Positions 1 through 64,000 of a stretch of DNA of 64,000 nt are shown here, piece by piece (the first letter of the stretch is position 1; each line of letters begins with the position of its first letter). The stretch comes from Lutibacter sp. Lineage in GTDB: Bacteria; Bacteroidota; Bacteroidia; Flavobacteriales; Flavobacteriaceae. The stretch covers positions 124,001 to 188,000 of the forward strand of contig JAUXPH010000040.1 in NCBI GenBank assembly GCA_030683995.1, read 5' to 3'. Position numbers and translations under genes: made by a program. The notes under the pieces are model-generated. The model was not told where the DNA came from. It saw nothing but the letters and a program-made list of their open reading frames with translations, and did no database searches.

Positions 1-1995
1 AAAAGAATTCTGTTTTGGCGGTGGCATTTTTGGTGTTAAATGTTCTAAAAAAACCTCGTCAATTTCTTCTAAAAAACGACTTGGCTCGCAATCCACCAAT
101 TTTCCCCACCGGTATCTTGTTTGTGCATAAGTTAAATACGCCTGTTTTTCTGCCCGGGTTAAGGCCACATAAAATAATCGGCGTTCTTCTTCCAATTCAC
201 TTCGGGTATTCATACTCATTGCGGATGGAAATAAATTTTCTTCCAAACCAACAATGTAAACAAACGGAAATTCCAATCCTTTTGCCAAATGGATTGTCAT
301 AAGGGAAACGCGCGGCTTATCATCTTTATTTTTGGTGTCTAAATCTGTCGCCAAAGCAACATCTTCCAGGAAAAAAGCCAAAGAATCATCTGCTTCATTT
401 TCTTTTTGTTCTTCAATAAAATCTTTTAATCCATTTAATAATTCCTGGATATTTTCAACCCTGCTAACGCCTTCTGGGGTGCCTTCACTTTCCAGATCCT
501 GAATTAACCGTGTTTTTTGAATCACAAATTCTGCAATTTCAAAAGCATTTTTAGTTTGCGATTCAATTTGAAAATGCTGCATCATCGTCACAAAATTCAA
601 CAATTTTGTTTTGATGCCCGAGTTTAGGTTTAAATCAAAAGTGTTTAGATTCAGCAACAACTCAAAAATCGATATTTTATAGTGATTTGCCGCTACCGAA
701 AGTTTATCAATGGTAGTGTCTCCAATGCCTCTGGCCGGATAATTGATGATTCTTTTTAGCGCTTCTTCATCGGTTGGGTTCACAAGCAACCGCAAATATG
801 CCAAAGAATCTTTTATTTCTTTGCGCTGGTAAAATGACAATCCGCCATAAATTCTATAGGCAATGTCTTTCTTCCGAAGTGCATCTTCCAAAGCACGTGA
901 TTGCGCATTGGTACGATACAAAATAGCAAAATCAGAGTTTTTCATCTGCAAATTCATCGCATTGTCGAAAATTGAATTTGCGATAAACCGGCCTTCATCT
1001 GCTTCCGTGAAAGTACGCAAGACTTTTATTTTTGCGCCATCACCGTTATCGGTCCAAATTTGTTTGTCGAGTTTGGTTTTATTTTTTTCAATGACGCTAT
1101 TGGCAGCTTCAACAATATTTTTTGTGGAACGGTAATTTTGCTCCAATTTAAAAATAGCCACATTATCGTAATCTCGCTGAAAATTCATGATATTTTTAAT
1201 GTTTGCGCCACGAAAAGCATAAATACTTTGCGAATCGTCGCCCACCACACAAATATTCTGAAATCTGTCGGCCAAAGCTTTTACAATTAAATATTGCGAA
1301 TGGTTTGTATCCTGATACTCATCGACCAAAATATACCTAAACCTGTCTTGATATTTTGCCAAAACCACCGGAAAACGAGTCAGTAATTCATTGGTTCTCA
1401 GCAATAAATCATCAAAATCCATAGCGCCTGCCTTAAAACAACGATCCACATATTCTTGATAAATTTTACCCATTTCCGGACGTTGGGTCATTTTATCGGC
1501 TTCCAATAAATCGGGATCATTGTAATACGCTTTTACGGTAATTAAACTGTTTTTGAAGGAGGAAATCCGACCCAACACCTGTTTTGGTTTGTAGCGGTCT
1601 TTATCCAGTTCCATTTCTTTGATTACTGACGAAAGCAATCTTACGGAATCCTGAGTATCGTAAATGGTAAAATTAGAAGGAAATCCCAATCTGTCTGCTT
1701 CAGAACGTAAAATTCGCGCAAAAACAGAGTGAAAAGTTCCCATCCATAAATTTTTGGCTTCAGAAACGCCCACAACCGTTGCAATACGGTTTTTCATTTC
1801 ACGCGCTGCTTTGTTGGTAAATGTCAACGCCAAAATATTGAAAGGATCAACATTCTGACTCATCAAATGAGCGATTCTATAGGTTAAAACACGCGTTTTA
1901 CCTGAGCCTGCACCAGCAATAATTATCATTGCGCCTTCTTTGTGCAATACGGCGGCTTTTTGCGATTCGTTAAGATTTTCTAAGTAGTTGGTCAC
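1..1995 (-). CDS. uvrD: UvrD/PcrA-type superfamily 1 DNA helicase (C-terminus cut by window edge)
   Basis: ATP-dependent 3'-5' DNA helicase of the UvrD/PcrA/Rep group, acting in nucleotide excision and mismatch repair and at stalled forks. Read on the minus strand, the translation shows the SF1 motifs in order: GAGSGKT (Walker A) about 30 residues in, TFTNKAA, DFDDLL, DEYQDTN (motif II), GDDSQSIYAFRGA, QNYRS, HLAKGLEF and RLFYVALTRAE. The 665 codons present cover nearly the whole motor; the roughly 750-residue family suggests about 90-110 C-terminal residues are missing at the edge. I chose GTG at 1995 because the reading frame has a TAA four codons upstream and no ATG between. A Bacteroidota promoter lies just upstream. 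Confidence 0.95.
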   Translation of the reverse strand, partial: MTNYLENLNESQKAAVLHKEGAMIIIAGAGSGKTRVLTYRIAHLMSQNVDPFNILALTFTNKAAREMKNRIATVVGVSEAKNLWMGTFHSVFARILRSEADRLGFPSNFTIYDTQDSVRLLSSVIKEMELDKDRYKPKQVLGRISSFKNSLITVKAYYNDPDLLEADKMTQRPEMGKIYQEYVDRCFKAGAMDFDDLLLRTNELLTRFPVVLAKYQDRFRYILVDEYQDTNHSQYLIVKALADRFQNICVVGDDSQSIYAFRGANIKNIMNFQRDYDNVAIFKLEQNYRSTKNIVEAANSVIEKNKTKLDKQIWTDNGDGAKIKVLRTFTEADEGRFIANSIFDNAMNLQMKNSDFAILYRTNAQSRALEDALRKKDIAYRIYGGLSFYQRKEIKDSLAYLRLLVNPTDEEALKRIINYPARGIGDTTIDKLSVAANHYKISIFELLLNLNTFDLNLNSGIKTKLLNFVTMMQHFQIESQTKNAFEIAEFVIQKTRLIQDLESEGTPEGVSRVENIQELLNGLKDFIEEQKENEADDSLAFFLEDVALATDLDTKNKDDKPRVSLMTIHLAKGLEFPFVYIVGLEENLFPSAMSMNTRSELEEERRLFYVALTRAEKQAYLTYAQTRYRWGKLVDCEPSRFLEEIDEVFLEHLTPKMPPPKQNSF

Positions 1996-2026
1996 GGGAA
2001 TTCTTTAGAAATCAAAAGTAATACTC

Positions 2027-2057
2027 CAAATTTAGTTTGGCAATAAATTTATCACAA
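2027..2057 (-). promoter_or_regulatory. Promoter of uvrD
   Basis: On the minus strand this reads TTG-N20-TAAATTTG, matching the Bacteroidota -33/-7 consensus TTG...TAnnTTTG. The -7 element ends 31 bases before the GTG start. Confidence 0.6.
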
Positions 2058-2157
2058 TGTTTTTTTTTAATTAACCATATTTAGAGACCGAAGACGGAAG
2101 TATAAATTTCTCTTTTAATGAATGCTTATTCCCCAATTTCAAATATTCGCCTTCAAA

Positions 2158-3384
2158 TTAATGTGTATTCATTTTTTTTGAAAACTGATTTACATAAACC
2201 ACCATTAAACCAATAACTATCAAAAAACTAAAAATCAATAAAATCAAAGAGTAATTTTTTAGGGCATTAAACTGTATAAGAAATAAAAATCCCTGCAAAA
2301 ACAAAAGCGCTTCCGTGATAAAAACACCTGACAAAAACAGCAATATTCCAACTTTTGAAGTTGGTTTTTGAAGGTTTATTTTATCCATTTGGTCCAAAAT
2401 CAAAAATAACAATACGCTTAAAAATCCCAAAGTAAATAAATGTAAATAGCCAATGATAAAAAAAGGTTTTAAGGCCAAGGATTTCTCAACTATATAAGGA
2501 AAAGCCGATAAAATTTGGCTGATAATTTTTATGCTGTAAGAAATCACGGCAAATTTGAGCAGCAATTTTGAGATAAAACTCCAATTAATCTGCAAAAATG
2601 CCTGTTGCAGTATTTTTAACAAAAATACCAGTGAAATGAATTGCAACACCGAAGACACAAAACCGATGACATTAAATAACAGAACATCGGTGCTCCATAA
2701 AACCGACAAAGCGTAAGCCGGGACACAAGCGATATTCAAATACAAGAAAAAGCGCTTTTGCAGTTTTTCTGAAATGATAATTTGCTGGGTTTCGAAAATT
2801 TTAAACAACAATCCGAACAAGGCAAAAACGAAAAATCCATTGTATAAAAAATGTAAATAAAAATAGACCGTGTTGTAATATAAATCGGTTTTTCCCTGAG
2901 TTACAATCACAAAGGCCAAAAACCAGGTGGCCAAACTCGACAACAAATAATAATAAATCCCGTATTTAATTAATTTGGCTGAAGTATTATTTCCCTGTAC
3001 ATCTTTTAAAATCCGAAAGGACAATACATAAGAAGTCAGTCCAAAAACAGCGAGCAACACAATGGAAAATACTTTATAACCACCTAATGGAAAGCTAATT
3101 AACATCAACGGTATCACCACCAACAAAATTCCTAAAGTAGCTTTATATACTTTATGCTGTTTAGCGGCATCAGAAACAAAATAAAACAAAATAGCACCTA
3201 TAACAACAAGGTAACCCCAACCCAAAAACGCCACGTGGGAATGGCTTTGCAATAAATTTTGATAAGGAATAAATTTTGTGGGAAACGCAAAATTCCATCG
3301 CATTAACAATCCGTACAACGCAGACAAAATAAACAAGGCAAATGCGTATAAATATAGAAACTTGCTTTTTTGGTTCACCATCAT
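2158..3384 (-). CDS. Polytopic membrane protein with intramembrane histidines, possibly haem-copper-oxidase-I/NnrS-like
   Basis: A 408-residue, very hydrophobic protein with about 12 predicted membrane helices and no signal peptide. Histidines fall inside helices: QSHSHVAFLGWGY (H48, H50), YFYLHFLYNG (H178) and GYLHLFTLGF (H315). That spacing recalls haem-ligating histidines in stand-alone CcoN-like or NnrS-like membrane proteins, which are common and mostly uncharacterised in Bacteroidota. I do not recognise the exact family, so the haem idea is an inference. It may start at 3384 or at the next ATG (3381). It precedes uvrD on the same strand with 162 bases between. Confidence 0.75.
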   Translation of the reverse strand: MMVNQKSKFLYLYAFALFILSALYGLLMRWNFAFPTKFIPYQNLLQSHSHVAFLGWGYLVVIGAILFYFVSDAAKQHKVYKATLGILLVVIPLMLISFPLGGYKVFSIVLLAVFGLTSYVLSFRILKDVQGNNTSAKLIKYGIYYYLLSSLATWFLAFVIVTQGKTDLYYNTVYFYLHFLYNGFFVFALFGLLFKIFETQQIIISEKLQKRFFLYLNIACVPAYALSVLWSTDVLLFNVIGFVSSVLQFISLVFLLKILQQAFLQINWSFISKLLLKFAVISYSIKIISQILSAFPYIVEKSLALKPFFIIGYLHLFTLGFLSVLLFLILDQMDKINLQKPTSKVGILLFLSGVFITEALLFLQGFLFLIQFNALKNYSLILLIFSFLIVIGLMVVYVNQFSKKMNTH

Positions 3385-3442
3385 TTAAATGCTTTAAACT
3401 ACAAATAAACAAGAAATTTATCAAACCGCTTACATCATAAAA

Positions 3443-3477
3443 CAAAAAAAAGACTGCCTTTTCAGGACAGCCTCTTT
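3443..3477 (-). terminator. Intrinsic terminator after the FadL-like gene
   Basis: Imperfect hairpin (AGACTGCC / GGACAGCCT arms, one mismatch and one bulge) followed on the minus strand by a run of eight T. It lies 20 bases past the stop of the FadL-like gene. Confidence 0.7.
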
Positions 3478-3497
3478 TAAACAAATTAACCAATAAT

Positions 3498-4838
3498 TTA
3501 TTTACTGAAAGTATAAGTAAGGCCTAACATAACCATACTTGTAGTCATTTCATATCCAACTTTTGTTCCCGGTACTGCGCCATAAGGATTTGATGCAGAT
3601 GCCATCATTGGATTTAACATTTCACCTTCAGTTTTATCTCCGCTGGTGCCATAATGATATACACCATTTATTGTGAAGTTATCGTTGAAAGGGTGACTGA
3701 ATCCAAATTGGAAAGCATTTTCAATCACTGCAGTTGCAGGAATTGAGAAAAATGCCAATTCACTGTCGATTGGATTGCTGCTATACGTATAACCAACTCT
3801 TAAAGGGAATTTTTCAAATCCTTTGTATTGCAGTCCAACAGATAAAATGTTGATGTTTTTCCATCCAAAACCTTTTACTGAACCTGTTGGATTCCAACCT
3901 TTTTCTGAAAAACCGTTGGTATTTTCATAATCCACATATCTATAGTCAACGGCCAAATCAACATCTCCGGTAGAATAACCCAAACCAAAAGATAAAATTG
4001 CTGGGTAATCCATATTGAAAGCATTCGCTGAAGTTGAATTATTTAAATAGGTATTTTCGAATTCTAAATCTTCAAATTTTTGTGTTGTTTTGTAAGAAGC
4101 ACCCGCTTTAAATCCGCTTGGAGAATTGTAAAACAAGCCGAATTGTGCTCCGTAACCTATCGCTGAAGCTTTATCGCTTACCGGATAACCTGATGCATTT
4201 GGGTTTGCTGTTGGGTTTGGCGCCAATTCCAATGCAGCATAATTAACTGTTGGCTGAACCCCAATGGACAATTCATTGGTTAGTTCATAAGCCCAGGCAA
4301 TTCCTACTTGCAATAACATATAATCTGATTCAATATGTCCAAATCCACCTGCTTGTTGCGGATAATTAATAGGATTAGAATTTACGGTAGGATTAAAACT
4401 AGGACTCATAGGGTTATTCGCTTCTTCAGGAAAAGTTACCCCAAAACCGCTGATACCAAAAGCAGAAACACCAAATGTATGTTTGCTTGCTTCTTTTCCC
4501 CAAACCATAGCCAAAGCTGGCATAGGTGAAACACCTCTGTCATCTTTTGTTACACCGGATACTGCAGGAGAACCTGGGCCCATCATTCCAGCCGGTAAGC
4601 TAGAACTTAATTCAGGTGATGAAAAGAAAGCACCAATGTCAAAGTTTATTATTTTACTGTCAAATACAGAAATTGCTGCAGGATTCCATTGTAGGGCACC
4701 GCTAATATCGAGAGGTTGTGCAGTTGCAGCACCACCCATAGACATATTGACTGATCCCACGCCTTGCATTATATGCCCGGCTTGCGCAAAAAGGGAAGTT
4801 GTTAAAAGTAATACTGCTAATCTTAAAATGTTTTTCAT
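3498..4838 (-). CDS. OmpP1/FadL/TodX family outer membrane transporter
   Basis: Outer membrane 14-strand barrel of the FadL family, which takes up long-chain fatty acids or other hydrophobic compounds. The chosen start gives MKNILRLAVLLLTTSLFAQA, a clean signal peptide; an in-frame ATG 17 codons earlier would bury it. The mature N-terminus (GHIMQGVGSVNMSMGGAATA) matches the family's plug segment, with the typical NPA (WNPAAIS) soon after. Alternating beta-strand pattern runs to the end, which is YTFSK, the aromatic-rich last strand of outer membrane barrels. About 446 residues, normal for the family. It has its own terminator and a perfect 14-base palindrome upstream, so it is probably a single-gene unit under specific control. 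The substrate cannot be read from sequence. Confidence 0.9.
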   Translation of the reverse strand: MKNILRLAVLLLTTSLFAQAGHIMQGVGSVNMSMGGAATAQPLDISGALQWNPAAISVFDSKIINFDIGAFFSSPELSSSLPAGMMGPGSPAVSGVTKDDRGVSPMPALAMVWGKEASKHTFGVSAFGISGFGVTFPEEANNPMSPSFNPTVNSNPINYPQQAGGFGHIESDYMLLQVGIAWAYELTNELSIGVQPTVNYAALELAPNPTANPNASGYPVSDKASAIGYGAQFGLFYNSPSGFKAGASYKTTQKFEDLEFENTYLNNSTSANAFNMDYPAILSFGLGYSTGDVDLAVDYRYVDYENTNGFSEKGWNPTGSVKGFGWKNINILSVGLQYKGFEKFPLRVGYTYSSNPIDSELAFFSIPATAVIENAFQFGFSHPFNDNFTINGVYHYGTSGDKTEGEMLNPMMASASNPYGAVPGTKVGYEMTTSMVMLGLTYTFSK

Positions 4839-4882
4839 AAATGTTAATTTTATTTTATAAAATAGATTGTTTTTTACGTTGT

Positions 4883-4896
4883 GTAACAATTGTTAC
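4883..4896. promoter_or_regulatory. Perfect palindrome GTAACAATTGTTAC, candidate operator
   Basis: A 14-base perfect inverted repeat 45-58 bases upstream of the FadL-like start codon. A sequence of this form suits a dimeric repressor or activator. A TAATTTTG -7-like element lies farther upstream (4932-4939, minus strand), which would place the palindrome in the early transcribed leader. Confidence 0.45.
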
Positions 4897-5005
4897 TTAC
4901 TGAATAACAAATACTTACTACGAATTTTCAACAAAATTATATGGTTAAAAACATATTAATAGTGACAATTATCAGTTAAAGCTATGAAATTAATGTTACT
5001 TAAGA

Positions 5006-5013
5006 TAAATTTG
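5006..5013 (+). promoter_or_regulatory. -7 element TAAATTTG upstream of the 173-aa protein
   Basis: Exact match to TAnnTTTG, 19 bases before the ATG at 5033. No convincing TTG is found at -33, so this is only a probable promoter. Confidence 0.4.
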
Positions 5014-5032
5014 AACAATATTTATATAATTT

Positions 5033-5554
5033 ATGGAAAATATCAAAATTATGGAATTGTTGAGTTACACAATTCCTTCTGTTGTTACTGGTGCTGTCGC
5101 CTATTATTTTTTTCTTGCCCATACCACAAATGAAGAAAGAAAACTCAGATTATCGCTATTAAGGGAAAATCAAAAACAGTCATTGCCAATCAGGCTTCAA
5201 GCTTATGAAAGAATGGCTTTATTTTTAGAACGCATAAATCCTTCAAAATTGGTTTTGAGAATTACTTCTGTCAATAATGACATCAATGCTTATTCCCAAA
5301 GTTTAATCAACACTATTGAACAGGAATTTGAACATAACCTTGCGCAACAAATCTACATTTCAGATCAATGTTGGAGTGTAATTTTGGCCGCAAAAAATGC
5401 CACAATCCTTATCATCCAAAAAACAGCGGAAGAAGAAACGGTAACCACCGCCCAAGAATTAAGGGAAGCCATTATTAAAAGAATCCTAAATAGTTCGGCA
5501 CCCTCAACAACAGCATTGGCTTTTATTAAAGACGAAGTCCGAAATTTTATCTAA
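5033..5554 (+). CDS. Conserved membrane-anchored hypothetical protein
   Basis: A 173-residue protein with one N-terminal membrane segment (about residues 8-27, LSYTIPSVVTGAVAYYFFLA) and a charged, probably helical cytoplasmic remainder. The segment RLQAYERMALFLERINPSKL and the later EFEHNLAQQIYIS resemble a widespread small Flavobacteriaceae family without known function. Two in-frame ATGs exist, at 5033 and six codons later. It sits between the FadL-like gene (divergent) and the large secreted glycosidase, 33 bases before the latter, so the two may be cotranscribed. No function is assigned. Confidence 0.8.
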   Translation: MENIKIMELLSYTIPSVVTGAVAYYFFLAHTTNEERKLRLSLLRENQKQSLPIRLQAYERMALFLERINPSKLVLRITSVNNDINAYSQSLINTIEQEFEHNLAQQIYISDQCWSVILAAKNATILIIQKTAEEETVTTAQELREAIIKRILNSSAPSTTALAFIKDEVRNFI

Positions 5555-5587
5555 AAATATTTAGTTTTCATCCTTATAAAATCATTA

Positions 5588-8197
5588 ATGAAACCAAAAA
5601 CAAATTTTCACAAATTCTTTTTAAATGCACTTTTAATCATATTTCTACTAAATTTCACCCCTTTTTTTGGACAATATAAAGCGCCAAAAGGCGATGTGTT
5701 TGTCGATAAAAACGGGGTGATGAGATGGAAATTATCCAACAAAGAAGTGCAAGGATTTGGCGTAAATTATACCGTTCCTTTTGCCCACGCTTATCGTTCC
5801 GCAAAAAAAATGGGCATCGACCCAAAAAAAGCCATTGAAAATGATGTGTATCATTTTTCCCGATTGGGATTCGATTTGTTTCGTATTCACGTTTGGGATA
5901 CCGAAATAAGCGACACTTTGGGAAACCTCATTTCAAATGAGCATTTGGACACTTTTGATTTTTTGATGAAAAAATTAGCGGAAAAAGGCATTCGATCAGT
6001 TATTACACCTATTGCTTTTTGGGGAAACGGTTGGCCGGAACCTGATGAAAATACGACTGGATTTTCCAATAAATACGGCAAAAACAAAAGTCTCACAAAT
6101 CCTGATGCCATTAAAGCACAACAAAATTATTTGTTTCAGTTTTTAAATCATATGAATCCATACACCGGTTTGGCCTACAAAAATGATCCAAATATCATTG
6201 CCTTTGAAATTAGCAACGAACCGCATCACAAAGGAAGTGAAATAGAGGTGACCAATTTTATAAAAGGAATGGTAAAAGCTATGCGAAAAAGCGGCACTAA
6301 AAAACCTATTTTATACAATATCAGCCATTCCGTTCATTTGGCTGAAGCCTATTTTAAAGCGGGAATTCAAGGAGGAACTTTTCAATGGTACGCCACTGGT
6401 TTAGGCTATCAGCGTGAAATTCCGGGAAATTTACTACCTAATACCGACGATTATAACATTCCTTTTGATGATATCATCAAAAAATACCACGGTGCAAAAT
6501 ACGTATACGAGTTTGATGCCGCCGATGTGGGAAAATCTTATATTTATCCGGCAATGGCCAGAAGTTTTAGGGAAGCCGGCATTCAATTGGCAACCCATTT
6601 TTCTTATGATCCTACTTTTTTAGCTTCCACAAATACCGAATACAACACGCATTATATGAACTTGGCTTACACGCCACAAAAAGCTTTGAGCTTGATGATC
6701 GCATCGGAAGTTTTTCATCAAATACCAATGAATAAAGCCTTTGGAAAATATCCTCAAAATCTGACTTTTGACAATTTTAATGTGAATTACCAAAATGATT
6801 TGGCCGAATACAATGCCAAAACCAAGTTTATTTACACAAATAATACCAGTGCAAATCCGGTGAATGAAGCCAGTTTAAACAAGATTGCCGGATTTGGAAA
6901 TTCTAATTTGATAAAATATGATGGTTTAGGCGTTTATTTTTTGGATAAAGTTGAAGACGGAGTTTGGCGGTTGGAAGTGATGCCAGATGCCATTTGGGTG
7001 GACAATCCTTTCGGAAGAAACAGTCCGGAAAAAACAATAGCCGTTATTAACTGGAAAAACCATCTTATGGAAATTAATCTTCAAAACTTGGGTTCACAAT
7101 TTAGTTTGGAAGCTGTAAATGAAGGAATTTCGGTTTCCAAAATAGTTGAAAACGGCAGTTTTTCAATCACGCCAGGAACTTATATTCTAAGTAAAAAAGG
7201 AGTTTCTAAAAATTGGTCGGCCAATGATCACTTTGGTTTTGGCAAGCTAAGTGATTTTTATGCGCCCGAAACAACGGTTACAAAACCTTGGTTTAATCAT
7301 ACGCCCGAAAATGAAGTTTCTGAAAACAAACCATTAAAAATTAACGTAAATTATATTGCGCCAAATACACCACAAGCACTACAATTGGTGGTTTATGCTG
7401 GCAATAAAAGTGAATTTTATGAGATGGAAAATACCGACGCATATTCATATTCAGCAATGATTCCTGCAGAAATTATGAAATCCGGATTTTTGTCATACCA
7501 TATTATTGTAAAACATCAGGAAGAAAGTTTCACCACTTATCCAGCTGAAAAGAAAGGCCGTCCGTTTGATTGGGACTTTTACGACAGAAGCACTTTTGAA
7601 GTGCGTGTGGTTCCAAATTCAAATCCAATTCATCTGTTCAACGCGGCAAAAGATACTGATTTACTGGTAAGAGAATGGCGAAAATCATTTCAATTGATAC
7701 CCACAAAAAATGAGGGCGAAGCAGAATACCAAATGAATCTTGAAAAATTGTTTGAAGTTGATGTTGAAAATCTGAATGCAAAACCAATCTACGATTATAG
7801 CTTTAAACATTTTGTTTTGGATAAAATTGAAGGCCGAAAAAACGATCTGTCTTCTATGAAAAATTTCATTTTTAAAGGAAGATCGTTGAATGATAAACCT
7901 TGTAAATTACAGATTGCTTTTGTGATGAATGATGGCTCTTCTTTTGGAAATATCATAGAAATTGGTACGGAAAGCACCGATTATAAAATGTCTTTGGCTG
8001 ATTTAAAACCCTTAAAAACGGTTACTTTGCCAAGACCTTATCCGAGCTTTTTGCCATATTATTTGGATCATAACCTGTCGTCAGAATTTGACATATACAA
8101 AGTTGAAAGCATCCAATTCTCTATTGGTCCCGGTATTCCGGCAAATGAGTTGACAAACAAACACGGAATTGCGATCATAAGCCTGCGACTTGAATAA
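5588..8197 (+). CDS. Secreted GH5-like glycoside hydrolase with long C-terminal extension
   Basis: An 869-residue secreted enzyme with a signal peptide at about 1-28 (cleavage near FFGQ). The catalytic clan GH-A barrel spans roughly residues 50-400. ISNEPHHKG supplies the acid/base Glu (E211), and YVYEFDAADVG holds a candidate nucleophile Glu (E308) at the end of a later strand. RIHVWDTE and ITPIAFWGNGW are typical barrel-strand motifs. Residues after about 420 form beta-rich modules that could bind carbohydrate. Family placement as GH5 (cellulase/mannanase-like) rests on the NEP motif and fold logic; the substrate is unknown. It is far from the SusCD loci and has no SusCD partners, so it probably acts alone. 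Confidence 0.75.
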   Translation: MKPKTNFHKFFLNALLIIFLLNFTPFFGQYKAPKGDVFVDKNGVMRWKLSNKEVQGFGVNYTVPFAHAYRSAKKMGIDPKKAIENDVYHFSRLGFDLFRIHVWDTEISDTLGNLISNEHLDTFDFLMKKLAEKGIRSVITPIAFWGNGWPEPDENTTGFSNKYGKNKSLTNPDAIKAQQNYLFQFLNHMNPYTGLAYKNDPNIIAFEISNEPHHKGSEIEVTNFIKGMVKAMRKSGTKKPILYNISHSVHLAEAYFKAGIQGGTFQWYATGLGYQREIPGNLLPNTDDYNIPFDDIIKKYHGAKYVYEFDAADVGKSYIYPAMARSFREAGIQLATHFSYDPTFLASTNTEYNTHYMNLAYTPQKALSLMIASEVFHQIPMNKAFGKYPQNLTFDNFNVNYQNDLAEYNAKTKFIYTNNTSANPVNEASLNKIAGFGNSNLIKYDGLGVYFLDKVEDGVWRLEVMPDAIWVDNPFGRNSPEKTIAVINWKNHLMEINLQNLGSQFSLEAVNEGISVSKIVENGSFSITPGTYILSKKGVSKNWSANDHFGFGKLSDFYAPETTVTKPWFNHTPENEVSENKPLKINVNYIAPNTPQALQLVVYAGNKSEFYEMENTDAYSYSAMIPAEIMKSGFLSYHIIVKHQEESFTTYPAEKKGRPFDWDFYDRSTFEVRVVPNSNPIHLFNAAKDTDLLVREWRKSFQLIPTKNEGEAEYQMNLEKLFEVDVENLNAKPIYDYSFKHFVLDKIEGRKNDLSSMKNFIFKGRSLNDKPCKLQIAFVMNDGSSFGNIIEIGTESTDYKMSLADLKPLKTVTLPRPYPSFLPYYLDHNLSSEFDIYKVESIQFSIGPGIPANELTNKHGIAIISLRLE

Positions 8198-8210
8198 ATA
8201 AAAGCCCCCT

Positions 8211-8238
8211 AACCTGCAGGGGAAATTATTAACAAATC
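8211..8238 (+). terminator. Weak hairpin after the GH5-like gene
   Basis: A CCCCT / AGGGG stem with a 7-base loop, 13 bases after the stop codon. It lacks a good T-run, so terminator activity is uncertain. Confidence 0.35.
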
Positions 8239-8310
8239 AAAATCAATAGGAATTAGTCAACAACAATAAATGGAAGTACAACTTTCAACTTTTAAAAAAG
8301 CAAATTGAAT

Positions 8311-8353
8311 AGAAATAAAAAAACCGTCCCAAGATTTAATACTTGGACGGTTT
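8311..8353 (-). terminator. Intrinsic terminator of glyA
   Basis: On the minus strand a long stem (AAACCGTCCAAG pairing with CTTGGGACGGTTT, one bulge) runs into a T-rich tail, starting 23 bases past the glyA stop. Confidence 0.85.
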
Positions 8354-8375
8354 ATTAAAATACATAAAAGACATC

Positions 8376-9650
8376 TTATTTTGCAAACAATGGCAAACCC
8401 GACATCATATCATTCACTCTTTCTGCAACACTTTCCAACACGGTTTCATCTTCAAAATTCATAATAACTTCATCAATCAAGTCAACAATTCCGGCCATAT
8501 CATTTTCTTTTAAGCCTCTAGTTGTTACTGCGGCAGCACCAATTCTGATACCGGATGTCACAAAAGGAGACTTGTCATCAAAAGGAACCATATTTTTATT
8601 TACGGTAATATCGGCTTTCACCAAGGCCTGTTCGGCATCTTTTCCGCTAATATTTTTATTTCTTAAATCAATAAGCATCATATGGTTATCTGTTCCTCCA
8701 GAAATAATTTCATACCCTTTTTTCATAAAAGCAGCAGCCATAGTCGCTGCATTTTTCTTTACTTGAATTTGATAATGTAAAAATTCATCGGTTAAAGCTT
8801 CTCCAAATGCAATGGCTTTTGCCGCAATAACGTGCTCTAATGGTCCGCCCTGATTTCCTGGAAAAACTGCTGAATCAATTAAAGCGGACATTTTTTTAAG
8901 CGATCCGTTTTTTAATGTTTGTCCAAACGGATTGTCGAAATCCTTGCCAATCATAATAATTCCGCCACGTGGTCCGCGTAAAGTTTTATGCGTTGTAGTT
9001 GTTACAAAATGACAATGTGGAATTGGATCATTTAATATTCCTTTGGCAATTAAGCCGGCAGGATGAGAAATATCGGCCATTAGCAAAGCGCCCACAGAAT
9101 CTGCTATTTCTCTGAATCTTTTAAAATCTATATCTCTTGAATACGCCGAAGCGCCTGCAATAATTAAATTTGGTTTTTCTTTGGTGGCAGTTTCCTGAAT
9201 TTTATCATAATTTAAAACACCTGTTTCTTTTTCAACGCCGTAAAATGAGGTTTTATACAATTTTCCGGAAAAATTTACCGGAGAACCGTGCGTTAAATGT
9301 CCGCCGTGCGACAAATCGAAACCTAAAATTTTATCTCCCGGATTTAAAACAGCGTGATAAACCGCGGCATTTGCCTGTGAACCAGAATGAGGTTGCACAT
9401 TTACATATTCTGCGCCAAAAAGTTGTTTTGCACGGTCAATGGCAATTTGCTCAACAACATCAACCACTTCACAACCGCCATAATAACGTTTGTTAGGGTA
9501 TCCTTCTGCATATTTGTTGGTTAAAACTGAACCTGTAGCTTCCATAACTTGTTCACTTACAAAGTTTTCCGAAGCAATTAATTCCAAGCCATTGGTTTGT
9601 CTCTCTTTTTCGTCCTGAATTAAATCGAAGATAATTTGATCACGTTGCAT
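8376..9650 (-). CDS. glyA: Serine hydroxymethyltransferase
   Basis: PLP-dependent enzyme converting serine and tetrahydrofolate to glycine and 5,10-methylene-tetrahydrofolate, the main source of one-carbon units. At 424 residues it is full length for the bacterial family. Diagnostic segments are [10 protein letters not shown] near the N-terminus, [26 protein letters not shown], and [14 protein letters not shown] with the PLP-binding lysine at K222. The ATG at 9650 is preceded by a divergent promoter region shared with fahA. It appears monocistronic, with its own promoter and terminator. Confidence 0.98.
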
Positions 9651-9680
9651 TAAAATTGATTTTAAAAGTTAAAATTTCCG

Positions 9681-9712
9681 CAAAAATAGGAATTTCATTT
9701 TGCTTTTAACAA
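9681..9712 (-). promoter_or_regulatory. Promoter of glyA
   Basis: Minus-strand TTG-N21-TATTTTTG, a good match to the Bacteroidota consensus, ending 30 bases before the glyA ATG. It physically overlaps the fahA promoter on the other strand. Confidence 0.65.
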
Positions 9713-9728
9713 TAAACTTCTATATTTG
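9700..9728 (+). promoter_or_regulatory. Promoter of fahA
   Basis: TTG-N18-TATATTTG, an excellent match to the Bacteroidota consensus, with the -7 box 33 bases before the fahA ATG. Confidence 0.75.
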
Positions 9729-9761
9729 AATAGAAAAAAATACTACTAATAAATTAGAGAT

Positions 9762-11057
9762 ATGCAAATAGCAGCAAACAATCCAAACAGAAAATCTTGG
9801 TTAAATGTAGCAGAAAACTGCGATTTTCCCATTCAAAATATACCTTTTGGCGTTTTTATCACCAAAGATGACATTATAACTATTGGAACTCGAATTGGTG
9901 AATACGCCATTGATTTGGGCGCTTTCCATCAATTGGGTTATTTTGAAGGAATTCCATTGACCGATGATATGTTTATGCAAGATTCCTTAAACGATTTTAT
10001 TTCTGACGGAAGAAAAACCTGGCGATTGGTCAGAAACAGAATTGCAGAAGTATTTGATGCAAAAAACGCGAGTTTAAGAGACAATTTAAAACATCGGGAA
10101 GTCATTATTTTCGATGTCAATGAGGTTGAAATGTTGTTGCCGATACACGTTGGCGATTATACCGACTTTTATTCGAGCAAAGAACACGCCACCAATGTTG
10201 GAGTGATGTTTAGAGGCGCAGACAATGCGTTAATGCCTAATTGGTTGCATATGCCTATTGGTTATCACGGACGTTCTTCCTCTATTGTTATTTCGGGTAC
10301 AAAAATTAGACGGCCATACGGACAAACACTTCCAAACGGAGAAACGCAACCGGTTTTCGGACCTACAAAAGCATTGGATATGGAGCTTGAAACCGCTTTT
10401 ATTACCACAGATGTAAATAATTTTGGAGAACCTATTTCAGTTGATGAGGCCCACGACTATATTTTCGGAATGGTTTTGTTTAACGACTGGAGTGCCCGTG
10501 ACATTCAAAAATGGGAATACGTGCCGCTCGGACCTTTTTTAGGTAAAAGTTTTGCTTCCACATTGTCTCCTTGGATTATTACGATGGATGCCTTGGAACC
10601 TTTTAAATGCAAAGGACCAACACAGGAAACTGGGCTACTGCCCTATTTACAGCAAAAAAATACTGAAAACAGTTTCGACATAAAACTTAAAGCAACCCTT
10701 GAAACAGAAAATGGCGATTTAAATTTATTGACTGAGTCAAATTTCAAGTATTTATACTGGTCTATGTCACAGCAATTGGCGCATCATACCAGTAATGGAT
10801 GCAATGTGAGAGCCGGTGATTTAATGGGAAGCGGCACCATTTCTGGTCCGACAAAAAATAGTTATGGTTCTATGCTTGAACTCACTTGGGGCGGAAAAGA
10901 ACCAATTGTTTTAAAAGACAAAACCACAAGAACGTTTTTCAACGATGGCGACAATGTCATTATTCGAGGTTATTGCAAAAATGATACAATTAGAATTGGT
11001 TTTGGTAAATGTACCGGTAAAATAATGCCGGCAATGGTGCCGAAACATTTAAAATAA
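9762..11057 (+). CDS. fahA: Fumarylacetoacetase
   Basis: Final enzyme of tyrosine and phenylalanine breakdown, hydrolysing 4-fumarylacetoacetate to fumarate and acetoacetate. The 431-residue length is normal. By alignment to the mammalian enzyme, D135 and H142 in GDYTDFYSSKEHATN match the metal-binding Asp and catalytic His, ELE at 208-210 supplies two more metal ligands, and D242 in FNDWSARDIQKWEY the fourth. The segment GSGTISGPTKNSYGSMLE is also typical. Other tyrosine catabolic genes are not nearby. It has its own promoter and a shared downstream terminator. Confidence 0.97.
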   Translation: MQIAANNPNRKSWLNVAENCDFPIQNIPFGVFITKDDIITIGTRIGEYAIDLGAFHQLGYFEGIPLTDDMFMQDSLNDFISDGRKTWRLVRNRIAEVFDAKNASLRDNLKHREVIIFDVNEVEMLLPIHVGDYTDFYSSKEHATNVGVMFRGADNALMPNWLHMPIGYHGRSSSIVISGTKIRRPYGQTLPNGETQPVFGPTKALDMELETAFITTDVNNFGEPISVDEAHDYIFGMVLFNDWSARDIQKWEYVPLGPFLGKSFASTLSPWIITMDALEPFKCKGPTQETGLLPYLQQKNTENSFDIKLKATLETENGDLNLLTESNFKYLYWSMSQQLAHHTSNGCNVRAGDLMGSGTISGPTKNSYGSMLELTWGGKEPIVLKDKTTRTFFNDGDNVIIRGYCKNDTIRIGFGKCTGKIMPAMVPKHLK

Positions 11058-11080
11058 CCATTTATCATACAGATTTAATA

Positions 11081-11121
11081 AAAAAACGGCTGTTCGATTA
11101 ATTTCAGACAGCCCTTTTTTT
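11081..11121. terminator. Bidirectional terminator between fahA and ytxJ
   Basis: Stem GGCTGT/ACAGCC flanked by A-run on the left and T-run on the right, so it can stop both convergent genes. Confidence 0.75.
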
Positions 11122-11140
11122 GTAACTATAAAATTGGTTT

Positions 11141-11536
11141 TTAACTCCACAAAACCTTTTTTATGGCTTTTATTGATATGGAATAATGGGAATCGTCATA
11201 AATGACATCTTCGTTTTTAATCAGCAAAACTTGCGGCGATTGATGCGGAACACCAAATTTCTCCGCAATAGCATTGGACAAAGTTCTGTAGCTCAGTAAA
11301 TCCAAAAAATACAATGCAATTTCGTTTTCAGAAAAATCGAAGTCGCGTTCAAAATTTTTTAGCGCCATTCTGCTGATGCCGCAACCGGTGCTGTGTTTGA
11401 AAATTAAAACCGGTTTTGAAGCAGAAATAGAAATTATATCATTTAATTGGATTTCTTCTGTTAAAGCAACCCAATTCATTTTTGAAATATTTTCAGCTTC
11501 AGCAGTACTTTTAAATAAATTATCGAATAATCCCAT
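11141..11536 (-). CDS. ytxJ: YtxJ-like bacillithiol-system monothiol protein
   Basis: A 131-residue thioredoxin-fold protein of the YtxJ family, thought to act as a monothiol bacilliredoxin-like or glutaredoxin-like factor in organisms that make bacillithiol. The active-site motif is FKHSTGCGISRMAL, with a single cysteine at C52; many homologues read HSTRCSIS, so a Gly replaces the usual Arg/Ser residues around the cysteine. SPQVLLIKNEDVIYDDSH matches the cis-Pro strand. No signal peptide, so cytoplasmic. It diverges from clpB with a 167-base spacer and has its own promoter. Confidence 0.85.
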   Translation of the reverse strand: MGLFDNLFKSTAEAENISKMNWVALTEEIQLNDIISISASKPVLIFKHSTGCGISRMALKNFERDFDFSENEIALYFLDLLSYRTLSNAIAEKFGVPHQSPQVLLIKNEDVIYDDSHYSISIKAIKKVLWS

Positions 11537-11561
11537 TACAAATGTTTTATCTTTAAGACGG

Positions 11562-11594
11562 CAAATGTATACGATAACTTACATAAAAAGACAA
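11562..11594 (-). promoter_or_regulatory. Promoter of ytxJ
   Basis: Minus-strand TTG-N22-TACATTTG, ending 25 bases before the ATG. Confidence 0.6.
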
Positions 11595-11609
11595 TATGTC
11601 GTTACAATT

Positions 11610-11617
11610 TAAATTTG
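11610..11617 (+). promoter_or_regulatory. Possible -7 element upstream of clpB
   Basis: TAAATTTG matches TAnnTTTG but has no TTG at the right distance and would give a leader of about 80 bases. Confidence 0.3.
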
Positions 11618-11703
11618 ATAAGACAAAATGACTTATTTAAACGCCATTATTTAAGTGGAATATTCTTTGAGAGTTCACCAAATAGACCATTAAATTAAAA
11701 GTT

Positions 11704-14301
11704 ATGGATTTCAATAAATTTACCATAAAAACTCAGGAAGCCGTGCAACAAGCGCAACAAATAGCGCAAAGTTTTGGGCATCAACAAATAGAAAATTCGC
11801 ACATTTTAAAGGCCATTTTTGAAGTGGATGAAAATGTGGCTCCTTTCATTTTTAAAAAGATAGGATTGAATATAGACTTGCTTAAAAATTTGATTGACAA
11901 GACTTTGGAAACTTATTCAAAAGTAACCGGCGGCGAAATTTCACTTTCCGGCAATGCTTCTAAAATGCTGAATACCGCAACTATTGAAGCAAAAAATATG
12001 AAAGATGAATATGTTTCCACAGAACATTTATTGTTGGCCATTCTAAATACAAAAGACACCACATCGCAAATTTTAAAAGATATGGGCGTCAATGAAATAA
12101 ATTTAAAATCGGCCATTTCAGAATTACGGAAAGGCAGTACGGTAACATCCCAAAGCGCTGAAGAAACCTACAATTCGTTGAATAAATATGCACGAAATTT
12201 AAATCAACTGGCAAATGACGGAAAATTAGACCCTGTTATTGGCCGTGATGAAGAAATTAGAAGAATCTTGCAAATTTTATCTCGCAGAACCAAAAACAAT
12301 CCAATGCTCGTTGGCGAACCCGGAACCGGAAAAACCGCTATTGCTGAAGGTTTGGCACACAGAATTGTGAAAGGCGACATTCCAGAAAATCTAAAGGACA
12401 AACAAGTTTATTCTTTAGATATGGGAGCACTTATCGCCGGTGCAAAATATAAAGGTGAATTTGAAGAACGCTTAAAATCCGTTATCAAGGAAGTTACTTC
12501 AGCCAATGGAGAAATCATTTTGTTTATTGATGAAATTCACACCTTGGTTGGCGCTGGTGGCGGTCAAGGCGCAATGGATGCGGCAAATATTTTAAAACCT
12601 GCTTTGGCAAGAGGCGAATTGCGGGCAATTGGCGCCACTACTTTAGACGAATATCAAAAATATTTTGAAAAAGACAAAGCGCTGGAACGCAGGTTTCAAA
12701 AGGTAACTGTTGATGAGCCCGATACAGAAAGCGCCATTTCAATTTTACGCGGCATCAAGGAAAAATACGAAAATCACCATAAAGTGCAGATTAAAGATGA
12801 CGCCATTATCGCCGCCGTAGAACTTTCACAGCGTTATATCACCAATCGGTTTTTACCCGACAAAGCCATCGATTTAATGGATGAAGCTGCTGCAAAACTG
12901 CGGATGGAAATCAATTCAAAACCAGAAGAATTGGATGTTTTGGATCGAAAAATTATGCAGATTGAAATTGAAATTGAAGCCATTAAACGCGAAAAAGATG
13001 AAAAAAAACTGGCATTTTTAAAAGAAGAAGTCGCCAATTTAAAAGAAAAACGCAACGAAATAAATGCGAAATGGGTCAGCGAAAAAGAACTGGTTGAAAA
13101 CGCCCAAGCAAGCAAAGAAGCCATTGAAAATTATAAATTGGAAGCCGAACGCGCCGAACGCGATGGAGACTATGGAAAAGTGGCCGAAATTCGCTACGGA
13201 AAAATTAAAGAGGAACAGGATAAATTGGTGAAACTTCAAAAGGAATTGGCTGAAAATCAGGATTCCGCTTTAATAAAAGAGGAAGTTACCCGAGATGACA
13301 TTGCTGAAATTGTGGCAAAATGGACTGGGATTCCAGTGACTAAAATGTTGCAAAGCGAGCGTGAAAAACTCTTGCTTTTAGAAGATGAATTGCATCAAAG
13401 AGTGGTCGGACAGAATGAAGCCATAAGCGCTGTGGCAGATGCTGTTAGACGGTCAAGAGCCGGATTGCAAGATGTTAAAAAACCACTGGGAACTTTCTTG
13501 TTTTTGGGAACCACCGGCGTAGGTAAAACGGAATTGGCAAAAGCGTTGGCTGAATATTTATTTGATTCAGAAAATTCATTAACACGCATTGATATGAGCG
13601 AATATCAGGAACGCCATGCAGTGAGTCGATTGGTTGGAGCGCCTCCTGGATACGTTGGTTACGAAGAAGGCGGACAATTGACCGAAGCTGTTCGTAGAAA
13701 ACCTTATTCCGTTATTTTATTGGATGAAATTGAAAAAGCACATCCCGATACGTTCAATATTTTATTGCAGGTTTTGGATGAAGGAAGGTTAACGGACAAT
13801 AAAGGACGGGTAGCCGATTTTAAGAACACCATTATTATTATGACTTCCAATATGGGATCAACAATTATTCAAGAAAGATTTGAAAATATGGATATGAACA
13901 AACGCGACAGCATTACCGAAGCCACTAAAGCGGAAGTTTTGGTTTTGCTGAAAGAAACAATCAGGCCCGAATTTTTGAACAGAATTGATGAAATTATTAT
14001 GTTTACGCCGTTGAATAAAGCCGAAATTCATCAAATTGTTAAAATACAATTGGATTTATTGGCTAAAATGTTGCTGACAAAAGACATCCATATCGATTTT
14101 TCTGAAGATGTAATTGAAGCTTTGGCAAATAAAGGATTTGATCCGCAATTTGGGGCAAGACCCGTAAAACGTGTGATTCAAAAAGAAGTGCTCAATGAAT
14201 TGTCCAAAGAAATTTTGGCCGGCAGGATAACTTCCGACAGCCATATTTTACTGGATGCCTTTGACGATAAAATAGTATTTAGAAACAAAAATAATGAATA
14301 A
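11704..14301 (+). CDS. clpB: ATP-dependent disaggregase ClpB
   Basis: Hexameric Hsp100 chaperone that rescues aggregated proteins together with DnaK. The 865 residues are full length. Domains in order: N-terminal repeat domain (about 1-150, FTIKTQEAVQQAQQIA start), first AAA+ module with Walker A GEPGTGKT (204-211) and Walker B IILFIDEIH (D276, E277), coiled-coil middle domain (about 400-520), second AAA+ module with GTTGVGKT (602-609) and VILLDEIEKAH (D674, E675), and a C-terminal small domain (FDPQFGARPVKR). The presence of the middle domain separates it from ClpA and ClpC. Monocistronic with a strong terminator. Confidence 0.98.
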   Translation: MDFNKFTIKTQEAVQQAQQIAQSFGHQQIENSHILKAIFEVDENVAPFIFKKIGLNIDLLKNLIDKTLETYSKVTGGEISLSGNASKMLNTATIEAKNMKDEYVSTEHLLLAILNTKDTTSQILKDMGVNEINLKSAISELRKGSTVTSQSAEETYNSLNKYARNLNQLANDGKLDPVIGRDEEIRRILQILSRRTKNNPMLVGEPGTGKTAIAEGLAHRIVKGDIPENLKDKQVYSLDMGALIAGAKYKGEFEERLKSVIKEVTSANGEIILFIDEIHTLVGAGGGQGAMDAANILKPALARGELRAIGATTLDEYQKYFEKDKALERRFQKVTVDEPDTESAISILRGIKEKYENHHKVQIKDDAIIAAVELSQRYITNRFLPDKAIDLMDEAAAKLRMEINSKPEELDVLDRKIMQIEIEIEAIKREKDEKKLAFLKEEVANLKEKRNEINAKWVSEKELVENAQASKEAIENYKLEAERAERDGDYGKVAEIRYGKIKEEQDKLVKLQKELAENQDSALIKEEVTRDDIAEIVAKWTGIPVTKMLQSEREKLLLLEDELHQRVVGQNEAISAVADAVRRSRAGLQDVKKPLGTFLFLGTTGVGKTELAKALAEYLFDSENSLTRIDMSEYQERHAVSRLVGAPPGYVGYEEGGQLTEAVRRKPYSVILLDEIEKAHPDTFNILLQVLDEGRLTDNKGRVADFKNTIIIMTSNMGSTIIQERFENMDMNKRDSITEATKAEVLVLLKETIRPEFLNRIDEIIMFTPLNKAEIHQIVKIQLDLLAKMLLTKDIHIDFSEDVIEALANKGFDPQFGARPVKRVIQKEVLNELSKEILAGRITSDSHILLDAFDDKIVFRNKNNE

Positions 14302-14302
14302 T

Positions 14303-14329
14303 AAAAAACTGCCTTTTGGCAGTTTTTTT
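14303..14329 (+). terminator. Terminator of clpB
   Basis: AAAAAACTGCC-TTTT-GGCAGTTTTTTT hairpin immediately after the stop codon. Confidence 0.9.
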
Positions 14330-14352
14330 GTTTCTTTATAAAAATTTATCAG

Positions 14353-14862
14353 ATGCGGAAAACTATTTTATTTGGACTATTATTATTTACAATGGCAATT
14401 TTGCAAGCACAAGAATCGGTTAAAAAAACAACTACTTACTTTTTAATCAGACATGCCGAAAAAGTAAGGGAAAATCCTGCCGATAAAAATCCGGATTTAA
14501 ATGAAAGAGGTTTTCTGAGAGCTGAAAATTGGAAAAAGGTTTTGCAACACGTTTCATTTGATGTCATTTATTCAACAAATTTAAAAAGAACGCTCAAAAC
14601 CGCTGAACCCATTGCAAAAAAGTGCAATTTAGAACCCATCATTTACAACCCTTCAAAAGTAGATTTTGATCTTTTTCAACTTGAAAATGAAGGCAAAAAA
14701 GTGTTAATTGTCGGTCATAGCAACACCGTTCCGCAGTTTGTGAACGGATTGATCAAACAACAAAAATATCCCGAAATGGATGATGACGAATTCTCACATT
14801 TGTACATTGTCACGGTTAAAGGAAATCAAATTACAGATCTGCTGTTGACCTGTGATTTTTGA
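14353..14862 (+). CDS. Secreted histidine phosphatase family protein
   Basis: A 169-residue protein with a signal peptide (about 1-19, ending LQAQ) and a short histidine phosphatase fold. FLIRHAEK carries the catalytic RH (R33, H34) that forms the phosphohistidine; LNERGFLRAENW, YSTNLKRTLKTAEP and VGHSNTVP supply the other conserved Arg, Glu and second His. It resembles the SixA/phosphoglycerate-mutase-like group, but the signal peptide puts it in the periplasm. The substrate is unknown. It stands alone between two terminators. Confidence 0.88.
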   Translation: MRKTILFGLLLFTMAILQAQESVKKTTTYFLIRHAEKVRENPADKNPDLNERGFLRAENWKKVLQHVSFDVIYSTNLKRTLKTAEPIAKKCNLEPIIYNPSKVDFDLFQLENEGKKVLIVGHSNTVPQFVNGLIKQQKYPEMDDDEFSHLYIVTVKGNQITDLLLTCDF

Positions 14863-14896
14863 TTACGATTAATTAAAAGAAATCATTTTAAATAAC

Positions 14897-14930
14897 AAAA
14901 CGCCTTATGAAAATTTCATAAGGCGTTTTT
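14897..14930 (+). terminator. Terminator of the histidine phosphatase gene
   Basis: Near-perfect AACGCCTTATGAAA / TTTCATAAGGCGTT stem followed by T-run. Confidence 0.9.
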
Positions 14931-15091
14931 AATTCAAATATTTTAAATGATATTACTCAATATTTTTTACTGTTTTATAGTAACTATTTAAAATTGCACT
15001 AAAATTGGGTTCTTGTAATTGATTATAATCATTTTTAATCGCTTTGAAATGGATTAAATTTATAGATTAAATAATTTAAAAATCTTATAAG

Positions 15092-15775
15092 ATGAAAAAT
15101 TTAGCAATGTTTTTAATCTTTACAGTTCTCGGAACTTTAGGATTGGTGGCACAAATAAAAGATCAGGACAAAGACCGTGATCGTATCGTATTGATTGACG
15201 GCGAAGTTTTACAAATTAGGGACCGCGACCAGATTCGATTGAAAGACAAAATCACCTTAAACGATGGCACTATAGTCAATCCGGACGGTACTTACATTAC
15301 AAGGGACAAAGAAAAATTTCGTCTTCGTAATGGTTCCAGCATAGATATGGATGGTGTTTTATATCGTAATGAATACCAGTATCACTATAAAATAAAAAAT
15401 GAAAATAAAGGTTTGTCCGAAGCCCAAATTCAAGAACGCACCCAAAACAGGTATCATATTATAAATATTGATGGCCAGCTTTATCAAATTAAAAATCAGT
15501 CTCAAAACAAGTTAAAACAACAACTTAAACTAAATAACAGGGTTGTTGTAAATCCAGACGGAACCTACAATAACCGTGATGGGCAACAAGTACATCTTCG
15601 CGATGGTGAATGTTTGAATATGGAAGGCCAAATGTTTAAAAATAGCTATATGCACCGAAAAATGGTTGTCCAAAAAAACATGAACGCCAACAAAACTATG
15701 ACACAGAAAAAAGTTAAAACAAAAGTAACTACACCTGTTCAGAAAAAAAATATGAAAAAAGGTTCAGGAAATTAA
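15092..15775 (+). CDS. Secreted DUF6799-like repeat protein
   Basis: A 227-residue protein with a signal peptide (about 1-20) and two copies of a roughly 60-residue repeat. In each copy the order is LNDGTIVNPDGTYITRD then LRNGSSIDMDGVLYRN, or LNNRVVVNPDGTYNNRD then LRDGECLNMEGQMFKN. The pattern matches the small beta-rich domain known as DUF6799 in Bacteroidota. The N-terminal mature part is rich in Asp and Arg (DQDKDRDRI) and the C-terminal 40 residues are very basic (KKVKTKV, KKNMKKG). No function is known. It has no close neighbours on its strand and its own terminator. Confidence 0.8.
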   Translation: MKNLAMFLIFTVLGTLGLVAQIKDQDKDRDRIVLIDGEVLQIRDRDQIRLKDKITLNDGTIVNPDGTYITRDKEKFRLRNGSSIDMDGVLYRNEYQYHYKIKNENKGLSEAQIQERTQNRYHIINIDGQLYQIKNQSQNKLKQQLKLNNRVVVNPDGTYNNRDGQQVHLRDGECLNMEGQMFKNSYMHRKMVVQKNMNANKTMTQKKVKTKVTTPVQKKNMKKGSGN

Positions 15776-15867
15776 TTTTGAGTAAAAATTGGAAGATATA
15801 GAAGAAATCTTTTATTGTATGGTGAGTATTACTTATCGGTTTAATTGACTTAAAATATTATTGTACC

Positions 15868-15897
15868 AAAAAAAACCACTATATAAGTGGTTTTTTC
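15868..15897 (+). terminator. Terminator after the DUF6799-like gene
   Basis: AAAAAACCACT-ATATA-AGTGGTTTTTT hairpin with T-run, about 95 bases after the stop codon. Confidence 0.8.
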
Positions 15898-16000
15898 GTT
15901 TTAAAACTTTCACTTTAAATTGTTTTTGTGGTATTAGAAATAATGACATTGGCTAGGGTAAAAGATTATTTTGAGCAAGGAATATAAGGTTAAATTATAG

Positions 16001-16008
16001 TATATTTG
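16001..16008 (+). promoter_or_regulatory. -7 element TATATTTG of smpB
   Basis: Exact consensus -7 box ending only eight bases before the smpB ATG. The nearest TTG (15971) is 27 bases upstream, a little far. The transcript would have almost no leader. Confidence 0.6.
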
Positions 16009-16016
16009 CAACTGTT

Positions 16017-16475
16017 ATGCAGAAAAACATCAACATAAAAAACAAGAAAGCGCGCTTTGAATATGAGATTCTGGACAAATATATTGCCGGAATTCAGCTT
16101 ACAGGAACCGAAATAAAATCGATTCGCGAAAGCAAAGCCCGAATTACCGAAAGTTTTTGCGAGTTTAATGAAAAAGGTGAATTGTTTGCGATCAATATGT
16201 TTATTGAAGAATATATTTACGGACATGCATTTAACCACAATCCGAAAAGCGAACGAAAACTGTTGTTGAACAAACGCGAATTGAAAAAATTGTTGAAAGA
16301 AGTTCAAAATGCAGGGTTAACCATTGTTCCGTTACGTTTATTTTTAACGGATAAAGGATGGGCAAAGCTGGAAATTGCGCTTGCCAAAGGAAAGAAAAAC
16401 TACGACAAACGCGAAGCCATCAAAACCCGAGACAGCAAAATACATTTGGACCGAATTAAAAAAGACTTCAATTAG
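16017..16475 (+). CDS. smpB: SsrA-binding protein SmpB
   Basis: RNA-binding partner of tmRNA in trans-translation, which rescues stalled ribosomes. The 152 residues contain the family signatures: NKKARFEYEILDKYIAGI, LTGTEIKSIRESKA, the strand INMFIEEY and the tail sequence KGKKNYDKREAIKTRD, followed by a C-terminal basic helix. The start at MQKNINIKNKK agrees with homologues. The tmRNA gene itself was not seen in this window. Confidence 0.97.
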   Translation: MQKNINIKNKKARFEYEILDKYIAGIQLTGTEIKSIRESKARITESFCEFNEKGELFAINMFIEEYIYGHAFNHNPKSERKLLLNKRELKKLLKEVQNAGLTIVPLRLFLTDKGWAKLEIALAKGKKNYDKREAIKTRDSKIHLDRIKKDFN

Positions 16476-16567
16476 TAAAGATGAACCGAGCCATCACAAA
16501 TTTTGATACACACAGAAATGATTAATGGCGACTGCATCTGTACCAATAAAAAATCAAATATAAACAG

Positions 16568-17479
16568 ATGAAATTGGCAGCATTTTTTAGATTAATCAGA
16601 TGGAAAAATTTACTGCTCCTCATTTACCTTCAAATCTTACTGAAATTTTCGCTGTTTTCATCATTTGAAATTACAACCAATTTGTCTGTTTTTCAATTTG
16701 TTACCTTATTATTTTCAATCATTTTTATTACCGCTGCCGGTTATATCATCAATGATATTTTCGATTTAAAATCCGATTTAATCAACAAACCGCAAAAAGT
16801 AATTGTCAACAACTATTTTTCTGTCGAAAGCGCACAGCATTTTTATTTAATCGTCAATACCTTGGGAATTGTTTCGGGAATCGGCCTGTCGCTTTCCATG
16901 CAAAAACCAACTTATTCATTCATTTTTATCGGTCCTTCACTCCTGCTCTATTTCTATTCAAAAACATTAAAATCGAAACCCTTAATTGGCAATATTGCCG
17001 TATCGTTTTTAGTGGCATTCAGTATCATCACCTTGTGTTTATTTGATTTAAATTTTGAAATTCATAGTGAAGATCAGCAGTTGGTGATATACGTAATGAT
17101 GCTGTTGTCAGTTTTTGCTTTTTTAATAAATCTGGTTCGCGAAGTAGTTAAAGATATTGAAGATATAAATGGTGATTACAGCTTAAAGATGAATACATTA
17201 CCTATTTTATTAGGCGTTGCAAGAACAAAAAAAATCGCATCATTTTTGTGTGTTTTCCCGTTGGGTTTGTTGTTGTTTATTGTGGTAAAATATGCAGCAA
17301 TATACAAATTCACCATAATATATTTGTTGCTGTTTGCATTGGTTCCGCTGCTTTATGTTGCGCTAAAATTACTTTCGGCAAAAACAAAAAAAGATTTTAT
17401 AAAATTAAGTATGTTCCTAAAACTCATTATGTTTTTGGGAATTAATTCACTGCTCATTTTCTCCCTAAACTCCCACTAA
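16568..17479 (+). CDS. UbiA-family prenyltransferase (geranylgeranylglycerol-phosphate-type)
   Basis: Integral membrane prenyltransferase with about nine helices in 303 residues. Both metal/diphosphate motifs are present: NDIFDLKSD (N62, D63, D66, D70) and DIEDINGD (D196, D199, D203). Flavobacterial homologues next to maf are often named geranylgeranylglycerol-phosphate geranylgeranyltransferase, but the acceptor cannot be read from sequence; menaquinone or other lipid prenylation remain possible. The stop codon overlaps the maf start by one base (TAATG), so the two genes are translationally coupled. Confidence 0.88.
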   Translation: MKLAAFFRLIRWKNLLLLIYLQILLKFSLFSSFEITTNLSVFQFVTLLFSIIFITAAGYIINDIFDLKSDLINKPQKVIVNNYFSVESAQHFYLIVNTLGIVSGIGLSLSMQKPTYSFIFIGPSLLLYFYSKTLKSKPLIGNIAVSFLVAFSIITLCLFDLNFEIHSEDQQLVIYVMMLLSVFAFLINLVREVVKDIEDINGDYSLKMNTLPILLGVARTKKIASFLCVFPLGLLLFIVVKYAAIYKFTIIYLLLFALVPLLYVALKLLSAKTKKDFIKLSMFLKLIMFLGINSLLIFSLNSH

Positions 17480-18057
17480 TGCTTTCAGAAAAATTAAAAC
17501 ATAAAAACATCATTTTGGCAACGGGATCTCCACGGCGTCAGGAATTATTTAAAGAATTGGGATTGGATTTTTCCATTCAGGTAAAAGCTGTTGAAGAAAT
17601 TTATCCTTCAGCATTAAAATTGGCAGAAATCACCAATTATCTGGCTGAACTGAAAGCCGCGGCTTTTACTGATTTGGCTGAAAATGATATTGTAATCACT
17701 TCCGATACCATTGTTTGGCACAACAACAAAGCCATTGAAAAACCAAAAGACAAACAGCACGCCATTGAAATGTTGCAGGAACTTTCGGGCACAGGCCATC
17801 AGGTAATTACCTCAATTTGCATTAAAACACAGACTTCACAAAAGGTGTTTTACGACGAAACGATGGTTTATTTCAAACCATTGTTGATGGAAGAAATCAC
17901 TTATTATGTTGAAAAATACCATCCTTTTGATAAAGCCGGCGCTTATGGAATTCAGGAATGGATCGGTTTTATAGGCGTCACCAAAATTGAAGGAAGTTAT
18001 TTTAATGTGATGGGATTGCCTGTTCATAAATTGTATGAAGAATTAATGAAATTGTAA
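17479..18057 (+). CDS. maf: Maf-family nucleoside triphosphate pyrophosphatase
   Basis: House-cleaning enzyme that hydrolyses non-canonical or excess nucleoside triphosphates to monophosphates. The N-terminal signature ATGSPRRQELFKELG, the central SDTIVWHNNKAIEKPKD and the C-terminal DKAGAYGIQEWIG motif are all intact in 192 residues. The start codon shares its A with the stop of the UbiA-like gene. Earlier literature calls the family septum formation inhibitors. Confidence 0.94.
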   Translation: MLSEKLKHKNIILATGSPRRQELFKELGLDFSIQVKAVEEIYPSALKLAEITNYLAELKAAAFTDLAENDIVITSDTIVWHNNKAIEKPKDKQHAIEMLQELSGTGHQVITSICIKTQTSQKVFYDETMVYFKPLLMEEITYYVEKYHPFDKAGAYGIQEWIGFIGVTKIEGSYFNVMGLPVHKLYEELMKL

Positions 18058-18086
18058 TATCGTATCGTTTAATAGTATTATTTTTG
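18052..18086 (+). promoter_or_regulatory. Candidate promoter of the transketolase subunit gene
   Basis: TTG-N24-TATTTTTG, with the -7 box 22 bases before the ATG. The spacing is at the upper limit of the consensus. Confidence 0.5.
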
Positions 18087-18108
18087 AGCGATTTTTAATA
18101 AATAAGAA

Positions 18109-19062
18109 ATGAAAAAATACACGTTTACAGAAAAAAAAGACACAAGATCGGGATTTGGTGCAGGATTGGCTGAATTGGGCGATACAAATGAAAATGTAGT
18201 GGCGCTTTGTGCAGACTTGGTGGGCTCGTTAAAAATGGAAAAATTTATTGAAAATCATCCCGAAAGATTTTTTCAAATTGGAATTGCAGAAGCAAATATG
18301 ATGGGAATTGCCGCGGGTTTAACTATTGGTGGTAAAATTCCGTTTACGGGCACTTTTGCAAATTTCTCTACAGGTAGGGTTTACGACCAAATACGCCAAT
18401 CCATTGCCTATTCTGAAAAAAATGTAAAAATTTGTGCTTCACACGCAGGTTTGACTTTGGGTGAAGACGGTGCGACACATCAAATTTTGGAAGATATTGG
18501 TTTAATGAAAATGTTACCGAATATGACCGTAATCAACACTTGCGATTACAACCAAACAAAAGCCGCAACCATTGCTATTGCAGAACATGTTGGTCCGGTT
18601 TACTTGCGTTTTGGGCGTCCGGTTGTCCCTGTGTTTATGCCGGCTAACGAAAAATTCATCATTGGAAAAGCGATTCAACTAACCGAAGGAACAGACGTGA
18701 CCATTGTGGCTACCGGACATTTGGTTTGGGAAGCATTGCAAGCATCCGAAAAACTGGAAGCGATGGGAATTAGCGCCGAAGTTATTAACATTCATACCAT
18801 AAAACCTTTAGACGACGAAGCCATTTTAAAATCTGTCGCAAAAACAGGTTGTGTTGTAACGGCCGAAGAACACAATATTTTAGGCGGTTTGGGCGAAAGT
18901 GTTGCGCGTATTTTAGTTCAAAATAACCCGGTTCCTCAAGAATTTGTGGCGGTTAACGACAGTTTTGGGGAATCTGGAACTCCAGAACAACTGATGGAGA
19001 AATACGGTTTAACAAACACTGCGATTGTTGAAGCTGTTAAAAAAGTGATCGCCAGAAAATAA
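18109..19062 (+). CDS. Transketolase, C-terminal subunit
   Basis: The pyrimidine-binding plus C-terminal half of a split transketolase (317 residues), acting in the pentose phosphate pathway after pairing with the N-terminal subunit that binds the thiamine diphosphate pyrophosphate. RFFQIGIAEANMMGIAAGL holds the catalytic glutamate (E61) that activates the cofactor; SHAGLTLGEDGATHQ and YLRFGRP are also diagnostic, as is EEHNILGGLGE. The matching N-terminal gene is not within this window, whereas in many genomes the two halves are adjacent. A DXS-like E1-beta subunit is the alternative but less likely. Confidence 0.88.
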   Translation: MKKYTFTEKKDTRSGFGAGLAELGDTNENVVALCADLVGSLKMEKFIENHPERFFQIGIAEANMMGIAAGLTIGGKIPFTGTFANFSTGRVYDQIRQSIAYSEKNVKICASHAGLTLGEDGATHQILEDIGLMKMLPNMTVINTCDYNQTKAATIAIAEHVGPVYLRFGRPVVPVFMPANEKFIIGKAIQLTEGTDVTIVATGHLVWEALQASEKLEAMGISAEVINIHTIKPLDDEAILKSVAKTGCVVTAEEHNILGGLGESVARILVQNNPVPQEFVAVNDSFGESGTPEQLMEKYGLTNTAIVEAVKKVIARK

Positions 19063-19323
19063 TGGCGCCTTTATTGCGTTTATAACTCAGGCAATGCTTT
19101 TTTTAGCGTTGCTGGTTTGAAAATTTGTGATGATCCCCACTTTAAATAATAGTGAACCATCGTCTATTTTCAAATTAATTTAATTAACCTGTGAATTTTG
19201 CAACTTATATATGGAATTATATAATTTTTTATGATTTATATTTTTCAACTTTGCAGGATTAATATCAGTGGCAAAAAATCTCAGGTTATAAAATATGTAT
19301 TATAAACCCTAAATTTAAAAATT

Positions 19324-19950
19324 ATGAACAAAAGAATTTTAGTGCTATCATTGGCTTTACTGTTAACGGCATTTTATGCGAATGCACAAAGCGGATTTGG
19401 TATCAAAGGCGGATTAAGTTACAACTCAAATGGTAAAATAAGCGATGATTCAGATACCTTTATTGAAAATGAAGGAAAAGGTAAATCCGGATACAATGTC
19501 GGTATTTACGGCAAAATAGGATTGGGTCCAATTTATTTAAGACCAGAGCTTGTTTATACAAAAACAACCAGTGAATATGAACTAAATACTGGTGGAACTG
19601 AAGATTATAAGATTGCGAGATTGGATATGCCCGTTTTAGTTGGCTTAAAATTGATTGGCCCATTAAGCATCTTTGCAGGACCTGCATTTCAATATACTTT
19701 GGAGAATGATTTTAAAGATATCGAATATGACAGAATTGACAATGATTTTACAATAGGTTTTAATTTTGGAGCCGGACTTGAACTTGGAAGATTGGGATTG
19801 GATGTTAGATATGAAAGAGGTTTTAACAAAAATGAGTCTACATTCATTGAAAACAATCTCGGAGGAAGTAATAACGAGTACCGATTGGATTCAAGGCCTG
19901 AACAAGTTATTTTAAGTTTGTCTTATAGATTGTCTGGCGGTAAAAAATAA
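19324..19950 (+). CDS. PorT-family outer membrane beta-barrel protein
   Basis: A 208-residue protein with a signal peptide (about 1-21, ANAQ) and an eight-stranded barrel pattern of the outer_membrane_beta-barrel/PorT group. Typical strand signatures are GFGIKGGLSYN, YLRPELVYTK, RLDMPVLVGLKL, SIFAGPAFQY and LGLDVRYERGF, ending VILSLSYRL. Function is unknown; such proteins are abundant in Bacteroidota. The next gene is a distant paralogue but is separated by a terminator. Confidence 0.88.
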   Translation: MNKRILVLSLALLLTAFYANAQSGFGIKGGLSYNSNGKISDDSDTFIENEGKGKSGYNVGIYGKIGLGPIYLRPELVYTKTTSEYELNTGGTEDYKIARLDMPVLVGLKLIGPLSIFAGPAFQYTLENDFKDIEYDRIDNDFTIGFNFGAGLELGRLGLDVRYERGFNKNESTFIENNLGGSNNEYRLDSRPEQVILSLSYRLSGGKK

Positions 19951-19992
19951 TTTTTTAGTACAGAAATTTAAGATTAATAAATTTTAATATCC

Positions 19993-20021
19993 CTAAAAGC
20001 CCGCAATTTGTGGGCTTTTAT
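19993..20021 (+). terminator. Terminator of the first barrel gene
   Basis: TAAAAGCCCGCA / TGTGGGCTTTTA hairpin, about 40 bases after the stop. Confidence 0.85.
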
Positions 20022-20118
20022 ATTATTAATTCTTGTTAGATTATAAAATAAATTATTAAATCTAAATTTAAATTTATACATTTATCACTTTATGATCTAA
20101 AATTATAATTATAAAACT

Positions 20119-20853
20119 ATGAAAGTAAAACCCCTATTTATAGTTATATTGCTAACTTCTTTCACATTGGTACGCGCCCAAGAATACACTTTTGGCATAA
20201 AAGGCGGTATTAATAATAACAATATCGGCGAATTGTATCATTATGGCAATGCCAGTGGATTAGGTATCAATGTTACCCCAAATGACGATACTGTATTTTC
20301 GGCAGAAAAAGAAATGGGAATTCAATTTGGTGCCTTTGCAATGATTGCTTTCGATAAGTTTTTTATCAGGCCCGAAGTGAATTTTGTGTCTTCAAAAAAC
20401 AATTATCCACTGGCTCTAAAAACAGCTTATTGGACTTCAGCAAAAATAGATATTCCTATACTTTTTGGGTACAAAATTTATGATCCAGTTTCACTTTATT
20501 TAGGACCTAGTTTTAGCAGTATTTCTGATATGAAATTAGACGCTGTGGAACAAGGTTCTAATTATCCTTATGTTTACAAAAAATCTTCAACAAGCATTAA
20601 TGCTGGTCTTTTAGTGGAAGTCGGCAGATTTGGATTGGACTTACGTTACCAATACGGCATTACAAAAGTAGAAGAGCTTCGGGTAGATATCAATAGAGGC
20701 ATTTACGGAACAAATATCGCCGACTTGCTGGAATACAATCCAAGCCAAATTCAATTAAGCGTGCATATAAACATTCTAAAAATAAATGCTGATGATCGTG
20801 GCCACAAAATAAAAAGTGGCTGGAGAGGCAGCGGTCGAGGTTGTCAAAACTAA
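20119..20853 (+). CDS. Outer membrane beta-barrel protein
   Basis: A 244-residue paralogue-like barrel with a signal peptide (about 1-20, VRAQ). It shares TFGIKGGINNN, FFIRPEVNFV, KIDIPILFGYK, VSLYLGPSF and FGLDLRYQYGI with the preceding gene, so both belong to the PorT-like group. Its C-terminus extends past the last barrel strand into a basic Gly/Arg-rich tail (HKIKSGWRGSGRG), which is unusual because such barrels normally end in an aromatic residue. Function unknown. Confidence 0.85.
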   Translation: MKVKPLFIVILLTSFTLVRAQEYTFGIKGGINNNNIGELYHYGNASGLGINVTPNDDTVFSAEKEMGIQFGAFAMIAFDKFFIRPEVNFVSSKNNYPLALKTAYWTSAKIDIPILFGYKIYDPVSLYLGPSFSSISDMKLDAVEQGSNYPYVYKKSSTSINAGLLVEVGRFGLDLRYQYGITKVEELRVDINRGIYGTNIADLLEYNPSQIQLSVHINILKINADDRGHKIKSGWRGSGRGCQN

Positions 20854-20888
20854 AAAAAAACTTTCCGAAAATCGGAAAGCTTTTTTTT
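20852..20888. terminator. Bidirectional terminator
   Basis: CTTTCCGA-AAA-TCGGAAAG stem flanked by A-run and T-run, placed between the barrel gene and the convergent FKBP gene. Confidence 0.9.
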
Positions 20889-20908
20889 GACTTTATTTTA
20901 TTGGTTAT

Positions 20909-21733
20909 TTAACTGTCTTTATCTAAGAAATCAGGTATTCCGTCGCCATCAGCGTCATCATCAAACCAATTTCCATTATTATTGGTATCTTCAATTCTGG
21001 TTAATTTTCCGTCGCCATCATCATCGGCATCCAAATAATTTGGAATTCCGTCCTTGTCTGTATCAAAAGTTTTATAATCATCACTGCCAATCGGAAATTC
21101 TAAGTAGGTTGCAACACCATCATTGTCGTGATCCGCAATATTCACATCCAGTAAATTGATTTGAAAAACCAAAGGTGAATTTGGAGGAATTACGCTTTGT
21201 CCGCTATTGCCATAAGCCAAGCCAGAAGGAATAAATAAATATCCTTTTCCGGTATTTTCATAATAAAAAGATTCATCAGAATTTAAAATCTTTGTTCCGC
21301 CTTTAAAATTGGTGAAACCATAAGCCCAACCATCAATTACGCCAGTAAGCGGCATCCATAACATTGTTGAACGTGAATCGAAAACCGTGCTGTCCAATAA
21401 CATTCCGGTATAGGTTGTCAATACAGAATCGACTCTTTTTGGTGCAATGGAAACTCCTTCAGTCAGTTTTAAAAAGTACAATTTATAGGAAATTTCATTT
21501 TTCGTGATGTTCTGCACTTCAACTTGCTCCATCAAAGGTATTTCGCCATTTTTGATGGTCCAGATTCCACCATCAGATTCCTTTAAATAATGTGTTTGCA
21601 AATATTTAATCAATGCTACATCGTCTTCTAAAGCTTGTTTGGCTGCATCAAATGAGGCATTGTCATCATCTTTTTTACAAGAAAATATCACAGCGCTTAC
21701 TGCGAGTATAAAAAATAAATTTTTAAATTTCAT
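20909..21733 (-). CDS. FKBP-type peptidyl-prolyl isomerase lipoprotein with calcium-binding tail
   Basis: Peptidyl-prolyl cis-trans isomerase predicted to fold exported proteins at the cell envelope. The N-terminus is a lipoprotein signal ending in IFSCKKDDD (Cys19). The FKBP domain covers about residues 85-200: GWAYGFTNFKGGTK, LFIPSGLAYGNSG and IPPNSPLVFQINLLDV. The last 70 residues carry thrombospondin type-3-like acidic repeats (DTDKDGIPNYLDADDDGDG, DDDADGDGIPDFLDKDS) expected to bind calcium. This two-part layout is seen in other Flavobacteriaceae. It is divergent from the S4 gene. Confidence 0.9.
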   Translation of the reverse strand: MKFKNLFFILAVSAVIFSCKKDDDNASFDAAKQALEDDVALIKYLQTHYLKESDGGIWTIKNGEIPLMEQVEVQNITKNEISYKLYFLKLTEGVSIAPKRVDSVLTTYTGMLLDSTVFDSRSTMLWMPLTGVIDGWAYGFTNFKGGTKILNSDESFYYENTGKGYLFIPSGLAYGNSGQSVIPPNSPLVFQINLLDVNIADHDNDGVATYLEFPIGSDDYKTFDTDKDGIPNYLDADDDGDGKLTRIEDTNNNGNWFDDDADGDGIPDFLDKDS

Positions 21734-21770
21734 TCAGGTTAATTTTTAAGGGCGCAATGTACAATTTTAC

Positions 21771-21778
21771 TACCTTTG
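21771..21778 (+). promoter_or_regulatory. -7 element TACCTTTG of the S4-SDR-TPMT-PRT operon
   Basis: Exact TAnnTTTG match 33 bases before the first ATG; no clear TTG at -33. Confidence 0.45.
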
Positions 21779-21811
21779 TTTAAAGAGAAATTTAGATTTT
21801 AACGTAATTAT

Positions 21812-22195
21812 ATGAGAATTGACAAGTATTTGTGGTGCATACGTATTTATAAAACCCGAAGTCTGGCCACAGAAGCCTGCAGAAAAGGCCATATTAAACT
21901 CAATGGCGACAATGTAAAAGCTTCGAAAATAGTTTTTAAAGGTGAAAAACTGATTGTTAAAAAAAACCAGATCAACTATGAAATACAAGTCATTGATACA
22001 CCTGCAAACCGTGTTGGCGCTAAATTGGTCGATTTATACCGAATAGATTTAACGCCTAAAGAAGAATTTGAAAAATTAGACTTGCTAAAATATTCCAAAG
22101 ATTATTATCGCAAAAAAGGTGTTGGAAGACCCACTAAAAAGGACCGACGTGATATAGATGATTTACACGAAGAAAGCGTTGATCATGAAGATTAA
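21812..22195 (+). CDS. S4-domain RNA-binding protein (HslR-like)
   Basis: A 127-residue protein whose first 60 residues form an S4 RNA-binding fold: MRIDKYLWCIRIYKTRSLAT, EACRKGHIKLNG and the basic VKASKIVFKGEKLIVKK. The family includes HslR, which binds stalled 50S-peptidyl-tRNA complexes, so a role in ribosome rescue is plausible but not shown. The C-terminus is charged (RKKGVGRPTKKDRRDIDD). It is the first gene of a tight operon; the SDR gene starts 11 bases before its end. Confidence 0.88.
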   Translation: MRIDKYLWCIRIYKTRSLATEACRKGHIKLNGDNVKASKIVFKGEKLIVKKNQINYEIQVIDTPANRVGAKLVDLYRIDLTPKEEFEKLDLLKYSKDYYRKKGVGRPTKKDRRDIDDLHEESVDHED

Positions 22196-22970
22196 TTTAG
22201 AAGGCAAAAAGGCGCTTGTTGGGGCAAGTACGCAAGGGTTGGGTAAAGCAATCGCTTTGCAATTAGCCAGTTGTGGCGCAACAGTTACTTTAATGGCTAG
22301 AAATGAGGAAAAACTGAAAACCACCATTGAAGAACTTGACACCAATTTTAACCAAAAACACGACTATATTGTAGTTGATTTTTACGATTTTAAGGAGTTT
22401 GAAACTATAACTTCAGCTTATTTTAAGCAGCATACTATTGATATTTTGGTAAATAACACCAACGGACCGGAAGCTGGCGGCGTTTTTGAAAAAAACACAC
22501 ACGATTACCAAAAAGCCTTCGATTTGTTATTTAAAACAACTTGTCATCTAACCTTATTGGCTGTTGAAAATATGAAGAAAAACAATTATGGACGCATTAT
22601 CAACACCGCTTCATTAACCGTTAAAGAACCTTTACCGAATCTTGTTTTATCAAATACCATAAGGGCTGCCGTGGCCATTTGGGCAAAAACACTTGCAAAA
22701 GAAGTCGCGCCTTTCGGCATTACCGTCAACACTATTTTAACAGGTTTATTTGATACGGAAAGAATACAGCAGCTCAATAAAATTCAGGCAACTGCCAAAG
22801 GAATTTCTTTGGATGAAAATTTAAAGCAGATGACCCAGGAAATTCCCGCAGGAAGATTGGGCAAACCCGAAGAATTTGGCTATTTGGTGGCGTTTTTAGC
22901 TTCCAACTATTCCTCCTATATTACAGGAAGCAATATTGCTATTGATGGCGGATTGATAAAATCGTTGTAA
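22185..22970 (+). CDS. SDR-family oxidoreductase with atypical active site
   Basis: A 261-residue short-chain dehydrogenase/reductase. ALVGASTQGLGKAIALQLA is the NAD(P)-binding Rossmann motif, LVNNTNGP holds the conserved Asn, and IINTASLT gives the catalytic Ser (S143). Where FabG-like enzymes have YxxxK, this protein has SNTIR (S156 and R160), so the canonical Tyr-Lys pair is absent. The end, YITGSNIAIDGGL, is typical. The start is set at the ATG giving MKINLEGKKALV, which overlaps the S4 gene. Substrate and activity are uncertain. Confidence 0.85.
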   Translation: MKINLEGKKALVGASTQGLGKAIALQLASCGATVTLMARNEEKLKTTIEELDTNFNQKHDYIVVDFYDFKEFETITSAYFKQHTIDILVNNTNGPEAGGVFEKNTHDYQKAFDLLFKTTCHLTLLAVENMKKNNYGRIINTASLTVKEPLPNLVLSNTIRAAVAIWAKTLAKEVAPFGITVNTILTGLFDTERIQQLNKIQATAKGISLDENLKQMTQEIPAGRLGKPEEFGYLVAFLASNYSSYITGSNIAIDGGLIKSL

Positions 22971-22975
22971 AGATT

Positions 22976-23563
22976 ATGAAAACAAGATTTGACAAAACCT
23001 ATTGGGAAAATAAATATCATGAGAATGCTACAGGCTGGGATATTGGCTATGCTTCTGCCCCACTCACTGATTATTTTAACCAACTAAGAGACAAAAAATT
23101 AAAAATTTTAATTCCAGGCGGAGGAAATTGTTATGAAGCCGAATATTTATTTGAACAGGGTTTTGAAAACATTTTTGTGATTGATATTGCGGAACAGCCA
23201 TTGAAAAATTTAAAAGCAAGATTTCCAAATTTTCCTGATCATCAGTTAATTCACGATGATTTTTTCAATCATCAAGGAACCTATGATTTAATTGTGGAAC
23301 AAACTTTTTTTTGCGCTTTGGATCCAGTTTTGAGACAAAAATATGTCGATAAAATGGCTGGTTTACTTGCTGAAAAAGGCAAATTGGCCGGACTTTTATT
23401 CGATTTTGAGCTTACGGAGGATGGTCCGCCGTTTGGCGGTTCTACGGCAGAATATTTACCGCTGTTTTCCCAAAAATTCACTATAAAAAAACTGGAAAGA
23501 TGCTATAATTCCATTAAACCAAGAAACGGGAGGGAATTGTTTTTTATCTTTGAAAAAAAATAA
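22976..23563 (+). CDS. TPMT-family SAM-dependent methyltransferase
   Basis: A 195-residue class I methyltransferase of the thiopurine S-methyltransferase group. WENKYHENATGWDIGYASAPL is the family N-terminal segment, KILIPGGGNCYEAEYLFEQG the SAM-binding loop, VIDIAEQPL the acidic ribose-contact strand and FDFELTEDGPPFGGS the substrate-side loop. Bacterial members methylate sulfur, selenium or tellurium compounds; the real substrate here is unknown. It begins five bases after the SDR stop in the same operon. Confidence 0.88.
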   Translation: MKTRFDKTYWENKYHENATGWDIGYASAPLTDYFNQLRDKKLKILIPGGGNCYEAEYLFEQGFENIFVIDIAEQPLKNLKARFPNFPDHQLIHDDFFNHQGTYDLIVEQTFFCALDPVLRQKYVDKMAGLLAEKGKLAGLLFDFELTEDGPPFGGSTAEYLPLFSQKFTIKKLERCYNSIKPRNGRELFFIFEKK

Positions 23564-23567
23564 ACAC

Positions 23568-24065
23568 ATGGAAAGTTCAATTATTTTAACAAACGAGCAA
23601 ATTCAAAACAAAACGCGTCGAATTGCCTATCAGATCTACGAAGTAAATTTCAATGAAAAAGAAATTATTATTGCCGGAATTACTGGAAATGGTTATTTGT
23701 TTGCAAAAAAAATTGAAGAAGTTTTATCCAAAATCTCCGATTTAAAAGTGGTTTTGTGCGAAGTTAAAATTGATAAAAAAAATCCGCTAAATGAGATCAC
23801 AACTTCCATAAGTGCAAGTGAATATAAAAATAAATCGTTGGTTTTGGTTGATGATGTTTTAAACTCAGGAACTACCTTAATTTATGGCATCAAGCATTTT
23901 TTGGAAGTGCCTTTAAAACGTTTCAATACGGCAGTATTAATTAACAGAAACCATAAAAAATATCCGGTAAAAGCCGATTTTAAAGGAATTTCATTGTCAA
24001 CTTCTTTAAAAGAGCATATCTCTGTGGTGTTTGAAAACAACAATTCACACGCAAGTTTAGCGTAA
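23568..24065 (+). CDS. Phosphoribosyltransferase-domain protein
   Basis: A 165-residue type I phosphoribosyltransferase fold. LVLVDDVLNSGTTLIYG is the PRPP-binding loop with the two acidic residues, and ITGNGYLFAKKIEEVL the pyrophosphate loop. The size and order resemble PyrR-like or hypoxanthine-type enzymes, but the substrate-specific hood is not recognisable. I start at MESSIILTNEQ, four bases after the methyltransferase stop, not at an ATG inside that gene. Last gene of the operon; its stop overlaps the convergent aroK stop. Confidence 0.85.
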   Translation: MESSIILTNEQIQNKTRRIAYQIYEVNFNEKEIIIAGITGNGYLFAKKIEEVLSKISDLKVVLCEVKIDKKNPLNEITTSISASEYKNKSLVLVDDVLNSGTTLIYGIKHFLEVPLKRFNTAVLINRNHKKYPVKADFKGISLSTSLKEHISVVFENNNSHASLA

Positions 24066-24566
24066 TAAAAGTATTTCATCAACAATTTGAGACAAATTTT
24101 TATCATTTACCCAAACGGTATGGTGGGCTCTTTCATAATAAGGAGATCGTTCAAATAAATGTTTGGCAATATATTCTTTTAGGTTTTCGGTTCCAATGGC
24201 AGCAACCAAAGGCCGTTGTGAAGTTTCGTTTTTTAATCGTTCAAAAATGGTGTCTATAGATGCTTTTAAGTAAAATGAGATAGATTTATTTTCAATAAAA
24301 TTCATATTTTTTCCATAACAAGGTGTTCCGCCGCCCAAAGAAATTACAAAACTTTCCTTTGAATTAAGTAATTCCTGTAAGTGGATGCCTTCTATTTTTC
24401 TGAAGTAAATCTCCCCTTTTGTTTGGAAGATTTGGGCAATTGACAATTTTTCGCGTTCTTCAATAAAATTGTCTAAATCAACAAATTGAACATTTAAATT
24501 TACTGCCAAAATTTTGCCGACAGCAGATTTTCCGCTGGCCATATAACCGAGTAAAACAATTTTCAT
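24057..24566 (-). CDS. aroK: Shikimate kinase
   Basis: Phosphorylates shikimate in the chorismate pathway for aromatic amino acids. The 169-residue protein has the P-loop GYMASGKSAVG (K13), the shikimate-binding FVDLDNFIEE (D32), RKIEG (R56), SLGGGTPCY, and the lid sequence ETSQRPLV. Length and order are standard. It is convergent with the phosphoribosyltransferase gene, their last nine bases being shared. Confidence 0.96.
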   Translation of the reverse strand: MKIVLLGYMASGKSAVGKILAVNLNVQFVDLDNFIEEREKLSIAQIFQTKGEIYFRKIEGIHLQELLNSKESFVISLGGGTPCYGKNMNFIENKSISFYLKASIDTIFERLKNETSQRPLVAAIGTENLKEYIAKHLFERSPYYERAHHTVWVNDKNLSQIVDEILLLR

Positions 24567-24629
24567 AAACTAAGAATGAGTGTGTAACATTTAAAAACAA
24601 ATATCGTTTAAAAAAGGACATAAAAAAAC

Positions 24630-24660
24630 TTGTGAGGTACAACTAATGATGGTATATTTG
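24630..24660 (+). promoter_or_regulatory. Promoter of the tRNA-Lys/tRNA-Leu pair
   Basis: TTG-N20-TATATTTG, an ideal Bacteroidota promoter, ending 26 bases before the tRNA-Lys 5' end. Confidence 0.75.
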
Positions 24661-24686
24661 CACTCGCGTTGAGAAAGTGGAGTATT

Positions 24687-24759
24687 GACCTGGTAGCTCA
24701 GTTGGTAGAGCACCTCCCTTTTAAGGAGGTGGTCCTGGGTTCGAGCCCCAGCCCGGTCA
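24687..24759 (+). tRNA. tRNA-Lys(TTT)
   Basis: Complete cloverleaf: acceptor GACCTGG/CCCGGTC (one G-T pair), anticodon stem CCTCC/GGAGG with loop CTTTTAA (anticodon TTT), T arm CTGGG-TTCGAGC-CCCAG and discriminator A. The 3' CCA is not encoded. Confidence 0.97.
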
Positions 24760-24804
24760 CAAAAAGTTAAGTTTAACCGCTTGACTTTTTTTGTTTAAAG
24801 CAAT

Positions 24805-24889
24805 GCGCGTATGGCGGAATTGGTAGACGCGCCAGCTTGAGGGGCTGGTGTTCGCTTAGAATGTGCAAGTTCGAATCTTGTTACGCGCA
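24805..24889 (+). tRNA. tRNA-Leu(GAG)
   Basis: Class II tRNA with a long variable arm. Acceptor GCGCGTA/TACGCGC pairs perfectly, the anticodon stem is CCAGC/GCTGG with loop TTGAGGG (anticodon GAG, reading CUC and CUU), and the discriminator is A. The 3' CCA is not encoded. It lies 45 bases after tRNA-Lys and is probably cotranscribed. Confidence 0.96.
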
Positions 24890-24910
24890 CAAAAAAATTG
24901 ATCCAGATAA

Positions 24911-24946
24911 AAGAACGGACAACTCGAGATCTGTCCGTTCTTTTTA
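24911..24946 (+). terminator. Terminator of the tRNA pair
   Basis: AAAGAACGGACA / TGTCCGTTCTTT stem followed by TTTT, starting 21 bases after tRNA-Leu. Confidence 0.9.
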
Positions 24947-24985
24947 TCATTCAAAAATAACAAAGTACATAACTTAATCCAAGTT

Positions 24986-25135
24986 GCGTTAGGGATTGCC
25001 CTTCGACCCGATAACTATCGGGTCCACTCAGGGTAAACCCATCCTTTTTAGCGGTTTTTCTCCGATAAAAAGATTGGAACGAAAAGTCCGACCTGCCTGT
25101 CGGCAGGCAGGCCTGCCAGTTGGGCGGGAAACGCC
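24986..25135 (+). ncRNA. Structured intergenic element, copy 1 (possible Flavo-1-type RNA)
   Basis: The ends pair (GCGTT at 24986 with AACGC near 25130). Inside are a REP-like hairpin (24999-25033), an AT-rich hairpin CTTTTTA-gCGG / CCG-a-TAAAAAG (about 25043-25072) and a distal CCG/CGG stem holding a GGCAGG palindrome. A second copy at 43141 has the same order with different stem sequences. Elements with this GCGTTAGGGATTG...GGGAACGCC frame recur between genes in Flavobacteriaceae, and I suspect the Rfam Flavo-1 class, from memory only. Strand is assigned by motif orientation; transcription is not shown. Confidence 0.5.
24999..25033. repeat. REP-like palindrome (CCCTTCG...CTCAGGG), copy 1
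   Basis: Outer CCCTTCGA/CACTCAGGG ends enclose a perfect inner hairpin GACCCGAT-AACT-ATCGGGTC. Related copies sit at 40218 and 43154. Confidence 0.7.
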
Positions 25136-25160
25136 TACCGAAATGGCAGGCAGGCCCTCC
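25091..25160. repeat. GGCAGG/CCTGCC short palindromic repeat cluster
   Basis: CCTGCC-TGTC-GGCAGG at about 25092-25107, followed by further CCTGCC and GGCAGGCAGG blocks. This GC-rich composition contrasts with the AT-rich surroundings and is a dispersed repeat type in Bacteroidota. The rest of the 404-base gap between tRNA-Leu and the regulator gene shows no coding potential. Confidence 0.6.
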
Positions 25161-25293
25161 AAAAAAAAGGCAGACAGTCCAAAATAAACTTTTATTTCTT
25201 TTATAATTTTCTCAAAAAATACACAAGAATCAAAAAAAACAGTTACAAAAAATATTGTAATATTGTAACGAACCTATTTTTAATTTATACCGA

Positions 25294-28104
25294 TTGAAAT
25301 TCTTTAGAAAATCGATACAATTCTTACTATTCTTGGCCGCTATTTTTGTGGAGGCTCAAGAATTGCCGCCTGTTGAAAATTATGCTCCGGAAATTTACGG
25401 CGCTGAAAATCAGAACTGGTCCATTTCACAATCGGCAGACAATTATATTTATGTTGCCAACAGTAGCGGATTGTTAGAGTTTAATGGTTCTAAATGGAAA
25501 TTGTATCCAACACCCAACAAATCGAGTATGCGCTCGGTAAATGTTATTGGCAATAGAATATATACGGGTTGCTATATGGAATTTGGGTATTGGGAGAAAA
25601 ATGATTTTGGAAATTTAATTTACTTTTCCCTTAGTAAAAAATTGAAAGAACCTTTACTTGAAGAAGAATTTTGGAATATTGTGAAATTTGACAATTGGGT
25701 GCTGTTTCAATCTTTGCATCGTATCTATATATACAACACGGTTGATGAATCTTTTAACAGCATAAATTCTAAAACCAACCTTCCGAAAGTATTTAAAGTG
25801 GATGAAAGCATTTATTTTCAAAAAATGAATGATGGTCTTTACAAAATTGAAAACGGAAATCCGGTGTTGATTTCAAATCATCCTATTTTACAAAATAATA
25901 TTTTAGTCAATATTTTTTCTGTCAATAAAAAAATGTTGCTTCAAACCCAAGAAAAGGGATTTTATTTTTTTGAAGATGAAAAACTTTCAAAATGGGATTT
26001 TCCTTCGAATGACGAAATTTCGTCGATGAGCGTTTACAGCAGTTTGCAACTTGCAGACGGCAGTTTTATTTTAGGAACCATTTCTAATGGCATTTATCAC
26101 ATTGACAGCAAAGGAAACCTTATTAACAACATCAATCAGAAAAGTGGTTTAAACAATAACACTGTTTTATCTATGTTTGAAGATCGCAGCCACAATGTTT
26201 GGCTTGGTTTGGACAATGGCATCAGTGTTGTCAATTTAAATTCACCTTTTAGCATTTACAATGACATTTACGGAAAATTGGGAACAGTTTACGCTTCGGT
26301 AATTTTCAAAAACAACCTCTATCTTGGCACCAATCAGGGTTTGTTTTATAAAAACATTAATTCTAATGAAGATTTTAAGTTTGTTAAAGGCACTAACGGC
26401 CAGGTTTGGTGTTTAAAAGTGATTGATGACACGCTTTTTTGCGGACATAATATAGGTACATTTATTGTTGACGACAACAACGTAAACCTCATTTCAGACA
26501 AAATGGGAACCTGGGACATCAAATATATCAATAACAATAAAAATTTGTTGTTGCAGGGAAATTATGATGGACTTTTTGTGTTAGAAAAAGTTAATAACAC
26601 TTGGAAAATAAGAAATAAAGTTGAAGGGTTTGATATTTCGAGCCGGCATTTTGAATTAATTGATAACAATCAATTGTTTGTGAGCCACGAATATAAAGGT
26701 GTTTTTAAATTAAAAATAAACAGTGATTTCACAAAGGTTTTGCAGTATTCTACTGAAACAAGTGTTCCCAAAGGGCTGAAATCGAGCTTAATAAAATATA
26801 ATGGTGACATTATTTATACTATAGATGAAGGGATTTTTAGGTATCACGATAAAAAGGAAAAATTCATTAAAGACTCGTTAATGTCGGCCAATTTTTTAGC
26901 TGACGATACTTATTTTTCAGGGAATTTGGTTGTCGATCCCAAAACTAACACCCTTTGGGGATTTACGAATAAAAACATCGTTTATTTTACGCCAGGCAAA
27001 TTAAATAACATTCCAAAAGCCATTAAAATTTACCTGCCGGCATCACTAAGAAGAGACATTGCCGGATTTGAAAGTATGACAAATCTAACTGGCCGCCAAT
27101 ACTTATTTGGAACATCCAGAGGTTATATTATATTGAATTTGGATAAAACAAACCATGAAAAGTCTTTTAAAATAGGGATAAATTCGATTAGCAAAAGTAT
27201 CCTTAGCGCACAAAGCACGCCGGTTTCATTAGAAAATAACAATACTTTTGAATATAGAAACAACAATTTGGTTTTTACTTTCAGTGTTCCCGAATTTGAT
27301 AAATACTCCGAGGTAAATTACCAATATCAGTTAAAAGGAATGTATGATGAATGGAGTGAATGGTCCACAAATTCTGAAGTTTTCTTTAAAAATTTACCTG
27401 CCGGAAATTACACTTTCAATGTGAGAGCAAAAATAGGCAATGTGCTTTCAAATAATGTGGCATCTTATTCTTTCAGAATTGACAGACCTTGGATGCTGTC
27501 GACACCACTGCTTTTAATTTATTTTATATTGTTTAGCGCACTGCTATTTTTAATACACAACCTTTACAAAAATTATTACGCCAAACAGAAACAAAAGTTA
27601 ATGGAAAGAAAACAGCGTGATTTTGCTTTGTCGCAATTGGAAAACGAAAAAGTGATTATGCGGTTGAAAAATGAAAAACTGCAAAGCGAAATTTATAGCA
27701 AAACACGAGAGTTATCCGTATCAACCATGAACATCATCAATAAGAACGAACTCTTAAGAACCATTAAAGATGAGCTGACCTCGGTTAAGGATGAGACCAA
27801 TATAAAACCGGTGATTAAAATCATCAATAAAAACATTGCCAACACCAGTGACTGGGAAATGTTTCAGGAAGCTTTTAACAATGCCGACAGCGATTTTTTA
27901 AAGAAAGTGAAATCATTGCATCCTTCTTTAAGTCCGAATGATTTACGCTTGTGCGCCTATTTGCGATTAAACCTTTCTTCCAAAGAAATTGCGCCGCTAT
28001 TAAACATTTCTGTGCGAAGCGTGGAGATAAAAAGATATCGTTTGCGTAAAAAAATGGACTTACCGCACGAAGATAGTCTTGTTGAGTACATTTTAAAAAT
28101 TTAG
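25294..28104 (+). CDS. Membrane-bound propeller/Y_Y_Y/LuxR-HTH regulator of PUL 1
   Basis: A 936-residue one-component sensor-regulator. It has a signal peptide or N-anchor (about 1-21), a periplasmic two-component-regulator-type beta-propeller (about 25-650, with repeats such as SMFEDRSHNVWLGLDNGI), a Y_Y_Y domain (about 660-728), one membrane helix (about 734-755), a coiled coil (about 760-820) and a C-terminal LuxR-type HTH (about 878-925, PNDLRLCAYLRLNLSSKEIA). There is no histidine kinase or receiver domain. TTG is the only start that keeps the signal peptide. It lies directly upstream of susC on the same strand and is the likely activator, sensing a glucan fragment in the periplasm. Confidence 0.88.
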   Translation: MKFFRKSIQFLLFLAAIFVEAQELPPVENYAPEIYGAENQNWSISQSADNYIYVANSSGLLEFNGSKWKLYPTPNKSSMRSVNVIGNRIYTGCYMEFGYWEKNDFGNLIYFSLSKKLKEPLLEEEFWNIVKFDNWVLFQSLHRIYIYNTVDESFNSINSKTNLPKVFKVDESIYFQKMNDGLYKIENGNPVLISNHPILQNNILVNIFSVNKKMLLQTQEKGFYFFEDEKLSKWDFPSNDEISSMSVYSSLQLADGSFILGTISNGIYHIDSKGNLINNINQKSGLNNNTVLSMFEDRSHNVWLGLDNGISVVNLNSPFSIYNDIYGKLGTVYASVIFKNNLYLGTNQGLFYKNINSNEDFKFVKGTNGQVWCLKVIDDTLFCGHNIGTFIVDDNNVNLISDKMGTWDIKYINNNKNLLLQGNYDGLFVLEKVNNTWKIRNKVEGFDISSRHFELIDNNQLFVSHEYKGVFKLKINSDFTKVLQYSTETSVPKGLKSSLIKYNGDIIYTIDEGIFRYHDKKEKFIKDSLMSANFLADDTYFSGNLVVDPKTNTLWGFTNKNIVYFTPGKLNNIPKAIKIYLPASLRRDIAGFESMTNLTGRQYLFGTSRGYIILNLDKTNHEKSFKIGINSISKSILSAQSTPVSLENNNTFEYRNNNLVFTFSVPEFDKYSEVNYQYQLKGMYDEWSEWSTNSEVFFKNLPAGNYTFNVRAKIGNVLSNNVASYSFRIDRPWMLSTPLLLIYFILFSALLFLIHNLYKNYYAKQKQKLMERKQRDFALSQLENEKVIMRLKNEKLQSEIYSKTRELSVSTMNIINKNELLRTIKDELTSVKDETNIKPVIKIINKNIANTSDWEMFQEAFNNADSDFLKKVKSLHPSLSPNDLRLCAYLRLNLSSKEIAPLLNISVRSVEIKRYRLRKKMDLPHEDSLVEYILKI

Positions 28105-28128
28105 TTTACTGCTACATTAATAATAATC

Positions 28129-28147
28129 ACTACAACATTACCACATC
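28129..28147 (+). promoter_or_regulatory. Shared motif ACTACRACATTACCACAWC, copy 1 (candidate regulator site)
   Basis: Reads ACTACAACATTACCACATC, 25 bases after the regulator stop and about 235 bases before the susC start. The second locus has the same motif with 17 of 19 bases identical in the same place. The two regulators have near-identical HTH domains, so a common binding site is plausible. Confidence 0.5.
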
Positions 28148-28290
28148 ATTTAAAGAACTACAAGGTTATAGCTGGCGACATTTTAATATTTTATTAACAA
28201 TATTTTTACGGTTGTTAAGCACTTTTTTTCTAATAAACATCTCATAATAATTAAGAATAGGACATTCTTAAAAATCATTTATATTTCTTA

Positions 28291-28330
28291 AAAACCAACC
28301 TGTATATTTTTTGTATAGGTTGGTTTTATT
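28291..28330 (+). terminator. Terminator-like hairpin upstream of susC 1
   Basis: AACCAACCTGTATA / TATAGGTTGGTT stem (two-base bulge) followed by TTTATTTAT, placed 187 bases after the regulator stop and 53 bases before susC. It may end regulator transcription or act as an attenuator in the susC leader. Confidence 0.6.
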
Positions 28331-28382
28331 TATCCTTCTTCTTTTTAACTTAATTTTATGAAAACTTAATTAAACAAAAAAT

Positions 28383-31300
28383 ATGAAATCACTACTAGTA
28401 TCATTTTTTCTATGTTTTGCAAGTATATCAATTTACGCGCAAAACTATGAAATTAAAGGAACCGTCTCTGACGCAAGCGGATCTCCTTTGCCTGGAGTTT
28501 CTGTTGTTGTAAAAAACACAGCTAAAGGCGCATCAACTGATTTTGACGGTAAATTTACACTGTCTAATGTTCAAAAAGGAGAAACACTGGTGTTCTCTTT
28601 TATTGGTTACACAACTAAAGAAGTTGCTGTAAGCAGTTCCAATTATTTGAACGTAACCCTTAATGAAGACACCCAAAGTTTAGAGGAAGTTGTTGTTGTT
28701 GGGTATGGAACTCAAAAGAAAAGTGTTGTAACAGGAGCTATTTCTAGCGTTAAAGCAAAAGACATTGAGAACATTCCAAATGGTAGAATTGAGCAAGCGC
28801 TTCAAGGAAGAGTTTCTGGGGTGACTATTGCTGCAAATTCTGGGCAACCTGGTTCTGCCTCTACAGTTAGGGTTCGGGGATTAACAACTTTTGACACTTA
28901 TGGTGGTAACCAACCACTTTGGGTTGTTGACGGTATAATTGTGGATTCAGGAGGAATTGGTTTTGTTAATCAATCTGATATTGAATCTGTTGAAGTTTTA
29001 AAAGATGCTGCCTCATTGGCCATTTATGGTTCCAGATCTGCATCTGGGGTAATTTTGATTACTACCAAGAAAGGTAAATCAGGAAAAATTGGGGTTAATT
29101 ATACTGGATTTACTGGTGTTTCTTCACCTGCAAAAACATTAAATTTGCTTAATGCATCTCAATATGGAGCTTTAATTAACGAACAATCAGTAGCAACTGG
29201 CGGTAATGTTATTTTTCCAGATTTGTCTGCTTTGGGATTGGGTACAGATTGGCAAAAAGCTATTTTTAGTGATAATGCAATGCGATCTTCCCACGAAGTA
29301 AGCTTTAGCGGCGGTAACGATGTTTCTACCTTTTTTGCATCATTTGGTATTCAGGATACAGAAGGAATTGTTGCTAAAGACATTTCTAACTATAACAAAA
29401 AGAATCTTCGTTTAAATTCAACTCACAAGTTGTCTAAACTATTTACTATTGGTCAAACCTTAGGATATTCTCACCAAAAAGTATTATCTGTTGGTAATAC
29501 TAATAGTGAATTTGGTGGTCCTTTAAGTTCAGCAATAAACTTAGATCCTACTACTCCATTAGTTGAAACAGATCCTACTATAGCAAATGGACCTCTATAT
29601 GCAAATCCAAATGTTATGAGGGATGAAAATGGAAATCCTTATGGTATTTCATTACTTGTGGGGCAAGAAATGACGAATCCTTTGGCTTATATTAAAACTA
29701 GATTGGGGAATTACTCTTGGTCAGATGACTTTGTTGGTAATGCCTATTTAGAATTTAATCCAATTGAAGGCTTAAAATTTAAAACATCTGTTGGCGGAAA
29801 AATAGCCTATTGGGGAAATGAAGACTTCACACCGGTATTTCATCTAAATGCAACCAATACTAATTTAAAAAACCGTATTAGCAGAGGGTTGAATAAAGGT
29901 TTTGGTTGGAATATTGAGAATGTTGTTTCCTATTCAAAAGTTATTAATGATCACGACTTTACTTTATTAGTTGGACAAGGAGCTTATGTTGATGGTGATT
30001 CTAGAGGTACTTATGTTACATATTCAGATATCCCAACATCAAATTATCAAGATGCTACATTCACTTTTGGTGCTACTTCAGAAAACATTACCGGAAGTGC
30101 TTATACTGCACCTCTTCACAAACTAACTTCTCTTTTCTCAAGATTAAATTACAACTATAAAGAAAAATATTTGTTAACTGGCGTAATTCGTCGTGATGGA
30201 TCTTCAAGATTTGGATCAAATTATTCTTTTGGTTATTTTCCATCTTTCTCTGCAGGTTGGGTACTGTCTAAGGAAGGTTTTTGGAAGGATAATAACATCG
30301 TTAATACTTTAAAATTAAGAACAGGATATGGTATTACAGGTAATGATGCAATAAAAAACTGGGGGTTTTTGGCGACTATTGGACCAGGCAGAAATTATCC
30401 TATCGGTAATGCTGGGACTATTACCATTGGAAATAGTCCAAATGCACCTTCAAATCCAGACTTAAAGTGGGAAGAAACAACCCAAACAAATATTGCTTTT
30501 GATGCAAGATTATTTTCCAATTTTAATTTAGTGGTAGATTTTTATAAGAAAATTACCACTGGTATTTTACAAGATGTTGCTTTACCTGGTTATGTAGGTT
30601 CGACTGGAAGTCCTGTTGGAAATGTGGCAGATATGGAGAACCGTGGTATTGAAATAGAATTAGGATACAATAAAAAGTTTGGAAAACTTAATTTTTCAGC
30701 CAATGGAAATTATTCATATTTAGAAAATGAAGTTACTTATTTAGGTCTTGGTAAAACTTTTATTCCTGGTTCTGCCGGTTATCAGTCTATGGGTACTATT
30801 ACAAGAACAGCGGTAGGACAATCATATAACTCATTTTATGGATTTCAAACAGCTGGAATTTTTCAAAATATGGCAGAAGTTAATGCTTATACCAATAGTA
30901 CAGGTGGTTTAATTCAGCCATTAGCAAGACCAGGCGATTTCCGTTGGGTTGATACTGATGGGAATGGTTCAATAACCGATTTAGACAAACAATATTTAGG
31001 TAGTCCAATTCCAAAACATACTTTCGGATTCACAATGAATCTTGATTATGAAGGATTTGATTTTATGGCTTCAGCACAGGGAGTTGCCGGAAACAAAATT
31101 TTTCAAGGTTTGCGAAGATTAGATGTTGGGCTTTCTAACTATCAAACTGAAGCGTTAGATCGTTGGCACGGTGAAGGAACTTCTAATACCTATCCTCGTC
31201 TTATTTCAACAGACCCTAATTTCAATTTTACAAGACCTTCTAACTTTTATTTAGAAAATGGAGATTATTTGCGCCTTAAAATAGTTCAATTAGGATACTC

Positions 31301-31490
31301 ATTACCAAGTGAATTAATCAGTAAAATAGGGGCTCAAAAATTGAGACTTTATGTAACAGGCGAAAATTTGTTAACACTGACTAAATATACAGGTTACGAT
31401 CCAGAAATTGGAGGAAATGTATTAGGAATAGACAGAGGATATTACCCTCAAGCCAAATCTTTTATGTTTGGAGTTAACTTACAATTTTAA
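28383..31490 (+). CDS. susC: SusC/RagA-family TonB-linked outer membrane importer, PUL 1
   Basis: TonB-dependent barrel that imports glycans bound by its SusD partner. The 1035 residues show a signal peptide (1-19, IYAQ), a carboxypeptidase-regulatory-like domain (about 22-95), the SusC signature LEEVVVVGYGT, a plug domain (about 110-225, VRVRGL, PLWVVDGI, LKDAASLAIYG) and a large barrel ending FMFGVNLQF. The first 110 residues are about 84% identical to those of the second SusC in this window, while the rest differs much more. It is followed 12 bases later by susD. Gene symbol used generically for the family. Confidence 0.97.
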   Translation: MKSLLVSFFLCFASISIYAQNYEIKGTVSDASGSPLPGVSVVVKNTAKGASTDFDGKFTLSNVQKGETLVFSFIGYTTKEVAVSSSNYLNVTLNEDTQSLEEVVVVGYGTQKKSVVTGAISSVKAKDIENIPNGRIEQALQGRVSGVTIAANSGQPGSASTVRVRGLTTFDTYGGNQPLWVVDGIIVDSGGIGFVNQSDIESVEVLKDAASLAIYGSRSASGVILITTKKGKSGKIGVNYTGFTGVSSPAKTLNLLNASQYGALINEQSVATGGNVIFPDLSALGLGTDWQKAIFSDNAMRSSHEVSFSGGNDVSTFFASFGIQDTEGIVAKDISNYNKKNLRLNSTHKLSKLFTIGQTLGYSHQKVLSVGNTNSEFGGPLSSAINLDPTTPLVETDPTIANGPLYANPNVMRDENGNPYGISLLVGQEMTNPLAYIKTRLGNYSWSDDFVGNAYLEFNPIEGLKFKTSVGGKIAYWGNEDFTPVFHLNATNTNLKNRISRGLNKGFGWNIENVVSYSKVINDHDFTLLVGQGAYVDGDSRGTYVTYSDIPTSNYQDATFTFGATSENITGSAYTAPLHKLTSLFSRLNYNYKEKYLLTGVIRRDGSSRFGSNYSFGYFPSFSAGWVLSKEGFWKDNNIVNTLKLRTGYGITGNDAIKNWGFLATIGPGRNYPIGNAGTITIGNSPNAPSNPDLKWEETTQTNIAFDARLFSNFNLVVDFYKKITTGILQDVALPGYVGSTGSPVGNVADMENRGIEIELGYNKKFGKLNFSANGNYSYLENEVTYLGLGKTFIPGSAGYQSMGTITRTAVGQSYNSFYGFQTAGIFQNMAEVNAYTNSTGGLIQPLARPGDFRWVDTDGNGSITDLDKQYLGSPIPKHTFGFTMNLDYEGFDFMASAQGVAGNKIFQGLRRLDVGLSNYQTEALDRWHGEGTSNTYPRLISTDPNFNFTRPSNFYLENGDYLRLKIVQLGYSLPSELISKIGAQKLRLYVTGENLLTLTKYTGYDPEIGGNVLGIDRGYYPQAKSFMFGVNLQF

Positions 31491-31502
31491 TTTAAAGGAA
31501 TT

Positions 31503-33014
31503 ATGAAAACAAAAAATATAACGAATTTATTTATTGCTTTAGCAATAATAATGACAACGGTGTCCTGTACAAAGGATTTTTTAGAGGTACCACCTAAAGG
31601 ATTGGATCTTGAAACAAATTATTATAAAAACCAACAACAAGCATATGCTGGTCTTGTTGCAGCATACGATCCAATTGCAATAAATTCAGGTGGCTTTGAC
31701 AATATGGTTACCTTTATGAACGCAGGTTCTGATGACGCCTTTGGTGGCGGTGGATTAACTGAAACCAATAATGCAATCCACTTTTTTGCATCGCACACAG
31801 TTACTCCTGTTAGTATGCCTGGAACTTTTTGGACTCGTAATTATCAAGGCATTTTTAGAGCCAATACTTTATTGCTAAAGTTGCCTGGTGTTGATATGGA
31901 TGCAACATTGAAAGCGAGATATACTGCTGAAACAAAAGCATTACGTGCCTATTATTATTTCAATTTAGTTAGAATGTTCAAAAACATTCCTTTGATAACC
32001 GTTCCTTTGAACCCATCTGAGTATTACACAATTACCCAGGCTGATCCTTCTGCTGTTTATGATCAAATACAAAAAGATCTTAAGGAAGCCAAAGCCGATT
32101 TACCAAATACGCTTAATCTTGCTACAGAAGCCGGTCGTTTTACTAAAGGATCAGCTCAAGCATTACTTGGAAAAGTTTATTTATATGATTCCAGAGACAA
32201 AAAAGCCCTTGCGGCAGCGGAATTGGCAGAAGTGAATGGAACACCAGGTGGAACAAGTCAATATGGGTATAAATTACTGTCTAATTACAGTGATTTATGG
32301 ATCGTCAGCAATAAATTTAATTCTGAATCTATTCTTGAAATAACGCACAGCAGTGCGGGTAAATCAAGCTGGGGAGGAGCTTCATTTGGAACAGAAGGAA
32401 ATATTGTAAATATTATGGTTGGCCCTAGGTCCTATGTTAGGAGCGACGCATCGGCTCCAGATGTTGCTACAGGATGGAGTTTTAACCCAATTACCCAAGG
32501 CTTGTATGATGTTTTAAAAACTGATCCTCGTTTTGCTGCCACAATTTTAGATGTTAAAGCTTTAAAAGATGCTGGGAAAGTAACTTATACTCCTGGACTT
32601 AATGATACGGGATATTTTCTGAACAAATTCAGTCCAAGAAATTCTGACGTATTCTCAGGTGGTGGAAATTTTGAATTAAATTATGCCCAAGACACTTATG
32701 CAATTAGGTTAGCAGACACCTATCTTATGGAAGCTGAAGCGTTGGGTGGCAATGGTGCAAGAGCACAAGCTCTACTTGATGCCGTAAGAGCAAGAGTAGG
32801 TTTGGCAAGCACTCCTGTTTCACTTAATGCAATTACCCAAGAGCGCAGATTAGAATTGGCTGGTGAAGGTCACCGTTGGTTTGATTTGGTAAGAACTGGA
32901 AAAGCAGCCACTGTATTGGCATCTAGAGGGTTTATTGCAGGGAAAAATGAAGTTTTACCAATTCCTTTGGCTGAAACACAAAATACTGCGATTATACAAA
33001 ATCCAGGGTATTAA
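31503..33014 (+). CDS. susD: SusD/RagB-family glycan-binding lipoprotein, PUL 1
   Basis: Surface lipoprotein that caps the SusC importer and binds glycan. It has a lipoprotein signal with TTVSCTKDF (Cys22), the SusD N-terminal motif FLEVPPKG, TPR-like helices (ALRAYYYFNLVRMFKNIPL, GSAQALLGKVYLY) and the RagB C-terminal pattern ERRLELAGEGHRWFDLVRTGKA followed by PIPLAE. The 503 residues are complete. Operon partner of the preceding susC. Confidence 0.97.
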   Translation: MKTKNITNLFIALAIIMTTVSCTKDFLEVPPKGLDLETNYYKNQQQAYAGLVAAYDPIAINSGGFDNMVTFMNAGSDDAFGGGGLTETNNAIHFFASHTVTPVSMPGTFWTRNYQGIFRANTLLLKLPGVDMDATLKARYTAETKALRAYYYFNLVRMFKNIPLITVPLNPSEYYTITQADPSAVYDQIQKDLKEAKADLPNTLNLATEAGRFTKGSAQALLGKVYLYDSRDKKALAAAELAEVNGTPGGTSQYGYKLLSNYSDLWIVSNKFNSESILEITHSSAGKSSWGGASFGTEGNIVNIMVGPRSYVRSDASAPDVATGWSFNPITQGLYDVLKTDPRFAATILDVKALKDAGKVTYTPGLNDTGYFLNKFSPRNSDVFSGGGNFELNYAQDTYAIRLADTYLMEAEALGGNGARAQALLDAVRARVGLASTPVSLNAITQERRLELAGEGHRWFDLVRTGKAATVLASRGFIAGKNEVLPIPLAETQNTAIIQNPGY

Positions 33015-33033
33015 TTAATAAAATTTAGTAATT

Positions 33034-34134
33034 ATGAAAAACATAAAATTAATTTTCAGCATTGTATTTTTACTGGCTGTAACAATAAGTTGTACGGTAG
33101 ATGCAGGTATTGATGATGATTTATCATTTTTGGATTCCGCTTCTTCTGGAAACGTAGATAAAATTTTTGACATTAGCACTGATAATTCAGGGATTGTAAA
33201 AATAACTCCATTGGGAACCGGCGTAACATCTTACAAGGTTTCTTACGGTCACGGTGCAGGTGATTTAGCATCTGCTGTTGTTTCTCCTGGTGCAAGCACT
33301 TCACACGCTTATCCTGAAGGAACCTATACTGTTTCAATTGAAGCTTCTGATATTGCAGGAAAGAAAACAACAACAACCTATCCGTTGGCAGTAACTTATA
33401 GAGCTCCAGAAAATTTGACTGTAAATGCTACTGTTAGCGTTTATACTGTTAAGGTTGCAGCAACTGCACTCTATGCAAAATCGTTTTTAGTGTATTTTGG
33501 AGATGTTGCCAACGAAGTTGGAACGCCGTTGGCTATTGGTGAAACTACACCTTTGCATACCTATGCTGTCGGTGGTGCTTATAATATAAAAGTTGTAGCC
33601 TTGAGTGGAGGAATTGCAAAAACGGAAAGTATAACACCTATTGTTATTTTTGATCCACTTGCACTTCCTTATACTTGTGAATTGGCTTCTCAAAATTATT
33701 TGGCAGGAGGAACATTCGGCGGTGTCAATTACTCAATTGTGGCAAACCCTTTTCCAACAGGTTTGAATACAACTTCAAAAGTAGTTAAGTTTGAAAAACC
33801 AGTTAATGCCGAAGAATGGGCAGGTACATGGAAACCATTGGATATTCCAATTAATTTAAGTAATGGCACAAAAATAAAAATGTTGGTTTATGCAACCGAA
33901 GTAGGAAAAAGAGTAGGTTTAGAATTGCAAGCTTCTACAAACGGAGCGCCAAACACCGCAATTTTTGTTGCTACAACTGTGGCGAACCAATGGGAAGAAC
34001 TTGTTTTTGACACTACAACTATTCCTGCCATTCCTGTTGGCGCAACTTATAAACAATTCAATATAAATTACAACAGACCAAATAAAGGTTTAGGAGAGGT
34101 AATTTATATTGATAATATCAGATTAACAAATTAA
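33034..34134 (+). CDS. PKD-domain surface lipoprotein, probable glycan-binding protein
   Basis: A 366-residue lipoprotein (AVTISCTVDAG, Cys20). Two Ig/PKD-like domains follow (about 40-125, YKVSYGHGAGD...SHAYPEGTYTVSIEA, and about 130-210, FLVYFGDVANE...HTYAVGGAYNIKVVA), then a C-terminal jelly-roll-like region (about 215-366, ending EVIYIDNIRLTN) that resembles a carbohydrate-binding module. No catalytic motif is seen. Its place after susCD matches SusE-like surface glycan-binding proteins of laminarin loci. Confidence 0.8.
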   Translation: MKNIKLIFSIVFLLAVTISCTVDAGIDDDLSFLDSASSGNVDKIFDISTDNSGIVKITPLGTGVTSYKVSYGHGAGDLASAVVSPGASTSHAYPEGTYTVSIEASDIAGKKTTTTYPLAVTYRAPENLTVNATVSVYTVKVAATALYAKSFLVYFGDVANEVGTPLAIGETTPLHTYAVGGAYNIKVVALSGGIAKTESITPIVIFDPLALPYTCELASQNYLAGGTFGGVNYSIVANPFPTGLNTTSKVVKFEKPVNAEEWAGTWKPLDIPINLSNGTKIKMLVYATEVGKRVGLELQASTNGAPNTAIFVATTVANQWEELVFDTTTIPAIPVGATYKQFNINYNRPNKGLGEVIYIDNIRLTN

Positions 34135-34143
34135 AATATAAAT

Positions 34144-35085
34144 ATGAAAACAAATATAAAATATATTTTAGGCGTTTTCTTCGTGCTAATTTTAACCATT
34201 ATAGGTTGCACAGAAGAAACCTACTTGCTTGGAGATTTAACAGCTCCTTCAAACGTCGTTATTACCGCAGAAATTGCCGGTAAAAGCACAGCACTCCCTA
34301 ATGGAGATGGTTCAGGAGATGTAACATTTACCATAACAGGAGATGGTATTCTTGGGACTAAAATAGACTTCAATGCAAATGATGCTGTAAATTTTATTAA
34401 TATTCCAACAGGCAAGGTAACTAATAAATATACTACCCTTGGGTTGAACACTTATAGGGTTACTGTTTTGGCTTATGGCGCAGGAGGTACTTCAACAAAC
34501 GTCACTAAAGACATCTCTGTTAGAAGTGATTTTACTCCAGATCCTGTAGTTATTACCAATATTACTAACAACGCTTCTAAAACTTGGGTTGTAGACAAAA
34601 GTGTAGCTGGTCATTTTGGAGTTGGTCCGTGGAACCCTACTTCTATTACCCCAGAATGGTGGGCAGGCGGTATAAACGAAAAAGTTAATTGTTGTAATTG
34701 TTTTTATACATCAACTTTTACATTTTCAAAAATAGCTATTTCAAGCACTTATCAACTAACTGTTGCAAGTCCTGATGGTGCATTTACAAAAACTGGAGCG
34801 TTGGCTGGTGGTCTTCCTGGTATTCCGGCATCTGGTGCAGAAGGTTGTTATGCTTATGCAGGCGGAACTTCTTCCTTTTCTTTTGTTCCTTCAAGTTCTG
34901 GAGTTGCTAATTCTGCATCCACTAAAGTTGGTATTCAATTAGATGGTGTTAATACTTTTATTGGATATGGAGCTGTACAAAAAGAATACGAAATTTTGGT
35001 ATCTACACCAACTTATATGTATCTAAGAGTACGAGGGACTGAAACAGGAAATGCTTGGTATTTGAAAATGATACCAAAACCATAA
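34144..35085 (+). CDS. PKD-domain surface lipoprotein, second probable glycan-binding protein
   Basis: A 313-residue lipoprotein (LTIIGCTEE, Cys22). The N-terminal PKD-like domain (about 35-128, with PNGDGSGDVTFTITGDG) is clearly related to the N-terminal domain of the GH16 enzyme that follows. The C-terminal half (about 138-313, TWVVDKSVAGHFGVGPWNP, EWWAGGINEKVNCCNCFY) is aromatic-rich, with a CCNC cluster, and ends WYLKMIPKP. I know no function for that part; carbohydrate binding is inferred from context. Transcription may weaken at the hairpin just after it. Confidence 0.75.
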   Translation: MKTNIKYILGVFFVLILTIIGCTEETYLLGDLTAPSNVVITAEIAGKSTALPNGDGSGDVTFTITGDGILGTKIDFNANDAVNFINIPTGKVTNKYTTLGLNTYRVTVLAYGAGGTSTNVTKDISVRSDFTPDPVVITNITNNASKTWVVDKSVAGHFGVGPWNPTSITPEWWAGGINEKVNCCNCFYTSTFTFSKIAISSTYQLTVASPDGAFTKTGALAGGLPGIPASGAEGCYAYAGGTSSFSFVPSSSGVANSASTKVGIQLDGVNTFIGYGAVQKEYEILVSTPTYMYLRVRGTETGNAWYLKMIPKP

Positions 35086-35098
35086 TACAATTCTAAAT

Positions 35099-35134
35099 TA
35101 AATACCCAGAGCAGTTTTTGTTCTGGGTATTTTT
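35099..35134 (+). terminator. Terminator inside PUL 1, between binding proteins and GH16
   Basis: AAATACCCAGA / TCTGGGTATTTTT hairpin 14 bases after the stop. The GH16 ATG follows after 22 bases with no obvious promoter, so partial read-through is likely. Confidence 0.8.
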
Positions 35135-35156
35135 AAAATATCATTAAAAAAACAAT

Positions 35157-36248
35157 ATGCTTATCCCTTTCAAATTGCACAAGTTTATTCTTAATGTTTT
35201 AATATTTTCAACACTGTTATTTTCTTGTGGCGGAGGAAGCGATGATAGCGACCCAATTGACACAAGTACCCCTTCTAATCTTACGATCACTGCAAATCTT
35301 ATTGGCGCAAACACCAGCAATCCTAATGGAGATGGCAGCGGCAAAGTTATTTTCAACTTTTCAGCCGACAATGCCTCTTCTTATAAAATTAATTTTGGAA
35401 ACGGCGATGTTATTGAAACATCTGCTAAATCAATATCTTATACCTATACCGGTGCAGGTATTACCAATTATAATGTATTTATTTCGGCTTATAAGGCCGA
35501 TAAATTTATTTCGAAAAGCATCACAATAACCATAAAAGTAAATACTAGTTTGTTATGGTCTGATGAGTTTAATGGGGCTGGAACTCCAGATGGTAACAAA
35601 TGGACTTATGACCTTGGTACAGGTGCAGGCGGATGGGGAAATAATGAATCACAATATTATACCAACAGAACCGACAATGTTGTGATTGCCAATGGCATCT
35701 TAAAAATTACGGCAAAAAAAGAAAGTTACCAAGGTGCTGCCTACACTTCAACACGTATAAAAACTCAAGGTAAATTTGATTTTAAATTTGGCAAAGTTGA
35801 AGTAAGGGCAAAACTTCCACAAGGTAGAGGCACCTGGCCCGCTATATGGATGTTGGGCTCAAATATTTCAACCGTAGGTTGGCCGGCTTGTGGAGAAGTT
35901 GACATTATGGAACATGCAGGAAACAGACAAGGAATTGTCTCAAGCGCTATGCACACACCTTCCAGTTTTGGCAACACTTCAAATACCGGATCGCAAACTT
36001 TGGCCGATGTATCAACGGCTTTTCACGTTTATGCAGTTGAATGGACAAGTCAAAGTATGGTTTTTTCTGTTGATGGCGTGGTTCATTATACGTACAATCC
36101 TGTCACCAAAAATAGCAGTACTTGGCCTTTTGATGCCAATCAATTCCTGATTTTAAATGTGGCGATGGGCGGAACTTTTGGCGGTGGAATTGATGCTGCT
36201 TTTACAGAATCAAGCATGGAAATTGATTATGTAAGGGTTTACCAATAA
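35157..36248 (+). CDS. GH16 endo-beta-1,3-glucanase (laminarinase-type) lipoprotein with PKD domain
   Basis: Surface endoglucanase that cuts laminarin-like beta-1,3-glucan. The 363 residues comprise a lipoprotein signal (LLFSCGGG, Cys24), a PKD-like domain (about 38-127, PNGDGSGKVIFNFS) and a GH16 jelly-roll (about 132-363). The catalytic signature is GEVDIMEH, with nucleophile E247, D249 and acid/base E252. LWSDEFNGAGTPDGNKW and FLILNVAMGGTFGGG are further GH16 strands. The methionine-containing DIME form is typical of GH16 laminarinases. The PKD domain may dock the enzyme near the neighbouring binding proteins. Confidence 0.94.
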   Translation: MLIPFKLHKFILNVLIFSTLLFSCGGGSDDSDPIDTSTPSNLTITANLIGANTSNPNGDGSGKVIFNFSADNASSYKINFGNGDVIETSAKSISYTYTGAGITNYNVFISAYKADKFISKSITITIKVNTSLLWSDEFNGAGTPDGNKWTYDLGTGAGGWGNNESQYYTNRTDNVVIANGILKITAKKESYQGAAYTSTRIKTQGKFDFKFGKVEVRAKLPQGRGTWPAIWMLGSNISTVGWPACGEVDIMEHAGNRQGIVSSAMHTPSSFGNTSNTGSQTLADVSTAFHVYAVEWTSQSMVFSVDGVVHYTYNPVTKNSSTWPFDANQFLILNVAMGGTFGGGIDAAFTESSMEIDYVRVYQ

Positions 36249-36408
36249 TATTATTTAATTCTTAATTACCTGTTTCTTTTTTATTTGAACGGAAACAATC
36301 AAAAAAAATAAAATTTAAAGATGAGTGTTCTTAAAAAATATAACAGTCTAAGCCTTCCAGTTATTGCATGTGAAATAATGTATCAAAAAATCAATAATAA
36401 AAATTAAC

Positions 36409-37254
36409 ATGAAAAAATTAACTATTATACCGATTTTTATGCTGATAAGTATGCTTTCAAATGCACAGTCGTTGGAAGTTATGACCTACAATATTCGATT
36501 GGATGTAGCGGTTGACGGCGAAAATGCCTGGCCGCTTAGGAAAGATTTCCTTGCCTCACAAATTCAATTTTACGAACCTGATATTTTTGGAATCCAGGAA
36601 GCAAAACCAAATCAAGTTGTTGATATCTCAACAATGCTCCCTAAATACGATCAGGTTGGTATTGGACGGGAAGGAAAAGGAAAAGGGGAATCTTCCAATA
36701 TTTATTACAAAAAAGACCGATTTCTGCTTAAAGAATCCAGTACTTTTTGGCTATCGGAAACTCCCGATAAAATTTCAAAAGGTTGGGACGCCGCATTTAA
36801 CAGGGTTTGCACCTATGCCCTGCTTAAAGATAAAAAAACCAGGAAAAATATTTGGGTTTTTAATACGCATTTAGACCATAAGGGTGATGCAGCCAGAACT
36901 AAAGGCCTTGAATTGATACTTTCAAAAATTGCGGAAGTAAACACTAAAAATTACGACGTGATATTTATGGGTGATTTTAATTCTGAACCCCATGAAGATC
37001 GAATCATTTTACTAAAAAATTATATGAATGACAGCAGGGATATTTCTGAAGAAAAACCCTTTGGCCCTGCAGGAACTTTTAATGGATTTAACCATCATGA
37101 ACCAGTGACTTTATTGATTGATTATATATTTATCTCTAAAGTCAGTGATTTAAAAGTTAATAAATATGCGATTTTAAGCGATTCAAAAGATTTGAAATAT
37201 CCTTCGGACCATTTGCCTGTCTATGTTAAACTAAGTTACAATAATGAAAAATAA
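36409..37254 (+). CDS. Secreted endonuclease/exonuclease/phosphatase-fold (EEP) hydrolase
   Basis: A 281-residue exported protein (signal peptide about 1-19, SNAQ) with the complete EEP metal and catalytic set: MTYNIRLD (N28), GIQEAKPNQ (E64), NTHLDHKGD (H154), MGDFNSEP (D189, N191) and YPSDHLPVY (D267, H268). The fold hydrolyses phosphomonoesters or phosphodiesters, including phospholipids, nucleic acids and inositol phosphates. Its place inside a glucan locus suggests action on a phosphorylated or phosphodiester-substituted glycan, but that is inference. The last 11 bases overlap the GH30 gene. Confidence 0.88.
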   Translation: MKKLTIIPIFMLISMLSNAQSLEVMTYNIRLDVAVDGENAWPLRKDFLASQIQFYEPDIFGIQEAKPNQVVDISTMLPKYDQVGIGREGKGKGESSNIYYKKDRFLLKESSTFWLSETPDKISKGWDAAFNRVCTYALLKDKKTRKNIWVFNTHLDHKGDAARTKGLELILSKIAEVNTKNYDVIFMGDFNSEPHEDRIILLKNYMNDSRDISEEKPFGPAGTFNGFNHHEPVTLLIDYIFISKVSDLKVNKYAILSDSKDLKYPSDHLPVYVKLSYNNEK

Positions 37255-38698
37255 AATATTTATGATGATGAAATCTCTAATTTTAATGTTTGCTCTTATT
37301 GCCTTAAACAATTGCGGTAAACAAAATAATGAGGACAATAATCCTTTGCCTGAACCACCTGTTATTACCAATGAAGTGGATTTTTGGCTCACAAAAGCTG
37401 ACCAATCCGTGAAACTTCAAAAACAATCGGGCATATTGGCATTTAAAGATTCCTATAACATTTACCCGAACATTGAAGTAGACGATTCCCAAACTTTTCA
37501 AACTGTTGACGGATTTGGATTTTCGCTTACCGGCGGAAGCGCTCAAGTAATCAATTCGTTAAATGCCGATAAAAAACAAGCTTTGTTGCAAGAATTATTT
37601 GGTGTAAATGAAAATGCGATTTCCATTAATTATTTAAGAATCAGCATAGGCGCATCAGATTTGGATGCCTCCGTTTTTTCTTACAACGATTTGCCTGCTG
37701 GACAAACCGACATGAACTTGACACAATTTAGTTTGGCTCCGGATATGGTGAACTTAATTCCGCTATTGAAAGAAATTTTGGCAATCAATCCGTCCATAAA
37801 AATTATGGGAAGCCCTTGGTCTCCGCCGGTTTGGATGAAAGATAACAACAGCAGCATTGGTGGCAGTTTACAACCAAAATATTATGGTGTTTATGCACAA
37901 TATATTGTGAAATATATCCAAAAAATGAAAGCTGAAGGCATTACTATTGATGCCATAACCATACAAAATGAACCTTTGCATCCGGGAAACAATCCAAGTT
38001 TGTTAATGCTCGCCCCACAGCAAGCCGATTTTATCAAAAACCATCTTGGCCCTGCGTTTCAATCGGCAAATATCAACACAAAAATCATTATTTACGACCA
38101 CAATTGCGACAAACCTGATTATCCTATTAATGTTTTAAATGATCCAGCCGCCAAACAATATATTGCAGGCTCAGCATTTCATTTATATGCCGGCGATATC
38201 AGCGCTTTATCAACAGTTAAAAATGCGCATCCCGACAAAGATTTATATTTTACGGAGCAGTATACGCCAAGCAACGGGGATTTCAGCGGCGATTTAAAAT
38301 GGCACTTAAAGAATGTGGTTATTGGTTCTATGAGAAATTGGAGTAAAACAGCCCTTGAATGGAATTTAGCGAATAATGCTTCTTTTGGTCCTCATACACC
38401 GGGCGGATGCACCACTTGTAAAGGCGGCATAACCATCAACAGCAGTACTTCCTACATCCAAAATGTGGGATACTATATTGTTGGCCATGCATCTAAATTT
38501 GTGCCAACAGGTTCAGTGAGAATTGGAAGCAATATCACCGGAAATTTACACAATGTCGCTTTCAAAACTCCCGCAGGAAAAAAAGTATTAATTGTTTTAA
38601 ATGATGGAAATACAGCCACATTGTTTAACATTAAATACCATGGTAAATGGATCACAACCTCCTTAGATGGCGGTTCTGCCGGAACCTATGTTTGGTAA
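37244..38698 (+). CDS. GH30 beta-glycosidase lipoprotein (first of two)
   Basis: Clan GH-A glycosidase of family GH30, which in laminarin loci removes beta-1,6-glucose branches. It has a lipoprotein signal (LNNCGKQ, Cys24) and 484 residues. GSPWSPPVWMK is a family signature, IQNEPLHPGN carries the acid/base (E243) and LYFTEQYTP the nucleophile (E338). The C-terminal beta domain ends GSAGTYVW. The ATG at 37244 overlaps the EEP gene; later in-frame ATGs (from 37262) are possible starts. Confidence 0.9.
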   Translation: MKNKIFMMMKSLILMFALIALNNCGKQNNEDNNPLPEPPVITNEVDFWLTKADQSVKLQKQSGILAFKDSYNIYPNIEVDDSQTFQTVDGFGFSLTGGSAQVINSLNADKKQALLQELFGVNENAISINYLRISIGASDLDASVFSYNDLPAGQTDMNLTQFSLAPDMVNLIPLLKEILAINPSIKIMGSPWSPPVWMKDNNSSIGGSLQPKYYGVYAQYIVKYIQKMKAEGITIDAITIQNEPLHPGNNPSLLMLAPQQADFIKNHLGPAFQSANINTKIIIYDHNCDKPDYPINVLNDPAAKQYIAGSAFHLYAGDISALSTVKNAHPDKDLYFTEQYTPSNGDFSGDLKWHLKNVVIGSMRNWSKTALEWNLANNASFGPHTPGGCTTCKGGITINSSTSYIQNVGYYIVGHASKFVPTGSVRIGSNITGNLHNVAFKTPAGKKVLIVLNDGNTATLFNIKYHGKWITTSLDGGSAGTYVW

Positions 38699-38725
38699 AA
38701 AAAATGATCAATAAATAATATAAAT

Positions 38726-40195
38726 ATGAAAAATATAACAACAATCTTCCTTTTGCTCATTGCATTTATAGGATGTACACCAAAAGAAAAAGTCATTACA
38801 AAAGCTGATGAACCTATTGCAGCCAAAAATAATACTGCAATGGTTTATACATCTGCGCACAGCACAAATTTGAAACTTACACTTACCGATTCATTGGTAT
38901 TCAACGATTTTAAACAACCTTTGGAAACGGAATCCGCTATTTTAGTTGATCCAAGCAAAGAATTTCAAACATTTATGGGTATTGGTGCAGCCTTAACGGA
39001 TGCTTCCGCAGAAACTTTTTACAAGTTATCAAAAGAAAATCAAGACCGTTTTATGGAAGCTTATTTCAACGTTGATAAAGGAATTGGCTATACTTTGGCC
39101 AGAACCATTATTCACAGCTGCGATTTTTCAAGTGCAAGTTATACTTATATTGAAGAAGGAGATGCTGCCTTAAAAACTTTCAGTATTGATCACGACAAGC
39201 AATTTAGATTGCCATTCACAAAATTGGCCATTGCCGCTGCCAGAGGAAAATTAACCATGTACGCAAGTCCTTGGAGTCCGCCAGCTTTTATGAAAACAAA
39301 CAACAATATGTTGCAAGGCGGAAAATTAAAAGCCGAATTCTACCAGCCTTGGGCAAATTATTACGCAAAATTCATCAAAGCCTATGAAAAGGAAGGAATT
39401 CCAATTTGGGGATTAACCATTCAAAATGAACCAATGGCTACCCAAACTTGGGAATCTTGTATTTATACTGCCGAAGAAGAACGCGATTTCTTGAAAAATT
39501 ACTTAGGGCCAACCCTGGAAAAAGAAGGCTTGGGTGATAAAAAAATTATAGTTTGGGACCACAATCGCGATTTAATGTTTGAACGGGCCAGTGTGATTTT
39601 AAATGATCCTGAAGCTTCAAAATATGTTTGGGGAATTGGTTTCCATTGGTATGAAGACTGGAAAGACGGCGTTCCAATGTTTAACAATGTAAAAGCGGTA
39701 AACGAGGCATATCCTGACAAGAACTTAATTTTTACGGAAGGCACCAATGAAAAATATGACTTAGCCCGAATTGTGTCTGAAGATCCAAAATTGGCAGAAC
39801 GTTACGGAAAATCGATGATCAACGATTTTAACAATGGCACGGTTGCCTGGACAGACTGGAATATTTTGTTGGATGAGACCGGCGGTCCAAACCATGTGGG
39901 TAATTTATGTTTTGCTCCTGTTATTGGTGACACAAAAACAAATGAACTGATGTTCACAAATTCTTATTACTATATTGGGCATTTTTCAAAATTTATTCGT
40001 CCGGGCGCAAAAAGAATTTCAAGTGTTTCGAGTGCAAACAATTTGATAACCACTGCATTTAAAAATGTTGACGGAAGTATCATTGTTGTGGTGATGAACC
40101 AAGGAGACACTGAAATAAATTATAGTGTAACGATGAATTTAAAAACGGCGGATTTAAAATCTCCAGCCCACTCTATTCAAACAATTGTATTATAG
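38726..40195 (+). CDS. GH30 beta-glycosidase lipoprotein (second of two)
   Basis: A 489-residue GH30 enzyme with a lipoprotein signal (FIGCTPKE, Cys17). FMGIGAALTDASAETFYKL is the family N-terminal signature, ASPWSPPAFMKTN the barrel strand, IQNEPMATQTWESC the acid/base region (E235) and LIFTEGTNEKY the nucleophile (E338). It is closer to the classical glucosylceramidase-like GH30 type than the first copy, so the two probably differ in linkage or chain-length preference. Beta-1,6-glucosidase or glucanase activity is likely from context. Confidence 0.92.
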   Translation: MKNITTIFLLLIAFIGCTPKEKVITKADEPIAAKNNTAMVYTSAHSTNLKLTLTDSLVFNDFKQPLETESAILVDPSKEFQTFMGIGAALTDASAETFYKLSKENQDRFMEAYFNVDKGIGYTLARTIIHSCDFSSASYTYIEEGDAALKTFSIDHDKQFRLPFTKLAIAAARGKLTMYASPWSPPAFMKTNNNMLQGGKLKAEFYQPWANYYAKFIKAYEKEGIPIWGLTIQNEPMATQTWESCIYTAEEERDFLKNYLGPTLEKEGLGDKKIIVWDHNRDLMFERASVILNDPEASKYVWGIGFHWYEDWKDGVPMFNNVKAVNEAYPDKNLIFTEGTNEKYDLARIVSEDPKLAERYGKSMINDFNNGTVAWTDWNILLDETGGPNHVGNLCFAPVIGDTKTNELMFTNSYYYIGHFSKFIRPGAKRISSVSSANNLITTAFKNVDGSIIVVVMNQGDTEINYSVTMNLKTADLKSPAHSIQTIVL

Positions 40196-40217
40196 TTTAA
40201 CTTAAAAATAACCTTTA

Positions 40218-40237
40218 CCCTGAGCGGAGCCGAAGGG
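40218..40237. repeat. REP-like palindrome, copy 2
   Basis: CCCTGAGCGGAGCCGAAGGG, the compact form of the CCCTTCG...CTCAGGG repeat, lying between the second GH30 gene and the MFS gene. Confidence 0.7.
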
Positions 40238-40278
40238 AATAATAAATTAACCAACCAAACCAACTAACAACTTATAAA

Positions 40279-41793
40279 ATGAAAAAATCATACACCATTT
40301 CCATCAGTCTCATAGTCGCAATGGGCGGATTCCTTCTTGGTTTCGACAGTGCTGTAATTTCAGGGGCTGTTAACGGAATCAGAACTTATTTTGAAATGTC
40401 CGACTGGGAACTTGGATTCGCAGTGGGCTGTGTTATTTTCGGAGCCATGGCGGGAAACATTACTGCCGGACCTTTAAGTGACAAATTCGGAAGAAAAAAA
40501 ATATTGATTGTAACCGCAATGCTGTTTACAATATCCGCATTATGGTCTGCAATGGCAACAGATTACATCTCATTTGTCATCGCCAGAATTATTGGAGGCG
40601 TTGGTATTGGAGGCGCTATCTTAATTGCGCCCATTTACATTGCAGAAATTGCACCGCCTAAATTAAGGGGAAGTTTGGTTTCATTAAACCAGTTGAACAT
40701 TGTATTGGGTATTTCTGTGGCTTATTTTTCAAATTATTTTTTGAAGGATTTACCTGGAGAAAGCTGGAGATGGATGTTGGGTGTGGAAGCAATTCCTGCA
40801 CTTATTTACTTTTTCGCCCTTTTCTTGGTGCCTAGAAGTCCGAGATGGTTAATCCAACGTTTAAATGAAGTTGTGCTTGCTAAAAAAATATTGGTAAAAA
40901 TTGGCGGTGAAGAATTTGCAGATACCACTATTGGAGAAATTCAAAGAGGAATTGCTAAAAAAGAAGCCAAAGGAACTTATGCGGATTTCTTCAGCAAAAG
41001 AATGAGCGTTATTGTGATTATTGCCTTCGGATTGGCATTTTTTCAACAAATTACTGGAATAAATGCCATATTTTATTACGCACCAACCATTTTTGAACAA
41101 GCCGGCGGAAGCACAGATGCTTCCTTTTTGCAGGCGATAGTTGTTGGACTTACCAATTTGGTGTTCACCTTTGTTGCCATTTGGTTTATTGATAAACTAG
41201 GCAGAAAACCTTTGTTAATTATTGGAACTTCAGCGATGGCGATTGCATTGACTATGGCAACTTTGGCCTTTAACAATGCCACTTACAGCTTTAATGAAAC
41301 AACCATCGCAAAGATTGGCAATGCAGATATTAAATCGTCTTTAACAACCTTAAACGGATCAACTTTTTCTTCTCAAGGAGATTTATTTACCAATGTAGCG
41401 CCTTTGTTAAGTGAGGAACAATTACTTGAATTTAAGCAAAACGAAGTCAAAAACTTTATTAGCATCAACGCCAGTTTGGTATTGATCGCCATTTTGTTAT
41501 ATGTAGCGGCATTTGCCATTTCATTAGGTCCGGTAATGTGGACAATGTTGTCTGAAATTTTCCCACAAAACGTAAAAGGAATTGCCATTTCTGTTGTTGG
41601 ATTTTTCAATTCTCTGGTAAGCTATACCGTAACCCAATTTTTCCCCTGGGAACTTACCAATTTAGGGCCAACAGGAACTTTTGCCATTTATGCGGGTATG
41701 GCTGTTTTATCGGTGCTGTTTGTGTATAAATATGTGATAGAAACAAAAGGAAAAACTTTGGAAGAAGTTGAAGAATTATTAATTAGATCATAA
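40279..41793 (+). CDS. MFS sugar porter
   Basis: A 504-residue inner membrane transporter with 12 helices of the sugar porter family, likely a proton symporter for glucose or small oligosaccharides released in the periplasm. Signatures are GFDSAVISGAVNG, SDKFGRKK, RIIGGVGIGGA, VPRSPRWLIQ, QQITGINAIFYYAPTIF, DKLGRKPLL and ETKGKTLEEVE. An insertion of roughly 75 residues lies between helices 8 and 9 (about 337-400) and would face the periplasm. It links periplasmic hydrolysis to the cytoplasmic phosphorylase encoded downstream. Confidence 0.93.
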   Translation: MKKSYTISISLIVAMGGFLLGFDSAVISGAVNGIRTYFEMSDWELGFAVGCVIFGAMAGNITAGPLSDKFGRKKILIVTAMLFTISALWSAMATDYISFVIARIIGGVGIGGAILIAPIYIAEIAPPKLRGSLVSLNQLNIVLGISVAYFSNYFLKDLPGESWRWMLGVEAIPALIYFFALFLVPRSPRWLIQRLNEVVLAKKILVKIGGEEFADTTIGEIQRGIAKKEAKGTYADFFSKRMSVIVIIAFGLAFFQQITGINAIFYYAPTIFEQAGGSTDASFLQAIVVGLTNLVFTFVAIWFIDKLGRKPLLIIGTSAMAIALTMATLAFNNATYSFNETTIAKIGNADIKSSLTTLNGSTFSSQGDLFTNVAPLLSEEQLLEFKQNEVKNFISINASLVLIAILLYVAAFAISLGPVMWTMLSEIFPQNVKGIAISVVGFFNSLVSYTVTQFFPWELTNLGPTGTFAIYAGMAVLSVLFVYKYVIETKGKTLEEVEELLIRS

Positions 41794-41800
41794 CCTTAAA

Positions 41801-43114
41801 ATGAAAATTATCCCTACTCTAATCGTTTGTTTATTTTGTTTGTTTGCGTGTGCAGAAGCGCCACAAAAAACAACTGCTGATATGCCTCAGGATAAACCGG
41901 CAAAAGTAACCTTGACAAATACCGATGGAAAATTCCAGCTATTTGTTGACGGAAAACCATTTTACATTAAAGGTGCCGGATTGGAATTCGGCGATATTGC
42001 CTCAGTTGCCAAACACAACGGAAATTCTTTCAGAACCTGGAGAACCGAAAACGGGGAGAAAAGCGGCAAAGAAATTTTAGACGAAGCACACAAAAACGGA
42101 TTGATGGTGACGATGGGCATTGAAGTGGAAAGAGAACGCCACGGATTTGATTATAACGACACTGTCGCCGTAAAAAAACAATTGGAACGCATTAAAGGTG
42201 AAGTTATGGCCCTAAAAGACCATCCGGCTTTATTGATTTGGGGAATTGGAAACGAATTGAATTTGCGTTATACAAATCCAAAAGTTTGGGATGCCGTAAA
42301 TGACATTTCAAAAATGATTCACGAAGTTGATCCCAATCATCTAACCACCACAATGTTAGCAGGAATTTCTAAAAATGAAATTTCACTGATCAAAGAAAGA
42401 TGTTCCGATATTGATATTTTATCTGTTCAAATGTATGGCGACTTGCCAAATTTACCTAAGTTAATCCGGGAATTCGGCTGGGAAGGTGCCTATATGGTAA
42501 CCGAATGGGGTTCAACCGGACATTGGGAAGTTCCTAAAACATCTTGGGGAGCCCCAATTGAAGAAAACAGTACGCTAAAAGCCGCTAATTATTTAAAAAG
42601 ATACAAGGCGGGTATTGAAGCAGATTCTTTGCAGTGCATTGGTTCCTATGTTTTTCTTTGGGGAAATAAACAGGAAAGGACACCAACTTGGTATGGCGTT
42701 TATTTGGAAGATGGCAAGGAAACAGAATCTGTGGATGTGATGCATTTTGTATGGAACGGAAAATGGCCGGAAAACAGAACGCCTCAAATAGTTTCTTATA
42801 CCATCAACGGTAAAACTGCTTACGAAAATGTGATGGCGGAAGCAGGAAAATCATATACTGCATCTTTAAAAATATCAGATTTTGAAATTGACCCAATCAA
42901 ATATACCTGGGAAATTTTGCCTGAAAGTGTTGAAGTAAGTGATGGAGGCGATCTTGAAGTACGTCCAAAAAGTGTTGATTTTGAAATAGTTAACCAAAAA
43001 GACGGGGAGCTTACATTTAAAGCACCTGCTGCAGGAAACTATCGTTTGTTTGTTTATGCTGATGATGGCCACGGACACGCCGCAACTGCGAATATTCCTT
43101 TTATGGTGAAATAG
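41801..43114 (+). CDS. Clan GH-A glycosidase lipoprotein, GH2-C/GH158-like
   Basis: A 437-residue lipoprotein (LFACAEA, Cys17) with a TIM barrel similar to the GH2 catalytic domain and a C-terminal Ig-like domain (about 330-437). LIWGIGNELNL holds the acid/base (E152) and MVTEWGSTGHWE the nucleophile (E235). From memory, the Bacteroides GH158 beta-1,3-glucanase also has its two catalytic Glu 83 residues apart and a C-terminal Ig domain, which fits. GH158 assignment is an inference; a generic GH2-like annotation is the alternative. It starts seven bases after the MFS gene. Confidence 0.75.
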   Translation: MKIIPTLIVCLFCLFACAEAPQKTTADMPQDKPAKVTLTNTDGKFQLFVDGKPFYIKGAGLEFGDIASVAKHNGNSFRTWRTENGEKSGKEILDEAHKNGLMVTMGIEVERERHGFDYNDTVAVKKQLERIKGEVMALKDHPALLIWGIGNELNLRYTNPKVWDAVNDISKMIHEVDPNHLTTTMLAGISKNEISLIKERCSDIDILSVQMYGDLPNLPKLIREFGWEGAYMVTEWGSTGHWEVPKTSWGAPIEENSTLKAANYLKRYKAGIEADSLQCIGSYVFLWGNKQERTPTWYGVYLEDGKETESVDVMHFVWNGKWPENRTPQIVSYTINGKTAYENVMAEAGKSYTASLKISDFEIDPIKYTWEILPESVEVSDGGDLEVRPKSVDFEIVNQKDGELTFKAPAAGNYRLFVYADDGHGHAATANIPFMVK

Positions 43115-43140
43115 AAAAACAGGAATTGTAAACCAAGCCT

Positions 43141-43283
43141 GCGTTAGGGATTGCCCTTCTACCCGATAGCTATCTGGTACGCTCAGGGTTAAAGCGGAAT
43201 GTTTGAGCTCTTTTACTGTTGTTTTTCACAACGGTAAAAAGCGAGTAATGAAAGCCCAGCCCGCCAGCTGTCGGGGAACGCCC
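43141..43283 (+). ncRNA. Structured intergenic element, copy 2 (possible Flavo-1-type RNA)
   Basis: Same layout as the element at 24986: GCGTTAGGGATTG, a REP-like hairpin, an AT-rich hairpin TTTTAC-t-GTTG / CAAC-g-GTAAAA (43211-43238), a CCG/CGG stem and GGGGAACGCC that pairs back to GCGTT. The middle hairpin has different bases from copy 1 but keeps pairing, so structure seems conserved. It lies between the GH158-like gene and the phosphorylase gene. Confidence 0.5.
43154..43188. repeat. REP-like palindrome, copy 3
   Basis: CCCTTCTACC...GCTCAGGG with inner stem TACC-c-GATA / TATC-t-GGTA, nested in the structured element. Confidence 0.65.
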
Positions 43284-43330
43284 ATCATACCTATTTACCT
43301 AAAAATATATTCTTAAAAATAAAAAATATC

Positions 43331-43378
43331 AAAAAAAACCTCCTTAAATTTATTTCAAATTTTAACGGAGGTTTTTTA
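43331..43378 (+). terminator. Terminator-like hairpin 25 bases upstream of the phosphorylase gene
   Basis: AAAAAACCTCC / GGAGGTTTTTT stem extended by TTAAA/TTTAA pairs and a T-run. So close to the next ATG, it either ends the upstream operon or acts as an attenuator in the phosphorylase leader. Confidence 0.75.
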
Positions 43379-43403
43379 TTAAATTCAAATTAGCACAAAA
43401 AAT

Positions 43404-46400
43404 ATGGACCCTAACCAATCATATATAGGCAACACTAAATTATTCACCAATAACAATAAAGTTGAAGGAAACATTGTAAATATTGAGGGCGAAAGCTTCT
43501 ATAAAATTTCGAACAGTCACAAAATGCGCCCTTTTTTTATGAGTATGGTGAGCGATTCAAATCATTGGATGTTCATTTCAAGCAATGGTGGATTAACGGC
43601 TGGCAGAAAAGATTGCGACACAGCGCTTTTCCCCTATTATACCGATGATAAAATTACAGAATCTGTTGATATTACAGGCAGCAAAACCATATTTCAAATA
43701 CATAAAGAGGACAAAAATTTATTATGGGAACCGTTTTGTGATAAATATGAAAGTGTTTATGCCATTACCCGAAATCTTTATAAAAACAATTATGGCAATA
43801 AAATTATTTTTGAAGAAATAAATCACGATTTGGGCCTGACGTTTCAATATGAGTGGAATAACAGCAACAATTTTGGGTTTGTCAAAAAATCGACGCTGAT
43901 CAACAATAGTGTGGAAGATTTGGAGATTGGTGTTTTGGACGGAATTCAGAATATCCTTCCGTTCGGATTATCGGCCGATTTGCAAAACAGCAAAAGCAAT
44001 TTGGTTGATGCCTACAAAAAAAACGAATTAGAAGCGGAAATTGGATTGGGAATTTTTGTCTTAAGTGCCATTATTGTTGACAAAGCAGAACCTAGTGAAG
44101 CACTAAAAGCAACCATTGTTTGGTCTGTTGGTTTAAAAAATCCAACTTATTTAATTTCATCTTTACAATTAAATAATTTCAGAATAGGATTTAAAATTGA
44201 ACTAGAAACAGACATAAGAGCCGAAAAAGGGGCTTATTTTATTTGCGCTGAAATCAACCTTGAAGCCAACGCGAAAAAAACTTGGACAATAGTCGCCAAT
44301 GTGAATCAGGGTCCGGCAGCCATTGTAAATATTTCGGAAAAATTAAAATCGCCTAAAAACTTGGAGCAAGAAGTTTTGGCAGATATTGCATTGGGCACAA
44401 AAAACTTGATTCAGTTAACGGGAAATTCCGACGGATTTCAGGTTACCAACGATGAACTTCGCACAACACGCCACTACGCAAACACGCTTTTTAACATTAT
44501 GCGCGGCGGTATTTTTGATGAAAACTATCAGATAAACAAGGACGATTTTACAAAATACCTTGAAAAAGCAAATATAAATGTGTTCAGGAAGTATGAAAAA
44601 GAATTGGCACTATTACCGGAAATATTTTTATTAAAAAATCTTAAAAAACTTGCGCAACAAAATAAAGACTCCAATTTTAAACGGCTTTGTTTTGAATATA
44701 TGCCTCTGAAATTCAGCAGAAGACATGGCGATCCCAGCAGGCCTTGGAATAAATTTTCCATCAATACCCGCAGTGAAATAGACGGCTCAAAAATTTTGGA
44801 TTATCAGGGAAACTGGCGTGATATTTTCCAGAATTGGGAAGCACTGGCGCACTCCTACCCAGAATTTATTGAAAGTATGATTCACAAATTTTTGAATGCC
44901 ACCACTTTTGACGGTTACAATCCGTACCGCGTTACCAAAGACGGTTTCGATTGGGAAGTGATTGAACCAGATGATCCTTGGTCGTTTATTGGCTATTGGG
45001 GCGATCATCAAATTGTCTATTTGTTGAAATTTTTAGAATTTGCCGAAAACCACTATCCGAACAAATTGGCTGATTATTTTAATCAGGAATTGTTTGTGTA
45101 TGCGAATGTTCCGTATAAAATAAAAAATTATTCAGAAATTCTGAAAAACCCAAAAGACACCATCGATTTTGACCATCAATTGGATCAGAAAATCAATGAA
45201 CAAAAAGCAATATTGGGTGCCGATGGCGCTTTACTCCTATCTCAAACCCAAGAAATTTACAAAGTCGGTTTGACAGAGAAATTGCTGGCAACGGTGTTGG
45301 CCAAGCTTTCCAATTTTATTCCGGAAGCCGGTATTTGGCTCAACACGCAAAGACCCGAATGGAACGACGCAAACAACGCCTTGGTGGGCAACGGCGTTTC
45401 TATGGTTACTTTGTATTATTTGAAACGATTTTTAAATTTCTTTGAAGAAATTGTTGAAAATGCTTCGGTTGAAAACGTTTCAATTTCAAATGAATTGGCC
45501 GTATTTTTTAAAGAAATTGTCGCCACATTTGATAAAAATCAACACCTGTTATCTGGTAAAATTTCCGATGCGGACCGTAAAAATGTGGTGGACGGACTTG
45601 GATTGGCGGGAAGCCATTTCAGAACCTCGATTTATGAAAAAGGATTTTCTAGCCATAAATCGGTACTGAGCAAAAAGGAATTGTCACAGTTTTTTGTGTT
45701 GACCAAAAAATTTATAGACCACACCATCCATGCCAATAAACGTGCAGATAATTTGTACCACGCGTATAATTTAATGACCATCGAAAATACCCAGGAAATT
45801 TCCATTTCCTATTTGCCGGAGATGCTGGAAGGACAAGTTTCTGTGCTAAGTTCGGGACATCTTTCACCGGCAGAATCTTTGGCCTTGCTGAACAGTTTAA
45901 GAAAAAGCGCTTTGTACCGGGCAGATCAAAACAGTTATGTTTTATATCCGAACAAACAGCTTAAAAGATTTGTTGACAAAAATAATATTCCTTTATCAGC
46001 CATAGAAAAATCGGATTTAGCGAAAGAATTACTGAAAAACGGAAATTCACAAATCATTGAAAAAGATGTGTTGGGAAATTGCCATTTCAATGGCAATTTT
46101 AACAATGCCAACAGCCTTAAAACTGCCTTGGAAACATTGCCTAAAGCTTATCAAAAACTCGTTGAAAAAGACCGAGAATTGCTGTTGACAACATTTGAAA
46201 ATATTTTCAGCCACAAATCATTTACTGGTCGTTCAGGCACATTTTTCGGTTATGAAGGACTTGGTTCCATTTATTGGCATATGGTTTCAAAACTGGCATT
46301 GGCCGTTCAGGAAACTTGCGTAAATGCGATTGAATCTGGTGCTGAAAATGAAATTATTGCCGGATTGGAAAATCATTACCACGAAATAACCGACGGCATT

Positions 46401-46871
46401 GGTGTTCACAAATCACCTGAAGTGTATGGCGCATTTCCAACCGATCCGTATTCGCACACACCGGCAGGAAAAGGTGCGCAACAGCCTGGAATGACTGGCC
46501 AGGTTAAGGAAGATGTTTTGGCAAGAATGGGCGAATTGGGTGCTTTCGTAAAAAATGGCATCCTTAAATTTCAGCCTGATTTGTTGAAAAAAGAAGAATT
46601 TCTTAAAGAAGAAAAAACAGTTTATTTTACCGATGTGAACCTTCGGGAAAAAGAATTGATGCTTGAAAAAAATTCACTTTTCTTTACTTATTGCCAAGTT
46701 CCCGTTGTTTATAAATTGGCGGATAAAAATGCAATTCAGGTTATTTATTCCGATGATAAATCAGTGGAAATTGATGGATTGAATTTAAACCCTGAAATAA
46801 GCGAACAAATTTTTGAGAGAACCAGAGCAGTTTCAACGATTTTGGTGTATCTGAAAGAAAGCAATTTTTAA
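43404..46871 (+). CDS. Putative cytoplasmic beta-1,3-glucan phosphorylase (GH94-like; GH149/GH161 type)
   Basis: A 1155-residue protein with no signal peptide, in contrast to the exported enzymes around it. It shows an N-terminal beta-sandwich region (FISSNGGLTAGRKDCDTALFPYY) and an (alpha/alpha) barrel like GH94 phosphorylases. RPEWNDANNALVG corresponds to the DWND motif of cellobiose phosphorylase, with D655 as candidate catalytic acid, and HTPAGKGAQQPGMTGQVKED to the phosphate-site region. Length fits GH149 and GH161, which reversibly cleave beta-1,3-oligoglucans to glucose 1-phosphate. The family choice is inference from memory. It would conserve energy on imported oligosaccharides. Confidence 0.65.
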   Translation: MDPNQSYIGNTKLFTNNNKVEGNIVNIEGESFYKISNSHKMRPFFMSMVSDSNHWMFISSNGGLTAGRKDCDTALFPYYTDDKITESVDITGSKTIFQIHKEDKNLLWEPFCDKYESVYAITRNLYKNNYGNKIIFEEINHDLGLTFQYEWNNSNNFGFVKKSTLINNSVEDLEIGVLDGIQNILPFGLSADLQNSKSNLVDAYKKNELEAEIGLGIFVLSAIIVDKAEPSEALKATIVWSVGLKNPTYLISSLQLNNFRIGFKIELETDIRAEKGAYFICAEINLEANAKKTWTIVANVNQGPAAIVNISEKLKSPKNLEQEVLADIALGTKNLIQLTGNSDGFQVTNDELRTTRHYANTLFNIMRGGIFDENYQINKDDFTKYLEKANINVFRKYEKELALLPEIFLLKNLKKLAQQNKDSNFKRLCFEYMPLKFSRRHGDPSRPWNKFSINTRSEIDGSKILDYQGNWRDIFQNWEALAHSYPEFIESMIHKFLNATTFDGYNPYRVTKDGFDWEVIEPDDPWSFIGYWGDHQIVYLLKFLEFAENHYPNKLADYFNQELFVYANVPYKIKNYSEILKNPKDTIDFDHQLDQKINEQKAILGADGALLLSQTQEIYKVGLTEKLLATVLAKLSNFIPEAGIWLNTQRPEWNDANNALVGNGVSMVTLYYLKRFLNFFEEIVENASVENVSISNELAVFFKEIVATFDKNQHLLSGKISDADRKNVVDGLGLAGSHFRTSIYEKGFSSHKSVLSKKELSQFFVLTKKFIDHTIHANKRADNLYHAYNLMTIENTQEISISYLPEMLEGQVSVLSSGHLSPAESLALLNSLRKSALYRADQNSYVLYPNKQLKRFVDKNNIPLSAIEKSDLAKELLKNGNSQIIEKDVLGNCHFNGNFNNANSLKTALETLPKAYQKLVEKDRELLLTTFENIFSHKSFTGRSGTFFGYEGLGSIYWHMVSKLALAVQETCVNAIESGAENEIIAGLENHYHEITDGIGVHKSPEVYGAFPTDPYSHTPAGKGAQQPGMTGQVKEDVLARMGELGAFVKNGILKFQPDLLKKEEFLKEEKTVYFTDVNLREKELMLEKNSLFFTYCQVPVVYKLADKNAIQVIYSDDKSVEIDGLNLNPEISEQIFERTRAVSTILVYLKESNF

Positions 46872-46907
46872 TAAAAACAAAACCATCCCAAATAAATTTA
46901 AATCGGC

Positions 46908-48167
46908 ATGAAAAAATATCAGAATATTGTAATCGCCCTAGCCATTATTTCCGCAGTCAGTTCGTGTAAAGTCACGGAAAATAAATCGGAAAAAACAACT
47001 GTAAATACCTTGAGTTTTGTAAAAACAAAAGGAACACAATTGGTTGACGCAAATGGCAATTCCATCATTTTAAAAGGAACAAATTTGGGTCACTGGCTTG
47101 TTCCTGAAGGCTATATGTTTAAAATGAATCAGGTAAATGCGCCCCGAAAAATTGATGAAATGTTGTATGAATTGGTTGGGCCAGACAGTTTACAGGTTTT
47201 TTGGCAAGGATTTTTGAACAATTACATCACCCATGACGACATTAAATATTTAAAAAACATCGGCAGTAACCATATTCGCCTGCCTTTTCATTATAAAATG
47301 TTTACGGACGATTTGTATATGGGCGAAAGAAATGCAGGTTTTAAATATTTTGACCGATTGCTGGATTGGTGCCGACAAGAAAAAATGTATGTTTTATTGG
47401 ATATGCATGGTGCGCCGGGCGGACAAACGGGTGACAATATAGACGACAGTTATGGCTATCCTTTTCTTTTTAAAAGCAAATCGTCCCAGGATTTAATGAC
47501 AGAAATTTGGGTGAAAATTGCTGAAAAATATAAAAACGAACCCTTAATTATCGGTTATGATATTGTAAATGAACCGATTGCGCATTATTTTAACGATGAA
47601 CTTCCCTATTTAAACCATCAGTTGTTTTTGCTTTATAAACGCATTGTCGCAGAAATTAGAAAAGTGGATAAAGAACATACCATTTTTCTGAATGGCTCAA
47701 ACTGGAGCGGAAATTTTGATGTGTTCGAAGAAATTATTGATGATAATGTGGTGTATGAGTTTCATAAATATTGGTTTGAAGTAAATCAGGGAGCCATACA
47801 GCAATATCTCGATTTTAGGGACAAACACCAAGTTCCGATTTATATTGGAGAAACTGGCGAAAATACCGATGAATGGGTAAACGATTTTAGAATTTTGCTG
47901 GACAAACACGAAATTAGCTGGGCTTTTTGGCCCTATAAAAAAATGAATAATCTTGCCGGCATTATGAATTTTAAAGAACCTGAAGATTATCATTTAATCA
48001 CTAAATATGCCGACAGCGATCGTTCTTCTTTTGCTAAAATGAGAGAAAACAGACCCGATATTTTAAAAATTCAAAAAGCGCTGAATGACTATTTAGAAAA
48101 TAGCCTTTACAAAAATAACTTTCCCAATAAAGGATATGTAAAGGCCTTAAATTTTAAAACAGACTAA
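46908..48167 (+). CDS. GH5-family glucan hydrolase lipoprotein, exo-beta-1,3-glucanase-like
   Basis: A 419-residue lipoprotein (AVSSCKVTE, Cys20) with a single GH5 barrel. LKGTNLGHWLVPEGYM and LLDMHGAPGGQTGDN are the strands found in GH5 exo-1,3-glucanases. DIVNEPIAH gives the acid/base (E222) and YIGETGENTDEW the nucleophile (E315); WAFWPYKK is the typical substrate Trp strand. The role is probably to trim beta-1,3 or beta-1,6 oligosaccharides. It lies 36 bases after the phosphorylase and 47 before the GH3 gene. Confidence 0.88.
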   Translation: MKKYQNIVIALAIISAVSSCKVTENKSEKTTVNTLSFVKTKGTQLVDANGNSIILKGTNLGHWLVPEGYMFKMNQVNAPRKIDEMLYELVGPDSLQVFWQGFLNNYITHDDIKYLKNIGSNHIRLPFHYKMFTDDLYMGERNAGFKYFDRLLDWCRQEKMYVLLDMHGAPGGQTGDNIDDSYGYPFLFKSKSSQDLMTEIWVKIAEKYKNEPLIIGYDIVNEPIAHYFNDELPYLNHQLFLLYKRIVAEIRKVDKEHTIFLNGSNWSGNFDVFEEIIDDNVVYEFHKYWFEVNQGAIQQYLDFRDKHQVPIYIGETGENTDEWVNDFRILLDKHEISWAFWPYKKMNNLAGIMNFKEPEDYHLITKYADSDRSSFAKMRENRPDILKIQKALNDYLENSLYKNNFPNKGYVKALNFKTD

Positions 48168-48214
48168 AAAATATATAATACAATACCATTTTCCCAAAAT
48201 AAATAAACACACCA

Positions 48215-50503
48215 ATGAAACAGCTTTTTTTATCCATTTTACTTGTTATTTCTATAATAATTGTTGGCTGTAAAAGCCAAAATAATCTTGCCAATTCCAC
48301 ACAAAATTCCTCCATTGACCAAAAAGTTGATTCCATTTTGGCTTTAATGACGCTTAAGGAAAAAGCGGGACAAATGTTGAATATTGGCTTGCCGGCAGTT
48401 TTGACAGGCGATTATTGGGATGCACGGGATAAGGTTGATTATAATTCAGAAAAATTTAAACAGTTAATAATCGATTATGCCGTTGGTTCCATTCATAATA
48501 CGCCCGGTTATCCGGCAGAAAAAGAAGATTGGTACCAAATCCTTAAAAAAATTCAGGATTCCGCTATGCAAAAAACCCGCTTGGGAATTCCGGTTTTGTA
48601 TGGAATTGACAATATTCACGGAGCCAATTATGTGAATGGATCTGTGATGTTTCCGCATCAAATAGCGATGGCGGCCACTTGGAACACCGAACTCACTAAA
48701 ATATCGGCAGAAATCACATCTTATGAATCGAGAGCCGCCTCCCTTCCCTGGAATTTCAATCCGAATGCCGATGTGGCTTTGAATCCGCTTTGGGGAAGAA
48801 TTGGCGAAAGTTTTGGCGAAGATCCTTATTTAATTTCAGAAATGAGTCTGGCGTATTTACAAGGTCCACAAGAAAAAGGCTTACAGGATTCCACCAGCAC
48901 CGCGGTTTGCTTAAAACATTTCATAGGATATGGCGCAGGAAAAAATGGAAAAGACCGTGCAAATGCACTGATTCCAGAAAACAGTTTGCGACAATATTTT
49001 TTGCCGCCTTTTGAAAAAGCCATACAAAATGGCGCAAAGGGCGTGATGATCAGTTCCAATGCAGTGAATGGAATTCCGTGTCATATCAACAGTTATTATA
49101 TCAATGATATTTTAAAAGGCGAACTCGGATTTAAAGGCGTGGTGATTTCCGATTTTAGTGATGTTGAATTTCTGATTACAGCGCATCTATCGGCAAAAGA
49201 CAAGCGCGAAGCGACAAAAATGGCCGTAAATGCCGGTTTGGATATGATTATGAATCCTTTTGAGGCCGATATTGTTGAGATTATTGTTGATTTGGCGGAA
49301 AAAGGAGAAATTCCGTTAAGCAGAATAAACGATGCCGTAACAAGAATTTTGCGATTAAAATATGAACTGAATTTATTTAAAGTTCCCTATAACAATCCGA
49401 AAGGCTACACCAAATTTGCCAGCCAGGAACATATTGACGCCAATTATAAAGCAGCCAGCGAAGCAATAACATTGCTAAAAAACAACAACCATATTTTACC
49501 GCTTACATCAACAAAAAAAGTGTTGGTAACGGGATATTCGGCGAATTCCATCAATATTTTGAACGGCGCCTGGTCGCGGTCTTTTTTAGGAAGAGACACC
49601 ATTTATAACGATCCAAGCAAATTAACCATTTTAGGCGCCATAAAAAAACAAGCGGGCGAAGCCAATGTTGAATTTGTGGAAGGAACCGATTATTTGGAAG
49701 ACATCAATTCGGACAAAGCTGTAGAGATGGCTAAAAACGTAGATTATATTGTGGTTTGCGTTGGAGAAATTCCGGCTTCAGAAAAACCTTCCGACATTAA
49801 TGAACTTGATTTGCCTTTGGTTCAGCAGGAATTGATCAAAATGCTTTCAGTCTTAAAAAAACCAATCATTTTAGTGATGGTGCAAGGACGACCAAGAATT
49901 ATCAGAGAAATTGAACCTTTGGTTGAAGCCATTGTTATGGCATATTTACCCGGAGATGAAGGAGGTCGCGCAGTTTCAGATGTGATTTTCGGAAACGTAA
50001 ATCCGAGCGGAAAGCTCCCTTACACCTATCCGAAATATTCAGGAAACATTTTGCCGTATTACTACAAAAGAGCCGATATCAGGGATATCAATTGGGGATA
50101 TGACGGTTTTTATCCGCAGTTTGAATTTGGTTTCGGATTGTCGTACACCACTTTCGGCTATTCCAATTTAAAAATGAGTGCCGACACCGTAAAAGCTTCG
50201 GAAGAACTAAAAATCAGCGTTGATGTAAAAAACACCGGAAACAGAAAAGGAAAAGAAGTTGTGGAAATTTTTCTCAAAGATTTGGTGGCTACCCTTTCAC
50301 CCGATTCCAAAAAATTGGTGCGATTTGAAAAAATTGAGCTCAATCCGGGCGAAACTAAAACGTTAAATTTTGTGCTGCATTCAAAGAATTTGGCCAATAT
50401 TGGGATTCATAACAAATGGATTATTGAGGAAGGCGAATTTGAAATTCAGATTGGCGGCAATCCGCAAAATTTACTGAAAAAAACGTTTTATTATCAGGAA
50501 TAA
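48215..50503 (+). CDS. bglX: GH3 beta-glucosidase lipoprotein
   Basis: Releases glucose from the non-reducing end of beta-glucan oligosaccharides in the periplasm. The 762 residues have a lipoprotein signal (IIVGCKSQ, Cys19), a GH3 N-terminal barrel (LYGIDNIHGANYV, VCLKHFIGYG) with nucleophile D313 in GVVISDFSDVEF, a GH3 C-terminal domain (about 400-620) and a fibronectin-III-like end domain (about 660-755). All family landmarks are intact. Last gene before the second regulator. The symbol follows the nearest well-known family member. Confidence 0.93.
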   Translation: MKQLFLSILLVISIIIVGCKSQNNLANSTQNSSIDQKVDSILALMTLKEKAGQMLNIGLPAVLTGDYWDARDKVDYNSEKFKQLIIDYAVGSIHNTPGYPAEKEDWYQILKKIQDSAMQKTRLGIPVLYGIDNIHGANYVNGSVMFPHQIAMAATWNTELTKISAEITSYESRAASLPWNFNPNADVALNPLWGRIGESFGEDPYLISEMSLAYLQGPQEKGLQDSTSTAVCLKHFIGYGAGKNGKDRANALIPENSLRQYFLPPFEKAIQNGAKGVMISSNAVNGIPCHINSYYINDILKGELGFKGVVISDFSDVEFLITAHLSAKDKREATKMAVNAGLDMIMNPFEADIVEIIVDLAEKGEIPLSRINDAVTRILRLKYELNLFKVPYNNPKGYTKFASQEHIDANYKAASEAITLLKNNNHILPLTSTKKVLVTGYSANSINILNGAWSRSFLGRDTIYNDPSKLTILGAIKKQAGEANVEFVEGTDYLEDINSDKAVEMAKNVDYIVVCVGEIPASEKPSDINELDLPLVQQELIKMLSVLKKPIILVMVQGRPRIIREIEPLVEAIVMAYLPGDEGGRAVSDVIFGNVNPSGKLPYTYPKYSGNILPYYYKRADIRDINWGYDGFYPQFEFGFGLSYTTFGYSNLKMSADTVKASEELKISVDVKNTGNRKGKEVVEIFLKDLVATLSPDSKKLVRFEKIELNPGETKTLNFVLHSKNLANIGIHNKWIIEEGEFEIQIGGNPQNLLKKTFYYQE

Positions 50504-50829
50504 TTAAAAAAAACGGAACCCAAAAGTTTTTATGTTTGACCAAACCCATTAGATCTTGCCAATTATGAAGCTAAAATTAATCAACTAAAATTGTGATATT
50601 CCCAAAGAATGAATTGGTTGGAAACGGCTTTTAACAATTTGTAAAAAATCAAAGATTCATAAAAATTCACAAATTAATTTTGCCAAGGCATTATTTACTT
50701 CATTTCTGATTTTAGTTTATGCAAAACAGGAGAATTTAATGAAATCTTGAATAAACAATTTATGGAATCTACATAAAATTTCATAAATTGCCAAAATTCT
50801 TTCAAAATTATGACTATTGAATTAATTCA
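50504..50829. other. 326-base intergenic region before the second regulator
   Basis: AT-rich, no open frame of useful length, no strong hairpin and no exact TAnnTTTG element. It presumably holds the regulator promoter, but I could not locate it. Confidence 0.5.
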
Positions 50830-53610
50830 ATGAAATATTTTTTTAACATATTCATAGGTTTCTTTTTTTTGTTAGTCATAACAGGCAGTTTAAATGCTCA
50901 GGAATTGCCGCCTATCAATAAATTTACCCCTGAAGATTACGGTGGCGGAAATCAGAATTGGATGATTTCCCAAACGCCAAACAAAATTATTTATGCCGCT
51001 AATAATGAAGGGCTTTTAGAATATAACGGTGCCGACTGGATAATTTATCCTTCACCAAATAACACAATTATTAGGGCTATAAAGGTTGTTGGGAGTCGAA
51101 TTTACAGCGGATGCTACATGGAATTCGGTTATTGGCAAAAAGACAATTTTGGGTCTTTAAAATACCATTCTTTGGTGCCATTGCTTGATGTTAAAATGAT
51201 TGATGATGAGAATTTCTGGAATCTTGTAACCTATGATGATTGGGTACTTTTCCAATCGTTTAACAGAATATATTTTTACAATACCGTTAAAAAAAAGTTT
51301 AATATCATCAATTCCAATAATCAAATTTCAAAAGTATTCAATATTGACAATGTTATTTATTATCAAGTTTTAAATGAGGGATTGTACACCATTGAGGGAG
51401 GAGCGTCTAAATTAATTTCAAACAATTCGGTATTTACCAATGAGTTAATTATTAGTGTTTTTTCCATAGATGACGGATTGCTCATTCAAACCCGTAACTC
51501 CGGCTTTTATGTTTTCAAAAATAATATGGTTTCAAAATGGGATATTCAGGCAAATAAAACCCTAAATGAAATTAAAGTTTTTAACAGTATCCAGCTAAAA
51601 GACAAGAGTTTTGTTTTAGGAACCATTTCAAACGGAATATTTTACTTAACTAAGGAAGGTGCTATAAATTATCAAATCAATCAAAATAATGGTTTAAGCA
51701 ACAATACGGCCTTATCACTTTTTGAAGATGAGGATAATAATATTTGGGCAGGATTGGATAATGGCATTAATTGTATCAATATAAAATCGCCTGTTGGAAT
51801 TTTTAACGATGACAGGGGCGCAATTGGCACCGTATATGCTTCAGCAATATTTAAAAATTATATTTATTTAGGCACCAATCAAGGATTATTCTATAAAAAA
51901 ATTGACGGGATTGAGCCTTATACAATGATTCGCAACACTGCAGGACAAGTTTGGAGTTTGTTTGTTTTTAACAATGAACTGTTTTGCGGTCATCATGTTG
52001 GTACATTTATTATTGAAAAAAATAGAGCCATAAAAATATCCGACAAGTCTGGAACGTGGGATTTTAAACCTATTCCGTCTATAAAAAATGCGCTTCTGCA
52101 AGGTAATTATAACGGCCTCAATGTTTTAATTAAGCAAGATGGTGTATGGAAAGCCAGAAATAAAATTGATGGATTTGATAGCTCTGCAAGACACTTTGAA
52201 TTTTTAAACAATCATGAAATATTTGTAAGCCACGGTTATAAAGGGGTTTTTAAACTTACAATCGACAATAATTTTAATTTTGTTGTCGATATTTCAAAGC
52301 AAACGGAACTTCCTATTGAAAAGAATTCCAGTTTGGTGAAATTTAAAAATACAATATTATATGGATTTAATGAAGGCGTTTTTAAATATGATTTAAAGAA
52401 GAATAAATTTTTAAAAGATTCCTTATTAGGTTCAATAATTACTGAAGAAACATATTTATCGGGGAAATTGACAGTTGATAAAACCCAAAAATTATGGGGA
52501 TTCTCAAAAGAAAACATAAGTTATGTTTCTGTGAATGATTTAACAAATGAATTAGAAATCCATACAATTTCTATTCCAGCTTATTTAAGAAAAGGAATTA
52601 TAGGATTTGAAAATATTACACATATTAAAAACAATAAGTACTTATTGGGAACAACGAGCGGCTATATTACTATAGACCTTTCCCAATTTAATTTAAAAAA
52701 CAATAACCGTGTTTTATTAAATAAAATCTCTTTAAAAAATTCACAATTGTCAAATTATGAAATTGATCTTAAAAATGATGGTGCGTTTAAGTATGAACAA
52801 AATTCTATTATATTTAATTTTAGCGTGCCAGTTTACGATAAATATCAAGCGGTAAAATACCAATATAAACTCGATGGTTATTACGATGAATGGAGTGACT
52901 GGACAAACAAAACAGAATTGATATTTGACACCCTGCCATTTGGCGAATATAATTTGAATGTTCGAGCTAAAGTTGGGAACAAACTTACCGAAAATATTGC
53001 CAGTTATAATTTTATAATTATGAAACCTTGGTATGTGTCCACTCTTGCCATTATTGCTTATTTTTTAACGTTTATTAGTATTTCTTTTTTAATTCATAAA
53101 GCCTATAAAAAATATTATGAAAAGCAACTCAAGCATAAACAACGTGAAAACGAGCAACTAATTACACAAATAAAAAACGAAAAACTAATTCAGGACATAG
53201 AAAACAAAAATAGGGAGTTGGCGATTTCCACCATGAGTTTAATCAAAAAAAATAAAGTGCTTAACACCATTAAAAAAGAATTGATAAATAATGAAGTTGA
53301 ATCAAACAATATGCAAGTTTTGAAATTAATTGAAGGAAATTTAAATAACACAAAAGATTGGAAGTTTTTTGAAGAAGCATTTAACAATGCCGATAAATAT
53401 TTCTTGGATAAAATAAAAAAAGCACACCCTAATTTAACTCCCAATGATTTACGCTTTTGTGCCTACTTGCGTTTAAATTTAACTTCAAAGGAAATTTCAC
53501 CTTTGCTCAACATTACGGTAAGAAGCGTTGAGACTAAACGTTACAGATTAAGAAAACAAATGGGTTTAAGCCGAGATTCGAGTTTGGTTAACTACATTTT
53601 AGAAATTTAA
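50830..53610 (+). CDS. Membrane-bound propeller/Y_Y_Y/LuxR-HTH regulator of PUL 2
   Basis: A 926-residue paralogue of the regulator at 25294 with the same order: signal peptide (about 1-23, LNAQ), periplasmic beta-propeller (SLFEDEDNNIWAGLDNGI), Y_Y_Y domain, one membrane helix (about 735-757), coiled coil and LuxR-type HTH (about 866-915). The HTH is almost the same (PNDLRFCAYLRLNLTSKEIS, RSVETKRYRLRKQMGL), so both may bind the same DNA, while the propellers differ more, implying related but distinct ligands. It sits right before the second susCD pair. Confidence 0.88.
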   Translation: MKYFFNIFIGFFFLLVITGSLNAQELPPINKFTPEDYGGGNQNWMISQTPNKIIYAANNEGLLEYNGADWIIYPSPNNTIIRAIKVVGSRIYSGCYMEFGYWQKDNFGSLKYHSLVPLLDVKMIDDENFWNLVTYDDWVLFQSFNRIYFYNTVKKKFNIINSNNQISKVFNIDNVIYYQVLNEGLYTIEGGASKLISNNSVFTNELIISVFSIDDGLLIQTRNSGFYVFKNNMVSKWDIQANKTLNEIKVFNSIQLKDKSFVLGTISNGIFYLTKEGAINYQINQNNGLSNNTALSLFEDEDNNIWAGLDNGINCINIKSPVGIFNDDRGAIGTVYASAIFKNYIYLGTNQGLFYKKIDGIEPYTMIRNTAGQVWSLFVFNNELFCGHHVGTFIIEKNRAIKISDKSGTWDFKPIPSIKNALLQGNYNGLNVLIKQDGVWKARNKIDGFDSSARHFEFLNNHEIFVSHGYKGVFKLTIDNNFNFVVDISKQTELPIEKNSSLVKFKNTILYGFNEGVFKYDLKKNKFLKDSLLGSIITEETYLSGKLTVDKTQKLWGFSKENISYVSVNDLTNELEIHTISIPAYLRKGIIGFENITHIKNNKYLLGTTSGYITIDLSQFNLKNNNRVLLNKISLKNSQLSNYEIDLKNDGAFKYEQNSIIFNFSVPVYDKYQAVKYQYKLDGYYDEWSDWTNKTELIFDTLPFGEYNLNVRAKVGNKLTENIASYNFIIMKPWYVSTLAIIAYFLTFISISFLIHKAYKKYYEKQLKHKQRENEQLITQIKNEKLIQDIENKNRELAISTMSLIKKNKVLNTIKKELINNEVESNNMQVLKLIEGNLNNTKDWKFFEEAFNNADKYFLDKIKKAHPNLTPNDLRFCAYLRLNLTSKEISPLLNITVRSVETKRYRLRKQMGLSRDSSLVNYILEI

Positions 53611-53632
53611 TTATACAACATCAATCTATTTT

Positions 53633-53651
53633 ACTACGACATTACCACAAC
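53633..53651 (+). promoter_or_regulatory. Shared motif ACTACRACATTACCACAWC, copy 2
   Basis: Reads ACTACGACATTACCACAAC, 23 bases after the second regulator stop and about 200 bases before susC 2. Confidence 0.5.
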
Positions 53652-53848
53652 GAAAACATTTTAAAACCTTTATTTAAGAATTTGCCTATGTTACAAAAAA
53701 ATAATTTGTGGCGATAAACATCATATTTATCACACCTCAGAAGAAATTTCTTAAATTAATTTAGTTTGTCTGTTTTTTGTCGTGGTAGATTTTTCGCTTT
53801 CATCTGTTTATTAAGGTAATTTTATCAAAATTTAATTAATCAAAAAAT

Positions 53849-56800
53849 ATGAAAACATTACTATTATCACTTTTTCTATGTTTTGCGGGGATTTCAATTT
53901 ATGCGCAAAATTATGAAATTAAAGGAGCCGTTTCCGACGCAAGCGGCACGCCTTTACCCGGAGTTTCTTTGGTTGTAAAAAACACAACTAAAGGTGTAAC
54001 AACAGATTTTGACGGTAAATTTACGCTGTCCAATGTTCAAAAAGGAGAAACACTGGTGTTCTCTTATATTGGATACACCACAAAGGAAATTGTAATCAGC
54101 AATGCCAATTACCTGAACATTACCCTAAATGAAGACACTCAAAGTTTAGAAGAAGTTGTAGTTGTTGGGTATGGAACACTAAAAAGAACTGATGTTACAG
54201 GAGCTGTCTCAAAAGTTGAAATAGACAAGGCTTTGGCAATTCCAACATCGAATGTTTCAGAGATGCTGCGAGGACAAGCTGCGGGTGTGCAAATTACGTT
54301 AGGTTCAGCCAGACCGGGAGGAACTTCAAATATTTTAATAAGGGGAAGAAATTCCATTCGCGGTGGAAATGATCCGCTGATTGTATTGGATGGTTTTCCT
54401 ATTGAAAATATCAATGATATTAACCCAGATGACATTGCTTCAATTGAAGTTTTAAAAGATGCTTCCGCACAAGCTATTTACGGCGCAAGAGCTTCAAATG
54501 GTGTTATACTTGTTACCACTTTAAAAGGTAAAGAGGGCAAAATGAAAGTTACATTTGGTTCTTATACAACTTCACAAAAATTAACCAAAAACTTTGATTT
54601 GTACAATGCTGAAGAGTTTGCGCAATTGAGAAGAGAAGCAAAAAGAACAGACAATACGCCAAGCCAAGCTTATTTATCTGATGAATTAAGTTTTAACGGC
54701 GCTACATCACCAGAATATTTGAATTATTTGGCAGGCAATTACACAAATTGGGAAGATGAAGTGCTAAGAACTGGTTTAATCACCAGCAATACCGTAAGTC
54801 TGTCAGGCGGTACAGAAAGCACAAAAATATTTACAAGTTTTAATTATTTCGACCAATCAGGATTGATCCCTTCTTCTGAATATAACAGAGGATCTTTCAG
54901 GCTAAATATCAATCAAAAAATAAATGAAAGAGCAAGTGTTGAAGCCAATATCAATTTAGCTACCGACAAACAAGAAAAGGAAACTTCAAATTTAGATTTT
55001 ATCACCATTTCCCCATTTACCGGACCTTATGATGAATCAGGAAATCTCGTTAAACTTTTGGCCGGCGCCAATGCGAGCAGTTCTGCGGTAAATCCTTTGT
55101 GGAACATCAGGGAATCCCAAAATGAAATTAAAAATAATTTTTACAATGTAAATTTAGTGGGGAATTACAAACTGGCAAAAAATTTCTCTTACAAATTAAA
55201 CACACTGATCAGCAGAAAATTTATTGATGAAGGAAGTTATATTTCAAAACTTCATTCAGCTGGTGTTAATCTGAACGGAATTGCCAATGTTGCCAATACC
55301 TTGAGAGAAGAATATTTGATTGAAAATATTTTAAATTATAATGCAAGTATTGGAGAAGACCATAAATTTGATTTCACGGCTGTACAATCTGCCAATCAAA
55401 TCAACACTTCAAAAACAATTTCAAACGGAACTGGTTTTGGGAATGATTTACTTGGATACGATGGAATCAGTTCTGCTTTAAATTTTAAAGTAACCCGACT
55501 TGAGGAGCAAAAAAGAATCTTGTCATTTTTAGGAAGGGCAAGATATACTTTAATGGATAAATATCTTTTTACTTTTACGGCTCGTAGAGACGGCGCATCT
55601 GTTTTTTCTGAAAATAAAAAATGGGGATTCTTTCCTGCCGCTTCTGTAGCTTGGCAAATCCATAAAGAAAATTTCTTGATCGGTTCAGAAACTGTAAGCC
55701 AATTAAAAGCAAGGGTAAGTCATGGTTCTGTAGGAAATCAATCGTTGGATCCATATACGACCTTAGGTGTGGTGGGTAACTTCCCATACATTTTTGGAGG
55801 AGCCATTGTTGGGGGCAGTTTACCGGGAACGGTTTTGCCTAACCCAAATTTAACATGGGAAACCTCAACAACCACAAATGCGGGGATTGACTTTGGGTTT
55901 CTTAAAAACAGAATCACAGGTACGGTAGATTATTACAACACAAACACAACCGATTTGTTAACTGATATTACGCTTGGAGGAACATCTGGTTTTAGTTCAA
56001 CAATAACCAATGGCGGTGAATCAAAAAATAGCGGTGTTGAGGTGTTGTTAACTGGGCATATTGTACGAAATGACAATTTTAACTGGAGAGTAAGTGCTTC
56101 ATTCACAAAAAACAAAAACGAATTAATCAAATCGGGTATTGTGGATATTGACGGTGCCCCTAAAGATGATGAAGCCAGAGGCCGTTATATAGGGAAATCA
56201 ATCAATAATATCCGCACATTGGTGTTTGACGGGATTTTCCAAACAGATGCGGAAGCATTGGCTTCACCGCAAGCACAGCCGGGAAGCACCACCAACTCAA
56301 ATCTTACCTTGTTGAAAGCGGGATCTATTCGCGTAAAAGATGTAAACGGTAACGGAATTGTCAATAATGATGACAATATTATTATCAATACAGACCCTGA
56401 ATGGTTTGGCTCTTTTTCTTCCGTTTTTGCGTTTAAAAACTTTGAAGTGTTGGCCGATTTTTACATCGTGGAAGGAGCTACAAAATACAATCCGTTTTTA
56501 GCGAATTTTAATGAAGGAGGAACGCTTCAATCAGTAAGAAATGGCATAAAAGTGGACTATTGGACACCGGAAAGCCCATCAACAACATATCCTCGTCCAA
56601 GTTATCTTAGTGCACCGGCAAATATTGGAACTATGGCAGTGGCAGACGCATCTTATGTTAGATTGAGAACACTGACCATGGCGTATAACTTACCTGCTGC
56701 GGTTTTAAGTAAATTGAAAATGAGCAATGCCAAATTTTATGTAACTGGCACCAACTTACTTACTTGGACAGATTATAAATCATATAGCCCGGAAAACAAT

Positions 56801-56857
56801 CCAAATGATTTCCCCGACACTAAGTCAATCACTCTTGGATTAAATATTGGTCTTTAA
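53849..56857 (+). CDS. susC: SusC/RagA-family TonB-linked outer membrane importer, PUL 2
   Basis: Second glycan importer of the window, 1002 residues: signal peptide (1-19, IYAQ), carboxypeptidase-regulatory-like domain, LEEVVVVGYGT, plug (ILIRGRNSIRGGNDPLIVLDG, LKDASAQAIYGARASNGVI) and barrel ending ITLGLNIGL. Beyond about residue 112 it diverges strongly from the first SusC, so it is not a recent whole-gene copy. About 40 bases just before its ATG are also conserved with the first susC leader. Its stop overlaps a spurious ATG; the real susD start follows 26 bases later. Confidence 0.97.
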   Translation: MKTLLLSLFLCFAGISIYAQNYEIKGAVSDASGTPLPGVSLVVKNTTKGVTTDFDGKFTLSNVQKGETLVFSYIGYTTKEIVISNANYLNITLNEDTQSLEEVVVVGYGTLKRTDVTGAVSKVEIDKALAIPTSNVSEMLRGQAAGVQITLGSARPGGTSNILIRGRNSIRGGNDPLIVLDGFPIENINDINPDDIASIEVLKDASAQAIYGARASNGVILVTTLKGKEGKMKVTFGSYTTSQKLTKNFDLYNAEEFAQLRREAKRTDNTPSQAYLSDELSFNGATSPEYLNYLAGNYTNWEDEVLRTGLITSNTVSLSGGTESTKIFTSFNYFDQSGLIPSSEYNRGSFRLNINQKINERASVEANINLATDKQEKETSNLDFITISPFTGPYDESGNLVKLLAGANASSSAVNPLWNIRESQNEIKNNFYNVNLVGNYKLAKNFSYKLNTLISRKFIDEGSYISKLHSAGVNLNGIANVANTLREEYLIENILNYNASIGEDHKFDFTAVQSANQINTSKTISNGTGFGNDLLGYDGISSALNFKVTRLEEQKRILSFLGRARYTLMDKYLFTFTARRDGASVFSENKKWGFFPAASVAWQIHKENFLIGSETVSQLKARVSHGSVGNQSLDPYTTLGVVGNFPYIFGGAIVGGSLPGTVLPNPNLTWETSTTTNAGIDFGFLKNRITGTVDYYNTNTTDLLTDITLGGTSGFSSTITNGGESKNSGVEVLLTGHIVRNDNFNWRVSASFTKNKNELIKSGIVDIDGAPKDDEARGRYIGKSINNIRTLVFDGIFQTDAEALASPQAQPGSTTNSNLTLLKAGSIRVKDVNGNGIVNNDDNIIINTDPEWFGSFSSVFAFKNFEVLADFYIVEGATKYNPFLANFNEGGTLQSVRNGIKVDYWTPESPSTTYPRPSYLSAPANIGTMAVADASYVRLRTLTMAYNLPAAVLSKLKMSNAKFYVTGTNLLTWTDYKSYSPENNPNDFPDTKSITLGLNIGL

Positions 56858-56883
56858 TGTTAACTAATTTAAAAAATACAACA

Positions 56884-58542
56884 ATGAAAAACAGTAATAA
56901 ATTTACGAAATGGGGCATTGCACTACTTGCAATCTTTGTTTCCTTGCTTTCATGTAATGAAGATTACTTGCTTGAAGAACCTACATCAGAGTTTACCGCT
57001 GATTTTGTATACAATACTCCAGAAGGACTAGAGTCGGGAGTGGTAGCACTGTATAACATCCAAAGGTCATTTTGGGAAAATTTGGCAAACAATGGATCAA
57101 ATCCGATTGTTTTAGACGCTAAAGATGACTTAAATGTTCCTCGTGGTGGAGAAATTTCTAACTGGGGAAAACTGAACAATGGCAGATTCCCTACCAACAG
57201 TAATGTACATGGTGATTATTGGAAATTGTATTACAGAATTTTAGACCGGTCTAATGCTTTAATAAAAGCAGCCGAATCTGTGACAATGCCCGACGCAAGA
57301 AAAGCGCAAATTGTTTCTGAAGCTAAATTTTTTAGAGCAAATTCGATATTTACATTATTCAAATTGTTTAACAATATTTATGTAACAACCGAGCCTACTA
57401 CACCAGAAAATGCACTGAACATTATTGATGCAAAAACTCCGGAAGCAGATATTTACAAGCTTATTAACGAAGATTTAACCTATGCCATCAGTAATTTAAG
57501 TTGGACACCAACCGCTACAGGAAGAATAGCCCAAGGAGCGGCAAGACACCTTAAAGCCGAAGTGGCATTATGGCAAAACAACTGGTTGGAAGCTAAAACA
57601 CAATCAGAAGCCGTAATTGCACAAGTTGCAAACCATAAATTGGTAGCGTCAACAGATTTAGTGTTTAAAGGCGATATGAACACTACTGAGGCATTGTGGG
57701 TTTTACAATTCAAAAAAGCGGTTAATGGAAATCCGAATAAAATAAACTTCAACTTAATGCCAAATTATGCTGAGCAAACTCCAGGATCAAAGTACACGGT
57801 TGAACAAGGAGGCCGTGGATTTGGATGGTTGACATTGAACAATTACATTCGTAATTTGCTGGCCCAAGATCCTAATGATACCAGAATCAAAGGTTCATAC
57901 TATGTTAAAGATTATTTATATAATGATCCTGCAACATTGCCGGCAGGCCAAACTTTAGGAACCATCATTAGAGACAACCCAGCAGCGCCTTGGAAAGAAT
58001 TTGGTAATCAGGCCAGCAGAAATGGGTTCTTTATTCGTCAAAATGCGGGCTGCAAAAAATACTTCCCAGATGATGGCATTCCTACTGAAGACACGCAAGT
58101 TAAAAATATTATGATGGCTCGGTTGGCTGAAACGTATCTTTATGCAGCAGAAGCAAATTTAATGCTTGGAAATAATTCAGGCGCTTTAACCAACCTTAAT
58201 GCAGTAAGAACCAGAGCAAAAACAGCCGCCTTAACAGGTGCTGTATCCATAGAAGATATTCTTGATGAACAAGCAAGAGAATTGGCTTTTGAAGGTCGTC
58301 GTTGGTATATGTTAAAAAGAACCGGAAAACTGTATGAATATGTTGTGAATCACGCTGGATATGGCAAACCTGGAGATTTAAGTTTGCAAAACACAGGAAC
58401 TAAAGCCAATACCCCTGAAGATCCTTTCACATTTGCGAATGATGCCAGACGCAATATGCAACCTTGGATGGTAAATTGGGTAATTCCACAAAGTGAATTG
58501 AATTTATTGGGGCCTAATTATCCTCAAAACACAGGGTATTAA
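56884..58542 (+). CDS. susD: SusD/RagB-family glycan-binding lipoprotein, PUL 2
   Basis: A 552-residue surface lipoprotein paired with the second SusC. The start at MKNSNKFTKWGIALL gives a proper lipoprotein signal (LLSCNED, Cys24); an upstream ATG overlapping the susC stop adds nine residues before it. YLLEEPTSEF is the SusD N-terminal motif, EAKFFRANSIFTLFKLFNNI and GAARHLKAEVALW the TPR-like helices, and DEQARELAFEGRRWYMLKRTGKL with VIPQSELNL the RagB end. Intact and normal in length. Confidence 0.96.
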   Translation: MKNSNKFTKWGIALLAIFVSLLSCNEDYLLEEPTSEFTADFVYNTPEGLESGVVALYNIQRSFWENLANNGSNPIVLDAKDDLNVPRGGEISNWGKLNNGRFPTNSNVHGDYWKLYYRILDRSNALIKAAESVTMPDARKAQIVSEAKFFRANSIFTLFKLFNNIYVTTEPTTPENALNIIDAKTPEADIYKLINEDLTYAISNLSWTPTATGRIAQGAARHLKAEVALWQNNWLEAKTQSEAVIAQVANHKLVASTDLVFKGDMNTTEALWVLQFKKAVNGNPNKINFNLMPNYAEQTPGSKYTVEQGGRGFGWLTLNNYIRNLLAQDPNDTRIKGSYYVKDYLYNDPATLPAGQTLGTIIRDNPAAPWKEFGNQASRNGFFIRQNAGCKKYFPDDGIPTEDTQVKNIMMARLAETYLYAAEANLMLGNNSGALTNLNAVRTRAKTAALTGAVSIEDILDEQARELAFEGRRWYMLKRTGKLYEYVVNHAGYGKPGDLSLQNTGTKANTPEDPFTFANDARRNMQPWMVNWVIPQSELNLLGPNYPQNTGY

Positions 58543-58777
58543 CATTATATAAAGTATTTAAAAAATTGCTCTTTGTTTTAATTTAAGTTTTATTTTCTCT
58601 AAAGTTCACAGCCAATTTTAGGGGAGATAAAACTTAAATTTCTAGTATTGAATGAATTTTTCTAATTTCTAGAGAAGTTCTTTTATTTAAATTATGGAAA
58701 GATAACACGACAAAAATTTTCCAAAATAAATTTTTGCGTAAAAGTTTTTGATTACTATTTAATTTAGTTTTTATCAG

Positions 58778-58811
58778 TTGCTTCTGTTATTCTCAGGAAT
58801 TGCAGAAGCAA
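58778..58811 (+). promoter_or_regulatory. Hairpin just upstream of the GDPD-GH16 gene
   Basis: TTGCTTCTG (58778-58786) pairs perfectly with CAGAAGCAA (58803-58811), ending 16 bases before the ATG. No T-run follows, so a leader structure is more likely than a terminator. Confidence 0.5.
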
Positions 58812-58827
58812 CATTAAAAAAGAAAAA

Positions 58828-60396
58828 ATGAATAAAATAAGAAAAATTAACATTGGAATTACAGGAATTGTTCTTTTGATTTTTTCCGCTTGTGTTTCAA
58901 CAAAACCAACTCTCATAAACAAAATTTCATTTGCAAAAAACAGTGTAGTGGCCCATCGCGGGGCATGGAAGAAAAATGGTCTGCCGGAAAATTCCATCGC
59001 TTCGCTAAAACAAGCAATTGAATTAAAATGCACAGGCTCAGAATTTGATGTAAGAATGACAGCAGATAATGTGTTGATTGTAACGCATGACCCAACTTAT
59101 AACAATCTTGAAATAGAAAAAACCAACTATTCGGATTTGGCTGCATTAAAACTTTTCAATGGAGAAAAGCTTCCTACTTTAAAAGAATATTTATTGGCAG
59201 GAAGTGAAAACAACAATTCAACCAGGTTATTTTGTGAAATTAAACCTTCAAAAGTAAGTAAGGAAAGAGGAATTGTTATTGCAACAAAAGTCGTTCAACT
59301 GGTACGTGATCTCAATTTGCAGCATATGGTGACTTACATAAGCTTTGACATCGATATTTTGAAGAAAATTGCTGTTCTTGAGCCAAATTCTTCAACCCAA
59401 TATTTAGAAGGCAATAAACCTCCCGAATACTTAAAAATAGCTGGCATTAAAGGAGCCGATTATCATTATTTCAATTACAAAAAACATCCTGAATGGATAG
59501 AAAACGCGAAAAAAAATGACATTATTTTAAATGCTTGGACGGTAAATGAAGCGTCAGATTTAGAATGGCTTCTTGCAAATAATTTTGATTTTATAACCAC
59601 TGATGAACCCGAACTTTTATTGAAACTAACAAAAGAAAGGAAAATCTTATATAAAGATTATCAATTAGTTTGGGCTGATGAATTTAACACAGCAGGTTTA
59701 CCCGATTCAACAAAATGGAATTATAATGTTGGCGGTGATGGTTATGGCAACAATGAAAAGCAATTTTATTTGGAAAAAACTCTTGAAAATTCGTTTGTAA
59801 AAGATGGAAAATTGCATATTGTTGCTTTGAAAAAAGAACATCAGAATTCGCAATACACCTCTGCCCGATTAACAACTTACGGAAAATATAGCTTACAATA
59901 CGGTAAAATTGAAGTGATGGCAAAGTTACCTGAAGGAAAAGGCACTTGGCCTGCCATTTGGATGCTTCCCGAAAGTCTGAGAAAAAAAGAGGAAACTTGG
60001 CCCACGTGTGGAGAAATTGACATTATGGAACACGTGGGAAATGATCCAAATATGGTTCATACAACACTGCATACCCAATTGTACAACCATATGCATAATA
60101 CGCAAATTTCTCATTTTGAGAGATTGACAGATGTTTTTAACACCTCTCATTTATACAGCGTTGAATGGGAACCTGATACCATCAAATTTTTTATTGACAA
60201 TAAGTTGTTTTTTGAAGCTTTTAAAGGACAAGACGGAAAAGACACTTCCAATGAAGGCTGGCCATTTGACAAACCGTATTTTTTAATTTTAAATCTTGCC
60301 ATCGGCGGAAATTGGGGCGGTGAAATTGATGACACCATTTTTCCTGCCCAAATGCAAATAGATTACGTTAGAATCTATCAAAAACCAACACTTTAA
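58828..60396 (+). CDS. Bifunctional fusion: glycerophosphodiester phosphodiesterase + GH16 glucanase (lipoprotein)
   Basis: A single 522-codon frame joins two complete enzymes after a lipoprotein signal (IFSACVST, Cys22). Residues about 38-268 are a GDPD domain with HRG (H43, R44), ENS (E54), EFDVR (E72, D74), THDPT (H87), FCEIKP (E137) and the end motif AWTVNEASDLEWL...FITTDEP. Residues about 278-520 are a GH16 jelly-roll with GEIDIMEH (E396, D398, E401). GDPDs cleave glycerol-phosphodiesters, so the fusion suggests a beta-glucan carrying phosphoglycerol or a similar group. It lies after the second susCD pair. Confidence 0.9.
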   Translation: MNKIRKINIGITGIVLLIFSACVSTKPTLINKISFAKNSVVAHRGAWKKNGLPENSIASLKQAIELKCTGSEFDVRMTADNVLIVTHDPTYNNLEIEKTNYSDLAALKLFNGEKLPTLKEYLLAGSENNNSTRLFCEIKPSKVSKERGIVIATKVVQLVRDLNLQHMVTYISFDIDILKKIAVLEPNSSTQYLEGNKPPEYLKIAGIKGADYHYFNYKKHPEWIENAKKNDIILNAWTVNEASDLEWLLANNFDFITTDEPELLLKLTKERKILYKDYQLVWADEFNTAGLPDSTKWNYNVGGDGYGNNEKQFYLEKTLENSFVKDGKLHIVALKKEHQNSQYTSARLTTYGKYSLQYGKIEVMAKLPEGKGTWPAIWMLPESLRKKEETWPTCGEIDIMEHVGNDPNMVHTTLHTQLYNHMHNTQISHFERLTDVFNTSHLYSVEWEPDTIKFFIDNKLFFEAFKGQDGKDTSNEGWPFDKPYFLILNLAIGGNWGGEIDDTIFPAQMQIDYVRIYQKPTL

Positions 60397-60436
60397 ATTT
60401 TTTGTAAAAATAATGATTTAAGTTAAACTGAAATAA

Positions 60437-60456
60437 ACCTGTCTGAATCGACAGGT
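60437..60456 (+). terminator. Hairpin after the GDPD-GH16 gene
   Basis: AACCTGTC-TGAA-GACAGGTT-type stem (loop TGAATC) 40 bases past the stop; the T-run is weak, so termination is uncertain. Confidence 0.4.
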
Positions 60457-60552
60457 TCAGTTTGGCAATTGAATGCTTTAAAGAAAATCAATGTTGTCCG
60501 ATAAAAATCCATAACATTTAATAAATCTCAATATGAATGGGACTTGACAAAC

Positions 60553-60698
60553 GGGTCGCCCCGATGGGGCTTGTTTTTAATGAAAATCTATTTTCTACAA
60601 GCAGGTCGTCCCGATGGGACTAAAAACAGCTCCGTAGGAGCGAAATGTTTGTAGAATATTGTAAAAAGTCAGGTTTAAAGCCACATCGGGGCGACCTG
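60553..60698. repeat. Composite intergenic repeat (GGTCGYCCCGATGGG units with CTCCGTAGGAG hairpin)
   Basis: Two direct units (GGTCGCCCCGATGGGGC at about 60554 and GGTCGTCCCGATGGGAC at 60604) and one inverted unit (ATCGGGGCGACC near 60684). Between them TTCTACAA (about 60593) pairs with TTGTAGAA (60649-60656) around a GCTCC-GTA-GGAGC hairpin (60629-60641). This type of element recurs in many Bacteroidota genomes. The remaining part of the 496-base gap before the SGNH gene is AT-rich with no gene. Confidence 0.65.
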
Positions 60699-60892
60699 TT
60701 TATTTTGAAAAATTTAACCGGACAATAATGAAAGAAAATATAATTTTCATCGTTTGTTTAATAAATTTGTGTACCTAATTTTGTTGAGGTAAAAATTAAC
60801 ACATTGCCAATAATTATCAATACCTTTAGCCTTTATGCTATTTATATTAGCAGAACTTAAAAAATTAAACCCTTAAATTTATTGTAACAACC

Positions 60893-61546
60893 ATGAAAAT
60901 TCAAAAAAATATTTTAATCCTGCTTTTATTAATTTCAACAAATACGTTTGCGCAAGAGTATCAAAAAATATGGCAAACAGAAATTGACGCTTTCGACAAA
61001 TTAAATGGAGATAATCTTATGCAAGAAGGCATTCTTTTTACAGGAAGTTCGTCCATTAGAATGTGGAAAGATCCCGCCAAAGATTTCAACAATCCGAAAA
61101 TTCTGAACAGAGGTTTCGGAGGCTCCCAAATCTTAGATTTAATAGAAAATTTTGATCAAATAATTTTAAAATATCATCCCAAAAAAATCGTTATTTATTC
61201 AGGAGACAACGATATTCAGGAAGGGAAATCGGCCGAAATTGTTTTTGGGGATTTCTGTACATTATATGGCATGATTAAAGCCAAATTGCCAAATGCCGAG
61301 GTGTATTATATCGCTATCAAACCAAGTTTAAACCGTTGGGCAAAAGTAATAGAAATGCAAAAAGCAAATACCATGATTAATGAGTATTTAAACACCAAAT
61401 CAAATGCCTCTTTTGTGGATATATTTTCACCTATGATTGATATAAGCGGTAAACCAAGCGAAAAATGGTTTATGGAAGACGGCTTGCATATGACTGATGA
61501 AGGCTATCAATTATGGACAAAGATTTTGGCGCCGTATATTAAATAG
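60893..61546 (+). CDS. Secreted SGNH/GDSL-type esterase
   Basis: A 217-residue exported hydrolase (signal peptide about 1-20, TFAQ). The four SGNH blocks are present: FTGSSSIR (catalytic Ser about S53), NRGFGGSQ (G74), YSGDNDIQEG (N106) and EDGLHMTDEGY (D196, H199). Such enzymes remove acetyl or other acyl groups from glycans, or act as lipases. At the end of a glucan locus it could deacylate the substrate, though it is separated from the fusion gene by about 500 bases and may be independent. Confidence 0.9.
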   Translation: MKIQKNILILLLLISTNTFAQEYQKIWQTEIDAFDKLNGDNLMQEGILFTGSSSIRMWKDPAKDFNNPKILNRGFGGSQILDLIENFDQIILKYHPKKIVIYSGDNDIQEGKSAEIVFGDFCTLYGMIKAKLPNAEVYYIAIKPSLNRWAKVIEMQKANTMINEYLNTKSNASFVDIFSPMIDISGKPSEKWFMEDGLHMTDEGYQLWTKILAPYIK

Positions 61547-61647
61547 CGATAATTTTCAGGATTTTTAGGCAATAATACCAGTAAAAAGCATTTTTTGCAA
61601 ACATCTTTATTTAAAAGGATGATTGGTTTTTTAACGTATTTTCTACC

Positions 61648-63177
61648 TTATTTCTGATTGTGATTTTTTTTAAGAAGTTCATTTAAGGGAATATTTGTCA
61701 ATCTACTTTCAATAAAAGAAAGAAAATCGAAGTATTTTAAATATCTTTTCTCATAGTTTTCTTCTCTAATCGCCTTAATTTTTTTTGTGTAGTAATTCCA
61801 AATTTTTTCTCTTGATTTTTGATATTGCGGCAGCGGATAAGATCCGACAAATTTGAATACAATTTTTTCGGTTTTACTGAGCCTTCCTGAAGTTAAATTT
61901 CTCTTCAATGCAATGCTTTCATTTTCAACATAATCCATATCGCCCAATTCGGCTTTTATCATCAGATTTATGAGTCGAACAACTCTAAATAAAGGCAATG
62001 GTTGAAATATTTTACCTTCCAAAAGAATAATTTTAATCATTTTATGAGCTTCAGCAAATTTGTATTGTGAAAAAAGCAAAATGGTATTGATAAGGTGAAA
62101 TTGCAACTGTTTGTCAAGTGGCAATAACGTGACTTTTTTTAGTAAGGATTCTCTAAACCCATCTTGTATTGCAATTGTTTTCTCAAAATCGCCTTTATGG
62201 ATTATCACAATAATCTGATAATAATAATCTAACCAAATCACTTTTAACAGGAAATCTTCCGGATAATCCTTTTTGTTCAATAACCTTAATTTTTGCTGAA
62301 AATGCAGCATTTCATTATAGATTCCACTGGTAATAAGGCTTTCTAAAATACCTTCAATAGCATTTAAGTAATAAATTGGAGGGTTCTGTTTAATTTTGGG
62401 ATTTTCTCCAAACAATAAAATAAGCTGTTTATAATTTCTTATGGCTGAAGCATAATTTCCTGTCTCTAAATAGTAAGTTGATTGAAATAATAAGTGGAAT
62501 TTTTCAATTTGTTTGTTAGAAGTAGGATTGTTAGAAATTAAATTTAATTCACTCAATACTAAATCATTTAATTCTTCCCTTTTTTCTTTTGCGCTAGCCA
62601 TACTTTTATGTAAAATACGATAATTTAAAATGTCACTTAAAAAGTAAGATTGATTTATAATTCTGGAATATTTCATCAACTCCTGCAATTTTACCTGCTT
62701 GCCTATGAGTTGTTTTTCTGATAAATTTGGAAATCCCAAAGTACCCAAAAAATACATTTCAGTTTTAGCAATTATAATTTGCAGATTCTCTGCATTAAAA
62801 AGCGAAGCATAGTTATCAGCTTGGTTTAAAGTATGAAAAGCTTCGTCTATAAGTTTCCGCTCAAATAGAATATTGGCTTTTTCAATCATCATAAATATTT
62901 GTGATTGCATATCCTTTTTCGATCGTTTGTGAACCAGAAAGTCAAGCAACTGATTATACAAGTATCCTGCTGCTATTTCCACGTTTTTGTTTCTACTGAT
63001 ATCCAAAAATTCATTCTCCAATTTTTCAAATCGGCCATTTGGTAAATTGTCTATAATATCAAATAGTTGTAAATAGGCTTTTTCACCACTTTGTGTTGAA
63101 CAGTAGATTTTGAAACTTCGTTTTTCCGACTTTCCCATTGAAGCAATAACCACTCGACTTCTTTCAATATTTTTCAT
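61648..63177 (-). CDS. TPR-like protein of unknown function
   Basis: A 509-residue, all-helical protein with no signal peptide. Its N-terminus (MGKSEKRSFKIYCSTQSGEKAYLQLFDII) matches a recurrent Bacteroidota pattern S-x-x-EKR-x-FK...GEK-x-Y-x-x-LF in uncharacterised proteins. Leucine/tyrosine-rich helical repeats follow (FHLLFQSTYYLETGNYASAIRNYKQLI; INTILLFSQYKFAEAHKMI), like tetratricopeptide repeats. I know no function. It faces away from the SGNH gene's neighbourhood and diverges from rbsK. Confidence 0.8.
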   Translation of the reverse strand: MKNIERSRVVIASMGKSEKRSFKIYCSTQSGEKAYLQLFDIIDNLPNGRFEKLENEFLDISRNKNVEIAAGYLYNQLLDFLVHKRSKKDMQSQIFMMIEKANILFERKLIDEAFHTLNQADNYASLFNAENLQIIIAKTEMYFLGTLGFPNLSEKQLIGKQVKLQELMKYSRIINQSYFLSDILNYRILHKSMASAKEKREELNDLVLSELNLISNNPTSNKQIEKFHLLFQSTYYLETGNYASAIRNYKQLILLFGENPKIKQNPPIYYLNAIEGILESLITSGIYNEMLHFQQKLRLLNKKDYPEDFLLKVIWLDYYYQIIVIIHKGDFEKTIAIQDGFRESLLKKVTLLPLDKQLQFHLINTILLFSQYKFAEAHKMIKIILLEGKIFQPLPLFRVVRLINLMIKAELGDMDYVENESIALKRNLTSGRLSKTEKIVFKFVGSYPLPQYQKSREKIWNYYTKKIKAIREENYEKRYLKYFDFLSFIESRLTNIPLNELLKKNHNQK

Positions 63178-63230
63178 ATTTTATTATTGTTAGATAACTG
63201 AAATACAACATTTTAATACATATATATATG

Positions 63231-63238
63231 CAAATATA
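63231..63238 (-). promoter_or_regulatory. -7 element TATATTTG of the TPR-like gene
   Basis: Exact consensus on the minus strand, 54 bases before the ATG; no good TTG at -33. Confidence 0.4.
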
Positions 63239-63252
63239 ATGATTTGGGATTA

Positions 63253-63260
63253 TATTTTTG
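63253..63260 (+). promoter_or_regulatory. Possible -7 element TATTTTTG of rbsK
   Basis: Consensus match 85 bases before the rbsK ATG; no TTG at a proper distance. Confidence 0.3.
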
Positions 63261-63345
63261 AGTGGTTTTTGTATATTTTATTTTGAAATTAGTAATTAAA
63301 TTTGCTTTATTACTTAAACCAACCAAAAAATTATATCAATCTTTA

Positions 63346-64000
63346 ATGAAAAAGTCCAAAACTAACACCAAAGCAAGCAAGCAAATTCTTGTTGTAGGCA
63401 GCTCAAATACTGACATGGTAATAAATTCAAAATCTATCCCTCGAGTTGGTGAAACGGTTTTAGGCGGTGTTTTTTTTATGAACCCAGGGGGAAAAGGAGC
63501 CAATCAAGCAGTTACTTGTGCTCGATTGGGAGGCAATGTTACTTTTGTTTGTAAAACAGGAAATGATATTTTTGGACATCAGGCGCAACAACAATTTGAA
63601 GAAGAAGAAATTAACACTTCGTATATTTTTTCGGATCTTAAAAAACCTTCTGGCGTTGCATTAATTTTTGTTGATGAAAATGGTGAAAATTCCATCTCAG
63701 TAGCTTCTGGTTCAAACAGCAGTTTATTACCTTCAGATATTTTATTGGCGGAAGCAGCGATAGACAAAGCAGATTTGGTTTTAATTCAACTTGAAATTCC
63801 GATGGAAAGTGTAGAATTTGCAGCAAAATTAGCCAAAGAAAAAGGAAAATTGGTAATTCTAAATCCAGCTCCAGCCCCAAACACACCGCTATCCTCTGAT
63901 TTATTGAAAAATATTTATTTGATCAACCCTAATGAAATAGAAGCCGAAATTATTTCAGGCATTAAAGTAATAGATACAGAAACGGCTATTTTGGCAGCAA
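63346..64000 (+). CDS. rbsK: Ribokinase (C-terminus cut by window edge)
   Basis: PfkB-family sugar kinase phosphorylating ribose to ribose 5-phosphate. The 218 codons present start MKKSKTNTKASKQILVVGSS, with SSNTDMVI, the PfkB signature 1 region PGGKGANQAVTCARLGG, VCKTGNDIFG and LINPNEIEAE. The catalytic C-terminal motif (GAGD) lies beyond the edge. The ATG at 63346 adds about ten basic residues before the usual family start. Other members of a nucleoside or ribose operon may follow outside the window. Confidence 0.93.
   Translation, partial: MKKSKTNTKASKQILVVGSSNTDMVINSKSIPRVGETVLGGVFFMNPGGKGANQAVTCARLGGNVTFVCKTGNDIFGHQAQQQFEEEEINTSYIFSDLKKPSGVALIFVDENGENSISVASGSNSSLLPSDILLAEAAIDKADLVLIQLEIPMESVEFAAKLAKEKGKLVILNPAPAPNTPLSSDLLKNIYLINPNEIEAEIISGIKVIDTETAILAA

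Follow-up and report, generated by a model that had tools for sequence, protein, structure and literature searches.

A predicted GDPD-GH16 lipoprotein in a Lutibacter beta-glucan locus and the phosphoesterase genes that accompany its relatives

Introduction

Proteins that join a glycerophosphodiester phosphodiesterase (GDPD) domain to a GH16 domain are already known. The solved example is a multidomain beta-1,3(4)-glucanase deposited in the PDB in free form (7WW4) and with laminaritriose (7WWC); the available part of PMC12448869 (2025) describes 7WWC as a glucanase from Pedobacter terrae that was crystallised together with laminarin, without an accompanying publication. A 2015 table of a Sphingobacterium wheat-straw secretome, as excerpted, contains four secreted GH16 proteins (RWS13-16) whose nearest entries are named GDPD (PMC4666044). 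Going by these names rather than by sequences, we infer that RWS13-16 very likely carry the same domain pair. The open-licence literature yielded no paper on what the pair does, and the available text of PMC4666044 tabulates the likely pair without comment.

The two halves have better described relatives. In the excerpted account of Bacillus subtilis GlpQ, the ligands are His-43, Arg-44, Glu-70, Asp-72, His-85 and Glu-152, and Gln-188 contacts the substrate glycerol (PMC7086022). The pattern WPA...WXX...WPX of subfamily GH16_3 is, according to the relevant part of PMC6827312, common also to GH16_1. Bacteroidetes loci that bear GH149 have been tied to laminarin (PMC6484121, in excerpt). Here we analyse a GDPD-GH16 fusion gene from Lutibacter sp. 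within a window of 64,000 nucleotides (the whole stretch of DNA under study). What is new is not the architecture of the fusion but its genomic company, in which phosphoesterase neighbours recur.

Results

The fusion gene (58828-60396, +) was predicted to be one uninterrupted frame, and this was borne out: it is a single ORF of 522 amino acids with no internal stop. Its product is a predicted lipoprotein, with a signal peptide (58828..58893, +) ending at Cys22 of a lipobox-like IFSAC motif (residues 18-22), which was recognised from the sequence and a simple pattern rather than by a signal-peptide program. The GDPD domain (residues 43-262; 58954..59613, +) matches PF03009 with 86.2 bits against a cutoff of 23.6 (E 4.8e-24), covering positions 1-243 of the 244 in the profile. 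The GH16 domain, of the laminarinase type (residues 311-514; 59758..60369, +), matches PF00722 with 84.7 bits against a cutoff of 22 (E 6.8e-24), and the nearest stand-alone solved structure to this half is the laminarinase 3iln (E 1.1e-74). All catalytic residues named beforehand (H43, R44, E72, D74, H87 and E137 for GDPD; E396, D398 and E401 for GH16) were found at their positions, and K139 is also present in the GDPD site. The protein therefore has the HR, ExD, H and E metal/catalytic residues that define the GDPD family and the ExDxxE site plus PF00722 match that define GH16. WPAIWML (374-380) and WPT (391-393) conform to the GH16_3 pattern, although the available part of PMC6827312 does not give T, the last residue of WPT, as one of those usual in the third motif.

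We aligned 52 distinct fusions (the window, 50 further loci and locus L226 of genome G877), which reach down to 46% identity. Seven GDPD residues (the six above and K139) are identical in all 51 fusions that are readable there; the remaining one, locus L131, starts where its contig does. E396 and D398 are kept in 52/52 and E401 in 51/52, the exception having Q. Judged by its sequence, the GDPD half almost certainly works as an enzyme. At the position of the E. coli GlpQ substrate glutamine, to which B. subtilis Gln-188 is probably equivalent, 51 of the 52 fusions have Ile and one has Val; the fusions thus lack the glutamine that marks the GlpQ type. A structure model computed from 19 fusions, with no templates, had a pLDDT of 88.0 and a pTM of 0.80. 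Foldseek placed it on 7WW4 and 7WWC over 489 columns at 2.0 and 1.9 Å respectively (TM 0.95 by target length, 50% identity), and phmmer matched 7WW4 to the window protein with 537.9 bits (E 2.2e-160). Model and crystal agree over both domains, which shows one domain arrangement in proteins that are half identical.

The region from 25.3 to 61.5 kb of the window is one co-directional glucan locus, all on the forward strand and presumably co-transcribed. A regulator is followed by SusC1, a TonB-dependent receptor (28383..31490; PF13715, PF07715), SusD1 (31503..33014; PF07980, PF14322), two small proteins, a second GH16 without GDPD (35157..36248; PF00722, E 1.4e-26) and a phosphatase-like PF03372 (EEP) protein (36409..37254). 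Then come two GH30 enzymes (37244..38698 and 38726..40195; both PF02055), an MFS sugar transporter (40279..41793; PF00083), a GH2 TIM-barrel-like protein (41801..43114; PF02836), a GH149 beta-1,3-glucan phosphorylase (43404..46871; NF058639, 1787.7 bits, cutoff 1150), a GH5-like protein (46908..48167; PF00150) and a GH3 beta-glucosidase-like protein (48215..50503; PF00933, PF01915). A regulator with a Y_Y_Y domain (50830..53610; PF07495) stands ahead of SusC2, a TonB-linked outer membrane transporter (53849..56857; TIGR04056, 829.5 bits), and SusD2 (56857..58542; PF07980, PF14322) lies directly upstream of the fusion. A GDSL-type esterase/lipase (60893..61546; PF13472) is found downstream. SusC/SusD together with GH16, GH30, GH3 and GH149 make this a laminarin-type polysaccharide utilization locus, and the enzyme content fits a branched beta-1,3/1,6-glucan. 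By homology the EEP protein is mannosyl-6-phosphatase-like, its nearest solved structures being 3mpr and 4c1r ('mannosyl-6-phosphatase', E 3.7e-44).

In one relative (G003, locus L061) the fusion is placed between the GH16 and EEP genes, and in three others (G001, G026, G029) this slot holds a GDPD-less GH16 that is 75-76% identical to the GH16 of the fusion. The corresponding slot in the window measures only 160 bp (36249-36408), and a gene seems to have been moved from it or lost. The window fusion, like that of G023, sits at the opposite end of the locus behind SusC2/SusD2. Two proteins of the window match no Pfam family: one of 509 residues (61648-63177, -) and one of 313 (34144-35085, +). 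Relatives of the latter recur in related glucan loci, at 36% identity in L061 and 56-65% in L078, L080, L081 and L226.

The fusion is present in 10 of the 38 genomes of the window's genus, which excludes an assembly artefact. A sample of 396 genomes of the class, the window's included, has it in at least 10, a lower bound because three best candidates were taken per genome. The family of G351, called Sphingobacteriaceae and holding Pedobacter, has it in 27 of 201 genomes, a 28th match being a solo GDPD; a phylum sample of 395 genomes gave 10 matches, of which nine are fusions and one a solo GDPD. Among the matches listed, all fusions are from Bacteroidota, and the loci include Pedobacter, Runella, Tamlana sedimentorum and Gelidibacter salicanalis. 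In a GDPD tree of 52 rows (35 fused, 17 solo), which omits 17 Pedobacter-type fusion loci and contains two solo pairs of identical copies, fused and solo domains are intermixed, with seven changes of state, at least five of them forced by starred branches. A GH16 tree (83 of 130 rows) has fused domains in three places, with five changes, at least three forced; one fused group (L097, which is G554, and L131) stands beside the window's other GH16. These trees are suggestive of repeated fusion of GDPD to GH16, no more, and independent origins were not upheld: the AU test does not reject a single clade for all fused GH16 domains (p 0.188).

For 37 of the 52 fusions the next gene downstream, in the same orientation, encodes a phosphoesterase: EEP in 16 and PC-PLC (phosphocholine-specific phospholipase C) in 21. 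(An initial count of 38/52 included the duplicates L129 = L102 and L130 = L072; without them it was 36/50, and adding the window, not adjacent, and L226, adjacent, gives 37/52.) The EEP cases are 15 of the 50 fetched loci and G877 (L226), where the gap is four bases; all 16 EEP genes overlap the fusion or are separated from it by no more than 25 bases, with mechanically assigned ORF starts. The PC-PLC cases are all from Sphingobacteriaceae. The enzyme of L070 scores 740.7 bits against TIGR03396 (an NCBIfam equivalog; cutoff 580), and the remaining 20 were named by their likeness to it. The simple lipobox pattern is found in 10/16 EEP-linked fusions and in 0/21 PC-PLC-linked ones, and several of the six EEP-linked misses still carry a Cys after a hydrophobic stretch. 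Neither partner adjoins the other 15 fusions, including that of the window, whose EEP gene is 21.6 kb away. In one genome (L065) a PhoD-like gene comes after EEP. Pedobacter-type genomes (L070, L071, L072, L075 and others) often have a divergent DUF4175 protein of about 1100 residues adjoining the fusion and PC-PLC.

As a control we used fusion-free GH16 loci: 80 loci less 12 (L121-L131, L181) left 68, in 67 of which the GH16 ORF was found by HMM. With local HMMs, EEP was a direct neighbour on either side in 3/67 and PC-PLC in none. Because these HMMs derive from families that occur at fusions, a Pfam scan is the fairer control; in 111 control neighbours it found PF03372 three times, among the 25 commonest of 130 families, beyond which a single PF04185 neighbour could lie. 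The Fisher p of 2.9e-15 for the enrichment treats related loci as independent and should not be read literally. The counts cluster along lineages: EEP goes with SusCD loci, in Flavobacteriaceae and a few other groups, and PC-PLC with Sphingobacteriaceae, so that they represent roughly two associations, one per lineage. EEP also follows GH16 without GDPD in L078, L080, L081, L197, L198 and L246.

The pair does not always lie behind susCD, an arrangement that the original prediction had raised: the fusion directly follows SusD in 16/52 (15 of the 50 loci and the window). The SusD of L060 and L077 was confirmed by Pfam as PF12771, a different family from SusD2. SusCD lies farther upstream within the locus in L061, L127 and L226, the upstream gene is outside the view in L066, L105 and L131, and the remaining 30 fusions are not directly behind SusD. 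A spread of the pair beyond glucan loci, which had been named as a possible refutation, was found in part. For the 28 Sphingobacteriaceae fusions, the stretch read spanned 17-20 kb in 12 cases and only 1.5 kb in 16; a SusC/SusD label is absent from 10 of those 12 (L229 has one weak SusC-HMM match), and the other two, in G554 and G501, follow SusD. Nor does a SusC2/SusD2 pair always come with GDPD, since the SusD2-like places L246 and L247 have none in 20 kb.

GDPD domains of other arrangements were also found. In G367 and G240 one ORF behind a SusC2/SusD2-like pair joins PF03372 to PF03009, both over cutoff (L248:10314-11861, +; L249:7934-9499, -), with no GH16 within 20 kb. These GDPD domains score 72 and 55 bits against the fusion-GDPD HMM, compared with 325-430 for complete GDPD-GH16 fusions; they belong to another subfamily with the catalytic set kept, which suggests that GDPD and EEP were joined in a separate way. 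The EEP-GDPD fusion is rare: among matches in 75 genomes of the same family no further one was seen, the others covering the EEP half only. Both genes stand directly behind SusC/SusD; neighbours are a PF01663 phosphodiesterase on the opposite strand (L248) and a sulfatase-family gene (L249), and the loci are possibly uptake loci for phosphodiesters. In Larkinella arboricola (L181:7971-9559) GDPD and GH16 are separate genes with a one-base overlap, the pair being unfused or split there.

A solo GDPD of G514 (L235) lies behind a SusC2/SusD2-like pair, and the 18 kb read there gave neither GH16 nor EEP. Beyond the solo GDPDs of G514 and G775 we collected 27 stand-alone GDPD loci, of which L079 is only 5.6 kb long. 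Within the stretches read, none of the 27 has GH16 and one adjoins EEP. Four, from two genera, combine GDPD with a GH144 endo-beta-1,2-glucanase and SusC/SusD (L084, L085, L086, L087) and are candidate loci for phosphoglycerol-bearing periplasmic glucans. A general link of GDPD to GH144 was rejected: GH144 occurs in 64/396 class genomes but in only 4/27 of these loci. In L082 and L079 (G003 and G029) a GDPD 67-68% identical to that of the window adjoins a GH2 exo-glucosaminidase-type gene; L082 also has GH20 and a SusCD pair, and G003 also carries a GDPD-GH16 fusion. The surroundings of this copy suggest a different glycan target.

Discussion

We observe two domains with complete active sites, a conserved arrangement of the two, a glucan locus and recurrent phosphoesterase company. 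Our preferred reading, to which we give a probability of roughly 0.45, casts the window protein as a surface lipoprotein in which both halves are active: GH16 would cleave beta-1,3-glucan, and GDPD would hydrolyse a phosphodiester that most probably belongs to that glucan too. SusC2/SusD2 would take up a single target class, most likely a beta-1,3/1,6-glucan with phosphodiester-linked groups. Fragments released would pass into the periplasm, where the PF03372 enzyme would strip off any phosphate ester still present, the glucan being finished by GH30, GH3 and GH149. Phosphorylated mycolaminarin of oomycetes is a candidate substrate.

A phosphorus-bearing target is made likely by the phosphoesterase that is the next gene in 37/52 fusions, and the EEP-GDPD fusions, the overlapping pair of L181 and the 7WW4-like arrangement also speak for one glucan as the target of both halves. 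Several observations count against it. We identified no natural phosphorylated beta-1,3/1,6-glucan in this analysis. EEP occurs beside GH16 without GDPD in the six loci given above, GDPD with EEP and SusC2/SusD2 with GDPD occur without GH16, and GH16 is missing from all 27 stand-alone GDPD loci. Twenty-one fusions stand beside PC-PLC, a phospholipid enzyme, the Sphingobacteriaceae pair is mostly away from SusCD, and 15/52 fusions have no adjoining partner.

Some of the same observations would suit a protein whose halves act on different molecules that co-occur in dead algae, fungi, oomycetes and plants, the fusion merely co-localising the two activities. GH16 would then attack storage or wall glucan and GDPD the glycerophosphodiesters of membrane lipids, while PC-PLC or EEP would assist in releasing phosphate. 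PC-PLC behind the fusion in 21 Sphingobacteriaceae loci speaks for such feeding on debris, as do the EEP-GDPD loci with an adjoining PF01663 or sulfatase-family gene and no GH16, and GDPDs classically cut deacylated phospholipids (PMC7086022, in excerpt). However, it leaves unexplained why the two-domain arrangement is kept at 50% identity, why the kin of EEP is a glycan phosphatase by its PDB name and why 16/52 fusions are directly behind SusD. We consider this explanation possible but doubtful. A GDPD half that is enzymatically dead, its role being to bind glycan or to act as a spacer, is far less probable, indeed very unlikely: 7WW4 and 7WWC are named only as beta-1,3(4)-glucanase and we found no GDPD activity on record, but seven active-site residues identical in every readable fusion, down to 46% identity, argue against a mere binding module.

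The original prediction proposed a more specific target, phosphoglycerol-substituted bacterial glucans such as periplasmic or cyclic beta-glucans. The complete active sites, the beta-1,3/1,6-glucan locus and the phosphoesterase genes next to most fusions agree with it, whereas GlpQ stereochemistry and the beta-1,2 backbone oppose the phosphoglycerol and periplasmic-glucan part, which is in our view unlikely. E. coli-type periplasmic glucans are beta-1,2-linked, so a GH16 laminarinase, being a beta-1,3-glucanase, is not expected to cut them. Their phosphoglycerol derives from phosphatidylglycerol (sn-glycerol-1-phosphate), and the cyclic beta-1,3/1,6-glucans of bradyrhizobia carry phosphocholine, not phosphoglycerol. 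Excerpts of PMC10514313 state that E. coli periplasmic glucans can carry phosphoglycerol and treat the periplasmic-glucan enzymes as beta-1,2-glucanases. Characterised GlpQ-type GDPDs cut only sn-glycerol-3-phosphoryl esters, as the available part of PMC7086022 has it; with Ile or Val for the GlpQ glutamine in 52/52 fusions, this strict stereo-rule may not apply. The four GH144-linked GDPDs in SusCD loci of two genera are the best support for glycan-linked diesters as substrates of this GDPD family, but they are a minority and point to another backbone. Among 19 window proteins scanned there was no PF10091 (GH144), so the locus is not of the beta-1,2 kind, and the one strong GH144 match of the genome is on contig C15, whereas the window is on C11.

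Should the two halves share one molecule after all, as we prefer, phosphodiester-bearing beta-glucans would genuinely serve as food in water and soil, glucan turnover would be linked to phosphorus turnover, the fusion would offer a tool enzyme for detecting such glucans, and a two-domain structure that was solved but still without a paper as of PMC12448869 (2025, available part) would gain a function. All three pairings, GDPD-GH16, GH16 with EEP and EEP-GDPD, were found as fusions or tight co-directional neighbours, each with an example behind a SusC2/SusD2-like pair. We tentatively suggest, while thinking it somewhat less likely than not to hold, that Bacteroidota have a modular, repeatedly reassembled kit for phosphodiester-decorated beta-glucans, made up of GDPD, sugar-phosphatase-like EEP and GH16, with PC-PLC or PhoD as further partners. 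A phosphorylated beta-1,3/1,6-glucan or a phosphocholine-bearing bacterial glucan would then be a nutrient so far unrecognised for these bacteria.

Compared with known systems, the window fusion has the same domain order as 7WW4/7WWC and, with roughly 50% of residues identical, aligns with it from end to end. In Pedobacter's family, the 21 fusions that adjoin PC-PLC never show the simple lipobox; unlike these, the window fusion is a predicted lipoprotein behind SusC2/SusD2. Sphingobacterium RWS13-16 are tabulated in a plant-biomass setting, with no function given in the available part of PMC4666044. The catalytic/metal ligands of GlpQ from B. subtilis and E. coli (His, Arg, Glu, Asp, His, Glu) match the fusion GDPD in order, but the latter has Ile/Val for the glutamine and shorter inserts, and is fused to GH16. 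The top-ranked single-domain GDPD, 3NO3 (BDI_0402 of Parabacteroides distasonis; 42% identity, TM 0.94), is without GH16, and the laminarinases 3ILN (Rhodothermus marinus) and 5WUT (Flavobacterium sp. UMI-01) share the GH16 fold in matched chains without GDPD. The window EEP aligns with the PF03372 mannosyl-6-phosphatase 4C1R/3MPR over 20-259 (E ~1e-44) and is found in a beta-glucan locus. With Bacteroidetes laminarin loci that have GH149 and GH30 (PMC6484121, as excerpted) the window shares its gene content, to which it adds GDPD and a sugar-phosphatase-like gene.
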